From: Isoetes taiwanensis
Lineage: Eukaryota > Streptophyta > Lycopodiopsida > Isoetales > Isoetaceae
NCBI GenBank assembly: GCA_021234155.1
Contig: JAJEKV010000011.1
Span: forward strand, 10,023,712-10,087,711
Length of the DNA: 64,000 bases
Direction of reading: 5' to 3'
Shown in pieces: positions 1 through 64,000 of this stretch; position 1 is the first letter of the stretch; the number at the start of each line of letters is the position of its first letter. The translations under genes and the position numbers were made by a program. The notes under the pieces are model-generated. The model was not told where the DNA came from and ran no database searches. It saw only the letters and a program-made list of their open reading frames with translations.

Positions 1-333
1 AATAAAATTAGGGGATAATTAACCCAATTATGCGAATTAAGGTATAATTAGTTAAATGTCACCAATAGGGTAGTGCCACCTGGCCTAACTCGATTGGCCA
101 AGTGGGACTTGCTAATTTGGGTGGAGAAATAGGGGTCCTACCCCCATTTTTGCCCCAAATTCGAATTGGGAAGAGGAAAGGAGGAGCAGCTCCCAGTTTT
201 TTTGCCAGTTCTTGCCAACAGACCCCAAGTATGGAGACCTACCATGATAATGGCTCCAAGCAAGAGACTGGTTAGTCCCTAGATAGCTTCTATCTCCACT
301 AACACTTCTTTGAATAGATGGAATGGTTAAATT
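1..333. other. Non-genic flank of the LTR element
   Basis: No coding exon, RNA gene or repeat boundary is visible in this AT-rich stretch. Its last five bases (329-333, AAATT) are the left copy of the target-site duplication of the adjoining LTR element. Confidence 0.6.
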
Positions 334-685
334 TGTTTGGATTCTTGGCATACACCCTGCAACAGCAGTCCATGACTGCCGGATGCTACAAAGCTGCCAT
401 GCTCATGATCACAAAACAAGAACAAGACAAGGAAATATGTACAAAGAATGAAGGGGAACGTGGCCAAATGAGGCTCTCCAAATATGAGATAAAACCTGAG
501 TACATCTGAAGAGGCTCCGGTCTAATATAATGTAGACCGCAAATCTGAGCCGTACACTAACTAAATCTAATCCCTACACTTATGTTAACCTAATCATGCC
601 AAGTGTCAGTCTGCCACCACTGACACCTAACATGTGCATGCACCTAACATGTGCATGCACAATGTTAACCACTAGGTGGTTAACA
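334..685 (-). repeat. 3' LTR of the element (minus orientation)
   Basis: 352 bp with TG...CA ends. The end nearest the interior carries a palindrome with 9-bp arms, GTTAACCAC and GTGGTTAAC around TAG (664-684). The 63-codon open frame inside it is not conserved coding sequence. Confidence 0.93.
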
Positions 686-697
686 CTGCCTCCCCCT
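686..697 (-). promoter_or_regulatory. Polypurine tract of the LTR element
   Basis: The minus strand reads AGGGGGAGGCAG immediately before the downstream LTR, the expected place for the primer of plus-strand DNA synthesis. Confidence 0.75.
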
Positions 698-1165
698 AAA
701 AGTTTTTTAGCACAAAAACATGTACAGACTTTTATAAGACAAGTCCGACATTTACAACATGGTGCCAAAAATTAGGGGTAAAAATGATGGTACTGGTAAT
801 GGTTTGTTGTGTTGCCAAAAGATCTTCATGAAGGCATTGATGACGAATAGGATCCGAAGGAATGTCGATGCAGAACATGGATCATAGGAACGTTGGGGCA
901 AAAAACATAGAGACTATGCCCTTATATCATGGGAAGTCAATTTGAATGAACAAGGCCCACAATTCCACTTAAAAATATTTAAGGGGGTCTTCAAAATGTA
1001 AGTATCAAATCATGTCCCCATGATAAGCCAATTGAGGCATGCAATGGGATTTTAACGTGAGCAAACATAAGGAGTATGGTCGTGTCTTTAGAGAGGTCAC
1101 GGCGTGGATGCCAAGATGAAAAGACCAACAATAAAAAAAGGCTTCACAAATGTAATCATGACTCG

Positions 1166-1470
1166 TCATATAGAGAGTGCCATGGCATGAGCGTGAACAG
1201 GGGCGTGAGGATGAACGTGAGGAGCGTGGCGTGAGCATGGCGTGAGCGTGGATTTATGAGCGTGATCAGAGGAACAAAAAGCGTGACAAGCGTGGCTGTG
1301 GCGTGACAAAGCGTGGGTTGGCCGTGGAGATGGGCGTGGCCATGGCCGTGGGTGGTTATCAGCCAGCAATATTGGCGTGGGCAAAAAATGACGGCGTGGG
1401 CAAAAATGACGGCGTGGCGTGGAAACATGGGTTTGATTGGCGTGGTCCGTGAAGTGTGGCGTGACCTAAT
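1166..1470. repeat. GCGTG-rich imperfect repeat inside the LTR element
   Basis: About 300 bp in which GCGTG, GCGTGG and GCGTGAGC recur every few bases. Several His/Pro-rich open frames on the minus strand arise only from this composition. The rest of the interior (1470-2812) has no recognisable gene. Confidence 0.7.
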
Positions 1471-2790
1471 ATGAAAACTGCATCTGAACCATAAAATTAG
1501 GGGCGGCCAGATCTGAGCCGTTGGGTCAAAAAAACCCTAGCGTGAGGCAGAGATGCCGGATTTAGAAATGCTAATCTGCAACTTGCTGGATTCGGATGGA
1601 ATGGCCGCCGGATCTGAAGACGGAATGCCGAAAATGCTGCTGCTTGCTTAGAAACAGATGGCGGTGGGAAGGATTTGCATAGTTTTCTGCTGATGCCGAT
1701 TGATTGAACTGCTAAAACTGAACTGCTGCGCTTTAAAGCTGCCTCAAACTTCGTTTGGAAGCATATCTGAATTCTAACCATTTGATCTGAGCTATTCTGT
1801 GAGTGATTTTGTGCAGGTACCAGGCTTGGACAAAGAATACGAGATGGCTGCTTCGCTGGAATTTGTGTCGAATCTGCCTCATCTTCATCGGAATAGAGTT
1901 TGAATAGATAAGCACTGGTGGGATAAAGCTTGAATAGATGAAATAACCTGTAATTTATGCTTGCACTCAGGCTTCAAAGATTTGCTTGCTGAAAGACGAC
2001 CTCTCTGCAGCAGCCGGTATGTGCGTGGTACTAATCTTTGTGCTCCAAATAAACTGAGAAGAACTGAACTGTGATGCAGGTACTGAGGGGGGCTTTATAA
2101 ACATGCTGCATTCCATTTGAGTTTCGAAAAAATATCTGCTTCTTTCTGTGATGTATATGCAGGGATAAAGTTTTGCAGATGAAGACCTACAAGAAGAAGC
2201 AGGTGACTCGCCCTGGATAAATCTTTTTACGAGTTGATCTTGCATTATGAAAGGGGGCTAGCCAAAGTGCTGGCCCTCTGTAATAATCTGAACAAGAAAA
2301 CTTCATGGAGGAAGCTATTGAAGAGTTGTGGATGCAGATAATCACGTACTGCCTCTATAAGACAAAATATTTTTAGGTGTGCAAGAGGCACAAAATTTCT
2401 GATAAGCCAAGATAAACAGAAGATGATAAAAATAATGAAAGACATGATTTTTTCTGATAGCTTTTTCAGCAGAGAAAAGATAAAAACACTTGATTTTTTC
2501 TTGATTTTGTTGCAGAGAGGAGTGCTGTCACCACTCCAGAAATTCCTTACTGTAAAACTGTGCTTGCTGCAGCATAAAAAACAGAGTTTTTGAAAACGAT
2601 TTTCATAAGGTAAGTGCTAAGGAACTGATTGACAAAGGGGCCTCCAGCCGGACCATTTCAACAACTGGTTGGGCCAAATAAAGGGATTGAAGGGTTGAGA
2701 GTAGTGTACAAGAAGTATTCAAGAACGGATTAGGATAAGAGCAGCAAAGCCAACAGCAAAACAGCAAGGCTTAAGAAGGTGATCACGAGC

Positions 2791-2812
2791 GAACCCGGCA
2801 TAACGGCGCCAA
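2791..2812 (-). promoter_or_regulatory. Primer binding site, tRNA-Asp type
   Basis: Read on the minus strand, the LTR is followed by TTGGCGCCGTTATGCCGGG. The first ten bases, TGGCGCCGTT, are complementary to the 3' end of plant tRNA-Asp as I recall it (ending AACGGCGCCA). The match then continues as GCCGGG after a two-base AT insertion. This PBS type is common in plant Ty3/gypsy-related elements. Confidence 0.75.
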
Positions 2813-3164
2813 TGTTTGGATTCTTGGCATACACCCTGCAACAGCAGTCCATGACTGCCGGATGCTACAAAGCTGCCATGCTCATGATCACAAAACAAGA
2901 ACAAGACAAGGATATATGTACAAAGAATGAAGGGGAACGTGGCCAAATGAGGCTCTCCAAATATGAGATAAAACCTCAGTACATCTGAAGAGGCTCCGGT
3001 CTAATATAATGTAGACCGCAAATCTGAGCCGTACACTAACTAAATCTAATCCCTACACTTATGTTAACCTAATCATGCCAAGTGTCAGTCTGCCACCACT
3101 GACACCTAACATGTGCATGCACCTAACACGTGCATGCACAATGTTAACCACTAGGTGGTTAACA
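2813..3164 (-). repeat. 5' LTR of the element (minus orientation)
   Basis: Same length as the other LTR, with three substitutions. It would hold the promoter of the element, reading toward lower coordinates; no TATA assignment is attempted. Confidence 0.93.
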
Positions 3165-3169
3165 AAATT

Positions 3170-3654
3170 CTCTTTCTTATGTTGTTTGGATGATGATAGA
3201 TACTTAGATGGTGTTTATATTCTTTCTTTCTGCTCCCTCCGTGTATTGGGGTTAAGGGAAGGACAGAGACCTAAAGGGCATCTAGAAGTAGAGATGTTCC
3301 TAGGTAGAACCCTTAAAACCCAGTAATTGCGGCCTGTGCACAAGAGCCAACCTGGCTGAGGATGCTATGATGTGGTTCAACACAAAACAACGGACACAAT
3401 TGGGGAATCGGAGGTGGAGCCTTGCTGAGCGTGGCTACTGGGGCTCATACAGTATGCTAGGCCTATAGTCAGTCACTGTGTATGGATCAGGTATGGGTCT
3501 GACACCTCCTGGGTCGTTGGATATGGTCGTTATGGACGTCCTCGACTTTGTATACCGAGGGAACCAAAACGGGAACGCCTGGTAAGTGTTGTTTGGTACT
3601 TAGCAGTTATGCTTTTACTATTGACAACGTGCTTGATTTGTTGCCATTTTGCAG
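3170..3654. other. Unassigned stretch between LTR element and kinase relic
   Basis: No clear gene. The last bases before a splice donor near 3582 read P-K-R-E-R-L, which could be the ragged end of the preceding kinase exon (Raf-like kinases have a similar S-E-R-E-R-L before the next exon). Confidence 0.3.
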
Positions 3655-5880
3655 CTAGCAGATTTCTGGAAGGAAGCATGCACTCTTACTCAACTACATC
3701 ATCCAAATGTGGTTGCTTTCTATGGAGTTGTTCCGGATGGACCTAGTGGAACCCTTGCAACCGTTACGGAATACATGGTGAATGGGTCACTTAAGCAGGT
3801 TCTGCAGAAGAAAGACAGATATTGATGTGGATAGGTGCAGATAATTTTTTTCTTGATGAATTAGATAACTACGCTAATTAGATTTTTATATCATTAAGAA
3901 TACTTTACACTTGATATATAATCTTGTTTAGTCATTCTATTTTAAGGTCAATGGATGCTGCATTTGGCAAAAATATTGTTCATTTTCTTTTAAAATGCGA
4001 GAACTTACTTGTGAATATGAGAGATGCTCTTCGGCCTATTTGCAAGGTGGGAACCTCTTAACGTTTTGTTTCTGTCTTCCCAAATCGATGATCAGCTGTG
4101 ACGTGGAATTTGTATAGGATAGAATAGAATATAGAATAGAATAGATTTTTTAACGTCCACGGAGACTAATAGGTCATGGGACCCATACAATGGGCTAGTA
4201 CAATCACTACTACTAGGATTAAAAAACCCCTGCCTCGAAAGGTTTTCAAGGGAAAAACCTTTGCAGTAATGATGATACTAGACAAGCGGAGATAATGACT
4301 ACTGAGGGCTCAGTAATTGCAGATGTTTATCTAGAACCTCAAGTATGTATAATGCCAAGTCATGCACAGATGGTGCTCTGAGAAGTTGTGGAAGCGTGGA
4401 ATGGAATGCTAAGGTCAAAAAATGATTCCGGACTATCTCAAAAGTAGGGCAACTCAGAACTGGCAAAAGCTCAGGATCAGAACTGGCAAGCATCAGGCAG
4501 TGCTCTGGTTGCACAACCCAACGGGCAAACCATGTAGTGCAATGCTCTTTCCAACATTGTTTCAAACGCTGAGGAGATTCAGCCATGGCAAGTGCAAGAA
4601 CAGGATACCTAACATCATCCATGTGGTGCACCTTGCAGATATAGTGGAGATGGCGCTTCATGGCAGAATGTTGAAGAGGCCAAAAACCTGTCTCTTGTAA
4701 AAGAATAGCATAGGACACCGTTGTTTTAACTCCGAGGCTGTAAGTGAGAAAGGACTTTTGCACCCGCTCCAAGCTCTCCCAAGCACTAGCACTAATGGCA
4801 GGCCCCCACACTTCAAAACCATACAGTAAAACAGGCTCTACCAAAGCCCGAAACAAGTGGGCTTTCCGTGGCCAATCATGAATTTCTGCGCGAAAACAAT
4901 TGTTTTGCATTGCATAGAGTGCTCTCCATCCAGCAGCCACCCGCTTGGTAATACACTGTTCCCAAAGTGTGTTCTTACAGAATTCTACACCAAGATACTT
5001 GTAGATATCTACAACTTCAACTTCGCGGCTATTATAGTGCATAGTGGGAACATAGCATCGGGTGTTTTTCTGACAGGTAGGGGATCTAGGATTGTCCAAA
5101 ATCAAGCGCCAAACAATGGTTTCAGATGGAGTTCGGGGCACTCTTTCTTGGATGACTCCTGAGTTGCTCAATGGCAGCAGTGGCATGGTGACGGAAAAAG
5201 TAAGCTGGCAGGGAAATTTGTTAGAATTTATGCTTCGTTTGGCATTTGATCTATGATAAAAGTTTAATTATTTTTTGCCATTTTCAAAGAAAACAGACCG
5301 TTGTTTAAAATGCCATAGTATTACAGCACCTTAACAGATTTTCTGCAATTCTTGTAGGTTTGATAGTCTTAAGAATCAAAACGCAATGGTATATCTGGAA
5401 AGGGTGGAATCTAAAGATATGAAGGTTGATCACCCATACGTGGGGCATGACAGCTGTACCTTAATCATCTTTAATCTGCCTTGCCTACTTGTTGTAATTC
5501 TGTACAACTGAATATAGCATGTCAAATAGTTACATAAGCTTGACTGCTTAAGTTATTGAACAGGTGGATGTCTATTCTTTTGGTATAGTCATGTGGGGGC
5601 TGTTAACTGCAGATGAACCATATGGTACTATGCATTATGGAGCTATCATAGGTCAGATTGTCTTGAGAGAACTCTCCTGGTTGTTAGCATGCAAATGCCC
5701 TCTCTAACTCCTTATTTTGCAAGTGGTATTGTGAATAACACCCTACGACCTCTAGTACTAGATTGGTGTGATCTAGCATGGAGAACTCTGATGGAGAAAT
5801 GCTGGGCCACTGATCCTGGTGTTCGGCCATCTTTTGTGGAGATTGCTAATGAACTAAGGGCAATGGCTGCATCCCTCCAG
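3655..5880 (+). pseudogene. Raf-like (PB1-type) protein kinase pseudogene, C-terminal lobe
   Basis: Five exon relics encode the carboxyl part of a plant Raf-like MAPKKK. Exon 3655-3834 has [12 protein letters not shown] and [11 protein letters not shown], then a frameshift. Exon 3947-4046 has [11 protein letters not shown], but the catalytic loop reads HFLLK where HFDLK is expected, so the catalytic Asp is lost, and about six residues before it are missing. Exon 5077-5199 keeps DLGLSK and [14 protein letters not shown]. Exon 5564-5651 has [14 protein letters not shown]. The last, from about 5723, has the RPSF region. The acceptor before the last exon reads CAA instead of CAG. The family phosphorylates Ser/Thr in stress and hormone signalling; this copy cannot. 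The N-terminal PB1 domain and kinase P-loop are absent. Confidence 0.88.
4104..5070 (-). mobile_element. 5'-truncated LINE in a kinase intron
   Basis: The minus strand encodes the C-terminal part of a non-LTR reverse transcriptase, starting near the YKYLGVEF motif and running on through LLYGFEVWG. It is followed by a 3' UTR and a (TTCTA)n-type tail at about 4118-4150. The UTR contains TCCGTGGACGTTAAA, shared with copies at 38.2 and 60.9 kb. The element lies wholly in the intron between kinase exons at 4046 and 5077. Its open frame runs on into antisense kinase exon, which gives a misleading 295-codon ORF (4299-5186). Confidence 0.85.
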
Positions 5881-5898
5881 CCATTGCCCTTAGTTCAT
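5849..5898. repeat. Perfect 21-bp hairpin at the end of the kinase relic
   Basis: Arms 5849-5869 and 5878-5898 are perfect reverse complements, separated by 8 nt. The left arm is coding sequence of the last kinase exon (NELRAMA region); the right arm is its inverted copy. Confidence 0.95.
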
Positions 5899-6099
5899 AT
5901 TCACTATGTTAAATTGATTTTGTAATTATTCCAGGTATACTTCTTTTCTAATACGAAGCCATATTTTTTTGGCAGGCATGTCACGAGAATAACTGTAGTA
6001 TAAGCCCTAAATCTGGGGTGTATCGCATGTGCAAAAGACAAAGAAAGTACATCCTGCTATGGATTTCATCTCAAAGTTCAGTTAGTCATTGTTTGAGTC

Positions 6100-6593
6100 A
6101 TATAACAACCAACATAACTACTATTAACATTAATTAATACAAACCATTACATTAAACATGTTTAAAATTAAATTCCCCCTTAAACCCCCTTTTGTTTGGG
6201 TGCATATTCACACGGGGGGTGACTCCGGGCAACGAGAGCTATTGGATAGGCATATTCACCCCTTATTCCTTAATCTACACCGTACACAAAGTTCCTCGTT
6301 TGTGGGTTATGGATGTATAGAATTTGTTATACTATATAACAAGATTTACAAAATACTATAAGATTTCAAGCAATATACTATATGGTGTTGATTTTGTACG
6401 TGCAAAACATAATTACAGGGGCTCTTGCTGCCCTACGTCACCCCCCGTGTGAATATGCACCCAAATAAAAGGGGGTTTAAGGGGGAATTTAATTTTAAAC
6501 ATGTTTAATGTAATGGTTTGTCTTAATTAATGTTAATAGTAGTTATGTTGGTTGTTATATTAGAAAAAATTTTCGGCCCTTCGGGCCCCAAAA
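6100..6593. mobile_element. Foldback (MITE-like) element, copy 1
   Basis: Near-perfect terminal inverted repeats of about 118 bp (from 6100 rightwards and ending at 6560) enclose about 220 bp. The inner part of each arm carries GGGTGCATATTCACACGG. Just outside the right arm lie a short A/T run and the GC hairpin GGCCCTTCGGGCC (about 6574-6586). The element has no coding capacity. Three more copies and one end fragment occur in the window. Confidence 0.88.
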
Positions 6594-7453
6594 GAAACAA
6601 ACATAGATAAACTCTGAGGTAAAAATCAAAATAAAATAAAAGTACAAAATGAATGATTTGTTATTGCAAACCATATATTTTAAATTGCATAATTTATAGG
6701 CTCCAAATTTAGACTTTGAGCCTGAGACTCCGAATACCCTACTTTGATTAATGGATTTGATTAATGGAGGTACTAAAAATCCTGCTAATCAATGCTTTTT
6801 AAGATGTTTGGAGAAGATATGGTAGACAGAGCAGTGTCAAAAGCAGTGTATCATTTGGCTGGAGGACATATCCTTTACCAATACTATGTGCCTAAGAACA
6901 TAACATCAGATCCCTGAATACATTTGAACTTTGAACTTTTCAACATTTGAAATGTCAACAATGTGTTTCTAAAAATACTGTGATACAGAAAACCACTGTG
7001 GATAATGCATTTATGTTGAATGTAACTACTTCAAAAGCCTTAAGAACATAACCATGTTTATATCGTGATTGACTTTACACATTGAAATTCACCATTACAA
7101 ATTGAAGTTATCTCAACTGCTGCGAATGCAAGGACTTTCAATACAAGCAATCACTTCTGAACATCATAGACACAACAAACATAATGAAATATCATGCCAA
7201 ACATTTTCAAAAGAGCTCCTGCACGATGAGATACCTTAACCAATAAAGAACGAAGATGTATTAGCAACATTAGATACATCATGTAATAGTAACAGAATCA
7301 GGCGTCACAGGGTTCTGTTAAAAGACAATCCCTTCATTAGCAGATTTCAATGTATACAAAAACGTAATTCAATCATAATTCTGATATCATTTTCATAGAT
7401 AAGAAATTTACCAAGCTCGGATGAGTATGAAGATGCGGCATATTATCTTTCTT
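6594..7453. other. No gene seen
   Basis: AT-rich sequence with no exon, RNA gene or repeat that could be supported. Confidence 0.5.
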
Positions 7454-7860
7454 TCATTCACTTCCAGTGCCTGCCATATGTTCCACGAAATCCTCCAAAG
7501 CCCTTTTTAACAAGCCATCTTTCATTTGAGCTTTCTCCGCTGCATCACGAAGCCTTTCCACATTATTCCTGGCAACCTTTCCTCTACATCCCCTCATTAG
7601 ATCTTCGATAGCTTTCTGAAGCTTCTCTTCAGTTATTTTTTCCTTTGAGAACGTCACGTCTATATTTCTATCTTCAACAATAATCTTGCAGTTAGTACTC
7701 TGGTCCACTTCAAATGGCCATTCAATCATTGGCACGCAACTGTAAATGCTCTCCATAACAGAACCCCAACCGCAATGAGTTAGAAAGCCTCCAATAGAAG
7801 CATGGCCTAAGACCAACTGCTGGGGCTTCCAAGCCGCGATGCGGCCTAGCCTCATCACTT
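7454..7860 (-). pseudogene. UDP-glycosyltransferase, last exon only
   Basis: About 134 codons encode the C-terminal domain of a plant family 1 UGT, including most of the PSPG box that binds the UDP-sugar: W-K-P-Q-Q, then HASIGGFLTHCGWGS, then a P-M-I-E-W-P segment and DQSTNCK. The usual CGWNS is CGWGS here. A plausible splice acceptor (TTTTTAG) precedes the frame at 7861, and an in-frame stop lies just upstream. No first exon (acceptor-binding domain) is visible within several kilobases, so this is an isolated exon or a truncated copy rather than a working enzyme. Family members glycosylate small molecules such as flavonoids and hormones in the cytosol. Confidence 0.8.
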
Positions 7861-7949
7861 CTAAAAATGTTTGTTAGAATGCAGAAAATTCTCCAGCAAC
7901 AGAGCCAGCCCTCATCACCCATAAAATGGCTGCCTGCTAAGTATTAAAC

Positions 7950-8060
7950 CCCTAGCCAATGCAGTTACAGATACTATCATGGGATTTGAACCCACAAATC
8001 AGAAAGCATCATAGGCGAAAGAACAAAAGGGCAACAAGTTGAACTACAACCAGCTGAAAA
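7950..8060 (-). mobile_element. tRNA-derived SINE-like head
   Basis: The minus strand has an A-box-like TAGTTCAACTTG (8035-8046) and a B box GGTTCAAATCC (7982-7992), spaced as in a Pol III promoter. It does not fold as a functional tRNA by eye, so a tRNA-derived SINE or a tRNA pseudogene is the best reading. Confidence 0.45.
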
Positions 8061-11000
8061 TTGACCTGCTCAATATCATCTACAGTCCGCAACTCTGTTG
8101 CAGTTCAAAATCCCTGAAAGAATACACAAGAACCAGCAAGAAAAGAAATCATGGTTGATTCTAGGCTGTAAATCGACTCACATACAATCTCTGTCATGGG
8201 CAAACTTAGAACAAACTGCAGATGCGCTATTCAGACCGCCTAATAGTTTCTTCAGTTTCTTGGCTAACTCTGCCATCACTGCCCAGTGCCATAGCCCTGT
8301 ACACTGCTAGAAAAAGACCTGGAAGAAACATAGAATCTGAGCCAGAGACGCCTCAACGAGCCCTTGCTCTTAGACAAAGAAACAAACTGCGGCCAAGCTT
8401 TCAATGACACAAACTCGAAACAGGGGACGAGGAAAGCAAGAACAAAAATGATAAACAAGACTAAAGCTTAAGCCCCTATAAACACAAAAAAGACCAGACA
8501 AATCACCACTGGATTGAGGCAGAATCCCATTTCCAGTGGCCGTAGAACTTCTTGCTCATTCCATAGCGCAGCTATACTCTAACTGTTGGTAAGAGCCTAG
8601 GAATTGCCGATCTGCACTTGAAAATTGCTGTCGTTGCTTCATACTACCGGAAAGAAGCTCCAAAGGGTGGCTATGGCGATGACCGGGCAAAAACCAGAGG
8701 ATGAACAGGCAAAAACTTAGGGAAAAACAGGGCATAAACAAGAAAAAACATGCAAGAACTCAGACTTAGGCAAAGCAGGTGCCATAGCCGTCGTCACCGT
8801 AATTGCAGCTCTGCCATAGCCGTGAAAATGGGCGAGAAAAAGAAGGAAGCAAATTTTCTCCCCATTTCCATGTTGTGGGGGGATGCCCACCCAGTGAGCA
8901 ATGGCACTGTTCATCAGCTTCTGAATCTGAGCTGATGCATCCCGCAGCTTTCTTTCGGACTCCATCCAAAATCACCAACGTTTTTTCTCTATAACAATAA
9001 GCCCCTGCACTACTTCGTATCTGAGCTGATGCATTCCGGCAGTTCCCTTCCGGATTCCTTTGAAAATCACCAAGGCTTTCCCTGCAACAATAAGCTCATG
9101 CATGCTAGCCCTAGATCCAATCCATACACCAGACCCTAATCTACACAACCCTAAAAAAAACCCTAAAACTAATGGGAAGATATTCACAACCACCACAAAA
9201 AAGCCCCCACCGCAGGATTTATGCCCTTTTCTAAAATCAATGGCTAACAAAAGGTTGCACTCTAGAAATACTCTTTAGTAGACCTGGATGAATACGGCCA
9301 CCAAATCATATGAAAACCTTAGAGAAAACAGTACAAAAACATAAAAAAAAACCTCTGTTATAATGCTAGATATTCAAGCTTTTCTTCACACTATGTACAT
9401 TAAATTGCATCAGACAAGCATGAACCTGATTGAGGAAAGCATGCTTTCTCTTCATCGAGGTCTGGTTTGGGGCAAGTGCCCGCTTCTTACAACTTCTCGC
9501 AGTTTCTAACAGAAGGAATGTCGACTTGTGCAGAATCGTGGCCAAACATAAATATACAGTTAAGTTTGTACATCAAGAAGGGAATGGCAAATAGTTACTA
9601 TGGTTGTATTGTCTTAATTGGAAGAGTTAGCAGCTCAAGAAGGAAATCACAACTCCATGTTTATGTCATATATACTCCAGGTCGCCAGCTATTGCATAAG
9701 GATTCTAATGTGCAAAAGTGACTTTACATTTCCTGGGGGGGTTACTCTTTCAAGAACTATGAGAGTCGATTTCAACTTATTCAAGGCTGTTTCTTATGCT
9801 AATGTAAATGGTTAAATATCTCTATGGTGCTTTTGCGTAAAGATTATAGAAGGTTAGATTCGATCATTTATTTAAGAGAGCATTCTAGCAAATGAGGCTA
9901 CTGGGCATTTCAGTGAAGGAGAGCAGGCAGCTTCAAACGAATTCTTAAAACTCCTAATAAGAAGGCATTCTTAAACATGATGTTTTTGAAGGAAACGAGG
10001 TTGAAGTTCTACTAAGTAATATTTTAAGCTAGGTCACGGTCCTTCTCATGCCATCAAATATTCATGTAAACCATATTTTTGAATAATAAATAAACATGAT
10101 ATGTTTATATATTTGTTTCATGATATCTAGGTTACAGCTACTCTTGATAGGGGAACTGCATGAACATATATGAAGCTTCTCCTATACAAATGCCTATTTG
10201 CTCATCTCCATCCAACTATAGTGTAATAAACATGGTGGTGCGGCACAATGGGTTGCCCTTATCGTGTGTTAATGTCTCCATGTGTTAATGTTTTTTCCAT
10301 TGTGGTGTACTCTCCTGCCAAAGAACACATTCAATTACCATAGCTTGGAATCCAATTGAGTGATGTTATATTAGTTACATATGTGCCTTGCTGACAACAT
10401 TGTTCAATAATGCATTGTGTGTGCATGGTTTGACAAGGAATTGGTATGCCGGAACGTATTTCCCTAATGGTGGCATCGCAGATGCGATTCAGAAAGTGTA
10501 TTTCTATTCCTTCACATGTTTCTTCACATGGTCTGTTGATGGTCCATGGTTGTCCTGGAGCTCGATATCTGTTTGCTGTTTGAATTCTAGCATAGAGGTC
10601 TGTGTGGTTGTCCCATTCCCTCTGTTTCTTTCAATTTTGGCATGCACGCCAGTAAACGAATCAGAAGAGACATTAACGAACAACCGTATCTGGAAACAAC
10701 GATAAACTGTTGAGCAACATCATGGTCATGAATATTTTTACATAAAAGAGTGCAACTGCTATTCAAAGTGACCAAACATCCAAAGAATAGTGAATGGACT
10801 CTTCTACATGATTAAAAGGCCCTAACAACATCACTTACTAAGTATATCCCTGATTTTAATTCCAGATGCTTCCAGAACCTTTGTAACCATATTATCAATA
10901 GAAAAGAAAAGAAACACTAAATAAATGAAACCTCCACAATCTATAGAAATGTGTCCTTTGAACAAATCATCCCCTCTCAGTTTTCAAAGCCTCATTGCAA

Positions 11001-11472
11001 ACAACAAATCACCCCTCAACGTACAATACATGAATGAAGATGTTAAAATAAAAAAACTTTTGAACTTAGGCTAACAATACAAGAAAGTTATTGCTAATTC
11101 CAAAGCTCTCCGAATAAATCCACTATTAACATCTGCCATACTTTCTATACACAATATTATTCGGCACGAGAACGTCCAGAGTAATTGCGCATGCATCAAT
11201 GTCTACTCCAAAGGGCAACCCATTGATGCGATAGCATCTTTTTTTTTTTAAATAAATAAATATTCGCGGCCCATTTAAAATTTCAGATTAAAAATCTAAA
11301 CCAGTTTGGCCTTTAAGTGGGCGCTGTGTAGGGCACCCTTCCCTAATGGAGTTTTAGGGCAAAGGCTGAGTTTCGGTCGCGATTGGGTGCTTCCTGGTTA
11401 GAGCTCGGGATCTTCATCTTAAGGCATCTCCGACGCGTCCCTGTTTACAAGTAACTCTATTGTGATACAGCT
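8061..11472. other. Gene-poor stretch before VPS28
   Basis: No supported coding exon. Short open frames here (for example 10388-10705) show no recognisable motif or exon structure. Just before 11473, 'tgatacag' could be the acceptor of a 5'-UTR intron of VPS28. Confidence 0.5.
8927..9095. repeat. Diverged tandem duplication, period about 94 bp
   Basis: CTGAGCTGATGCAT starts two similar units at 8927 and 9021; both continue through AAAATCACCAA and end with ACAATAAGC. Confidence 0.75.
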
Positions 11473-12120
11473 ATGGCAGCTTACCAGCCGGAAATTCAAG
11501 AGGTCAAGCTCTGGCACGACAAACGGGAGCGTGAAATGTATGAAAATTTTGCAGATCTGTTTGCTATCATTAGAACCACAGAAAAGCTTGAGAAAGCTTA
11601 TGTTAGGGATGCAATTACGCCCAAGGAATATGAGCCTGCTTGTACTAAGTTAATCGCCCAATTTAGAACCCTGAAAACCGCTTTAAAAGATGTTGTCCCT
11701 GATGTCGAGCGATTTATGGCTGCGTACAAAATGGATTGCCCTGCTGCTCTCAATCGTTTGTTAATTTCTGGAATTCCTGCTACAGTGGAGCACAAGGCAG
11801 CATCTTCTGGAGACACTGGCACCGCGGCTGCGGTAGCAGAATGTGTTCAGCATTACATCACTGCCATGGATTCTTTGAAGTTGAATATGGTTGCTGTGGA
11901 TCAAATTCATCCCCTTCTTCTGGATTTGTATTCTTCCCTAGGTCGTGTTCCGCAGCTCTCGCCGGACTTTGAAGGCAAGCTAAAGACAAAGGATTGGATA
12001 GCACGGCTGAACCAGATGAGTGCTGCTGATGAACTTACTGAGCAACAATCCAGGCAGCTCTTGTTTGATCTCGATTCTTCTTACAATGCTTTTATTCATT
12101 CTTTGCCAAAGGCTTCTTAA
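11473..12120 (+). CDS. VPS28: VPS28, ESCRT-I subunit
   Basis: A single 215-codon exon encodes a complete VPS28 homologue, close to the usual plant length of about 210 residues. The N-terminal domain (about residues 1-105) opens with EVKLWHDKREREMYENFADLF; in this family it binds VPS23 and VPS37 in the ESCRT-I core. The C-terminal four-helix domain (about 120-210: AECVQHYITAMDSLKL, LLLDLYSSL, LFDLDSSYNAF) recruits ESCRT-II and downstream factors. ESCRT-I acts on endosomes, sorting ubiquitinated membrane cargo into multivesicular bodies. The first ATG is used because no in-frame upstream Met exists and the N-terminus matches the family. No frameshift or stop is seen. Its partner VPS23/ELC is encoded at 48.1 kb on the same strand. 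Confidence 0.96.
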   Translation: MAAYQPEIQEVKLWHDKREREMYENFADLFAIIRTTEKLEKAYVRDAITPKEYEPACTKLIAQFRTLKTALKDVVPDVERFMAAYKMDCPAALNRLLISGIPATVEHKAASSGDTGTAAAVAECVQHYITAMDSLKLNMVAVDQIHPLLLDLYSSLGRVPQLSPDFEGKLKTKDWIARLNQMSAADELTEQQSRQLLFDLDSSYNAFIHSLPKAS

Positions 12121-13500
12121 AGAAGGTATGTTATGCATTAGACTTGGAGACTATGATTAAAGGATATGGTTAACAAGGTGCCTTAGAGATTAGAAGGATG
12201 GATATGTTAATTCTTAATGGCATTCTTAGTGCATACTCTTGCTTTTAAAGTTTTACCTTGAATGATTTACTTGCAGGCACATTTTGCACGGGTTTACCGT
12301 AATCAAATGTTGAACATATGCAGGATGCTAGTTAAACTGTTGCTCAGATTATTTGGCATTCTGCTAAAAAAGTATGTCCCGTCTTCCAGGTACAGTATAG
12401 GAGAAGATACAATATGTACAAATTGTGCTTGAACAATTTTTTGTATACTTTGTTTTTTAGTGTACATATTACTGGAAATAAAGACATTTCACATACTCTC
12501 ATTGAGCTACGCATGTTGGTTGTCATTGCTTGTTTTATTTGAACATTTTAGTAGTTTTAGAGGTACTCAAGTTTACAGTTCCAACTCAGTTGGTATTTAA
12601 TCTGTTCTCTGATGGTCAGCTACAAATGAGTTGGTGAAATTACCAATGATCAGAGGAGGAAATAAGTTGTTTATATATGATGGTAGGTGAAGTAGATTGC
12701 ACCATTTGGGAGTCTATTTTTTTTTCGCTAAGCTCATTGTTTGGGAGAGACCCTGTTATTTACTATGCCGTTTCTGCGTCACAATTTGAAGAATATTGGT
12801 ACTCTCTCTATAAATAATTAATTCCGTCTCACATTCATTTTCAAGACGGCATTCCCTCATTGTATTTTCAAGCCCTGGAACACCGAAAATCAAAATGTTT
12901 TGAAGTAACAAGAGAAGCAGGTCTTAACGTATCACTCCAGATTTTGAAAAAAGTTGATTGTGAACGACAATTTCTTGAAACTTGTTAAACAAATTCGTCA
13001 GCAAAATGGGATTCAGCGAGGTGGTTGTGTTCTATAAATGTTTGCATGGCTTGCATAAAGTATCTTCATGGCTTCAAGTTTCTTCTACCTGCGTGTTAAT
13101 TGTTCAAAAATGGCATGGTGAACAGTGTCAATTCAATGCTGCAAAGATTGACTTTCAAGGTAAGTTTCAAATTTATCATCAATAACAATTGTGCGTGCTT
13201 TTTCTTTAACTGGCAGGTTTGCTTATCGCATCCATCGGTCGCTAATCATGGCTTAACTTTGAGGCGTCATCAGCTGTGGCCGCCCTTTGCCACCCTTTTA
13301 CTGCAAAAAACTGCCCAATCACCAAGGGGATTGTCTTGTGCCAATCTAATCCAATAGCACACAATAAAACATGGAGAATAATAGATTGGCATAAGTTATA
13401 GCCACATCACTATAGTGGAGTCTAATCCACTCCTCTTTTGATGATTGGCTTAACACAATCCCTTGGTTTCTCAAGTTAAAACTTAGGAACAGAGATAGAG
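12121..13500. other. VPS28 3' flank, no further gene
   Basis: Probable 3' UTR followed by AT-rich sequence. Nothing coding is recognisable. Confidence 0.5.
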
Positions 13501-13504
13501 ATGG

Positions 13505-13632
13505 ACCTCCTCTTAATTATTGGGTAATGTACTAAATAAGAAGCCACAACCATGTATTTTTGGCTTGCACCTCCTCTTAATTATTGGGTAATGTACTAAA
13601 TAAGAAGCCACAACCATGTACTTTTGGGTTTT
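13505..13632. repeat. Two 64-bp tandem units
   Basis: ACCTCCTCTTAATTATTGGG begins units at 13505 and 13569; the copies are nearly identical through CCACAACCATGTA. Confidence 0.9.
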
Positions 13633-13697
13633 AGGGAGGTGGGTTGGTGGTATATTCCATTTGATGCTGCATGATGTGCCACTCATATTAAAAAGTG

Positions 13698-13800
13698 GAG
13701 CCGCATTAATCAGCATTAATCAACATTAGTAAGGGGCTGCCGCATTAGTCAACATCAGTAAGGGGCCCCATTAGTTAGCGTCAGTAAGGGGTTCCATTGG
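13698..13800. repeat. Short imperfect tandem repeats
   Basis: The phrase CATTAGT(C/T)A(A/G)C(A/G)TCAGTAAGGGG or a close variant is repeated about three times. Confidence 0.65.
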
Positions 13801-16800
13801 TATCAGGGTTCCTTGCTTGGTCCGGCAAAGTCCGAGGAAGTCCATCAAACCTCCGGACAAAATCGAAAATTTGCATGCTGTCCACACATTTGTCGGAAGC
13901 CCTTCCGAACAAAATGTTGTGTTAAAAGGAAAACTGTCGACGGGAAAAAAAGGAGGCGGAAAATTAGCAACGCAATTTGCAAACGTCCGGAAAAGCATAG
14001 AGTACATGTCAAGGGTTTTTTTTTTACCTAAGGGTATTTTCGTTTCGTTGGACGGAGGAGGGCGGCGGCCATATCCGATTCGGCCAGCCCATCCCATCAA
14101 TATTTATGGCTTTTCTTCTTCTTCGGCTTCCACCCTGCAATAAGATCCGCCAGCTGCTCAGCCATCAGTCATGAAGGCCCTTGAAATGTTGAATCCTTTT
14201 GTCTTAAAGTATTTAAAATGATGAGTATTGAGTATTTAGAATGATGAGCTTTGTCGATCCACTGTATCTGATTTTTCTATATTGGTGTGCAGATCTGATT
14301 AATGAAAATTAATTTTGATTTTCGGCTGAAACATATGCTGCAGGAAATTTTCTGGTACCCATTAAGATTGTAGGAAATTGTAGGATAACTTTTGTGATTA
14401 GCAGGCTGATTTGAGAATTGTAGGAAATTTGCTTGTTGTTTTTAAAAAGTTTGCTGAACCAAGGTTCTTTGGCAAAGGACGTTGCTTTTTTTTGGGTTGC
14501 CCCTAGGGGGGCAAACCCTTGTTTATGTGGGCTTTTGGCATATCCTAGGTATATGCTGGAATATACCTAGGATATGCTGTGACTGCTAAAAACCTACTCT
14601 TACCTGTAAATGTTAGGTCGCCATTGTTGATGTGCGGCTGGTGTGGGAACTGGTTAACCGGCACATATCGAGCAGAGGAGAAATAGCGGATGAATGCAGG
14701 ATTAGGATGAGTAGGAAGGGGGAGTCGTCAACACACAGAAGCTTTGGGCATGGCGTCATGCACCAGAGGCATTTCTGCAGATTCGACCCAATGTTTATCT
14801 GGTGGCAGAGGCAAAAATGTGGATGGTAAGTGAGTGCCAAGGAATTCCGGCATTGCAAAAACCTGCTGATAAATCTCATGTCCAGACATTTTGGGAAGAC
14901 GTCTCGAAGTAGCCGGATTAGGTAAGTTCTGCCATTTTTTGTTCTATCAGATATCCAATCACTCATATCAGATATGTCTTATGCGGGGAGCGAGTGCCTA
15001 GGTTATGAGATGGTTGCAAGCCATAAGAAAGCGATGTTATTACGCTAATTTGTCTTTGGAGCAAAAGCGGGGGATCCATCTTGCTTTGTTCAACAGAGTT
15101 TTCTTGGTTCAGGCTTGCTTTGTCTAATCCATTCTTGATTGCACATGGTGGATCTAGGATTAGCCTGCATCATTGGACAACGAATCCAAAGCCTGCACTT
15201 TTTTCGTTATCCCATTTTACTCTACGTATTAATTTCCTAATATTGCGGATATGGCATGTTGAGCAGCCCTTGACTCATGAAGAAGCAATCATTTCATTCT
15301 TTTAAAAGATAGTTTTACCCAAGGCGAGGATGGATATATTGGACTAGCTCAATATATCAAGTAGCAGCTTAGTTCAGCTTTGTGTAATGCTGGACATTAC
15401 GCAGAGACACAGCTTTTATGCTGGATGGGGTTCCTGGCGCCACACATGACAAAAGAAAAAAGAAACAAGCAAAGTAGGCAGTATCTTTTGGATCTTTAGA
15501 CTCCTTGGTGTTTCTACAAATTTGTTGCCTAATTTGTGTTTTCTGTGTCATTGCAGATCCAGCATCGACCAAAACGGAAGTGTGAAGATTTTTGACGATA
15601 ATGCTTCTCACCGCTTTAGGTAAACTCTTTGTGTGGATGTGTGGCTATAAACTCTGAGGCAGATTGTGCATTGGAAGTGCAGTAGTTACCAAGCCATTAG
15701 ATTGGCATGTGCCTGGGAAAAAACTAGTTTGCATGCCTACGTTCAATGCAACCTAATGTACATTTGTCGGCGGCTTCACCGGTGGAATTATCGAGGACAC
15801 GTCTTCATATTATTTCTTTGAAATTGTCTATGAAATAGGGGCTAGCTATGGACGGTGCCATCTCTGTATTTTGGAAGTGCAAATCTAGTTTTTTCTATTG
15901 CTCAAGTTCCAAAATATTTTGATGTAGTTGCTTGGAACAGCCATTTCTCCAGATCCAATTTTGCTTCTCGATGAGCAAAATCGCATCTTTGTGGTCCAAC
16001 TTGGCCTTCAAAAAAAATCTCCGAACTTGCATAATGGGCATTGCATATTGTTATGGCATATTGTTATTGCATATTGTTATTGTGCAATGGACATGCAATT
16101 ATTTGGATTTAGAAAATTCTCGCGGGTTATACTTTGTTAACAAGGCTATCATGCAAATATGGAGGTGCTTTGTTTGAAAACAATGACCTGCGCTCTGTAA
16201 CTTTTTTGAAACAATGAGTTGCACAGCTCGGATTCTTCTGATGTGTAACAGATTAAATTCAGTAAGTAATATTTTGGTATTTCATGCTTTGTTTTTCTAT
16301 AGTCTTCAATTGCAGTTAATTGTAGGAAGTAGAGATGTATATTGCATTTGTATATGAATGAACAAAAGAAATGTGTGTGGTTAGATCTTTGTGTCATTTT
16401 GCAAACCGCTTGAAAGGGCTCTCTTCAACATGGACCAATGGCTGAGAAGATAAAGTTTCTTTTTGCTTATTGTATTCAGTATATTTCAGATAATTACTTT
16501 CTGCTTATTCCATATTCATGTTTCCTTCATTTATTTAATTATTTGGATGTACATGCATGTTTGTTGCTCTCAAAATTAAATCCATCTGAACATACAATTC
16601 TTTCACAAGTCTGCATCAAGTTGGAGCAAAATAAATCTATCTGCATCATGCAATGCTGGATATGAGCATGTGAGACTTTGGAATATGACCTCAAGGTACA
16701 TTTCTTTAGGTGAGGACACGGACGATTCTTCAGGTGTTATTATTTGATTTTTAAGTTTTCAAGGGTTGGATATGATGTTTGCTGTTGTGATAGATGTTTC

Positions 16801-16866
16801 TAACAATGTATTGAAGGGAGCGTTTTTAAGTTTGATGTGTACTTTCTCTTTTGCAGCTTGATGATT
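13801..16866. other. No gene that can be supported
   Basis: Possible exon-like frames at 14606-14824 and 15554-15619 have donor or acceptor dinucleotides, but they resemble no family I recognise and do not join into one frame. Confidence 0.4.
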
Positions 16867-18313
16867 AATATGTAGCACAATAACAGGGGGTTACTTTTAG
16901 ATTTTTATACGCTTTTTCACATGGTTTTTCTATGATTTCGTTGTTGTATTCGTTGAGGTGTACTAAATAGTATTTCTAGAGTGCACCCTTTATGGGCCGT
17001 TGATTTTCGTTGGTTGGAACAATCCGAGGGTTGTTGTCTTCCTCTGCATGTGTTTGTGCATGAACACTGCGCATGTGTATGCATGTGCATGTGCATGTGT
17101 GTGCATGTGCATGTGTGTGCATGTGCATGTGTATTGTGCATGTGCATGTGCAAGTGCAAGTGCATGTGCATGTGTGCATGTGTGTGCATGTGTGCATATG
17201 CATGTGTACTTGCCCTCTTGGATTCTTATTGCCGGAGTGGATTTTACTACCACGAGATGGATTTTTTGCTCACACTTACAAAGGTATTTGTTTTTTAATG
17301 TTTCTTCAGTTAGCATAATGTTTTTTTTTACAAGGTATTGGTTTCCTGATTCTACAATGTAGTGCTGCAAAACCCCCTTTTGTTTCCTTCCTAAGATTTG
17401 CTGCAGATTCAAGTTTAGGCCCTCTGTTTGCTTCCAACTCTTGGATATTCCTGGCTGTCGGATTGTTCATAGCAGCCAGCCTTTAGCTTCAATCAACAAG
17501 CAGATTCTTATGCACACAACAGGCGGATTATTCTACGCCCTTTTTCATGTCACGCAGATCAGTCAAACAGTGGCCACAAGAATGCATTTATATTGTAGGT
17601 TTGCAACTTTAATCGAACCATAAGCTGAATCATGCATTACCTTTAAGCTAGAGATGGAACATCCAAAATCATATGGATTGATAAACAATGGTGTCATTGT
17701 GAAAGAGAAATAGTTGTAGCGGAATTAACAATATGTAGCATAATAACAGGGGATTTTCTTTGTGTTGCAAACTTTATGACTTTCAGAATAATGAGATCAA
17801 TCTGCTCTATCTTTATGGTAACTTTTACTTATGTTCTATTTGTTTTATTGTGATCAACTTCAAAAGCTACAGGTGATGAAAGCCTCAAATGAATTCTAGT
17901 TTTTTCCTGGTTTGAATTCTAAAATTTTTGTCACATCGAGGGGGAGGACGTCCCTAAGGCCCCGAAGGGGCCAAAAATTTTTTTTTTGCAACACAAACCA
18001 TTAACATCTAACATATAAAAATTAAATCCCCCAACACATAACAACCAACACATAACAACCATTGACATTAACAACCAACACATAACTATCATTGACATTA
18101 ATTAACACAACCATTGGGTCCAACACATTTAAATTAAAATCCCCCTTAAACCCCCTTTGGTTTGCGTGCATATTCACACGGGGGGTGACTTCGGGCAACG
18201 AGAGCTGTTGGATAGGTATATTCACCCCTTATTCCTTAATCTATACCGTACGTAAAGTTCCTCGTTTGTGGGGTATGCAAGTACAAAATTTGCTATACTG
18301 TATAACAAGATTC
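16867..18313 (+). repeat. Direct segmental duplication, copy A
   Basis: About 1.45 kb is repeated, nearly identical, at 19276-20744. It begins with AATATGTAGCA, includes a GTGCAT-type tract, a TC-rich middle, the GC hairpin GGCCCCGAAGGGGCC and the left half of a foldback element, and ends at about ATAACAAGATTC. No gene is encoded. Confidence 0.9.
17078..17210 (+). repeat. Hexanucleotide tract (GTGCAT)n, short allele
   Basis: GTGCAT and GTGTGCAT units with only two AAGTGC units. The His/Cys/Thr-rich open frames on both strands are products of this repeat. Confidence 0.95.
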
Positions 18314-18490
18314 GCAAAATACTATAAGATTTCACGCGGAATACTATATGGTGTTGATTTCATACGTGCAAAATACAATTATGTGGGCTCTCGCTGCCCT
18401 ACGTCACCCCCCGTGTGAATATGCACGCAAACCAAAGGGGGTTTAAGGGGGATTTTAATTTAAATGTGTTGGACCCAATGGTTGTGTTAA
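17952..18490. mobile_element. Foldback element, copy 2
   Basis: Inverted arms run from about 18102 and end at 18490, with the core GTGCATATTCACACGG on each side. The GC hairpin GGCCCCGAAGGGGCC and an A/T run lie on the left side. The interior matches copies 1 and 3. Confidence 0.85.
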
Positions 18491-19275
18491 TGGTTGTGTT
18501 GCTGTGGCTGTGCTTTCTCATGTCATTAGAGAATGTGTTTTGCAATTTGTTATCATTCTTAACTTACCAGAGGTAAGACTGTTAAAATATTGTGCCGAGC
18601 TTCCTCCAGCTGGAAATATTTCTCTAGGATTTGGTAGTCTGCTCAAGAAAGGCAACAATAATAGAAGCAACTCTGAGCCTGTCTATGCATTTCAAATAAT
18701 TCATATCAATAACCTACTGTTAATTGTGGAAAACTGGAAAAAGAGAATTTAAAATTTTGATAACCCATTGCAAACTTTAGCCTATTGCATCCTTTACAAT
18801 GAATCAAATTTCTCTGCATTATCTGCATAAAATAGCCAAGTAAAGCTGGATGAAGAGACTGTACATTTCATTACTACAAGGTTGACAAGATTGTTTTTCA
18901 ATTTAACCCATCTACAATAGAGAACATTTTTTTTACATGATCTGGCCTTTTTTGGAGTCTTTTTTAGGAGCAACCCATCTACAATAATGAACATACACGC
19001 TACACGAGGCTTTATGGAACCTTGGAGCCTTTGTGTTAATACAACTAAGAATTTGAGAAAATTAGGGAACTTTTGCATGGAATCCACTTCATAGTGAACA
19101 ACTCTATTTTATAATTCAAATTTGCTAACTTCTATTTTACCCTTATTATTTATGGTCAGGGACAGTCTTTTGTGATGATTTGTCATATGTTTTCATGTTC
19201 TTATTTGTCACAACATTGAATTTGTTGGTGGCTTCTCTTGCCTTGAAGGTCAATATTAGATAAACCACAATAATA
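18491..19275. other. Spacer between the two segmental copies
   Basis: No gene or RNA is seen. The phrase AACCCATCTACAATA occurs twice (about 18905 and 18972). Confidence 0.5.
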
Positions 19276-19479
19276 AATATGTAGCATAATAACAGGGGGT
19301 TACTTTTAGATTTTTATACGCTTTTTCACATGGTTTTTCTATGATTTCATTGTTGTATTCGTTGAGGTGTACTAAATAGTATTTCTAGAGTGCACCATTT
19401 ATGGGCCGTTGATTTTCGTTGGTGGGAACAATCCGAGGGTTGTCTTTCTCTGCATGTGTTTGTGCATGAACACTGCGCA

Positions 19480-19645
19480 TGTGTATGCATGTGCATGTGC
19501 ACATGCATGTGCATGTGTGTGCATGTGCATGTGTATTGTGCATGTGCAAGTGCAAGTGCAAGTGCAAGTGCAAGTGCAAGTGCAAGTGCAAGTGCAAGTG
19601 CATGTGCATGTGTGCATGTATGTGCATGTGTGCATATGCATGTGT
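19480..19645 (+). repeat. Hexanucleotide tract with expanded (AAGTGC)n
   Basis: The same position in copy B carries about nine AAGTGC units in a row (about 19545-19600), flanked by GTGCAT units. Confidence 0.95.
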
Positions 19646-20382
19646 ACTTGCCCTCTTGGATTCTTATTGCCGGAGTGGATTTTACTACCACGAGATGGAT
19701 TTTTTGCTCACACTTACAAAGGTATTTGTTTTTTAATGTTTCTTCAGTTAGCATAATGTTTTTTTTTACAAGGTATTGGTTTCCTGATTCTACAATGTAG
19801 TGCTGCAAAACCCCCTTTTGTTTCCTTCCTAAGATTTGCTGCAGATTCAAGTTTAGGCCCTCTATTTGCTTCCAACTCTTGGATATTTCTGGCTGCCGGA
19901 TTGTTCATAGTAGCCAGCCTTTAGCTTCAATCAACAAATGGATTCTTATGCACACAACAGGCGGATTATTCCACGCCCTTTTCCATGTCACGTAGATAAG
20001 TCAAACAGTGGCCACAAGAATGCATTTATATTGTAGGTTTGGAACTTTAATCAAACCGTAAGGTGAATCATGCATTAGCTTTCTAGAGATGGAGCATCCA
20101 AAATCATATGGATTGATAAACAATGGTGTCATTGTGAAAGAGAAATAGTTGTAGCGGAAGTAACAATATGTAGCATAATAACAGGGGGTTTTCTTTGTGT
20201 TGCAAACTTTATGACTTTCAGAATAAGGGATCAATCTGCTCTATCTTTATGGTAAATTTTACTTATGTTCTATTTGTTTTATTGTGATCAAATTCAAAAG
20301 CTACAGGTGATGAAAGCCTCAAATGAATTCTAGTTTTTTTCTGGTTTGAATTCTAAAGTTTTTGTCACACCGGGGGGGGGCG

Positions 20383-20744
20383 TCCCTAAGGCCCCGAAGG
20401 GGCCAAAAAGTTTTTTTTGCAACACAAACCATTAACATCCAACATATAAAAATTAAATCCCCCAACACATAACAACCAACACATAACAACCATTGACATT
20501 AACAATCAACACATAACTACCATTGACATTAATTAACACAACCATTGGGTCCAACACATTTAAATTAAAATCCCCCTTAAACCCCCTTTGGTTTGGGTGC
20601 ATATTCACACGGGGGGTGACTCCGGGCAACGAGAGCTGTTGGATAGGTATATTCGCCCCTTATTCCTTAATCTATACCGTACATAAAGTTCCTCGTTTGT
20701 GGGGTATGCAAGAACAAAATTTGCTATACTGTATAACAAGATTC
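20383..20744. mobile_element. Foldback element, copy 3, right arm missing
   Basis: The left hairpin, left arm and half of the interior are present; the sequence stops at the end of segmental copy B. Confidence 0.85.
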
Positions 20745-21382
20745 ACCTCATCATTGATTTAAACATTTTTAGTATGAGGAGGAAGCATGAGGAGGAAGCA
20801 GGACATCACTGTCAAGATTATTGTTTGTGTCTGTAGTTTGTAGTTTAACAATGGTTATTTTCACTCATTCTCTTCGAATTTTCTTCGAGGGATATATGGC
20901 TGTACTTAAATTTGTTCTAGTTTCCGAAAGCCATTTATGGTGTTGCAAAAACTTAGCATTTTTGGGAGGAAAGAAATGCCTCACACGTAAGTGAAGCAGG
21001 TTGAAGAAGGATGAACGCTTATTCAATTTAGCTTGCATTGCGATGCGCCATCAACCGACCTTTAAGCTTTTACATCATTATGTATTCCTAGTTGATTTAA
21101 AAGTGCGGAGATGCCACTACTACAATGTGAAGATGTATATGGTAGTGAATTATGATGTGCTATTTATAGGACATTTTAAAAATTTAGAATAGAATAGAAC
21201 CATTATGATCTATCGTTAGTGAATTTAGATGCATTTGAACATGTTTTCTCTACTTTTGATACAAAATGTTCTATTAGGCATGGGTCCTTGAAAGACATTT
21301 CACATGAAGAGCAATGCTGTCAAGTTGCTAAGGAAATAATGGGATGCTTTGCTTTCAGCTTTCAAAACTACCCCTTGAGTGT

Positions 21383-21525
21383 AATATGTAGCATAATAAC
21401 AGGGGGTTTTCTTTGTATTTTTGTACGCTTTTCACAAAAGTTTTCCTAAGATTTTATGGCGTATTCGAATAGATATACTAATGCGTACATCTAGAGTGCA
21501 CCATTTCTTAGTCGTTGATTTAGCT
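21383..21525 (+). repeat. Dispersed AATATGTAGCATAATAACAGGG repeat, lone copy
   Basis: About 145 bp matching the first part of both segmental copies: ATGTAGCATAATAACAGGGG, TACGCTTTTCAC, CTAGAGTGCACC and a GTTGATTT end. The downstream sequence differs, so this block is a shared element terminus or a separate small repeat. Confidence 0.75.
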
Positions 21526-22324
21526 TTTTTTTTGTCAATGGTTCAACATCAAGGGCTCACAACAAAAGCCCTCTTTTTATTTTTATTTTAGGGCTGAACA
21601 TGCAAGCCTCGTGGATGCACGAAACAGGGCTTGCATGGGAACTTCTCGAGTGCGAGCTTGAACTGGCCCCTAAGACATCTCCTAAGAGCTTTAAGCTTAG
21701 GAAAGAAACTTGGAATGGCCGGACTTAAACGATCAGTGTTTCCAGGTTTCGAGGGGTAAAACAATCGTTTTGGGCCGAAATTGCAGAACAGCTTCTACTT
21801 TCGAAAAACTAAAAGTCCAATAGGGTTTAACAGTGATGGCGCGACCTGTTCTTCGAGTCCGTCCTGCCAGATGAGGGCTTCCAACGGCCTGTCCAGATTG
21901 CTTGCCCCATTATTTCTATATGAAGCTCGCTGGTGTGGATTTTCACTTGGCATATTGTCCCAGGCTTCCTGATTCCGGTGAGTTTTCGAACCAATATTCA
22001 TTTCTTCCTGTGGTAGAATATGGATCACTAGCAGGCTTTGCGAATGAAGCTGGCGGAGTAGAAGGATTCTTATTAAGGAAGAGATTGCAGATCTCGATGC
22101 AGACCTAACAGAGACTTAGAAATCGGATTTGCAGGCTTATAAAGCGATAGCTTGTTCATGGCTTGCAGATGCCATTCTATATGAGATATGGATGAAGAAA
22201 AATGAGTCTGTTGTAAAACAAATATATTTTCCAGTGCTTCCATGGCCCGTAAATAAGGCTTTAGAAGACTATCACATTTCAAGCTTTTGATTCAGGGAAA
22301 ACACACCTCTATAGATTGCATTGC
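21526..22324. other. No gene seen
   Basis: Precedes the PPR relic and could include its former 5' UTR; nothing specific is supported. Confidence 0.4.
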
Positions 22325-23215
22325 ATGGATTTTGCTTCTATCATTCGTCAACGTGGTAACACTAAGGATTTGGAAGGAGGCAGAAGGGTTCAGAAGGATA
22401 TTGATAAGTATGGATATGGAAAAGTTAGGGTTTTGGGAAACCTTCTTGTAGAAATGTATCGTAGATCTGGAGCTTTGAAGGATGCTCAGGCAGTAGTCTC
22501 CTGGAATTCAATGTTAGCAGGATTTGCCCAGCAAGGGAGCATCCAAGAGGCCCGGAATATTTTTCATAAAATGCCTCTCCATGATCTAGTGTCATGGAAC
22601 TCCATAATTGCAGCATGTGCACAGAATGGACATGAGAATCAAGCACTTGAATTTTTTAGGCAAATGTAGCACTTGAATTTTTTAGGCAAATGTAGCTGGA
22701 GGGCATAGTCCCTGATAAAGTCACTTATGTGAGTGCTCTTGACGCTTGTGCTGCTATGATGGATCTGGTAACTGGAAAGAAGATCCATTGTTGCCATGGG
22801 TTTTGAAGGAGACCTTGTTGGAAATGCTCTGATTAACATGTATGGGAAGTGTGAAAGCATTGAAGATGCACAGTTAGTGTTCGATAAAATGCCTCATCAA
22901 GATGTAGTTACATCAACTGCCATGCTTGCAGCATATGCTTATTGTGGAGATGTTAATAATGCAAGATAATTGTTTGATGAAATGCATTATCGTGATGTTA
23001 TCTCCTGGACAAGTATGCTTGGAGCGTATGCTTGGAGCATATGTGCAGAATGGAAATAATAAGAAGGCTTTGGAGTTTTTCAATCAAATGAATGCTAAAG
23101 GGGTGAAACCAGATAAATATACTTTATGCGACTGTTTTGGATGCATGTGCCAATCTGGCAGCTCTAACAGATGGCTTGAACTGGCCCCTTTTCTGGCCTC
23201 ATGGTAATTTTTCTT
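22325..23215 (+). pseudogene. PLS-type pentatricopeptide repeat pseudogene
   Basis: The first 115 codons read as PPR motifs, including VVSWNSMLAGFAQQG, EARNIFHKMP and DLVSWNSIIAACAQNGHENQA. A 29-bp tandem duplication at about 22640-22695 repeats the end of one motif and brings in a stop. Downstream, further motifs (P-D-K-V-T-Y-V-S-A-L-D-A-C-A, G-V-K-P-D-K-Y-T) appear in changing frames with more stops and a second small duplication (about 23020-23045). PPR proteins of this class bind organelle RNA and direct C-to-U editing. This copy lacks an organelle-targeting leader and E/DYW domains and is dead. Confidence 0.88.
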
Positions 23216-23414
23216 TCTTTAACAGTGGTCCATGAAGCCATTGCAGAGAGTAATCACGTTTTACGTTTCGGAGTCTGTATGTCACACTTAATATTAGGAC
23301 ATTGAATGTTTTTAGCTCTATTACCATTTCCTATTATGATTCATATGCACTAAGGAATCTCCATGCACAGATATTTACATGCACAATATTACATGCACTA
23401 AGGAAACTCCATGC

Positions 23415-23852
23415 CAAAATTTTTTTTAGTTAACACAAACCATTAACACACAACTACCATTAACATTATTAACATAAACCATTGCATTTGACACATTTAA
23501 ATTAAAATCCCCCTTAAACCCCCTTTGGTTTGGGTGCATATTCACACGGGGGGTTACGTAGGGCAGCGAGAGCCCCAAAAAAATTACAATATATATGTAC
23601 AAAATTAACACCACTAAGTACATTCTCTCAAATCTTATAGTATTTTGCAAACTTTAATATAAAGTATACAAAAACTTGTACATGCATACCCCACAAACGA
23701 GGATCGCTATGTAGGGTCCAGATCTTGGAATAAAGGGCAAATATGCCCATCCGACAGCTCTCGTTGCCCGGAGTAACCCCCCGTGTGAATATGCACCCAA
23801 ACCAAAGGGGGTTTAAGGGGGATTTTAATTTAAATGTGTCAAATGCAATGGT
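23415..23852. mobile_element. Foldback element, copy 4 (opposite internal orientation)
   Basis: Arms from about 23478 and ending at 23852 share the GTGCATATTCACACGG core. The interior is the reverse complement of the other copies, with substitutions. A T-run lies at the left edge as in copies 2 and 3. Confidence 0.85.
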
Positions 23853-24276
23853 AATAACTTGCAATGTGTATTATGTGTAATAACTTGCGAAGTTGAACAG
23901 TTGAATTGTGAACAATTGAATTGTGTAATGCATTTTGCCATTACACAATGTTTTGTCAATGTTTTTTCGTATGGGAAAGGTGAGAATTTGGGACTTCAAT
24001 AGTAACGAATAATGACACTATGCTAAAGTTCCTTCCAGAAATCAAGGATTTTAAGACAAGTTCACAACGTGCGTAGACAATATTATTGATGTTTGTGTTA
24101 GTACGAATGCATATTTCCCTGCATGGTATGTTCCTTCCTTCAAAATAAAAACTTGCCAAGAAGTGATTTGACAATTTACTTTTGCAACATGCGATATAGG
24201 AGTTTGTAAGTTTGGGCTAATGTTGCTAACTCAACTTAGTATAGAGGAGTATGCACCATAGAAAAATAGCTCGAGG

Positions 24277-24420
24277 AACATGCGCCATAGAAAATATAGT
24301 TTGCCACGCGAAATTGCCTAATAAGAATAAATTCAACACATAAAAAAATGACAATATGCACCATAGAAAATATAGTTTGCCATGCGAAACTGCCTATTAA
24401 AAATAAATGCAAAACATAAA
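24277..24420. repeat. Two diverged tandem units of about 78 bp
   Basis: ATAGAAAATATAGTTTGCCA occurs in both units, followed by similar GCGAAA and TAAATTC/TAAATGC segments. Confidence 0.8.
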
Positions 24421-26383
24421 AAAGAAAGTGTCAATTTCAACTACATATCTATTAGATTCGCAAGATTCCCTTAAGATTTCTTGAGTCTCTCTATCAATAT
24501 TGTCATAGACGCCCTAAGATTCTATCAAGATTCTTTTAGATTCCATTGCTCCCGAACATTCTACTTGATTTCTAGTATGAATTAAATGTCGACTTTGACT
24601 CCACCTTTGATGTCTCCAATTATGCATCGGAAATCTTGGATGGATCCATTGACCTCATGCAATTGATTAGTTTAAGCAAGCATGACTGTGGTCTAGATGT
24701 ATATTCTAGATTGAATGAAAAGAATATTAAAATAAAGTAAATCTTCAAGGAATTTTCAAAATGGTAGCCCATGGAATTGATTGACTACAATGCCCAAGAT
24801 GGACACTGTTACCTTTAGCCCTAATTACAGTTAGAGGTGTTGAAATAGCATTCAAGTGATTTTTTCTGCTGAATTGGAGCTATTTGCAAGATTGGACACA
24901 CGTGTTGTGTATTTATACTAAGTCTGTATCCTCCAAAGATGTCATTTCGAGGGCCTGCTCAAAAGGCTTAGATGTTCTGCATCTGTTCATTATACCTTTA
25001 TGCGCTTTTTCAAGAGATCATAAAGTAGAGAGAGTCAGGAAAAACACAAGGTAACATTAGATGTTCTTGCCTGGACCTAGTCAGGGGCAAGGTAGTGCAG
25101 AACATAGTTTTATGAGATTTGTTGATATCAGGACTTCACATATAGATTTGTCATCCTGCATAAACGTGCATTGCATAAAATTGACAATATGCAATGAATT
25201 CCAGAGTCCAAGCAAAAACTGGATGCTACTTTCTACATGACAACGATTCTACATCTTATATTCCATCATTCAGTTTCTAGATGCTATTATGAAGCATTCA
25301 TCTGCAGGACTCTCGGGTTATCAAGGAATATTGGCTCACACAATAAGAGGTTAGAATTGACACTAGGTTAGAATTGAATATCTATGTTCAGTGTGCATGC
25401 AATTCTTTCTGTTTATAAGGAAAAATGTGGATAGATATATTCTTTATGTATTACTTGGGCATGCTATGACCGGAAATCGTAGTCAAGCAGAGGATCTGCT
25501 GAAAGACCAAAGATTTATTTATGCAAATGAAGGGAGAAACCTTTATTTCTGCAAATGAATGGAGAAACCATGGCTTTGCACTAACTTTTGCTTGTGGTAT
25601 TTGCAGGAAGCTTGAACTGATATGGTTGTGCAACAGTTTCAACAATGCACTCAAGCATATATTTGGAACTAGCAGAGTAAGATTTAGATCCGTCTTGCTA
25701 TTCTTAGAGTTAGGAATGCCCGCTGCTTGATGCCTTGTCTAGCGAATGTCCCATTTCTTTTTCTAGTTGTGGCCAAATAACTGCTCTGAGATGGCGACCA
25801 ACACTAGATTTGATCTGTTATTTGTGTAAAGCAGTTTTATATTTCTCATAAACGAGATTTCATTTACATTTGTTGGTTATATTCTTGAAATATATCACGG
25901 GCCTTATGCGTGTTTTACCAGTTATGGTAATGCCTATGCCTGCCTTTGCCCGGTTATTCTTTTTTTTTTTATTTTGTTGTTTTGTTTTTAAGTTGGTGGC
26001 ACAGAGAATAAAGCAATACAGGATTCACATTCTAATTTTCAACAAGTAACTATAAGCCATTGCAAAATATGTGGCTCGTCAGCAAAGACATGGGGAATTG
26101 TTGATGATAGAAATATAATCATGGGAATTCTGTGACTTAGTAATGCAGTATTGGTAGAAAAGATTTAAGATAGAATGTATCACTTATAATGCTTGCACCT
26201 GTTGTCAATATTAAGGGCCAACTGGTGAGGAGTTAGTGATGCAAATGGGTACCATCACCTTCACAAATTGACAATGTTCTAAAATAGCAATTTTGATTGA
26301 TTATAACAACATAACTTTCAAGTATGATTTAAGCCACCTCAACCTCCGGCCACGGAGGGCAACCCTCCGTGCGCAGCACCTTG
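24421..26383. other. No gene seen; GC hairpin beside the LINE
   Basis: AT-rich, non-coding. A 9-bp-arm hairpin (CACGGAGGG, loop CAA, CCCTCCGTG) lies at 26351-26371, next to the LINE poly(A) tail. Confidence 0.5.
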
Positions 26384-26967
26384 TTTTTTTTTTTTTTTTG
26401 AGGGTAAGAGTGTTTTTTTGTTATTGATAATAATAATAAAGATACAGAGAGTCCCCAGTGGGACAAATAGGAAGCATTAGGGCTATTATATGGGTTCTCT
26501 ATGCATCAATGATGTGTGTACTAAGGGAAGTCCTATATCCACAACAACACAATGGTAGAGAGACCCCATCTGGTTAGTTACTCGGATTGCTTTCTCCACT
26601 AAACTCAGATTGTTCCACCATTAGATCTATCATGAAAGTCTAGGTCCTCAGAGCTCATCCAATGGCACTTAAAGTAGTTATAAAATCCTTCAATCTTACC
26701 AATTCTGTCCAATCCCTTATTGTAACTCATCCCCATCTTCTTGTGGTGGGACAATGCCATTAAAGCAACTTCCTTATTGAAAAGTCTCTTAAGTTTCTCA
26801 ATAGAGATGGATTGCCCCCCCAAAGTGACATCACACCGATGTCTCCATATAATCTAGAGAGCCACGCTAACCAGGGAAGCATCAATACAATCTCGGTTCA
26901 AGATCATTACAGCATTCGACCACCCAAGTTGGTGTATATGTAGTCTCATAATAGGGCATACCCAATA

Positions 26968-29900
26968 TCAGAATTCAATAATTTCTGGACAGAAGAAGAG
27001 ATGTGAAAGAGATTCGCTAGCCTGGCACCCAAGAGGACATTGGTCTGTAGACACAATTCCTCTATGGACCAGCTTCACTTTATTGTTGAGACCTCCTTGG
27101 AGAGCCTCCCATCTAAAAAATTGTATTCTCCTAGAGCATAAGGTTTTCCAGGAGTTTGCTAAGAGGAGCTTAGCCGCTGATCCATTCACTTGAAGCCTAG
27201 CCTCTGCTTTAAGAGGAGAGTCATCACAAAGGGCCCGATAGATACTTGCAACATTGTATGTCTCCTTACCTGCACAGGACCACTTTTCCTCAGGACCAGT
27301 AGCCCCTGAGAGAAGCTTAATATTATCTAGAATTTTTCGTAGTATCTTTCTATCTCCCTTCCCTACTCTTTGCACTTTGAGTCTAAATTCCATCCAAGAG
27401 ATCCATCTATCATTTTCCCAAAGATGTTGCAATTTTAAGATCCCATGGTCTCGCCATTTCTTAAAGATGCGAGGATGAACTAATGCCAAGGGACGTCCAT
27501 TCTCTTCCCATACATGAATGTTCCAGAATATACTGGCTTTCCCAGCCTCTTGAGGTATAGTCAAGGGGGAGCATACTATTTGCACCTCCCTCCAAGCATA
27601 AAGAATACGCCTCATGACTGGGGAAGTGCCAGGGGCCACCTTAAAGTTACAAAAAGAGGTCCTAGTTCATCCCTAGGAAGAGATGGTTTACCTTGAATCT
27701 TGCACAGATCAAACCAGTGCTTAACAAATGCCAAAACAGGAGATGTACCCCCTTGTAAAACTCGTCAGACAGATCTGGCCGCCAGAGCTTGAGCCTGCGT
27801 GAAAGGGTCCTTACATCCTATCCCTCCATCCCTTTTATCTCTACATAGCTCGGACCAAGCAATGTGAGCCATACTCCCCCAGATGAACTTTCTAATGATA
27901 ACCTGTATTTGATTATATATTCCTTTCTGGGCTACCATCACTGACGAGGAATATATGTGAGAGCTGGCCAGAACAGCATTAGCAACTCTTACTCTTCCTG
28001 CTACAGATAATCCTTTAGAAGACCATAACCCAACCTTTTTTCTAAGTTTGTCTAAAATAGGAGTCCAGAGACCCTTCATATTATCTGAGACAGAAAGGGG
28101 CAAACCCAATAGCTTAACTGTTTCCCCTGCAGCCACGACTGGGAAGCCCAATCCATTAGCACGAGGGTCAATATCTCCCCTAAAGCCCATAAAACGGTAC
28201 ATTTGGTGGCATTTAGCCCTATGCCTGATATAACCTCAAACGCAATCAATATCTCACGAAAGGAATAAAAGCTGCCATCGTCATACCTGAGGAACATAAA
28301 GGTGTCATCCGCATATTGCATGATTGTGAGTTTTTTGGCTTGACTCGGTAAAACCAGACCACTGATGCCCCCTTCCAAGACTTTGAGATTAACCATCCTT
28401 GTGAGAAGGTTGGCCATAATTAAAAAAAGGCGGGCAGCCCTGCCAAATATCCATCCTGAGATCAAAGAGACCAGAAGGTTCACCATTAACCAAGACAGAT
28501 GCAGAGGCAAATTTGTTCATTCCCATTGAGATGTCGATGAACTGCTTATTGAATCCCATGTGGCTCATCACTTCTCACAGGCCATCCCACCTAAGGGAGT
28601 CATAGGCCTTTCTAAAATCCATCTTAATAAGTACACAACTTTGTCGTGTAGATCTGCACCAATGCATTCCTTCTCTAGCCGCTAGGTAATTGTCCAAAAT
28701 ATATCTACATGGCAGAAAAGCTGATTGCTCCCTTCCAATAACCCTGTTTAAGATAGGCTTAAGATGGTTGGCGATGCCTTTCATGATTACCTTATATAAG
28801 ACGTTTGTTAGTGCAATGGGACGCCACTCCCCGAGTGATAGAGGTCTAGAAACTTTTGGGACCAAGGTGATGAATCCTGCCGCTAGAGTTGGATGTAATG
28901 AGCAAGAGGACCAAGCCCCCCAAACAGCCTTCACAAAGTCTGGTCCAAGAGCGTTCCAGAACTCCACAAAGAATTCAGGAGGAAAGCCATCAGGGCCTGG
29001 GGACTTACTAGAGGCCAGAGAGCATAGTACTTTAAATATCTCCTCTTCGCCCGGCTGACGCAATAAAGTTTGGTTGTCATCCACAGTAATCTTATGTGCC
29101 CAATCAATCTGGGCCAACCAAAGAGAGATTTGGGATTGATAAGAGGATGGGAGATTGTCTGCTTTGAATTGAGCCTGAAAGCTGTCCCGAATAAACGCCT
29201 TGATACCCCCGGGATCAGTAAGTATATTTTGACAATTATCCTTAATTGAACTGATACTGTTCTCTGCTAATCTGGCCCCTGCCATTCTAAAGAAGCACTT
29301 AGAGTTTTCATAGTCTGACTCTGCGTACCATTTTGTTTTGGAACGAACTGCAGCCCCCCTAGCTTCCTCCTCCTCAATAGCTTTGGCTTTTGTTTCCAGT
29401 TCCTCCTCTAAGGATTGCTTGTCTCTGTTATGGGGATCAAGTAACAGATCCTGCTTGACTGCCCTTAGAAGGTTATACACGACATTTTTTTCTTTCTTGA
29501 ATTTCAAGCACTTCTTCTTGCCCCATTTCTTGATCCACATTTTCATAAGGCTAATCTTTTTAACCCAAGCCTTCATGGAAGGGAGGCATTCCGTATTAGT
29601 TAGAGAGGCCAGGAAAGTCCTAAAGGGTCTGCAGAATGCCTCCTTCCCTAGTAGGGAGGTATTAAACTTGAAAGGCACATTCCCTCTTATTCTTTTAGTA
29701 GGGATACTCTCCAACACTAGCTTTTGTGGCACATGGTCTGAATGCGAGAAAGCAAGCTCTCCTTCAATATAACATCTGTTCATGAAGGAGGCTGTCCTAT
29801 TAGCCATGTAGAACCTGTCTAGTAAGCAGTATATTCTGTCATGCCCCTTCTGTTTATTAGACCAGGAAAATGCAGCGTTAGATGGAGGAATTAGGGAGAA

Positions 29901-30422
29901 GCCAACGCTGTTTAAAAGAGAGTTCCACGTAACTTCTTCCTCTTGTAGCAAATTCATGTGCAATCCAATTTTTTGATCCCATACATCTGTCATATTTAGA
30001 TCCCCTCCAAGGATCCAATTTTCGACTCCAAAACCTTGATGAGTTATCCAGAGCTCAATCTCTCTCCACATAGCTGCCCTTTCTGCAGGTATATTAGAGG
30101 TATAAATGTTGATGAGCCCCCATATAGAATTATTTGTTTCAAAAATTACAACCTGCCATCTACCACTTCCCCCTGCATATTGATACTTTTGGACTTGTCC
30201 CTTCCATAAGATACAAGTGCCTCCTTTAGTTCCTTCAGCCGCACAACTAAAGGAGGAGTAATTACCTTCAATCCAACTGCCAATAGACCTGGCCTCAAAG
30301 TCTGGAAGTCTATGCTCCTGTAGAAGGATGACATCCGCCTTCATAGACCTGATAGCTGCTAACACTCGCCCACGCTTAAGAACACCCTTGATGCCACGCA
30401 AATTCCATGAGACAATAATCAT
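26968..30422 (-). pseudogene. LINE ORF2, endonuclease plus reverse transcriptase, broken
   Basis: The first 615 codons (30422-28575) hold an APE-type endonuclease (MIIVSWNLRGI, LLQEHRL, GGDLNM, SHSDH). The start of the reverse transcriptase follows (SPGPDGFPPEFF, WRPIALTNVLYKVI, LIKMDFRKAYDSLRW). A TGA at 28575-28577 stops it, but the same frame continues (VMSHMGFNKQFID), then shifts. The active-site MQYADDTFMFL is at about 28310-28340 in another frame. Further shifts lead to the C-terminal zinc-binding zf-RVT region (27639-26968, SLSHLFFCPEI). ORF2 normally nicks target DNA and copies the element RNA at the nick. Confidence 0.92.
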
Positions 30423-32155
30423 AAGTTGAAAGTTGAGGGACGGCCAACTATACCATTGTCATCAGCAGAGTTGCTAAAAGAAGAGGTCGAAGCTTTCTTC
30501 CTTTTCATCTCACCTAAGTTATCTGGATTCATATTTGCATCCAGCTTATTTTTCTTACCTATTAAAGCAAATGGGTTCTCTAGCATCTCCATGTCATCTA
30601 CTGTATCTGTATCAGTATCTGCCCAATTGAAGTTGCCTTTATGATTTTCCAGAGCCGATTCAAGGAGCCCTGCTCCTCGTGTATTCTTGGTTATCATACC
30701 TGCGAGAACCCCCTTCTCAATAGAAGATACCTCTGAGATATACTTAGACAGAGCTGACATTGGTTGTGGAGAGTCTACACATTTAGAGTTCACCATGTCA
30801 TGGGAGCCTCTAGATTTCCTGGCCAAATTTCTAGCTCTTATACCATGTTTGGAGGCCACCACTTGCCATTGAGTCTCCCCACCCAAGGTGTCCATTTTAG
30901 AACTTGGCACACTCGGGTTCGCGTTTCCAGGCACACCGGATGAAGAAGGGGTAGCGAAAGCTGGTTCGGGAGCGGGAGTAAATGGGGGAGTGAACGCAAC
31001 CTGGAGGGGAACATGTGTCCCTTGAGGGGCTTCTCTCTGTGTGTCGTCTTCAGTCACATGCACATGCTCTCTGTCATTGCCCTCGGAGGCATTTTGATCG
31101 TTGACGTTTGCATGGCTTGGTTTGATCACTTCTTCTAGTTCCACATTGGGGAACATCCTCCTTATTTTCCATCCATTTAATAGCTTGAGTAAAAACTTAA
31201 AGCAACACATTCCACTTTTCACAGTCACTCCTTTGGGGATCTGCGTGTTGGCTGTGATAGCAACACAGATTCTAGGCCCTTTGGCAATAGAGTGAGATAC
31301 ATATGAGTCTAATGTGTTGGCAATAGACTTTAGGAACTCCGGGACTAATAGGTCTGGTGGAAGATACTCTATTTCAAACCAGCAAGGGATTTTGATAGCG
31401 GAAAGCTTATTAGGGAGAAAGCCTGGCGTGTAAAACTGGTACAAAATGAAGCCTCCTGCAAATGGGTCTGCTGCACGGGCAACTAATCTATCCACAGCTG
31501 CTTCACTGTCAAACATGATGAGGAAAAAGTTGTTACCCAGTGCCTTTAGCGATTGGTGTTGGGCCAAACCTAACCTCTTCAGGTGAGCTGATAGCCATGA
31601 GTTTAACCTGCGCAAGTCCAGGAAGCCTCCAGTAAAGAAGCCCACTACTGAGCGCGAGATCAAACTTTCCAGATACCTTTTGTGCATCTCGTGATCAATT
31701 TCAGCCACTGGGAAATTATTTTCTGTCTCCACATTAATGCCATTGACAAATCCAGGCTCATTATTTGTAGTTACTACCCCAGGGTTCTGAAAGAGACCTT
31801 TCTGTAACACTTGGAGAGCCTCCGTGACTCTTGTGCTTTTGTTAGTAGCATGGGTTTGCTTTTGAATCCACTCCGAGAATCTCGGCTTGTTCACTATTCT
31901 CACTGAATCCTGTCCTTTCCAAGCTGAACCCTTTGGATGATTCACCCTGTTTTGTGTAAAATTCCCTTGGCTAGCATCATTCCCATCATTATGATGCCCT
32001 GATCCAATATTCTTTCCCCTGTTTACTGCCCTGCTTTCTAGAGATGAATAATCCACCTCGGTTTCTTTCTTGTTTACTTCAGTTTCTACTTCTTCCATAG
32101 GTGAAGCTTCCATGGATGATTCTGACCTGCTTGTATGGGTATTCCCTGTCCACAT
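30419..32155 (-). CDS. LINE ORF1 protein, DUF4283-type
   Basis: An intact 578-codon frame. Residues of about 160-310 (SRSVVGFFTGG, NNFFLIMFDSEAAVDRL, IPCWFEIEYLPPDLL) fit the DUF4283 RNA-binding fold found in ORF1 of plant L1 elements. The N-terminus is Ser/Asn/Glu-rich and disordered, and the C-terminus is charged. I see no CCHC zinc knuckle, which many plant ORF1 proteins have after DUF4283. ORF1 proteins coat the element RNA. The stop codon overlaps the ORF2 start as ATGA, suggesting ORF2 is made by re-initiation. Confidence 0.85.
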   Translation of the reverse strand: MWTGNTHTSRSESSMEASPMEEVETEVNKKETEVDYSSLESRAVNRGKNIGSGHHNDGNDASQGNFTQNRVNHPKGSAWKGQDSVRIVNKPRFSEWIQKQTHATNKSTRVTEALQVLQKGLFQNPGVVTTNNEPGFVNGINVETENNFPVAEIDHEMHKRYLESLISRSVVGFFTGGFLDLRRLNSWLSAHLKRLGLAQHQSLKALGNNFFLIMFDSEAAVDRLVARAADPFAGGFILYQFYTPGFLPNKLSAIKIPCWFEIEYLPPDLLVPEFLKSIANTLDSYVSHSIAKGPRICVAITANTQIPKGVTVKSGMCCFKFLLKLLNGWKIRRMFPNVELEEVIKPSHANVNDQNASEGNDREHVHVTEDDTQREAPQGTHVPLQVAFTPPFTPAPEPAFATPSSSGVPGNANPSVPSSKMDTLGGETQWQVVASKHGIRARNLARKSRGSHDMVNSKCVDSPQPMSALSKYISEVSSIEKGVLAGMITKNTRGAGLLESALENHKGNFNWADTDTDTVDDMEMLENPFALIGKKNKLDANMNPDNLGEMKRKKASTSSFSNSADDNGIVGRPSTFNL

Positions 32156-34108
32156 GCTCTGCCTCCTGTCCCTGCCCCTAACATTGCATCTTTCACTTTC
32201 TAGATAGCTCCGATAGCGCAGACGCTTGTCTTGGCAGCCATATCACCCCCTGCAGTTGCTTTACCTACTCCATTGTATTGTGCTCCCTTTGGGGAATGGT
32301 CTATACCCTGTGAAGCAGGAGCGGAAGCAAAAGGGCCTAGAATTATATCAGACGGTTTAGGGAGATGATTTACCTTGCACTGGACAGAAGCCCCAATTAC
32401 TGGATAAGGATTGATGGAAGCCCCATCCTCTGGGGACGATTTTCCGGCCCCTGATTCCGTCCATTTGGCTGTTGTCCAGCCTGAACTGATGCTGACAGGG
32501 CGAGTAGGAGGCCATGGGGCCCCGTTGCGCACTCCTGAGTAGGTCGGTTCCCAGCAGTCGCCAGGGCTGCCGCTTCTGCTGCATCTTCGACCTGCACCAT
32601 ATTCTTTACACCGTATTCTTGGCCATCAGTCTGTCTCCCAGCAACTATAGCATCAACTTGGGCTGCAGATTTTCGCCTGAGCTCTGCCAGCTTATTATGT
32701 AGAGCCCCATTCTTCTCATTTCTTCCTACATTATTATTCCTTTCTGTCTCAGCATTTTTCCTTGTCTAGAGCTCACAACTAACATCGATTCCGCTCAATC
32801 CCTCACCGGAAGTTGGGGCTTTTGCCTCATTTGCATGTGTTACGGGTTTTAGCAGAGCTGGGCGATTTATGGAAGCATTACCTGGGCCCCCTCGATCTGG
32901 GTCTGCCTCTGAAGCTGCTTGAAGCTGCCTCTGCCCATTCCTGCGCCTGCGCCAAGATTGCCACGTCACCATCCATTCATAAAACCCATCGACGTTGCTA
33001 TTTTGGAATCACATTCCTTATTTATACTCTTCAGTTTTAGTTCTTCACTCATTGGTATTCTCGTGAACTAGTTTTTATACTCTATTCTGTTCCTTCTAGC
33101 TTCCATGAGTTCTCCTTACCTTAGCTACTGATTCATTTATTACTCCTAGTATTATTTCATGGCGTAAGTTTAATATTTGGGCGGCTGCCTTGGGTGCTTG
33201 GCTTTTCTTGTTGCATGCAGTTCTAGATTCCATGGTTTGTTGCTCTGTTTGGTTTGGACGGGATTGATTGATTCTTATTGAAATTGGATTTTTTGCTTTG
33301 ACTTTTGGATTAGTGATGATACTCATTTCTAGGCTTGTTTCCAAGTTTGCTTGATCCTCGAGATCCTAGATCCTTGGTATCCCAATACTTGTGTTGGACT
33401 TTTGGGCATGTTGGGCCATGTTTTGCCCTGTCGATTCCTTTTTTGGATCGTTTTTGGCATGCGTCCTTTTGTCAATGTTATGTTGATGGATTTGGCAGAA
33501 CGTCCGTGGCTCTGGCCTTCTCATATGAGAAGGCAAACGTCAAAGGTTTAGGCAGACGCAAGGGTTTAGGCAAACGATAAGGGTTTGATCGCTTCTGGAT
33601 GGGTCTTCTGTTACATTTCAGATTTTCTCTGTGTAGCTATTTTGGCAGCGGATATCAAGTTAATCGAGTCCTAGAGATTAAGGTTTTGATCTACGATATC
33701 TCTGCCAAAGGTAACTCCTTGGATTTTTCCTGTTTGCTGGTCTATATGGAGCTCGAATCTAGCCAGAGGTATCACGTTTTGTCTATCTTACAAGCTAGAT
33801 TCTATAGCTTTAGTTAATTCTGCAGGGTGATTTGTTCGTATGCATTCCGTCTTGTTTGCTCTATCAAGCATATTTTTTGAAAGGTCTTGACATGTGCTTA
33901 GCATTTAGTTTCCTTGGTGATACATGAGTCGAGGCCTGCTACTTATATCTTGTAAGTATGTTTCTTTGGTACTCATATGTTGCGAGATTTTATGTTGTTT
34001 TGCTCGGTTTTGATTTGTTGGCATGGTAGAGTTGAATGCGTGTCTTGAAATTTTGCTTGCACGAGGTGATACATATGTTGTAAGGGTGTAATTGTCTATT
34101 GCATTGGT

Positions 34109-34264
34109 AACCTTCTTTAGTGTTGTTGATTTCATCATGGGGCATTCTTTATAACCCTTGGTCTTAATTGTCCTACAAGCCTCCTCTATTGAACCTTCTT
34201 TAGTGCTGTTGATTTCATCATGTATGACCCTTGGTCTCAATTGACCTACAAGCCTCATCTATTG
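34109..34264. repeat. Two tandem units of about 80 bp
   Basis: AACCTTCTTTAGTG, GTTGATTTCATCATG, CCCTTGGTCT and CCTACAAGCCTC recur in the same order in both units. Confidence 0.85.
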
Positions 34265-34337
34265 ATTTTGTAGTTGTTTCTCTTGACTAGTGATCCCCCA
34301 ACCCATTTCTTCGAAGTTGTTCTACAAGAAATTTATT

Positions 34338-34357
34338 GCGGCGGCCAAGGCCGCCGC
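34338..34357. repeat. GC hairpin
   Basis: GCGGCGGC and GCCGCCGC, 8-bp arms around CAAG, in otherwise AT-rich DNA. Confidence 0.8.
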
Positions 34358-35524
34358 GAACATTTCTTTAGTTCTTACCCAATAAAGTTGGCCCGAGTCT
34401 AAGTTCTAGTCTTGTTTAGTATTGGATTTATCATAGTTCGCATTTGCGCAAAAGGCTTTCTTGAACGGATTGAATATATGGGATGCGTGTCCTTGCCGTA
34501 AGATAGACCAGATAGTTCTAGAATCTTGCTCAAACTTTAAATGCTACTTTACAACACATGCTCTACTTGGTCAAGGAAATACAAAGGAAAAATCAATAGT
34601 GGCAACTTAAAGGAAAAATTTAATGCTCTTGCAAACTACCAAATGGTTATGGCTTTTTTTGGTGAATTTCACAATGCCGAAACAACTAAGCATAAAAACA
34701 TAGTTTGTTGCACTTTGGGGCAGATCAATCCTCTTAGAGTCAAGGATGCGAAGGGTTGCTTGAAATTGCTAAACGGGAAACATTGGAGAAATTTGTCCTG
34801 GTCGAAGAAGATCGCGTGGGATATCTTCTTACACCACGCCCGGAATTTCGAAACAAACACAAATGCCATAGCCATCATAGATGCCATAGCCTTGCGTGCA
34901 TTTTGAGCCAAAAAAAATAGCCAATATTCTGCATCTTTGTGACGAAAAATCCTTCTATATTTATGATTACTAGCAAAAAATACGTTTCCTTTTTTGAATC
35001 ATCTACTTGGAACTATAGTTCCGGATTTATTCCAACAATAAAACTTTGCTACATATTCTTCCGAGGAAAGTTCGCCCTCAATGACAGAGCATACTGCATC
35101 AGACTTTGTAGTCTAATAAAGCTACATGCCACGAAGCAATCTGCATTATCATTTTCGTGACTGTTATAATTTGTGCAGAATTTCCACTTGCTACATCACA
35201 AGGGCGGTGATGCAAATGACTCCTCGAATTCCAACATGATGCAATCTTGATGTGCAAGCTAATGGTTCCAAGTTTGAGGATGCACATATTGAAGAAACCT
35301 TTCATCTCTGGCTGAATCATCAAGGATTAGATAAGTCTCGTTACATTACCTCATGCTTATCCCCTTTCAATAGCTTATTGCAATTTATGATGGTAAGAAT
35401 TGGCAGTTCTCAATACATGAGAATGGATCCTTTAGTGTCTTTCTAGCACGCCAATAAATAGTGTCTTTCTGAAATGTAAAGCAAGACCATCATAATGTGG
35501 AAAAAAAAAAAGGTTAGGCGTGCT

Positions 35525-36125
35525 TTTAAGAGTAAAGATAAAGGCGTAATACCTTCAACTCGAATGCAAAGGTATTCTTGCCAAAGTAGTGTCTCTGTAT
35601 GCCATAAACCCTAATGGCCAAGTCATAAATATTTCTGACTTTTGGCAATGCCTTAAATTCACCTGCAGCTGCTGATCTTGCTTCAAATGTAATGCAATGC
35701 TTGAATAGTTGAAGGCTAGCATCAGGATACAATAGGAAGCCGAAAATATAAGGTATTATACTTTAAAATCCTTAAGCAGCCAGGTTTTCATGTTAAAACC
35801 TTACTTGTCATATGTCTGTCGAGCTTCTTCAAGTCCCTTGTTGTGCAGGAAACTTCGCAAAACAGCCTTCTAATCTGAGAAGAACTCCATTACCTGCCAT
35901 ATACATAATATGTCAGTGTGTGTATTTAGTTAAATTGCAAACTAGTTATAGAACGTACCATGTACCACAAAGCCTTTGCTTCTGCAAATGAAACTAATTG
36001 TAGCGCTTGTTCCAAAAGACAAATTATGCCACTTTTATCATTTCCAACAGCTTTAGCCTTAATTTCAATAGAAATCCTCAGGCACCATATTTTTGGCAAG
36101 GTGAATTTGATCAGCACAAAACAGG
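35525..36125 (-). pseudogene. HAT-repeat protein relic, UTP6-like
   Basis: Three exon relics on the minus strand read in order: 36125-35959 (KIWCLRISIEIK, LLEQALQLVSFAEAKALWYM), about 35895-35808 (AVLRSFLHNKGLEEARQTYDK) and about 35745-35525 (SLQLFKHCITFEAR, KALPKVRNIYDLAIRVYG). The alternating Trp/Leu and Tyr/Ala helix pattern is that of half-a-TPR repeats, and the order resembles the C-terminal part of UTP6, a subunit of the small-subunit processome in nucleolar rRNA maturation. The middle exon has an in-frame TAG, and no N-terminal part is present, so this is a relic. The assignment rests on memory of the family pattern; another HAT protein is possible. Confidence 0.5.
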
Positions 36126-38234
36126 GAAGAATAGGGCCGTTCCTTGTTCTATATCAGATTTTTAGAATGATGGGAAAGACAGATAGGCACATACCACATA
36201 ACTGCATGAATCTGCAGAGTTGGAAGCCCCGCAACCCAATTCACAAATGTAAAAGCGGGGCTTTTGAAGCTCGATGATATCGGGGCGTTCATTTTTCGGG
36301 TAGCATGGGATAGTTTGAGCAAAGAAGCCCCAAGTATGGTGCGTAATCTTCTTTACTCGAGCAACATGATTAAATGTCTCCGTTCAAAAAGCTTACCGAA
36401 GAGGCTTCCAAAATGAGAAAGCAAGCCCAAATCTCTAGGAGTTAACGTTAGAAGCGGGGGTACCTCGCCACGCCTAACGCTAACTCCATCGCCGAAGATT
36501 GAGATTCTTGTGCAAAGAAATGGCACCACCAGCTCAATCCACGAACATGACTTTCGGCCAAAGGGGGACAAAGAACACCCCTCGGCCGGCGATTTTTGCA
36601 AGGAGACCCATAATCGCATATAAATAAAGAGTGTCAAATGAAATGTCACAATCCAAAACCGGTACCAAGATCGAAGGCAAAATAAAAGCAGTACTTTGCA
36701 AAAGACACTAAGAACGATCAACTAACCAAGCACAGCTATTTGCAATGAGAATGCTTCTAACCCAAACAATCAGTATGAGTTACTGTGAGAATTACGGTGA
36801 TCTGAGCCATGATAATGGGTGAAAAAACCTGCTGGCAGCCTGCCTTTTGTTCTCAGAAGTCTTCTAATCTGCTGCGATGTTGCCCTCCCTACCAAAAATG
36901 ACCGGATTTGACGGAGCGGATTCCTCCGAACCGGATAAGGACAAAAACGTGGCATCATTGGAAATTTTTGCAGGTGTATTTTTCCCTCACGATTTTTTCC
37001 CCCTGGGGCCTGGTCCGATCTAGACGGTCCTTTTTTTTTGTGTTTTCTCGTCTCATTTGTTTTAGCTGCTTCATTTATTTATTTATGTTACCCTTTTTGT
37101 TTCATTTGTCCCACTGCCTCCCCTTTAGTTCTATATCGCTTATCCTATTATCTAATTTGTTTTTTGCTTCGTTGGTTCCAACATGGGTTTCATCCATGTG
37201 TCTACTATGGGTTGTCCTAGTTGTTTAATAGTTCCATCTTTTGTTCCATTTGTTCAGCTTGCTACAGTTATGCCTTGAATCTAGATTTGCCTTGATGTCT
37301 CTTTGTTCCATTCACTTCTGTTTCGTTTTCTCCACTGGATCCGTTGTGCCATTTGCTTTCTTGTGCCATTTGCTCTTTTTTGCCTCATTACTCTATTTTT
37401 TCGTCCCATTGCATTATTTCATCGTCATTCCATTTGCTACGGTTATCATAGTTGCCCTTTCATTATCGATTAACTATCTATTTTTGTTGTCGCATTGTGG
37501 TGTTGGTAGGTCCATATCCCTTTTTCCTATTTCACTTCTTGCGTTAGGAGTTGTTCCAAGTGCTATTTTTCAAGTTGTGGTCGTTCTTTGACATTGATTT
37601 ATTGATTTGATTCAAACACCTGGGTCCATTCTAGACCACTTAAATCACCTACTACATGATTCGAATACATCAATTGCAACACTTCGTCCTTCTTCCTTAT
37701 GCTTTTTTTATTTGATTGTCCTGCATTTATCCCTTAGTCACTTTTTATTCTATTGTTCCTTTCACTAACTTCTTTCATGTGGTTGTGTTTAAGTTTGTTG
37801 CATAAATGATGGAACGCATATGAATTCAGTATCTTCGAATTGATTCTTATTGTTAGTCTCCTATTCTGGAGTAAGTACATTGTGCTCCAGTAGTCTCCTA
37901 TTCTGGAGTAAGTACATTGTGCTCCAGGCTCGTGCTCCTATGACATCTTTTTATGCTTACACAGTTAGATGAGACATGTAAATTTTGTACTTTTTATCTA
38001 ATTAAAAGAAAAAAAAAAAAAAAAAAAAAAAAACTTAGAACTGACACAAGTAGGTAGAAATCTAAAATCTGCTCTGTCAGTTCAAAACTCTAGAAAAAGA
38101 ATGACATGCACTTTATATTTGTCTAACGCTATGACTATCAGAGGGAAGTATGTAGCTTTCCACATCAATTCCTATATGCGCATTAGCAGATATTTGAAGT
38201 AGTTGCTGTAGCATCTTGTATACTAGAGGTCTTA
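36126..38234. other. No gene; retroposon tail and small duplication
   Basis: Holds a 37-bp perfect tandem duplication (37854-37890, 37891-37927) and a 25-nt poly(A) run at 38009-38033 after TATCTAATTAAAAG. The poly(A) marks the 3' end of a retroposed sequence on the plus strand whose 5' end I cannot place. Confidence 0.5.
38009..38033 (+). repeat. Poly(A) tract, probable retroposon 3' end
   Basis: 25 consecutive A. No reverse transcriptase is recognisable upstream, so it may belong to a SINE, a processed copy or a LINE 3' UTR. Confidence 0.6.
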
Positions 38235-38790
38235 GAATTGAATTGAATCGAATTAAATTAAATTGAATTGAATGGATATTATCGTCCACGGAAACTAATC
38301 AATATATGGGATCCAATAAAGGAGTGCAACATACTTATTACTGTCTAGATTAAAAACCCCCACTCCAAAGCATTTTTGCGAGAAAAATCGTGGCAGTACT
38401 AAGGATGTTGACAAACTTTACAAATATATATCATGAAATATATATATATGTTAAGTGAGTGTCCGAGGCCATACTTGAGCCTGCATATCCATGACCTCCT
38501 GAAGGTATGATCCCAGCATTCGTACCAAAGCTATGTTCAATATCACATACAATAGCTGGTTAGACCTGACCAACTTGGTGTAACGTATCTAAATGTGTTC
38601 ATATACTAGACAGCTCTGCAGAGTATGGCGCTCATCTTTAATGGCTCTTCCCTGGCAGCACTGACAAACCTTGTCCTGGTGTGGCTCCATAATCTATTTG
38701 CATGTCTCAATCTGGAGGTGTGTACCTGTGCGAATTGAAGCAATGAGTCTGCGCTTCTTCATAGGCAGATGGTACACAAGTAGCGTTGTG
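38235..38790 (-). mobile_element. LINE 3' end with (TTCAA)n-type tail
   Basis: The minus strand encodes a C-terminal zinc-binding segment (KKRRLIASIRTGTH, VCQCCQGRAI, DERHTLQSC), then a 3' UTR with TCCGTGGACGATAA, then an AATTC/TTCAA-type tandem tail at about 38237-38275. It matches copies at 4.1 and 60.4 kb. It is frameshifted and truncated. Confidence 0.82.
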
Positions 38791-38947
38791 GACCTTGTTC
38801 AAATGCGGGATTTATCTGGTGTTTGTAATCTGCTGCCTTCACCTGTTCAAGGGCATTGGCATCCCAAAGCTTGCTGAGGAAGCAAGCATCAAGATACTGC
38901 CTCAAGCTATGACGATCTGCTTCTGTTTATAGTTATATACATCTGGG

Positions 38948-39280
38948 TATTCTCGACTCGCGAGTCGAGAATATCCAAAATTTGTAATTTACTGTTATAC
39001 AGAGGCCTCAATCCACTTGAGGACTTTCTCGACTCGCGAGTCGAGAAGGGCTCCGCAGCCTCTTTTTTTGGTCTTTCTCTAGGTATTCTCGACTTACGAG
39101 TCGAGAACACCCAGAATTTATAATTTCCTGCTTTACAGAGGCCTCCTTGCAGTTGGGGACTTTGTCGACTCGCGAGTCGAGAAATCCCCTGCACCCTCTT
39201 TTTTTTTGTCTTCCTCCTGGTATCCTTCCTTGTAATGGGGCTTCCTTGTAATGGGGGACTTTCTCAACTTGCGAGTCGAT
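38948..39280. repeat. Five palindromes in an intron, CTCGACTCGCGAGTCGAG type
   Basis: Copies lie at 38948-38973 (perfect 26-bp palindrome), 39026-39047 (perfect 22 bp), 39086-39107 (one changed centre), 39162-39183 (16-bp core 39165-39180) and 39261-39280 (degraded). Spacing is 76, 60, 76 and about 98 bp, because a unit of about 136 bp with two palindromes is itself repeated (ACAGAGGCCTC occurs in each unit). The array ends about 80 bp before an exon whose acceptor is at 39360. Confidence 0.92.
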
Positions 39281-39360
39281 ATAACCCCAAACCCTCTGTA
39301 TGTTCTGCTCCCATGGATTATTAAAATAACTGTTCTGACATAGTTTCATTTATTCATTGC

Positions 39361-41131
39361 AGCATGTATCCTGACCAGGTCATACACGCTCGGCAACAGT
39401 GGAAGGCATTGAATTGTCCTCAACGGCCTAAAGGAAACAGGGCTCCCTCAGACAAGTGGAAGACCTTCGAGAAACTATGTAGATATGTTTTTCAGGAAGA
39501 TGATGAGGGGGATGATGAAGATGAAAAAATAAGAGAACATCAAGAAAGGGGAGGGAATCTCTATCTGACCAATATGACCTCATTCTCAGCAGTGAGGCAG
39601 TCTGGGTAAAATGGACTGAGATCTGGGCTCTCTGGACAAGAGGCAAGCTTAAGGACAGCAATGGAGAATTGCCAACTAGGCTGGACCCAAAGTTGTTCGA
39701 CAAACAATTCATGAAAAGGATACAGGGCCTCACGGACAAAGAAACGCTCGACCTACAGGGCAAAATCCTGGATGGGACAATCCTGCTAAGGAAGACTAGG
39801 AGTTAAAAAATGCAAGACGCAAAGGATTATGTCACTGTCCTAAAGAGATGGCGTGTGTTGGAAGAAGGCATTATAGAATTCTGCAATGTTGCATCCAATG
39901 CATGCCATGATTTTGATTACTATAAGGAGAAGGCGGCGCTTGATGAGGATGACATGAAGGAGTCGAACTGGCTATATCAACCCTACATCAACACGAAGCT
40001 TAAACGTAACGTCAAAACCACCCCCTTTCCTGAACGTGCTATGGCACTTCTGAAGCGGAAGCTTGGATTCGGGGTGTTGCCATTTAAGACAGACGATAGC
40101 TCCCTTCCCTTCTTGGTAATCTTGGGTCACAAGAGGTTTGGTGGTCTGGAACTGGCGGCTGGGCCTGTGGCACTCTGCCATGAATATGATCGAAGACCCC
40201 ACCCTATTTTATGAAAAAGATGACATTGAGCAATGGTATAAGACGTGTCTGGACATAGATACTTTCAGTTTTCTTATCTTTTGCATGCCGGGCAATCAGA
40301 CAACTGCTGTGTCATAATGGGCAGCGGATATTAATTCAGTAACATTGTATTCCATATACGAGCTGGAACATGAGTGTAGACTTGGCCTGCCAAAGACACC
40401 AAGTTTTGCCAACATAGTTTTGGTATTAGTTTCAAGGTCGAATGCAGACTTGGACAAGTGATGGTCAAGGAAGCACCACTATGTCGATAAGTTCATGATT
40501 TCTCAGGAGCATATGGAACCCTGGAAGGGTGGCAGGTTTATGGAGGATGTGCCATCGATTGACAAAGTTAGCACTGATGGTGCGATAGGTCCAATACATA
40601 GAATTCCTATCCGGCCGAGAGTTATCAAGTACATCATAACCAGCTTGGTCGAGGGAGATCAGATTGTATGCGAATGATATATGAATGGCCTGATCTCTCA
40701 GGGGGCTATGCTCTATCGAATGAAACCAATATCTGTGGTTGGGAACAAGGACATGGTTGAGACCATTCAGTCATATCTGAACCTACTTCATGACCATTTT
40801 CAAGACAGGAAGATTGTTGGAAGTAGTAAGGACGAAGATGACAGAGACAAAGATGACAGCCAGGGAGATAAAGATGACGGAGATGTCCAAGGTTTAGACG
40901 AACTCGCAGCGGAACAAATAATGGAGAATCTGAGATTGAGGTGAGTTTACTTTCCTTTCCGAGGGTTTCTCGACTTGCGAGTCGAGAAACCCTCCAAGTC
41001 TTTAACTTCTTTTCCTTTCTCGACTTGTGAGTCGAGAATCTCTTTTTGTAACTGACGGCTTTCATCATTCCAGGGACATCGAGCGCAATCAATCTGGATC
41101 ATTGTCGCTATCACAGGGATCTGCTAGCGAT
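39361..41131 (+). pseudogene. Broken gene of unrecognised family with palindrome-bearing introns
   Basis: After an acceptor (CATTGCAG) the frame starts MYPDQVIHARQQWK and becomes acidic (EDDEGDDEDEK). A frameshift near 39550 leads to VWVKWTEIWALWTRGKLKD and LFDKQFMKRIQG; then come an in-frame TAA near 39803, KDYVTVLKRWRVLEEGIIEF, and LKRKLGFGVLPFK. Another shift near 40190 leads to WYKTCLDIDTFSFLIF and YELEHECRLGLPKTPSF, then HMEPWKGGRFMEDVP, IHRIPIRPRVIKYI and CE*YMNG, where TGA replaces an expected Trp codon. It ends in an Asp/Lys-rich tail. An intron (donor at about 40942, acceptor at about 41073) precedes a short last exon. The ancestral protein would be about 500 residues. I recognise no domain; a plant-specific or transposon-encoded family is possible. 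Confidence 0.6.
40961..41038. repeat. Two further palindromes in the second intron
   Basis: 40961-40994 has 15-bp arms (GAGGGTTTCTCGACT and its complement) around TGCG. 41017-41038 is TTCTCGACTTGTGAGTCGAGAA with two non-pairing central bases. Confidence 0.9.
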
Positions 41132-42037
41132 TCAATTCCATAGGAGGACACTGCATCCAAAAAAGTTGCAGATTCGGCAAGGCTATGCTATGGCGATGGA
41201 TCCAGCAAGGCTAAGCTATGGCTATGGCGATGGCATGCAGAGCCCTTTCAGGAAACCCAAAACAGAAATCTGTAGGATTTTTTCTGTGCAAACCATTTTC
41301 AATGAGGCCAGACTATGGCGATAAAGGTCCCTGGGATATGGAATAGAGGTCCCTGGGCTAAAGACTCTGCAGATCTACTCCAGATCCAGCCAAACCTGTT
41401 GCTTTTTCTACTGTATTTAAATAAGTGATGGATTTGTTCTTTAGTTCCTGCCGTTTCATTGTTGGAATGGAGCTATACGACCTGTTTCTCTGCCGGAATG
41501 GAACCACATATCCTGTTGCTATCTATCCCTCTTGAGAACCCTGTTGACGGCGTCGCCAGAGTCGCCACCCAAAAGTTACCTGGAAAAAACCCCTATAATC
41601 TAAGGTAATTTGGGGGTGATGAAGGTTAGAACTCCTTAAAGCACTAGCCGCCATGAGCCACCGGAGGCGGCGAGTGTTTTACAGGAGCTGTAACACTCGA
41701 GAGCCAGAGTGCTATCTTGAGAGTTTTGACCTGTTTGATCACCATCGGAATCAATCTGGATCATCCATTTAATAACACCCTAGGGTTTTATGATAAAGGT
41801 ATGTTATGTATACAGGAATGTCCTTGTGGAGGGGATTCCGGCCTAGAAAATTGGCCGACGCGCAGATGCAGGAAGGCCAATTTTTTCTAGCCGGAATACC
41901 CGATACATGGACATTGGTGTAATATGAAAATAGGCGTGTCCCATTTTCTGCTGACCTGTCATTTTTTCTTTCTTTCTTTCTGTTTGCACCGAGCTCTAGC
42001 TACGGCGTCGTCTGGGCGCCAAGCAGCTTGATTAAGG

Positions 42038-42415
42038 CGATGGCGGCATTCTTGAACTCTTCTTGAGCACCTCGGCTGTAGCATCATTTTGATCTAATTT
42101 CTAAGTGGAGCGCCACTGTTCTTGGAGGTCCATGGTGGTCCTTAATCGGAGGTGCTTGGAGGTTTTCTTGCTTTATGGAGGTTTCTTGGAGATTTTCTTG
42201 CTTTCTGGAGGTTTGTTGGAGGGCTGATCTAAATCCAACAAACAGAGGTCTGGCTATGGCAAATCGGCTTCAGCGGACAAGGTGATGGCAGCATTCTTGA
42301 ACTCTTTTGGAGCGCCTTGGCAGTGGCATCAATTTGATGTAGTTTTTAGTGGAGCACCACTGTTCTTGGAGGTTCTTTGTGGTCTTTAAGCAGTGGTTCT
42401 TGGAGGTTTTTGTTT
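42038..42415. repeat. Direct duplication of about 130 bp, period about 243
   Basis: GCATTCTTGAACTCTT, AGTGGAGC(G/A)CCACTGTTC and TTCTTGGAGGT recur in order at about 42044 and 42287. GGAGGTTTTCTTGCTTT-like subrepeats fill the gap. Confidence 0.8.
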
Positions 42416-43054
42416 GCTTTTCTCCTATACAGAGTCATGCTTTTTTGTAGCAGAGTTGGTTTTGTGAAGCTTGGACATGATATCATGGAAAGTCAGTTTT
42501 GTGAAGCTTGGATATGATATCGAAGAAGTTTTTGTACTCATCCGGAATTTGGAAGCATCCCCGAAGTCTGTATTCCTTTTTAGCTATCATACTACCTTTT
42601 TCTTTGCAGCCAAGCAGCAACTACATATCACTTGTTTAATGGATCTGAACAGTTTTATGAATGCAAAATTTTATGACTCTGTGAATTTGTCTGTGTGAAA
42701 CTCTCTGAATAAGTTCGATGAATATTTATGTAATGTTCTTGATTTCTGTCTGATCAACTGCAAAAATACATACGTTTGAGAATGAGTGATTCCTTGAAAT
42801 TTGAGTTTAGAATTGAGTGATTCTTGAAAAGAATCCTTGCCACATGACAGACAGCCATAGGCGGATAGGGCAGAAAATGGGACACCCTAATTTTACGGCT
42901 CGAGGAAAGCATTGGCCAAGGTTGGTCACAACCGTTAAGATCACTGTAGTAGGATTACTGTAATAGTATGGAATTTCAGATCCACCAGGAATGTTTTCCA
43001 CCACTTTAAACAATTTTCTTGAGTGCAATTTAATGGGCCCTGACGTCAGAGATC

Positions 43055-43502
43055 AAGTCTATTCTCAAATAATGCAACATAGATTTGGAAATTGGTATGA
43101 TCTCATCATAATTCATTAATGGGCGATAAAAATGCGAGTCCAGGTCCCAACAATTACATTCCATATATCATTAATATGCAATGAAATGACAATACTGATC
43201 CGGAAGATACTTCCTTTTTTTATCTCGACAAACAACAAGTTCCCAGGGTCTTTATCTTGATAAACATCAGATTCTTAATTTACAAAAAAGCCCCAAAAAA
43301 ACAGGATGTACTGAAGGAAATGCCAAAAGATTTTCCTTTTCTTTCAATAATTTGGTATATTGAACCCGACGGCACATGAATGAAATATGTAAGCCAATCA
43401 ATATAGGAAGATTTTTATCAGGGAAAGAACATGAACAGAGTGATCCGGAACTAAGGATCTCCCTTTTCTCTCAGTAACTTGGCATTATTTGAGAATAGAC
43501 TT
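43055..43502. repeat. Perfect 21-bp inverted repeat, 406-bp spacer
   Basis: Arms 43055-43075 and 43482-43502 are exact reverse complements (core GAGAATAGACTT). The related phrases GGCCCTGACG(T/C)C(A/G)GAGATC lie outside both arms in direct orientation. This may be a small foldback element. Confidence 0.75.
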
Positions 43503-44768
43503 GCATGATTGAATAGGCCCTGACGCCGGAGATCGCCAAGCCATAAGCAAGAAAAAACAAAACAGAGCAAAATCACCATAAGCAAGCTTCAAAACACTTT
43601 GCCTGTAGCAAAGAAGCTGCCTAGAATGATCTACTATCGACATAAAGCAGTAAAAACTCGCCCTAAAACACAAAAACAGAGCAAATGTTAAGATTAAGAT
43701 GAAATAACGAAAAAAAAACTCAAGCAATCGCTGCATTCCCAAGCAGCGACTCATCTTTTGATGGTTTTTGCTATCCTAGATTTTATGCCTCAAAAGCTCT
43801 AAAAGAATAAGTAGCCAAATGAGTTTACTGGAAGTCTGTAAAAACATGTGCAGTGTATGTGCTTAATAAATGCTATTGTGCTTAATAAATGCTATTGAAG
43901 ATTTCTTAGTCAAATGATGCCACAGATTGGGAAATTGCAAAAATATCTTTAACTCTAGACATGATTACATTTTCTTGACTAAGCTTTAACCAACAACATC
44001 AAGTGTCATTTGTAGACCGTAGAAAATAGAATAGAATGGAATAGAATAGAAAATGTAAATATCAGAAGTAGCCGTACATATCAGCCTATTCTTTAAGGCT
44101 TAATGCTCACAATATGCTTGAGCAAACATCAAATGTGTTCCTTATTGAGAGAGAACCTTGGTGAAACAACCTTTACCTGTGCTTCCTGCTCAAGCATGTT
44201 CCTATAGCAAAGTGGTTCCTGCTCAAACATGCTCCTATAGCAAAATATTTAGAGATCTTTCCAATGCAAGAAGGGAAGAAAAGGGATTAAAAGTCTAAAT
44301 TATGATCAAGCAACAACATTTATGCACTATAACTGGAGCATTGGCAAGTAAACGATTTGAAGTCTCCCATATCTATGATGTGGCAGTCCCTGAATTCAGA
44401 TAAAACTTTGAGGATCCAACAATATGTGATATGTGGCAATTCTAGGAAAAAGTTAAAAATATCAAAGGGTTAATATCATCCTGCTAGTTAATGTCATCTC
44501 TGATACACCATAAGCCATAGCTGTACTACAGGTTTTTCAGAAGTTCTATTTGGAAATATGCACTTGCAACCACATCAAAATCAGCAAATATTAATAATTA
44601 AAAAAAAAACCCTCTAGAATCACCATATTGTTAGGCATGCAAGTTCTCTTCTGTTGCATCAGCTTAGCAGTATTGGTGTTCTTTCTTCAGCAGTGTTGGT
44701 GTTCTTCTTTTGTGACACTTTTTCTGGCAGTATTTGCTAAAAAAGGGTATGCTGATTTCGCAGGAAAT

Positions 44769-45122
44769 ATGGGGAAATTGATGGTGTATATTGCAGCATT
44801 GATAGTTGTAGCTATGGTGGAGATGAGTTGTGGGAGAAAGCCAAAGGTAGACTGCGAAAAATCTGAGGCAAAGTTGGCGCCCTGCGCAGGAGCTGTGATA
44901 GGGCCAAATCCACCAAGCCCATCAAAGGAATGCTGCAACAGCCTCCGATCCACCATGCCCCAGGAAGTGTGCGCCTACAAGCTCATGGCCAACGCCACCG
45001 CCCTTCGCGGTTTCAACCCTGCTGCTGCCAAAGCCATGCCTCTCAACTGCAACATCTCCTTGCCTGCTGCTCCTCCTACCAAATGCAAATCTTTTTCTCC
45101 ATTAGCTCTCGATCCTTCCTAG
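44769..45122 (+). CDS. Non-specific lipid-transfer-like secreted protein
   Basis: The start at 44769 gives 117 residues: a hydrophobic signal peptide (MGKLMVYIAALIVVAMVEMS), then a small Cys-rich domain of the LTP/2S-albumin fold. Cysteines follow C-x9-C-x15-CC-x11-C-x25-C-x11-C. The family normally has eight, with a CXC pair; here that place reads VCAYK, so one Cys is absent and seven remain. The frame is open upstream to 44628, but that extension adds a second hydrophobic stretch and looks like read-through of the 5' UTR. Family members bind lipids in the cell wall or at the membrane. No GPI signal is obvious, since only about nine residues follow the last Cys. No intron is evident. Confidence 0.75.
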   Translation: MGKLMVYIAALIVVAMVEMSCGRKPKVDCEKSEAKLAPCAGAVIGPNPPSPSKECCNSLRSTMPQEVCAYKLMANATALRGFNPAAAKAMPLNCNISLPAAPPTKCKSFSPLALDPS

Positions 45123-45990
45123 GCATCTTATTCTTTGCCTCAGATTGCCTGCCTGCTTTGCATTTCACAACAACATTTTTTTCAAGAGTGCAGGGCAAAT
45201 GGAGAAGCCGGAGTAATGTAGCCGGAACAGAGTAAGCGAGCAAAAATTTCAGGGCTTTAGACGCATCGCTCCAGATTGTGCCGGAACACTACAATACAGA
45301 GTCAAACAAATAAGTAAGGCTTGGCCGTTGCAGCAAAAAAATCAAGCACCAAACATTGGATACGACCACATTTGCAGCCCCGCTATCTGAAGCTTGAACC
45401 CCGGCCCGACCATGTACATCGATGGCTATGGCGGTGGCCTTCTCTAAAATGTCTACGGTCAAAAATTATTTGTAATTTAATGGACGGCCAAGATGAGTGC
45501 CTCGACGCCAAAGAATATGCCAGAGAATCGACCCAATAATAATTATATATGTTCAGAAACTTGAGGGGCTGGAACATTTCTGAGTCGTAGGTAAACAGCT
45601 AGTCCCTTGAAACTCCTCAATTTTTGAGGATTTGTTCATTTTAGGTAATTTTTTGGGTTTCAAGCTTGTTGGCGGCGCCGCTTAGAGCACCGCCATTACA
45701 AGTAAACAGACCATTACAGTCATAATTTTTTAGCCAGACCATTACAGTCATCACACTCATAATTTTTTAACTGTTAAATCACAATCATAATAAACTGAAA
45801 CTCTTGAATTTGTTTTGTACATTGATTCAATCCATGAAAATTGCATTGCATACAACATTACAAAATTACAATGCACTACATCCAAAATTACAAAGCCTCC
45901 AAAATTACTTTCAAAGGTAAACTTGTTTGGTAAATCTCTCAAAGTTTGTAACACAGTTTCTAACACAGTGATGCTCATCACTTTTCCTCA
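45123..45990. other. Intergenic between LTP-like gene and recombinase gene
   Basis: Probable 3' UTRs of two convergent genes. No further gene is seen. Confidence 0.5.
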
Positions 45991-47895
45991 TCAATTTGGC
46001 AGATTTAAAATGCCCTTTCCCTTGTCCAAGTATGGAACTAAAGCATTGGAATCTGGAACCTGAAGAAAAGTACAGTTATTGAATGTAGTGCCAACAAAAG
46101 AATGGCCACCTGCAACAGCAATAAACCAAAATCAAACAAACAAAATTTGAAGAACTAATAATAAACAATAAAAAGCAAAACTTACCAACATTTTTAACTT
46201 CAATACTCGGCAGAAAATACTTCTCAAGGTGCTTATTCGATTTCAGAAAGCTATCAAACATGTCATCATCAACTAAACCCTTATACTCAGGTTCCTTTTC
46301 AACTTCAGCAACGTGAAGCATATCTTTTTCTTCAACAATAGCAACATTTACATGATCAATAGGCACAGCGGCACTAGACAGGTTACTTACATGATCACTA
46401 GCTGAACTAGCACGAATAGGACCTGCAACAATTTAACATCTTCAATAAACTCAAATTAAAGAAAAACTAGACTAAATTTACATGGAGCAGTAGGCAAAGC
46501 AGCACTTGACAGTTACTCACATGATCGCTAGATGAACTAGCATGAATAGGACCTGCAATATGAATAGGACCTACATGATCACTAGATGAACTAGATGACA
46601 TCTTCAATAAACTCAAATTAAAGAAAAACTAGACTAAATTTACCTGGGCCAGGAATATCTGGAGCAGCACTATCTGGAGAAACCAAGCACTTAGAGGAAT
46701 GCGAACCAAGCATTGAGTTTTCTTTCATTTTCATCATTTCAGTAAGCACATCCGAATATAACCTCAAACTGCCGTCATCATTATAGGGCTTGCTATTCAC
46801 ACTCATAGCAGCATTGACTTGAATATCCTTGCTTCGATCATACCTGCAACAGTAATGCGCACATAATCAGTAAATAAAATAAAAAACAAACAAAATTAAA
46901 GACGTTCACGTACTTTTCATAGGACTCTGTCTTCCGATGCCCTGTAACTAACTTCCCAATCTCTGGAGGAACCCCAGCCATTGACATACGCGTAACAGTC
47001 GACACGCGACCACTTTTATTGTAGATATCGACATCAAGAAATGCATTTATTTCTTTTATCCACTTCGAAATACCCTTCTCACCAACTCTACCTCTACTAA
47101 ACCAAGACTGAAACAACAAAAACAGAAAATTAAAAAACAAATCAAAATCGAAAGGACATAAACTTAAACTTACCCCAGGTTTATAGTTTGAAATTGACTG
47201 CAGAAATAACGGCCTTGGAGCAGCGTTCTCTTTAGGAGGAAGATGCCGAATGTATTGCTTGTATGTAAGCAGAAAATCCTCCTCAAAGCTCCAAATGGCA
47301 GTCTAAAGTGTCTTGGATCATAGCGCGTCACAGATGTTCCCCATGTTTTACTAGTCCTCTCATTATACATGACATACTCTGAGCTACCATCAGATTCAAG
47401 TGTCAAGTCAACATCTTTGACTTCATACAACTCGCCAGCTCCTCTAATGGCAAATCTAGAGCACAAATAAAAACACAGACGTCTCTGAACACCTCGAGGA
47501 GTCTCTATCTTATAATCGATGTCTGCAAGCAGATCCCTTTCACAATTATAGGGAATTGCCTGAGCCTTCTTTTCCTTTACCCATACACCAGCCTTCCTAG
47601 AAATGTCTGCAGATGCAACAAATGCAAGCCTAGCTCTAACAAACAAGGGATCTCGCAAGATATTGAACCCTTCTACTCGTACCCCACTTACAGCCATCTT
47701 TGATTCCTGTCTTTTGCGCACAATCCTCCCTACTGCCTTCAACAAACAATTCAAACTGCAAAAGCAAACAATCGAATAAATACCATAAAAAAACTAAACA
47801 ATTAGATTTAAATATTACCTGCCGGCAGTGCCGAAATATTTTTTTCCTCGAAATTTAATGGAAGCTTCAAAAGTACTTGACCTACAACTTGGCAT
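45991..47895 (-). pseudogene. Crypton-type tyrosine recombinase (DUF3504), six exons, one frameshift
   Basis: Exons read 47895-47819, 47755-47174, 47107-46914, 46843-46644, 46422-46186 and 46109-45991; all five introns have GT...AG ends and the codon phases join correctly. The 1409 nt would give about 469 residues if one missing base near 47295 (between LPFG and FEEDFLLTYKQYI) were present. The N-terminal half matches the DUF3504/Crypton pattern, including RFAIRGAGE (first catalytic Arg) and YVMYNERTSKTWG. Exon 3 has KSGRVSTVTRMSMAGVPPEI, then TGHRKTESYEKY with the second Arg, the His and a candidate nucleophilic Tyr. The C-terminus has FVGTTFNNCTF, similar to the end of Crypton-derived proteins. 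Such enzymes cut and rejoin DNA through a 3'-phosphotyrosine. It could be a decaying transposon or a host-adopted copy. Confidence 0.8.
46391..46646 (-). repeat. Exon/intron duplication in the recombinase gene
   Basis: TGATC(A/G)CTAG(C/A)TGAACTAGCA(C/T)GAATAGGACCTGCAA-type blocks occur at about 46391, 46521 and 46575, and CAATAAACTCAAATTAAAG occurs twice. The intron before exon 5 therefore holds one or two duplicate copies of the exon start. Confidence 0.8.
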
Positions 47896-48091
47896 AACAG
47901 CACAGCGTGTCCGACGGCTATGCCTGAGACGCGCCCTTCATTCTTTTAGAGGGTCGGTCGCCATAGCCAACCCCGGCGCCCACAGCACAATTTTCATCGC
48001 CAAGGTATTTGTCAGTAGTAGGTATCTTTATTGTTTCCCTTTTATTCTTGTCGATTCATAAAAAAACCCTTGAATTTGGAAAAAATTGGTC
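47896..48091. promoter_or_regulatory. Divergent intergenic region, recombinase gene and ELC
   Basis: Only 196 bp separate the two initiation codons on opposite strands, so both 5' UTRs and promoters must overlap here or lie in each other's gene. No TATA box can be assigned with confidence. Confidence 0.5.
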
Positions 48092-49357
48092 ATGCCAGCC
48101 ATGGCATCAGGTCCGGCTCCAACTTCTTCTCCCACATCACATGCATCTATGCAGTTTTTGAATTCCGTTCTTTCCCAAAGGGGGCCCAATGCTTTACCAT
48201 ATGATGAGGATGTTAAATGGTCTATTCGGCAGCATCTTGTCACCGTGATTCAGGAGTTCCCAGGATTGCAAGTTAAGACGGCGCTGTTCACACATAACGA
48301 TGGCAGACAGGTAAATCTTTTGAGGGCAGATGGAACAATACCCATGCATTATCGTGGTGTGAAGTATAATATTCCTGTAGAAATATGGCTTCTGGAGGCT
48401 TATCCAAGAAGCCCTCCCCTTGTCTATGTAACCCCAACAAGGGATATGATCGTTAAGCCGCGGCACCCCTTTGTTGATGCTTCTGGTACTGTGAACACAC
48501 CCTTTTTGCAGCATTGGGTTTACCCTAGGTCGAACTTGATGGAGCTGGTCAGAAATCTCAGCTACTTGTTTGGTGAAGATCCTCCATTATATTCTAGGCC
48601 TCCGTCTGGTCCTGCTAGACCGCCTCCTCCACCACAGACACAGAATTTTCAGGGAATGAATCCTATTCATGCTGGAACAAGTGTTGTAAGTCCTGTGCAA
48701 CAACCTCCAGCTACATCTTCCCCAAGTATTGGTCCACCTCCACAGCTTCCGAGGCCGGTTCCTCCAGCATATGTTCAGCAGCCAAACCCAGCAGCTCCAC
48801 AGCGAACAGAAGATTCAGAAGTTTTCAGGAGAAGTGCTATTGCCACTCTTACAGAGAGAATGCAACGAGATGTTATGGAACTTAGGAAATCATGTGAGGT
48901 GGAGATGGACGAGCTGTTTAACACTCAGGCTTCTTTAAACCAGAGATCAGAACAGCTGAATACATATATCAAGGAAATGCAACAAGAGAAGGAAGGTCTA
49001 GAGCAACAACTTCAGCTTGTTCTTACCAACACAGATGTGTTAGAGACATGGTTGAAAGATAATGACAAAGGAACAAGGGAAATTGACATAGATGATGTTT
49101 TTGAACCTTGTGATCCTCTTTCAAAGCAGATGCTGGAATGTACTGCAGAAGATTTGGCTATTGAAGACATTCTGTATTCTCTTGATAAAGCAGTGCAGGA
49201 TGGAGTGATACCAGCAGAAGCTTATTTGAAGCATATCAGAATGCTAGCCCGGGAGCAGTTCTTTTTTAGGGCAACATCTGTCAAAGTGAGAACAGCGCAG
49301 GTTCAAGCACAGGTATCAGGCATGGCATCCAGAGTTTCTGCTCCTTATGTTTCATAG
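48092..49357 (+). CDS. ELC: VPS23/ELC, ubiquitin-binding ESCRT-I subunit
   Basis: A single exon of 421 codons from the first ATG, close to the roughly 400 residues of plant ELC. An alternative ATG lies nine bases downstream. Residues of about 25-165 form the UEV domain, an E2-like fold without catalytic Cys (VKTALFTHNDGRQVNLLRADG, IWLLEAYPRSPPLVYVTP, HPFVDASGTVNTPFLQHW); it binds ubiquitinated cargo. A Pro-rich linker (about 165-235) and a coiled coil (about 250-320) follow. The C-terminal steadiness box (about 345-405, AIEDILYSLDKAVQDGVIPAEAYLKHIRMLAREQF is its core region) assembles with VPS28 and VPS37. It acts on endosomes and, in Arabidopsis, ELC also influences cell division. No lesion is visible. 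Confidence 0.96.
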   Translation: MPAMASGPAPTSSPTSHASMQFLNSVLSQRGPNALPYDEDVKWSIRQHLVTVIQEFPGLQVKTALFTHNDGRQVNLLRADGTIPMHYRGVKYNIPVEIWLLEAYPRSPPLVYVTPTRDMIVKPRHPFVDASGTVNTPFLQHWVYPRSNLMELVRNLSYLFGEDPPLYSRPPSGPARPPPPPQTQNFQGMNPIHAGTSVVSPVQQPPATSSPSIGPPPQLPRPVPPAYVQQPNPAAPQRTEDSEVFRRSAIATLTERMQRDVMELRKSCEVEMDELFNTQASLNQRSEQLNTYIKEMQQEKEGLEQQLQLVLTNTDVLETWLKDNDKGTREIDIDDVFEPCDPLSKQMLECTAEDLAIEDILYSLDKAVQDGVIPAEAYLKHIRMLAREQFFFRATSVKVRTAQVQAQVSGMASRVSAPYVS

Positions 49358-50185
49358 CAATGTGTAGGGAGTAACATCTGAGATTATTAAACCACTGTTT
49401 ATGTTTCTAATACAGTCCTTCCTATTAGGCTTTTTATTTGCTTACTGAATTGAATAAATTGTATATTTACCTGTTGATCGACAGTGTCCTGAGCAATGTT
49501 GATTTCAAGATGATATCAAGAAATATGCATTTTTTTTATTAGTTATACAAAGAAATGATTGACTATCAACGTCCCTTTTTGTGATCCAACTGCTCCTGCT
49601 CCTGTGTCTGCATAAGTTTAAACTTTCTTCTGTAAAAGGTGGTAGTCTTTATTATTTGTACATTGCAGGCTTTATTATTTGGAGGCCAGAAAATCATTCA
49701 TTCGCTATTATTTCTGTCCAGGCATGAATCGAAAATGAGGTGAGGAAGCTCATAACCACCAGCGATGGTGTAATGTGATCCATTAGACCTCTCCTCTGGA
49801 GTGCTGATTAGCAGAGTATACATCATAAATAGTATAAACCATACAGACAAATTCTTCCTTAGGTGGATGGCGTCATCTGATGATTCCAACGTGCAATATA
49901 AGCTGGAAACCAGATAGTGTGACTTTTCAAGCTGTGAATGATATCGTCAGATTTTTTTGGTCTCATGGATAAAGCACAGAGGCCTGAAATTCAGAACTGT
50001 CCTTAGGGGGAGAAAAAGAGGGCTTTTAGAAGTCAAGATGTCTGTCAACTAGCTTTCATCTCCATGCATTGATAAGCAGTTCCTTTGCCATAGTCTCAAC
50101 TGAACCAGCTTTTCCACTCACACCAAATGGAAGCATCAAATTGGCTTCATTGTTTCATGAGACTATAAATTTGAAAAATCAGTGA
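49358..50185. other. ELC 3' flank
   Basis: Probable 3' UTR and non-genic sequence. No other gene is seen. Confidence 0.5.
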
Positions 50186-50226
50186 TTTTTTTTTTTTTTT
50201 TAGGGTAAGAATATAAATTTACAAGA
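50186..50226 (-). mobile_element. 3' tail of an older LINE, interrupted
   Basis: The minus strand ends in TTACCCTA plus 16 A (T-run 50186-50201). The sequence continues on the other side of the younger LINE from 51565, so the older element was split by it. Confidence 0.75.
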
Positions 50227-51552
50227 TTTTTTTTTTTTTTTTTTTTTTAGAGTAAGAATTGGTTTTTCCATTAATCAAGAAAAACAGTACATGGTTGACC
50301 TGCTAAAAATAGCATAGATCATTGAAACAAAATGTCCCTAGATTTTATCCATCACCAAGAGGTGAGTGGAGAACTAGTCAAAAGATGTAGTCAGAGTTGA
50401 AGTTTGACTCGTTATGGTAGAAGTCAAAATTTTCAAATAACAGTCTATTGGTGGTAGAAAAAGAGTCACGACCCCAGCAAAATTCTTCAATCACTTGTAC
50501 TAGCCAAAACCAAAACAAGATTAGGAAGCAAGGTTGAGCAAAAGATGTTCAGGTTGGTAGGGATACAATCCCAGGAATTCAGATATAAGATTAAGAGAGT
50601 GGCAAGCTTAAGAGCAAAGGGAGTCCAATTTGGCATTAAAGTATGAGTAGAAAGGTGCAGCAGATCCAATCTTTTTAGCAATGTCATCAATGCAAGAGGA
50701 CTCAATTTCACTTAAGCAGAGTAAGGAACCATATAGATCTGCCAGAAGTCTATGCGTATAGTACTGCTCCCTGTATCTTGAGAACTGATTTTCTGACATG
50801 TAATAGTGGTACATAGATAAAAAGTCAAACATGCAGAACATCTGAGTCACTTCTCTGCAGAAGGCTTCAGGTAGACTTGTTTTCTTGCCTATAACAGATT
50901 CGGATCCATTCATGCTGTTCCAGAAAAGCTCAAGTTCTTGATCTGCATCCTTCTTAGTGTCTCCCAACTCCCCAAGGCTTTCTTTACATACTCTCAGATA
51001 TGCTAGCATCATCACAAAATACAGAGTTAGAATTAATGACACATAAATTAGATACAAACAAATCAAAAGTCCCCCTAAAAGCACCAATTGAGTCCCACTT
51101 CCTGTTATACTTGTTAGCCAATTTCCTTTTGTGAGCTGTTGCAGTAGATTCAATATCAAGCTGGAAATGCATCTTAATCCAAAAGATAGAGAAGTTCTTT
51201 TTACCATACACAACTCTATTTCTTGCTTTCCAAATATTTCATAAGGCAATGAACATAATAGTATTGGCAAAGGCACAATTGTTTTGAATATATTTAAGAG
51301 ATTGCCATTAACTTTCATAGGGAAGAGGTAGCCTAGCTTCTCATTGAACCAAGACCAGAAAGAATTAAGCTTAGGACAGAGAAATATATGTTCAGTGCAC
51401 TCTTCCATACTGCAACCAAGCTGGCAGTTTGGAGAAATATCCTCATATCTCCTGGAGGTCATTTGCAGGGTAGAAATACTTTTGTTTGCCAGTAACCAGA
51501 AAAAGAAACTTACCTTAGGAAAACAATAAGAGTGCCACACTTCATAAAACAG
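50227..51552 (-). mobile_element. 5'-truncated LINE with 12-bp target duplication
   Basis: The minus strand encodes the zf-RVT end of an L1-type ORF2 (KVSFFFWLLANKSIST, then LGCSMEECTEHIFLCPKL, with Cys/His ligands), followed by a frameshifted remainder. A 3' UTR ends in TTACTCT plus 22 A (T-run 50227-50248). AAATTTACAAGA flanks both sides (50215-50226 and 51553-51564), so both ends of the insertion are fixed to the base. Confidence 0.92.
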
Positions 51553-51791
51553 AAATTTACAAGAATTTTATTTGTGAGGAGCCTTGCCAATATCTATCGT
51601 AGTTGGTAGTTATTAAAGATGAAGCAATATTTGCTTTGAGTCGCCAATATTGCAAGCGTGCAACTGAAGAGGTCATAATCTTTCATTTATTTAGGGTGTG
51701 TTAACCTATTGCAAAGTATAAGTCTTACTCGTGGTACATATAATCTTCGCTCAAATTATATACGCCCTAATCTGGTTAGGGTCCCAAGAAC

Positions 51792-51990
51792 GGAAACCTC
51801 CCAAATTTTCCTACTTGGAAACCTCCCCAGCTTTCCTGCAAAGCCTGGGGAGGTTTCCAGTTCTGCTAACTTGGGGAGGTTTCCAGGAAAACTAACCTGG
51901 GGAGGTTTCCAAGATTGTTAACTTTGGGGAGGTTTCCCAAATCTATTATTGTTTATGATATTTTTTGTTGTTAACTTTGGGGAGGTTTCC
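51792..51990. repeat. Left array, seven GGGGAGGTTTCC motifs
   Basis: Copies start at 51792 (reverse, last base changed), 51817 (reverse), then 51847, 51873, 51899, 51926 and 51979 (forward), mostly 25-30 bp apart. The last two are part of a perfect tandem duplication of about 52 bp that runs to about 52020. Confidence 0.95.
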
Positions 51991-52020
51991 CAAATCTATT
52001 ATTGTTTATGATATTTTTTG

Positions 52021-55000
52021 ATCTACGGATAACAGCCACTCATAATAACCTAAAATTAATGTGAGCGTCTAGAATTAATTCTTTCCTCTTTTCGTATGCA
52101 GTTCTATTTTTGTTGCATGTTTTCCTTTTCAGTACATTCTTGAAGCTAGAGGAGGAGCGCACAGATGAGGCCGATTTTGAAGAGCACTTCCAATCTACTG
52201 TTGTTTGTTTCTATGATGCCAGCGGATCCCTTGGATACTAGCGCCTGATTTCGTGCATTGTTTGCTGATTAAACCCTTAGAATCCAGTAGAGGGAAGGAA
52301 TCCAGGGAACATCCGGCTTCCAGGCCAAAAATCCCTGTTGTTTTTGTTTTCTGATGCCAACAGACCCATCCGGCTTCCAGTCCATCCGGCTTCCAGTCCA
52401 AAATCCGGTCCTGGGTTCTGAAGCAGGTTCTTGTCAATCATTTGAAAGCAGGTTTTGAAGCAATTTCTGAAGCAGGTTCTGAAACAGTTTCTGAAGCAGG
52501 TTCGGCCAATTTAAGCCGGCCTTGTCTGACCGCAAATCAGTTTCCCATTTAATGCTTTGTTGCCGCTGCCAAATCTTGCTTTCTTTTGGGTCTTCATCAA
52601 AACCTTCACGTTGATGGGTAAATAGTTTTGCACAAATTTCGGCAGCAAATTTGTGACAGGGATTTTTTTTGTGGCATCTTTGATTCAAGTTTGAATATGC
52701 AGGGAGTAACTGGCTGGCTAATTCAAGGCACACGCTCAAGATTTAAAAGAAAAAAAACCACCATCAGCAAAACTCAGAGATCAAAGATCTCATAGCCTCA
52801 TCGGTTTAATCCTGCCACAGCCCTGAAATCTGGCTAATCTGCAAAGCCGCGGACTTCAAAATCTTCAAACTGCTCTCCTCTCGCACTTTTTACATGATGC
52901 CGGGACAATCTGGAAGTTACTCTCCAGAAACTCTGACCGCTGTAGAGCCGCTATCGGGTGGACTGGCCGCCTCCTCCTCCTTTTATATGAAAACAAACAC
53001 CTACCTAGACTACTCGAGAAGGCGCCATGGCTCGAGAAGGTTTGCAAATTCTAGAAGGCGCCATGGCTTACTGATTAGCTTCCAACGGCTTCTAGAATTG
53101 GAACCTTTGTTTATTTCTGAGTTCTCCTGTTGCAAGTTTGCCTTCTTAAAAGGTAAAATAATCTAATCGACTACTATTTCTTTCTTAAAGAAAGAGAAAG
53201 CAGATTTTGTTTGAAGATTATTTTATAGCTGATCATCCGCTTATCACAGGTTATCAACGGTCCGGTCCTTTTGCAACGTCAAAGTGAAGATTTACTTTGA
53301 AAAAAGAGGCTGACCTGAACGAAAACGAAGGTGCTTGCCTCATCTTGTGGATTTTTGTTGTGGTTTGGATGGGTTTGATGTGGAAATATGGAAACACTGG
53401 TCTGTAAAAAGGGATTTTTCATTTCAAGAAACTTTCCCACTTGAAAATGCTGTAAACAGGGATTTGTTTTGTCCAAAATTTGTTATATACACAGGAATTA
53501 CCTATGTTGTTTTTTGAGAAACCTTTCAAAAGTTGCAATACAAAGGGAAATTATCCATTCTTGTAAATTTCATGAATAGTTATCTTTTGCTAGCATGTTT
53601 TTTGCAATCCTAATGAATAGTATTCATTCCTAATCCCAAATGAATAGTGTTTTCTGCAATCCCTAATGAGTAGTGTTTATTCTCAATCCCAAATGAAATA
53701 TCTAGCATTATAACAGAGGGTTTTTTTTCCTGTTTTTGTACTGTTTTCTCTAAGGTTTTTATATGATTTGGTGGTCGTATTCATCCAGGTGTACTAAATA
53801 GTATTTCTAGAGTGCACCCTTTTGTTAGCCGTTGATTTTAGAAAAGGGGGCAAATCCTGTGGTGGAGGCTTCTTTTGTGGTGGGTGCGAATATCCTCCCA
53901 TTATTTTTAGGGTTTTTTTAGGGTTGTGTGGATTAGGGCCATAACCATAATCGAGGTCTTAGTTTCTAGGGTAAATTTTTGAAGCATTTTTTCGTAAGTC
54001 CTTTTTTGGCGTGCTCCTCTCTATCTCTATCAATGGAGGCAACCGAGATCTGTTCGACCTAAGCGGATATTGTCTCGGGCTGCCCACGATCCTCTATCAG
54101 ACTCATCAATCGGAAGAGAAAGCATCGATGGACTAAAGATGCCTCAAAAGGCCTCGGAAGAAAGTTGCAAGAAATGTTGCCATGAAGAAAAATGCTTGTG
54201 TGTTCGATGCCCCGCATGACGATCCGCTCATTTCAATAATCGTTCTTTGTCGGTTCTCTGACTTCTTCTCCAGCGGATCTAGTAAACATTATGCTCACGT
54301 ATGTTGCCATAAGATCCTTTTCTCTATTGGATTGTTCTGTTTTTCGTATGTTCTTTTTAATTTGATGCATTTGCTCCATCAAATTGATTTACGGGTTCAA
54401 TATTTTGATCTAGATCTCGAGCTAGTTTATATAAAATGCATTTTGTAGAAGATTTTTTTGTGATGGCGACACATCATCAAGTATTGAAGAATGGTTCATT
54501 AGTTTTATAGAATTGAAGATTGTATTCGTGAAATTGTAGTTTCTTAGATAATTTTGTGAGGGGTTTTGTGCGGGACCTCAATGATAAAAAAGATTGGCAA
54601 CGAGTGGTGCGAATTTGGCGGGGCTTATCTTTGTTACATTTGGAACATGCAAATTTCAAGAGAACTTCCTTTGGTTGTCAAGATCTTGCCAAGAAAAGCG
54701 GTAATATATGGCAAAATCGAGTAGATTCATAGAAGCATATCATCTTCCTTATGCGCTTTGATTCTTGTCTTTGTTGCGGGATGTTAAGTTCTTAACAGAA
54801 GATTTGAAGGTGGAATGCGAAGGCAAAGATAAATACAAGTGTGGATCCAACGTTTTTTGGAAATGGGGAAAGCGAGCGGTTCGTAAAGTATAAATATCAT
54901 GGAAACCGAGCGAAGCGAATTAACTTGTGGAAGCATTCTCTTCTTTTTAGCAAATGTGCATCTCGTAGATAGTAATATAGGGCAAAGTAAAAGTTTGCAT

Positions 55001-55797
55001 TGTTTAGAGTACCGTTTTTCCCTTTTAGTTTCAAATTGGCATATATATGAAGCTTTATAGAAAGGAAACCTTGAATTAGCGTATATATGAAAGCATTCTT
55101 ACAATATCAAAATGGCACGTGAAACAAGAGGAACAGCACTCTCCTTTGAATTAGTGTAATTAGAAAAGTAAAATGACCGGAGCTTTTTTTTTTTTTTTCT
55201 TTTGGATTGCAGAAATGCAAACATTTGACATTTAAGAGATAGACACTTGTCCCTCCCGCACTCAAGTCTAAATTAATTTTGGGGTTGCCAAGGCAAGTGG
55301 TGACACCTTGAAATTTAGGCCCCCAGGACTAGGTCTAAATTTTGGGGTGATGACTTCGAAATTTAGGCCCTAGGTCTAGGTTTAAATTTTTGGGTTGTAC
55401 GGAGGCAGTAGACATGGCGGCCACATGACCTCTTTCTAGGTACCCCTCCCCCCTTTTCCAAGTTTTACACGGCGGCCACATGACCTCTTTCTAGGTACCC
55501 CCTCCCCCTTTTCCAAGTTTTAGGGGTGGGCCTTTACGTTAATCACGAAGGTGAGTTTTGGGTACCTTTTTTTGCCCCCTCCTTAAAAATTTAGTGTACA
55601 TTTTGGGAGGCCCTCTACTCTTGGACAAGAATACTCCCATGTCTATTTCTTGTGAGTTCTTGTAAAAGTTGTGCTTATTTTCAAGTTGAAGTGCCCAGTC
55701 CCCACAACATATGACCAAGATGGCATTCTTTAAATATACGACAACATAGGTGCCATGGCAAAGGACATGGTTTGTGCTCTTCACGACTATATTGTTT
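52021..55797. other. Interior of the putative transposon, few features
   Basis: A possible exon at 52134-52241 reads TFLKLEEERTDEADFEEHFQ and ends in TAG, but its family is unknown. 52425-52505 has CTGAAGCAGGTT-like repeats. Two tandem units of about 57 bp start with CGGCCACATGACCTCTTTCT (about 55420 and 55474). No complete gene is seen. Confidence 0.4.
53696..53840 (+). repeat. Dispersed AATATGTAGCATAATAACAGGG repeat, second lone copy
   Basis: Diverged copy of the block at 16867, 19276 and 21383: AGCATTATAACAGAGGG, then GTACTAAATAGTATTTCTAG, GTGCACCCTTT and GCCGTTGATTT. Confidence 0.75.
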
Positions 55798-55860
55798 TAG
55801 GCAAGGCCTTGAAGGGACCAAAAATTTTTTAATCTAACACAAACCATTACATCTAATGTT
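55798..55860. mobile_element. End fragment of the foldback element family
   Basis: GGCCTTGAAGGGACC (decayed hairpin), AAAAATTTTTT and AACACAAACCATTA match the hairpin side of copies 2 and 3. The rest of the element is absent. Confidence 0.65.
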
Positions 55861-55899
55861 TCCGCAAATGAATAGTGTTTTTTTCTTTTTCGCGGACAG

Positions 55900-57520
55900 G
55901 CGAGGTGCGCTAGGCCAGAGTATCTTGTCTGCCAGCAGGATAGCCATTACAGGGCGAGGCTACAGAGACAGGTCGTGGTCGAGTGGGAGAGGAACACGAG
56001 GGTGTACTCTCCTCAGGAGTTAGCTCAGAGATACCCACAGGGGGGCTCACAGTGGATAGCAGATCGTATTCAGGCTCTAGTGCAGATACGAGACGAGGAT
56101 GCAGAGGCTCGTTTTCGTGAGACCCAGAGTAGACTCTTGGCCCGTGATGGCCATATCGATGCAGACGAGGGAGAGGCTCCACACGAGAGACATGCATGGC
56201 AGGTTGAGGATTTACACGGGAGAGATGGAGTAGTAGTTGGAGCAGCAGTCAGTGTCGCAGGTGAGCCTGGTGGGATTGATTTGGGAGCCACGGTGGATCT
56301 TGCATCACATGTAGGGATAAGGCTTGAGACACGTCCATTTGATTCTTGCATCTCCACTGTCCCACCCGTTGATGTAGACCTCCACATCGGGACGCTGCCT
56401 AGTGAGGTTGAGGGCCCTTCGTTACCCACTTCCCGTATTCCCATTCTACCGTTTACCCTTCGTACCACCTCCCTCCCTGACTCTCCTCCTAGACCACCTT
56501 CCCATGCCATGTCTTCACATGTCCCTCCACCTTCCACGACCCCCATTGCTAGACCACCTTCCCATGCCACGTCCTCACATGTCCCTCCACCTTCCACGGC
56601 CCCCATAGCTAGACCACCTTCCCATGCCACGTCTTCACATGTCCCTCCACCTTCCACGGCCCCCATAGCTAGTCCACCTCACCGTCCGCCGATCTTACCA
56701 TTCACCCTTAGTCGCGCCTCCCTTCCTCGCTTCCCTTCTAGACCACCATCTCTTCCTATGTCATCGTATGTCCCTCCACCTTCCACGGCCCCCCTAGCCA
56801 GTTCATGTGCCCATCCACTATCTAGTCTTGTGTGTGACATTCCAGTCCCTCCAGCATCTGCATCTTTCACGCCCTCTATTTATTCTCATGGTCTCTCTTC
56901 TACACCATTATCTCCCTGCACTATGGTACCTTTTACCTCGTTGGCATACCCAGATGTCGCCCCGTCCCTTGGTGCACTATCTAGCCCTGTACGGCGTACC
57001 AGATTGACATTTGGCGAGATGGCCTCTAAGTTGAGAGATACCACAGCACAGATGCTTGCTAGCTTGGCTTCGTCACCAGGTGTTACTGTTTCTAGTGATA
57101 CTCTCGATCTGCCAGATGTGGTGGCATCTATACCATCTTCCAGTCACCCTCACGATGATGCAGTTCCACTTCAGACCGCATTTCATGAGACACAACGTCG
57201 GATTGCTGCGCCCCGTCAGATCGAGCCAGCGGGATCGATCTCTAGACATGATGATGGGGGTAGAGGCAGGGGCAGGGGCAGGGCCAGAGGTAGGGGCAGG
57301 GGCAGGGGCAGTGGGAGGGGGTAGGGTGGAGGCAGAGGCAGAGGTGCATGCAGATGCAGGTGACATAGAGCTTCATATGAGCATGCATGGACTTGTCACG
57401 CCATACCCCCCCTCGGCAGAGGATTGGGCAGAGCTCACAGAGGAGGAGTGGGTGTTTGACAGGGCCCGAGGCCATGGCTTTATCTTTCCTTACCAGCGTG
57501 GTGCCAGTTTGAATCGGTAA
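55900..57520 (+). CDS. Unrecognised Pro-rich protein with RG-rich tail, transposon-associated
   Basis: After an acceptor-like CGGACAG the frame reads ARCARPEYLVCQQD and SPQELAQRYPQGG, an Arg/Glu-rich helical region, then a low-complexity Ser/Pro region. That region has three exact-period 60-bp units (56491-56670; 20 residues each, with SSHVPPPST). It ends in an (RG)n stretch with a stop at 57322-57324. In the next frame the sequence continues WAELTEEEWVFDRARGHGFIF to a donor at about 57519, so a single frameshift in the GGGGCA repeat probably split one exon. The missing start means an upstream exon. No domain is recognised; RG repeats often bind nucleic acid. High GC sets it apart from the surroundings. 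Confidence 0.45.
56491..56670 (+). repeat. Three in-frame 60-bp repeats
   Basis: Nearly identical units at 56491, 56551 and 56611 encode 20-residue Ser/Pro-rich repeats. Partial copies are visible at about 56750-56790. Confidence 0.95.
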
Positions 57521-58674
57521 GTGACTCTTTCAACAGGTCTCATGGTATTGCACATCTCTTTTCCCCTCTCCATCATATTACTCCATACAGCCTGGAAGTC
57601 TCTTGTGTCTAGCAGCATGTTTGCTGCCTCTTCTACAATAGAGGGATGCAAGGGACGAGACCATTCATCATTTTCGGAGAATGGATTGTGGCCATCATGC
57701 CCTTCGCATATGTATATGCTGGCAAAACCATCTTTGCTATGGCATCACTGTACGTAGGCAAAATCCACATCTACTTTTGAAGCTTCTTCTCATCTGCCTT
57801 CCATCCCGTATGGCACATCTTCGGGCATCTCCCCCTCGATGACAAATGTAATCTACACATTTTGTGCCATCTCCCCAGCTTCTCGTATGACGTCGAAGCA
57901 ATCTCACTCTGTGCTCCACCTGCAGCTGTTCCACGCGGCTCTCTAGTAAGTCACATGGAACTTTCTCCTCATGGGTAAATAGGTTTTTTCTACTGATGGG
58001 ATTCACGTGACGGGCATTACATTCACATGTTGCTATGCATTGCCTCACATAATCTTCTGGAATGCCATGAAACTTGGCTCCAAACTGCCATATATTTTTT
58101 ATATTATCTAGGGTAGGGCATATAGGCAGGTGCCCCAAATCCGGATCAACATGGCCTTTAAAAATAATCTCCTTCCACATCCATGATGGTGGGATATAGA
58201 GCCACTTCCCAAAAGTCATGCGTATGAGAAGATTAGTTTCTGGATCAACTTCTAGTTTTTTTTGGAAACTCAACCACCTTTCGATTATCTGTGTGCTTTT
58301 TGGCTTTTGCGACTGCCGAACATACCCAATAGGGAAACTTGGATCAGCGCCTAGGATATCTTCGATGGAGGGCTGGACACGAGTCTTGACGCATTGCACC
58401 ATCAAAGAGTATGATGCTTCCGTGAAAATGTAACCTTCCCTTGAGTTGATTGAAGGTATAGGTGGATATGATCCAACAGAGTCTCCCTCATTCAAATGAT
58501 TGTCATAATCATCAGTAGGTGTTACATGGTCTTCATCATCTACATCCTCAAAACCTGCAGCATTGTCAACATTATCAAAAGCGAAATCACTTACAGTTGC
58601 TTCTGAATCATATAGGGACGAATCAGTGGAGATATCATCTTCAACTCCCTCATTCACGTTACGCTCCAAATCCA
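57520..58674 (-). pseudogene. Transposon-associated protein with H2C2-like zinc motif, frameshifted
   Basis: From the Met at 58674 the minus frame has an acidic N-terminus (DDYDNHLNEGDS), then RWLSFQKKLEVDPETNLLIRM, WLYIPPSWMWKEIIF, and GHVDPDLGH followed by KFHGIPEDYVRQCIATC. Two His then two Cys with this spacing resemble the zinc-binding domain before a DDE integrase core. After about 57900 the frame degrades; a second frame continues with SRPLHPSIVEEAANMLLDTRDFQ and GKEMCNTM to about 57525. I cannot find the three acidic catalytic residues. The promoter would lie in the right motif array. It could be a transposase or an accessory protein. Confidence 0.5.
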
Positions 58675-58737
58675 TGAGATAAATAACAACATCAAAGGAA
58701 CGAAAGATGAAATAGTCGATGGGAATCACGGCGAATG

Positions 58738-58855
58738 GATGAATCCGTGGATGAAGGAAGAACTCGTAGGGACGATTTACTTGAAGAAAAAGCTTGGATG
58801 AATTCGTTGATGAAAGAAGAACTCAAAGAGACGATTTGCTTCAAGAAATAGCTCA
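58738..58855. repeat. Tandem duplication upstream of the minus-strand gene
   Basis: GGATGAAT(C/T)CGT(G/T)GATGAA(G/A)GAAGAACTC and GACGATTT(A/G)CTT(G/C)AAGAAA occur twice, about 59 bp apart, in the 5' leader. Confidence 0.8.
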
Positions 58856-58880
58856 CTTTGAAATTTTATAGACATTTTGT

Positions 58881-59285
58881 GGAAACCTCCCCTAGTTTCT
58901 TTGGAAAGTTGGGGAGGTTTCCATAAAATATTTAAAAAAATAAAAAATAGTCATTAATGTTGGCAACCACCGATGGACTGAAACGCACGAGGACCGAGAT
59001 GCACGGGGGCTAGTCTTGGTCTTCGTGCAAATTTAGAGAGCCTTTTTTTTTTCTTTTGTGGAAACCTCCCCACCTTTCCATGGAAACCTCCCCACCTTTC
59101 CATGGAAACCTCCCCTGTTTTCTTAATTGGAAACCTCCCCAGGTCATCCAGGAAAGGTGAGGAGGTTTCCCTGGAAACCTCCCCTGTTTTCTAATGTGGA
59201 GAAAGTTGGGGAGGTTTCCAGGGAAAGGTGGGGAGGTTTCCAGGGAAAGGTGGGGAGGTTTCCAGGGAAAGTTGGGGAGGTTTCC
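58881..59285. repeat. Right array, twelve GGGGAGGTTTCC motifs
   Basis: Reverse copies start at 58881, 59060, 59082, 59104, 59129 and 59173; forward copies at 58911, 59159 (GAGGAGGTTTCC), 59208, 59230, 59252 and 59274. Most are exactly 22 bp apart. Confidence 0.95.
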
Positions 59286-59315
59286 ATTATCGTATAATCT
59301 TCCTTATATGATGTA

Positions 59316-60430
59316 TCTATTGCCATGACCCATACATGTATCATGTAAACCCATACATGGGTGTAAATGGCGAATTATGGCTTAGTGAAACAGTAACTGT
59401 AACAACACGAACATGTACGTTTCAATTGGATATGTTTCAAACATTGGGGTTCTACTCCAAATATCTACCCACTGGATGATCAATCATTTCACATTTATAT
59501 TTTGCAAATGTGCAACATACTGATGGCTATTTCATGGGCTTCTTAGTAAAAACAATATGTTGCTTTTCTTGCAATAGTTAACTGCTTAAAAAAGTGGATT
59601 GTTCAACAAACTTACTTGTGGCTGTCTCTATATCTAAAGAGTTCTGAAGGTTTTGTTTTAATTAGTGCACCAGTTGTGCAACATGTGCTTGATACTGAGT
59701 TGTGCAACATGTGTTTGATACTCAGATATTGAAGGCATGTAGTGGAAATACTTGGACATTACATAGTAAATAAACCCGAAGCATGATGGGTGGATGACCA
59801 AACAGATGCCGCTACAGGCACCAGCTACAATTGCAAATTTGCAGCATTTTTTAGGTGTCAATCTATGTATAATTTTTGCAAAGATTTGCCACAAAATGCA
59901 GGGGATTTATTGGGTTGTTTCTTGATTTGGGTCCTATAGAGTTGAAATTGTGCGATTTTTTAATGTGGATTCTTCCCTAGAATTCAAAATTGATAGCAAA
60001 TTTAGCTGACTAGAATTGATCATGCCAGTTTTCCGAACCAATTTCTTGGATGTAGTGCAGGCCCTGACACAATACTTCAAACTATTTTTGCATTATGCTA
60101 ATTTGCATTAAAGACTGGTTGAATAGCTCTGTCATAGCTCTCTATGCAATATTTGATGTGAATCCGAGTCAGAAATTAGGGCTGACCATGTTGGAGTAGT
60201 TGCAGACAAAAATATGGAGAATAGATCACCAAGTTAAAAATCTTTCCGATCTTGTTTTGTTTGTTTTATTTAATCACTTGAGTGAGCTTGTTCGACTATG
60301 CGCGAAGGGCAAATTCGGTATTTTGAATCTTTGCAGGGGCATCGTGGGAAATTCAGAAATATGCACTAGCAGCAATTTGACTAACAAACCCCTCAGATTA
60401 ATCCCGGCCTTGAGCATGGACACCATCGGT
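59316..60430. other. No gene seen
   Basis: Only a small tandem duplication of TTGTGCAACATGTG(C/T)TTGATACT (about 59672-59726) is notable. Confidence 0.5.
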
Positions 60431-60960
60431 ACTTGAAAGCACACATCTCTGTGAAGAAACGGAGAGCTATTGCTGCCATAAGGACGGGTTCCCATTACCT
60501 CAGAATTGAAACAGGTCGCTGGGGGGTGAATGGCGGGCACGGGATCCCCAGGGAGGAGAGGATATGTCAGTGTTGTGAGATGCACGTGATAGAGAATGAG
60601 CACCATGCCCTCCAGCGGTGCCCAGCATATGCCCATGTCCGAGCCGTGCACACTGATCTTAGATGCTCTGACACGCCGCTACATCAGTTATCCGCATCAC
60701 CTCTGGTAGCGCGACTGGGAGCTTACATCCTGCAGATTTCGGCCGTCAGACTTGCTCTTCTGGGGCATGGTATTTGAGAGCCTACTGTTAGGGTTTTTTC
60801 CTCCCAAGTGGGGGTTTTTTCATCCCGGTAGTAGGGTTCTACTGTACAGTTACATTTGGGGTTTTTGGCTTTTTTGCCTGTTCTCTGCATGTACCATCTC
60901 ATAGGCCTCTGGCCTCCGTGGACGTTAAAATAAACTTCCTTCCTTCCTTCCTTCCTTTGA
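60431..60960 (+). mobile_element. LINE 3' end with (CTTC)n tail
   Basis: The plus strand encodes the C-terminal zinc-binding end of a non-LTR reverse transcriptase (KKRRAIAAIRTGSHYLRIE, ICQCCEMHVIENEHHALQRC). A 3' UTR and CCTCCGTGGACGTTAAAATA follow, then five CTTC units at about 60936-60957. It is the same family as the copies at 4.1 and 38.2 kb, here on the opposite strand. Confidence 0.85.
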
Positions 60961-61641
60961 AATCTAGCAATTGGGTTAGAAAATCCTGTTTCAAAGTTCT
61001 GAAGGCTACTGGGTCAGATGTTGGAGCTTTGAATTGGTGGAAAATTCTAATCTAACCTCAATACTTCTGGTGCTATATAATATGGACTTCCAACTATTTC
61101 AGAATGGTTTAGGCTTGGCTTCCTGTATGTCTGCAACAGATAAACGGACACAAAGTTCTATATTCTTCAACAATGCTAAAAGCTATTAAATGAGTTTAGA
61201 AACTAAATGAGCTTCATTGAAGCTCGTTATTGCTTGGACTACCATGATGCACTTTAGATGCAATGACCTTAACTGCATGATCTCCAATATTGCAACATGT
61301 AAGAATATTGGGGGTTTATAATCTGCAATGTTTGCACAGTTTGCTAAGTCGGTCACAATTATGACTACTTATAAAAGACATCAAGACTGGAAAAACAGAG
61401 ACAGCACATTCTAGACAGGCGATAAAAAGCCAAATGGGAACAAAAGAGTGCCCTGAATGTTCGGCTGCCCAAATTTTAGAGTCTGGATCTCATTGTGTTC
61501 TCAATATCCATAAGACATTGAAATCAGTCTTTTGTTGATGGTTGGGTTCAATTAAATGCATATGGATTCAATTGGATGCAGATTTTTTAGCCCGAACTTG
61601 GTGAGCCACACTGTATGCAAGTACAGTTGTGATGTTCACAA
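60961..61641. other. No gene seen
   Basis: AT-rich; probably includes the 3' flank of the H1 gene. Confidence 0.5.
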
Positions 61642-62184
61642 TCACAATGCAAATGATGAATAATACAATTTGAAAGGAGGCTGGTGGCATTTATATGCAG
61701 CCTTCGGTTTTGCAACTTTGGCAGGCTTAGCCTTGGCAGGCTTTGCAGCAGCAGGGGCCTTGGCAACGGATTTGCTTGGTTTTGGAGCTTTTACCGACTT
61801 TACAGTCTTGGCTTTAGGCTTTGCAGCAGGCTTTTTCACATCAGAAGGAACCTTGAACGAAGCTTTTATCTTTGTAAGCTTTCCGGCCTTTGCCAAATTC
61901 CTTAACTGAGTCGTTAGAGTCTTCCTAAAATTTGCAGACAACCCACTCTTGTACTTATCTTCAATATATTTAGCTATGGCGTGATGGCTCGATCCAGTTC
62001 TTTCCTTCAGAGACGAAATCGCCTCTAGAATCATCTGTCAATATATCAAAGACATTTCAATTCAGAACCTAAAGAAGTAAAAGAAAAAAGAACAGAGGAA
62101 CTAAGAAAAAAAAAGAGAAAAACCAAAGAAAGCTTAGCATACCTATAAATATGGTGGATGGGACGCCGGAGCTTTGGGGGCCAT
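61642..62184 (-). CDS. Linker histone H1, two exons, stop codon at the junction
   Basis: Exon 1 (62184-62143) reads MAPKAPASHPPYL and then TAG as its last codon; a donor GTATGC follows. Exon 2 (acceptor CAG at 62035) starts ATG ATT and encodes the H1 globular domain (MILEAISSLKERTGSSHHAI, LRNLAKAGKLTKIKASFKVP), then a short Lys/Ala/Pro tail. Plant H1 proteins read HPPY followed by one or two residues and then M-I at this point, so the TAG replaces a sense codon, most simply CAG. A protein could still start at the exon 2 Met (130 residues) without the N-terminal tail. The C-terminal tail of about 60 residues is short for plant H1 and ends in a non-basic segment (CHQPPFKLYYSS). H1 binds linker DNA on nucleosomes. 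It may be a recent pseudogene. Confidence 0.75.
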
Positions 62185-62747
62185 TGGAGCCTTAGGTTTC
62201 GAAGATGGCTGTCATTGTGCTAGGCTCTAACGAAGTTTTTTTTCCCTTAAATAAATAGGGATTCATCCGAAATCAACTCAAATATATAAAGATCAGGCAA
62301 AAAACTATAGGTACACCAATATGCTACTTGATAACTAGGGTTTGAGGTGAAGTAACTGACCAACAAAAATGAGCGCTTAAAAAGTTAGAGAAACTGAAGG
62401 CAAGATGCAGGCACCTTAAAGCAAGTAGAGCCTTGTGCTTTTTGAAGAATTTGTCCTTAGGGTAACCGAAGCAACGCTCTCTTGCAATTGGACCTAAAGA
62501 ATGCCTTGGTTTTTTTAACTTAGAGCTCGCAGTATTCAGAGATCCAAGTGAAGATTCAGGTGAGCCCGAAGGCATCATCGAAGCACACTTCGCCGATATG
62601 CCAGAGACAAATTTTGCCTCAGAGATGCACACGAAAATAGTCTACATGTATCTTATCGGAAAGTATTTTCTGATTCCAAATGTAATTTTTTTTGGATTTT
62701 TTTTGCCCTGAAACATTTATTTTTGGATTTTTTTTGGCCGGAAATAC
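62185..62747. other. H1 5' flank, no clear gene
   Basis: A 102-codon minus frame (62324-62632) has no recognisable motif. The phrase TTTTTGGATTTTTTTTG is repeated at about 62690-62735. Confidence 0.4.
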
Positions 62748-63540
62748 TTTTTTTTTTTTGCTACTAATCATATATATAGGAAGATAATATAAAGTGAGTA
62801 CATAAGGATCCCCTCAATGGGATGGATAGGCAGAGTAGGGACAACACTTGAGTGCACCTATTCTATCTCTGGAGTGTGTACTAGTAGAGCAAGGGAGTCG
62901 TCTTCGCCATCAAGTAGATACTATAGGGAGAGTCACCTTCTTCTCCACGATGAAGGGTACTACAGACTTAGACCAGTCTACTTCCACAACTCCAAGAGTT
63001 TGATAAGCTCAGGAACATTAAGAGTGGGAGTTACCTTATTTGTAGAGTACTTGCGTCAGGAGGCAAGATATCATCCTTGTCACACCAGTGGCATTTGAAG
63101 TAGGCGTAGAATTCTGTAAGTCTTCCAATCTTATCAAGTCCCCTATAGGTAGTACCCATCTTTCTATGGTGGGATAGGGCCATTAAGGCAATCTCTATAT
63201 TGAAGTAGCTCTTTATTTTGTCAAGGCGGGGTTAGTTCCCCCCCGAGCCACCCCTCGCAGACCGTGCTTCCAAACCACCCATAAAGCAATAGACACCAGA
63301 GAGGCCAGAATGGGGCAATGCTTAGACACAATGATGACCTTGGGCCAGCTGAGGTGGCAGGTGTCGAGCTCTAGTATGGGAGACACCCAGGACCAAAATG
63401 GTAAGATCTCAGGGCAAAAGAAGAGATGTTGTGTAGACTCACTAGCTACACACCCAAGTTGGAAGTCGGCATTGCACAACGGAATGACAACCTCCTGCAT
63501 CCGTGGCTCGCTCTAGCTCCATTGGCGGCGTCCATGCTAT
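62748..63540 (-). mobile_element. 5'-truncated L1-type LINE
   Basis: The minus strand has the zf-RVT segment (LGCVASESTQHLFFCPEILPFWSW), then a 3' UTR that parallels the 3' UTR of the 26.4-kb LINE (for example CCATTAA(A/G)GCAA and GGTGGGA(C/T)A in the same order), and a 12-nt poly(A) (T-run 62748-62759). The 5' boundary is approximate. Confidence 0.8.
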
Positions 63541-64000
63541 CGATCAGGAAGAAACGAATTTGGGAGATCTGTTGTGCAATGGGGGCTTCGCGGCGTCTGG
63601 CGGTTCGGAATGGCACATGCACTTGGTCAGAATAGGTCCTTAGAGATTGGAATCTGAAAAGGGCATTTTTAGGGTTCCAGGCTCTCTTACATGACGGTTT
63701 TAGGGTTAGAATCTAATTGGTCACTTGGGGCTTTGCCACATGGCAATAGGGGGTTATATGCACATGCAAATGGGGCATGTGCAACATAACAAGTTGTACC
63801 CTAGGGTGCAACCCACATGTCATCAAGGTCAACATGTACTACTGACGTGGCAATATATCATATTATTATATTACCACGTCACTAGTACATGTCGACCTGA
63901 AATGTCACATATGCCGCCACCACTACACCCACCACATATTAGAACCTTTGCACCCAACGGGTGAGTGTCGTGTACCTAGGGTCTTAGATTTTGTCATGTA
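63541..64000. other. No gene; contains a long hairpin
   Basis: Non-coding apart from the inverted repeat listed separately. Confidence 0.5.
63826..63898. repeat. Inverted repeat, 31-bp arms
   Basis: Arms 63826-63856 and 63868-63898 pair at 28 of 31 positions around an 11-nt AT loop; each arm contains GACGTGG and ACATGTACTA. Confidence 0.93.

What the first reader, a model, noticed from the sequence alone, without database searches (positions are those of the whole stretch)
51735..59315. 7.5-kb element bounded by dense GGGGAGGTTTCC arrays
Nineteen copies of one 12-bp motif, in both orientations, are packed into two blocks of about 200 and 400 bp, 7 kb apart. I noticed none elsewhere in the window. 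Many right-hand copies are exactly 22 bp apart, about two helical turns, as expected for cooperative binding of one protein. The right block sits where the promoter of the minus-strand gene should be. Subterminal binding arrays with a self-regulated promoter are established for CACTA elements; this motif, the ends and the two genes do not match that family by eye, so it may be an undescribed DNA transposon or lineage.
Basis: partly seen in the sequence, partly recalled or inferred. Interest (0 to 1): 0.82.

Follow-up and report, generated by a model that had tools for sequence, protein, structure and literature searches.

The report
Mutator-like transposon with family-specific end arrays
The element is a broken copy of a Mutator-type jumping gene in a plant genome, and both of its ends carry a short repeated DNA word that differs from one family of these elements to the next, probably so that each family's own protein finds only its own copies.

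Summary
In detail: 19 motif copies (17 exact) sit in two blocks. They bound a real transposon of 7,545 bp (51748-59292), with a 9-bp target duplication (TATAATCTT) and an unoccupied paralogous site elsewhere in the genome. It is not CACTA. Fuller relatives encode a MULE (Mutator-like) transposase (Pfam PF10551) and, tail to tail, a second gene with a C2H2-like finger. The window copy lacks the catalytic part of the first and the finger exon of the second, so it is a defective derivative.

The unexpected part lies outside the window. Sister families in the same genome (which matches the Isoetes taiwanensis assembly in size) keep the same outer inverted repeat and a similar array layout. Each has its own motif: GGGGA-GGTTTCC, GGAAG-GGTTTCC, YTCTA-GGTTTCC or CATTA-RGTTTCC. 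In 27 sampled loci each motif class is one 100/100-supported clade of the transposase tree, with no exact cross-class copies. Two non-autonomous copies keep little more than the ends.

Best reading: the arrays are cis-acting sites for a family-specific, element-encoded protein. Short subterminal repeats in MULEs (Aedes Muta1) and diverging arrays (Arabidopsis VANDAL/VANC) are published, so this is a new variant of a known kind.

The parts
51739..51747 (.). left copy of the 9-bp target-site duplication TATAATCTT
   Evidence: single copy at the empty site C922:152508-152726 (210/220 identical)
51748..59292 (.). whole element, 7,545 bp, non-autonomous MULE of class A
   Evidence: target duplication plus empty site; shared ends with L002, L005 and L007
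51748..51780 (+). far-end terminal inverted repeat, CGCTCAAATTATATACGCCC...
   Evidence: shared with L002-L005 and L007
51792..51990 (.). far-end array: 7 copies of GGGGAGGTTTCC (2 minus, 5 plus; one with 1 mismatch)
   Evidence: same place in L002-L005 and L007
55888..57520 (+). fragment of the convergent second gene; residues 1-117 of the class B protein, which include the C2H2-like pattern, have no match in 51701-59400
   Evidence: tblastn of L010 gene 2 (residues 118-318, 40% identity); no Pfam hit
57502..58675 (-). N-terminal part of the MULE transposase, with a frame change near 57739; no match to the catalytic MULE domain in the window copy
   Evidence: MULE domain in relatives L008, L033 and L035
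58881..59285 (.). transposase-side array: 12 copies of GGGGAGGTTTCC (6 minus, 6 plus; one with 1 mismatch), five intervals of exactly 22 bp, about 205 bp upstream of the transposase start
59286..59292 (-). remnant (CGATAAT on the minus strand) of the transposase-side terminal inverted repeat; about 33 bp are missing relative to L002, L005 and L007
59293..59301 (.). right copy of the 9-bp target-site duplication TATAATCTT

Best explanation
The element is a defective, non-autonomous copy of a two-gene Mutator-like (MULE) transposon family. SHOWN: the ends, the 9-bp target duplication, the empty site, the MULE domain in relatives, two tail-to-tail genes, one conserved outer inverted repeat in all four classes, and arrays whose motif is fixed within a transposase clade and different between clades (in the loci sampled). 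INFERRED: the arrays are cis-acting binding sites for an element-encoded protein. Each roughly 20-bp unit (GGAAA-N10-TTTCC in classes A, B and D) would be bound symmetrically through its constant outer arms, and its class-specific centre would give family specificity. The outer inverted repeat would be the conserved cleavage and synapsis site for the transposase. The array protein would mark a family's own copies for mobilisation, for protection from silencing, or both, so that sister families in one genome do not cross-react. My best single candidate for the array reader is the C2H2-type protein of the convergent second gene. Sub-probabilities: MULE with paired arrays 0.97; arrays needed in cis 0.8; read by an element-encoded protein 0.75; by the second gene's protein rather than the transposase 0.5.
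For: Element: 9-bp duplications exact in the window, L002, L005, L010 and C1027 (L024+L034), 1 mismatch in L007; of 9 loci given to that is 5 exact, 1 near, 1 unclear (L003), 1 end lost (L004), 1 with no far end found (L009). Empty site 210/220 identical across the junction. MULE PF10551 at E 2.1e-7 (L008), 1.9e-7 (L033) and 7.3e-9 (L035). Two genes: of 113 merged transposase places, 30 have a listed second-gene match within 12 kb and 29 of 30 are tail to tail (0.23 pairs expected by chance). Outer repeat: near-end repeat found within 3 edits in 22 of 27 transposase 5' flanks, in all four classes; exact degenerate pattern 361 times genome-wide, control 0. Motif classes: A, B, C and D each one branch at 100/100; own-class exact motifs 29, 123, 44 and 7, cross-class 0. 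TIR subtype predicts array type on contigs C1-C257: A-type 6 of 6 with an A array, B-type 13 of 14 with a B array and none with A, D-type 0 of 3 with A or B. Conservation beyond the selected core: class A motif positions 1.1-1.8 bits, against 0.1-0.7 in much of the spacer. Cis role: L002 and L004 share little beyond about 140 bp at one end and 550 bp at the other, show no match to transposase or second gene, yet keep both arrays. Which protein: transposase exon 1 is 60-71% identical between class B and classes A, C and D, while the second gene is 47% (B-A) and 39% (B-C) identical over its first ~300 residues; its finger keeps the Cys/His and varies between them.
Against: No binding, expression, methylation or transposition data exist here. 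The class-to-clade match alone would also arise if arrays drift and spread by tandem duplication with no co-evolving reader. The C2H2 assignment is by eye; no Pfam or PDB hit supports it. The second gene's faster divergence is modest at its N-terminal end: 59% between class A and B there (C985) and 52-56% in C-terminal pieces A-C. The transposase's Cys/His stretch is conserved like the rest of the C-terminal half of exon 1 (20-24 of 40 columns throughout 241-400), not specially. No second-gene match was seen in the class D loci searched (L011, L035 joined to L019, and 2.9 kb of L020). In class C the unit spacing differs (gaps of 31 and 12), so the dyad rule is not universal. The degenerate class D arrays rest on 7 exact motifs in 3 loci, and L008, L015 and L020 have only 4 near-copies each, in L020 tied with an unrelated word. 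5 of 10 class A loci besides the window show only one array in the stretch fetched. 83 of 113 transposase places have no listed second gene within 12 kb (both lists are partial).
Confidence: 0.6

Rival explanations
1. The transposase itself reads the arrays. Its N-terminal Cys/His region would bind both the terminal repeat and the many array units, building a multimeric synaptic complex, as the THAP domain of Galileo does on its repeated ends. The second gene would do something else.
For: A Cys..Cys..His-x2-His region (CVDYICHRGG...CGF...GHDGHNP) lies in exon 1 in all four class majority rows. Motif class follows the transposase tree exactly. The constant half GGTTTCC could be the part read by a conserved domain. 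The Galileo precedent includes weak or absent binding between subfamilies (PMC3688188: abstract, section 2.5).
Against: This region is conserved across classes (20-24 of 40 columns identical in all), whereas the array centre changes completely. The outer repeat, the expected transposase site, stays conserved next to diverging arrays.
Confidence: 0.35
2. The arrays are recruitment sites for a sequence-specific anti-silencing protein encoded by the second gene, as in Arabidopsis VANDAL/VANC. They would serve expression of the element rather than the cut-and-paste reaction.
For: Same outline as VANC (PMC5735166, Results section read): a transposon-encoded second protein, tandem motif arrays in noncoding DNA, different motifs in related families. 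One array lies about 205 bp upstream of the transposase start.
Against: The second gene shows no Pfam domain, so neither DUF1985 nor DUF287 of VANC. VANDAL21 motifs are arrayed in one orientation and also lie in introns, whereas these are in both orientations and, in the class A copies scanned, clustered at the ends. Two copies without these genes also keep the arrays.
Confidence: 0.25
3. The arrays are passive: tandem duplications near the ends that drift within each family, or binding sites for a host factor, with no element-encoded reader.
For: 22-bp tandem duplication is evident, copy number varies between copies, and no binding data exist.
Against: Motif positions are conserved while much of the spacer is not, copies occur in both orientations, no exact cross-class motif was found in 27 loci, and end-only derivatives retain the arrays.
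Confidence: 0.12
4. It is a CACTA (En/Spm) element with subterminal repeats.
For: 12-bp subterminal motifs in both orientations near a promoter resemble the En/Spm layout (recalled).
Against: Ends are CG..., target duplications are 9 bp, and relatives carry the MULE domain.
Confidence: 0.01

Closest known systems
Aedes aegypti MULEs Muta1-Muta14 (PMC5225508; passages seen)
   Same: MULE superfamily, 8-9 bp target duplications, short subterminal repeats (Muta1: nine copies of 12 bp; 10 of 12 long-TIR families have 9-15 bp repeats), many non-autonomous copies that share mainly the ends
   Different: Animal host; no convergent second gene is mentioned in the passages seen; Muta1 repeats lie 3-4 bp apart inside a 145-bp inverted repeat, here units of about 22 bp in both orientations inside a roughly 30-bp imperfect repeat; the passages do not describe motif change along a transposase tree
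Arabidopsis VANDAL21/VANDAL6 and VANC proteins (PMC5735166: outline and Results section; PMC10398659: abstract and outline only)
   Same: Plant transposons with a transposase plus an accessory DNA-binding protein; tandem motif arrays in noncoding DNA that differ between related families
   Different: VANC carries DUF1985 and DUF287, not found here; VANDAL21 motifs are arrayed in one orientation and also in introns; the outer inverted repeat here is conserved between classes
Two-gene MULEs: maize MuDR (PMC3276141, passages), Mutyl (Ascomycota) and aphid Spectre (PMC6446971, passages)
   Same: A second gene beside the MULE transposase; Mutyl's second ORF is antisense and its group is listed with a C2H2 finger; Spectre has two ORFs, a C2H2 finger domain and a transposase
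   Different: No related second-gene sequence was compared; no arrays are described in the passages seen
Galileo (P-element superfamily; PMC3688188: abstract and section 2.5)
   Same: Internally repetitive ends holding many binding sites; subfamily-dependent binding
   Different: P superfamily with a THAP domain; here MULE with 9-bp duplications
CACTA (En/Spm) elements (recalled)
   Same: Subterminal 12-bp motifs in both orientations bound by an accessory protein
   Different: Different termini, target duplication and transposase

Membership tests
MULE (Mutator superfamily) | MULE DDE transposase domain PF10551 | tested here: met
   Above the curated cut-off in L008, L033 (class A) and L035 (class D); no match in the window copy itself
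MULE (Mutator superfamily) | 8-11 bp target-site duplication | tested here: met
   9 bp, exact in 5 of 9 loci examined including the window, 1 mismatch in a sixth, one unclear, one end lost, one without a far end in the stretch
MULE (Mutator superfamily) | terminal inverted repeats | tested here: met
   About 30 bp, imperfect: CGATGGTTTTTTCTACGCCCGATTTGGGTTGG against CGCTCAAATTATATACGCCCGATTTGGGTTAG
MULE (Mutator superfamily) | SWIM zinc finger and a Cys/His N-terminal DNA-binding region in the transposase | tested here: inconclusive
   Both patterns are visible by eye, but no Pfam or PDB match to them
VANDAL/VANC | VANC protein with DUF1985 and DUF287 | tested here: not met
   0 Pfam families for the 690-aa second-gene frame at E up to 10; other second-gene fragments gave 0 or one weak unrelated match
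VANDAL/VANC | accessory protein binds its own arrays and removes methylation | not testable with these tools
   needs binding and methylation data
CACTA (En/Spm) | CACTA/CACTG termini and 3-bp target duplication | tested here: not met
   Ends CG..., 9-bp duplication
Muta-type MULE with subterminal repeats | MULE with several short repeats just inside each end | tested here: met
   7 and 12 copies in the window; both arrays also in L002-L005 and L007, 5 of 10 other class A loci at 8-10 kb
Galileo / P superfamily | THAP domain and 8-bp target duplication | tested here: not met
   MULE domain and 9-bp duplications; no THAP match in the Pfam scans

The most novel reading that the evidence does not exclude
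One plant genome holds at least four sister MULE families with interchangeable architecture but mutually exclusive array codes: constant outer arms with a class-specific centre. Each code would be read by the variable finger of the family's own convergent second-gene protein. This would be an independently evolved, VANC-like self-recognition system outside the flowering plants, in which motif and reader can be followed step by step on a tree.
Probability: 0.3. Interest if true: 0.72.

Novelty: new variant of a known kind. Interest (0 to 1): 0.52.

Why it matters
How related transposons living in one genome keep from activating one another, and how a DNA-binding protein and dozens of dispersed sites change specificity together, are open questions with few natural systems. 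Here four sister families share their outer inverted repeat but carry non-overlapping array motifs, in hundreds of array pairs genome-wide for two of the classes, so reader and site can be compared directly. It would also extend the VANDAL/VANC type of arrangement to a lycophyte, if the genome is Isoetes as its statistics suggest. It remains a variation on published themes (Muta1, VANDAL), which limits the surprise.

Tried and rejected
CACTA membership: rejected on ends and target duplication. Ordinary satellite or single arrays: rejected, since 5 of 10 other class A loci show both arrays in the stretch fetched (L002-L005, L007); L001, L006, L008, L009 and L033 show one. Naming the transposase from the window alone failed: no Pfam hit, because the window copy lacks the catalytic part. 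Naming the second gene failed: no Pfam hit for the 690-aa open frame, and only chance PDB matches to antibody chains at E 0.17 or weaker. A profile of transposase exon 1 from three sequences found nothing in the PDB and one irrelevant Pfam hit. Alignment A1 included the second-gene protein by mistake and was not used. In L031 the most frequent 12-mer (32 near-copies) is an unrelated satellite next to the element; its class comes from the core analysis. The search for 'Isoetes' with '1.66 Gb' found no paper; the assembly statistics came from PMC8566536 passages. Paper searches on VANC, MULE arrays, lycophyte MULEs, foldback ends, convergent second genes and finger/anti-silencing were; in the listings (titles and starts of abstracts, not all hits listed) I saw no description of these families, and the library lacks most subscription journals.

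Limits of counts: one search scored 40 of 668 candidates, one search scored 127 of 854, one search scored 150 of 2,618 and one search scored 40 of 106. The pattern searches list only the first places, so one search uses contigs C1-C257 only. The shuffles are two per locus. The 27-locus tree was built from loci chosen among hits to a class A protein; its rows are query-anchored pieces with 226 to 312 of 312 columns filled.
Full report
WHAT IS THERE. The motif GGGGAGGTTTCC occurs 19 times in two blocks, 7 copies at 51792-51990 and 12 at 58881-59285; 17 are exact. The whole window gives 21 matches at up to 2 mismatches, against 3.63 expected. Five same-strand intervals in the right block are exactly 22 bp; the left block uses 26-27 and 53 bp. 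In the window's own genome (1.658 Gb, 1,110 contigs) the exact pair at 22-bp spacing occurs 614 times, and the reversed control 0 times.

THE HOST. Its size and contig number (1,658.26 Mb; 1,110 contigs) closely match the published Isoetes taiwanensis assembly (1,658.30 Mb; 204 scaffolds plus 909 contigs; PMC8566536, passages). I treat that as very likely, not proven.

BOUNDARIES. When 58860-59420 is searched in the genome, 38 of the 40 scored copies (of 668 candidates) stop at query position 405-429, that is at the end of the array. Only the window and one duplicate locus (C1093) match through the flank. Of ten other class A loci cut out at 8-10 kb, five (L002-L005, L007) show both arrays, as elements of about 3 to 6.3 kb; five (L001, L006, L008, L009, L033) show one array in the stretch fetched. 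Outside the arrays lies an imperfect inverted repeat of about 30 bp: CGATGGTTTTTTCTACGCCCGATTTGGGTTGG on the transposase side and CGCTCAAATTATATACGCCCGATTTGGGTTAG on the far side. Nine-bp duplications are exact in the window (TATAATCTT), L002, L005, L010 and C1027, with one mismatch in L007; L003 is unclear, L004 has lost one end, and no far end was found for L009. The window's transposase-side repeat has lost about 33 bp, leaving CGATAAT. The two window flanks joined at one TATAATCTT align across the junction to C922:152508-152726 at 210/220 identity, a site without the insertion, and to C1038 at 85%. The element is therefore 51748-59292. At C1093 the same two flanks lie about 16 kb apart, so that copy is a duplicated locus.

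GENES. The minus-strand frame (57737-58729) has no Pfam match, but it is the first part of a protein found at 854 candidate places (127 scored). In fuller relatives a MULE transposase domain follows: L008 E 2.1e-7, L033 E 1.9e-7, L035 E 7.3e-9. The window copy shows no match to that part and has a frame change near 57739. The plus-strand frame (from 55888) is a fragment of a second gene. Of 113 merged transposase places, 30 have a listed second-gene match within 12 kb, and 29 of these 30 are tail to tail; 0.23 pairs would be expected by chance (83 of 113 have none listed, and both lists are partial). In one or two loci each of classes A, B and C the second gene has near its start a C2H2-like pattern (WFCxHEGC...H-x4-H) whose Cys and His are kept while residues between vary. 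That part has no match in the window copy. The second gene matches no Pfam family and nothing meaningful in the PDB.

SISTER FAMILIES HAVE DIFFERENT MOTIFS. I cut out 20 further transposase loci and, for 27 loci in all, looked only at DNA upstream of the transposase. Over-represented 12-mers reach 4-16 near-copies against 2-3 in two shuffles per locus (the weakest are L008, L015, L020 and L019 with 4-5, and L031's top word, 32 copies, is a neighbouring satellite). Four classes appear: A GGGGAGGTTTCC, B GGAAGGGTTTCC, C YTCTAGGTTTCC and D CATTARGTTTCC with variants. Exact own-class motifs number 29, 123, 44 and 7, with no exact cross-class copy among the 27 loci. In a maximum-likelihood tree of the transposase N-terminal part each class is one branch with 100/100 support, the least possible number of changes. 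Genome-wide, B-type pairs at 22 bp occur 1,321 times and C-type pairs 17 times, controls 0.

THE OUTER REPEAT STAYS THE SAME. The transposase-side terminal repeat was found within 3 edits in 22 of 27 upstream flanks: 2 of 5 class A, 13 of 13 B, 5 of 6 C and 2 of 3 D. A degenerate pattern of it occurs 361 times, control 0. Small subtype differences in the repeat predict the neighbouring array. On contigs C1-C257, A-type ends have an A array in 6 of 6; B-type ends have a B array in 13 of 14 and never A; D-type ends have neither in 3 of 3.

UNIT STRUCTURE. Selecting only on GTTTCC and reading outward, the class-specific half is nearly as conserved as the core in classes A to C, less so in D, while much of the spacer is not. 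In classes A, B and D the commonest unit is GGAAA-N10-TTTCC (gap 10 in 19, 95 and 6 cases), so constant inverted arms flank a class-specific centre; class C departs (gaps of 31 and 12).

MECHANISM. Non-autonomous copies L002 and L004 share little beyond about 140 bp at one end and 550 bp at the other, show no match to either gene, and keep both arrays; L002 also has a perfect duplication. Arrays therefore look needed in cis for movement or survival, not merely as a promoter; two copies are a small sample. Since motifs differ by family while the outer repeat does not, I infer two recognition layers: the transposase on the outer repeat, and a family-specific reader on the array. Transposase exon 1 is 60-71% identical between class B and the other classes, and its Cys/His stretch is conserved like the rest of the C-terminal half of the exon (20-24 of 40 columns in all classes). 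The second gene is 47% (B-A) and 39% (B-C) identical over its first ~300 residues, although the first ~190 residues alone reach 59% between B and A (C985). This favours the second gene as reader only moderately, and the transposase remains a serious alternative. No second gene was seen in the class D loci searched. Whether the array serves cutting, counter-silencing or both cannot be settled from sequence.

COMPARISON. Short subterminal repeats are established in mosquito MULEs (Muta1: nine 12-bp repeats; PMC5225508, passages). Diverging tandem arrays read by an accessory protein are established for VANDAL/VANC (PMC5735166, Results section), but VANC's domains were not found here. Galileo shows transposase binding to repeated ends with subfamily preference (PMC3688188, abstract and section 2.5). 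Two-gene MULEs are also known: MuDR (PMC3276141, passages), Mutyl with an antisense second ORF and a C2H2 finger, and Spectre with a C2H2 ORF (PMC6446971, passages). What I have not seen in these sources is sister families in one genome with the same outer repeat and mutually exclusive array codes. The paper searches used were made, seen as listings.

VERDICT. A real, well-bounded transposon; a new variant of a known kind. It is more interesting for the clade-locked motif code among its relatives than for the single copy in the window.

Noticed in passing
window 26968-32155 and 50608-51540 (minus strand), 4299-5186 (minus strand): Frames resembling non-LTR retrotransposon parts (endonuclease/reverse transcriptase, zf-RVT; by eye); only 50608-51540 was tested (Pfam zf-RVT, E 1.4e-8).
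   Followed up: partly
window 48086-49357 (+): 423-aa open frame that looks like a plant TSG101/ELC homologue (recognised by eye, not searched).
   Followed up: no
L031 (C1049), upstream of the terminal repeat: A class C element inserted beside a dense satellite of GGCATGTTTGAGC-like units (32 near-copies).
   Followed up: no
C1093:2811907-2828689: A second copy of the window locus: left flank 93% and right flank 100% identical but about 16 kb apart, so the element there is longer or holds a further insert.
   Followed up: partly
L022, L023, L024, L027, L029 (class C): Transposases of class C are nearly identical to each other (tree end branches 0-0.045), suggesting recent activity.
   Followed up: no
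L002 interior (about 5900-8690): A non-autonomous element with foreign interior; the element holds a 301-aa stop-to-stop frame, possibly a captured gene fragment.
   Followed up: no
L012, 3606-3670, 5728-6121 and 9042-9131: Further clusters of the class B motif inside the 10-kb stretch beyond the transposase-side array; possibly the far end or nested elements.
   Followed up: no
window 52620-55880: Interior of the element largely unexplained: 53083-53697 recurs in L001, 53146-53841 in L007, and 55-bp tandem repeats lie at 55412-55522.
   Followed up: no
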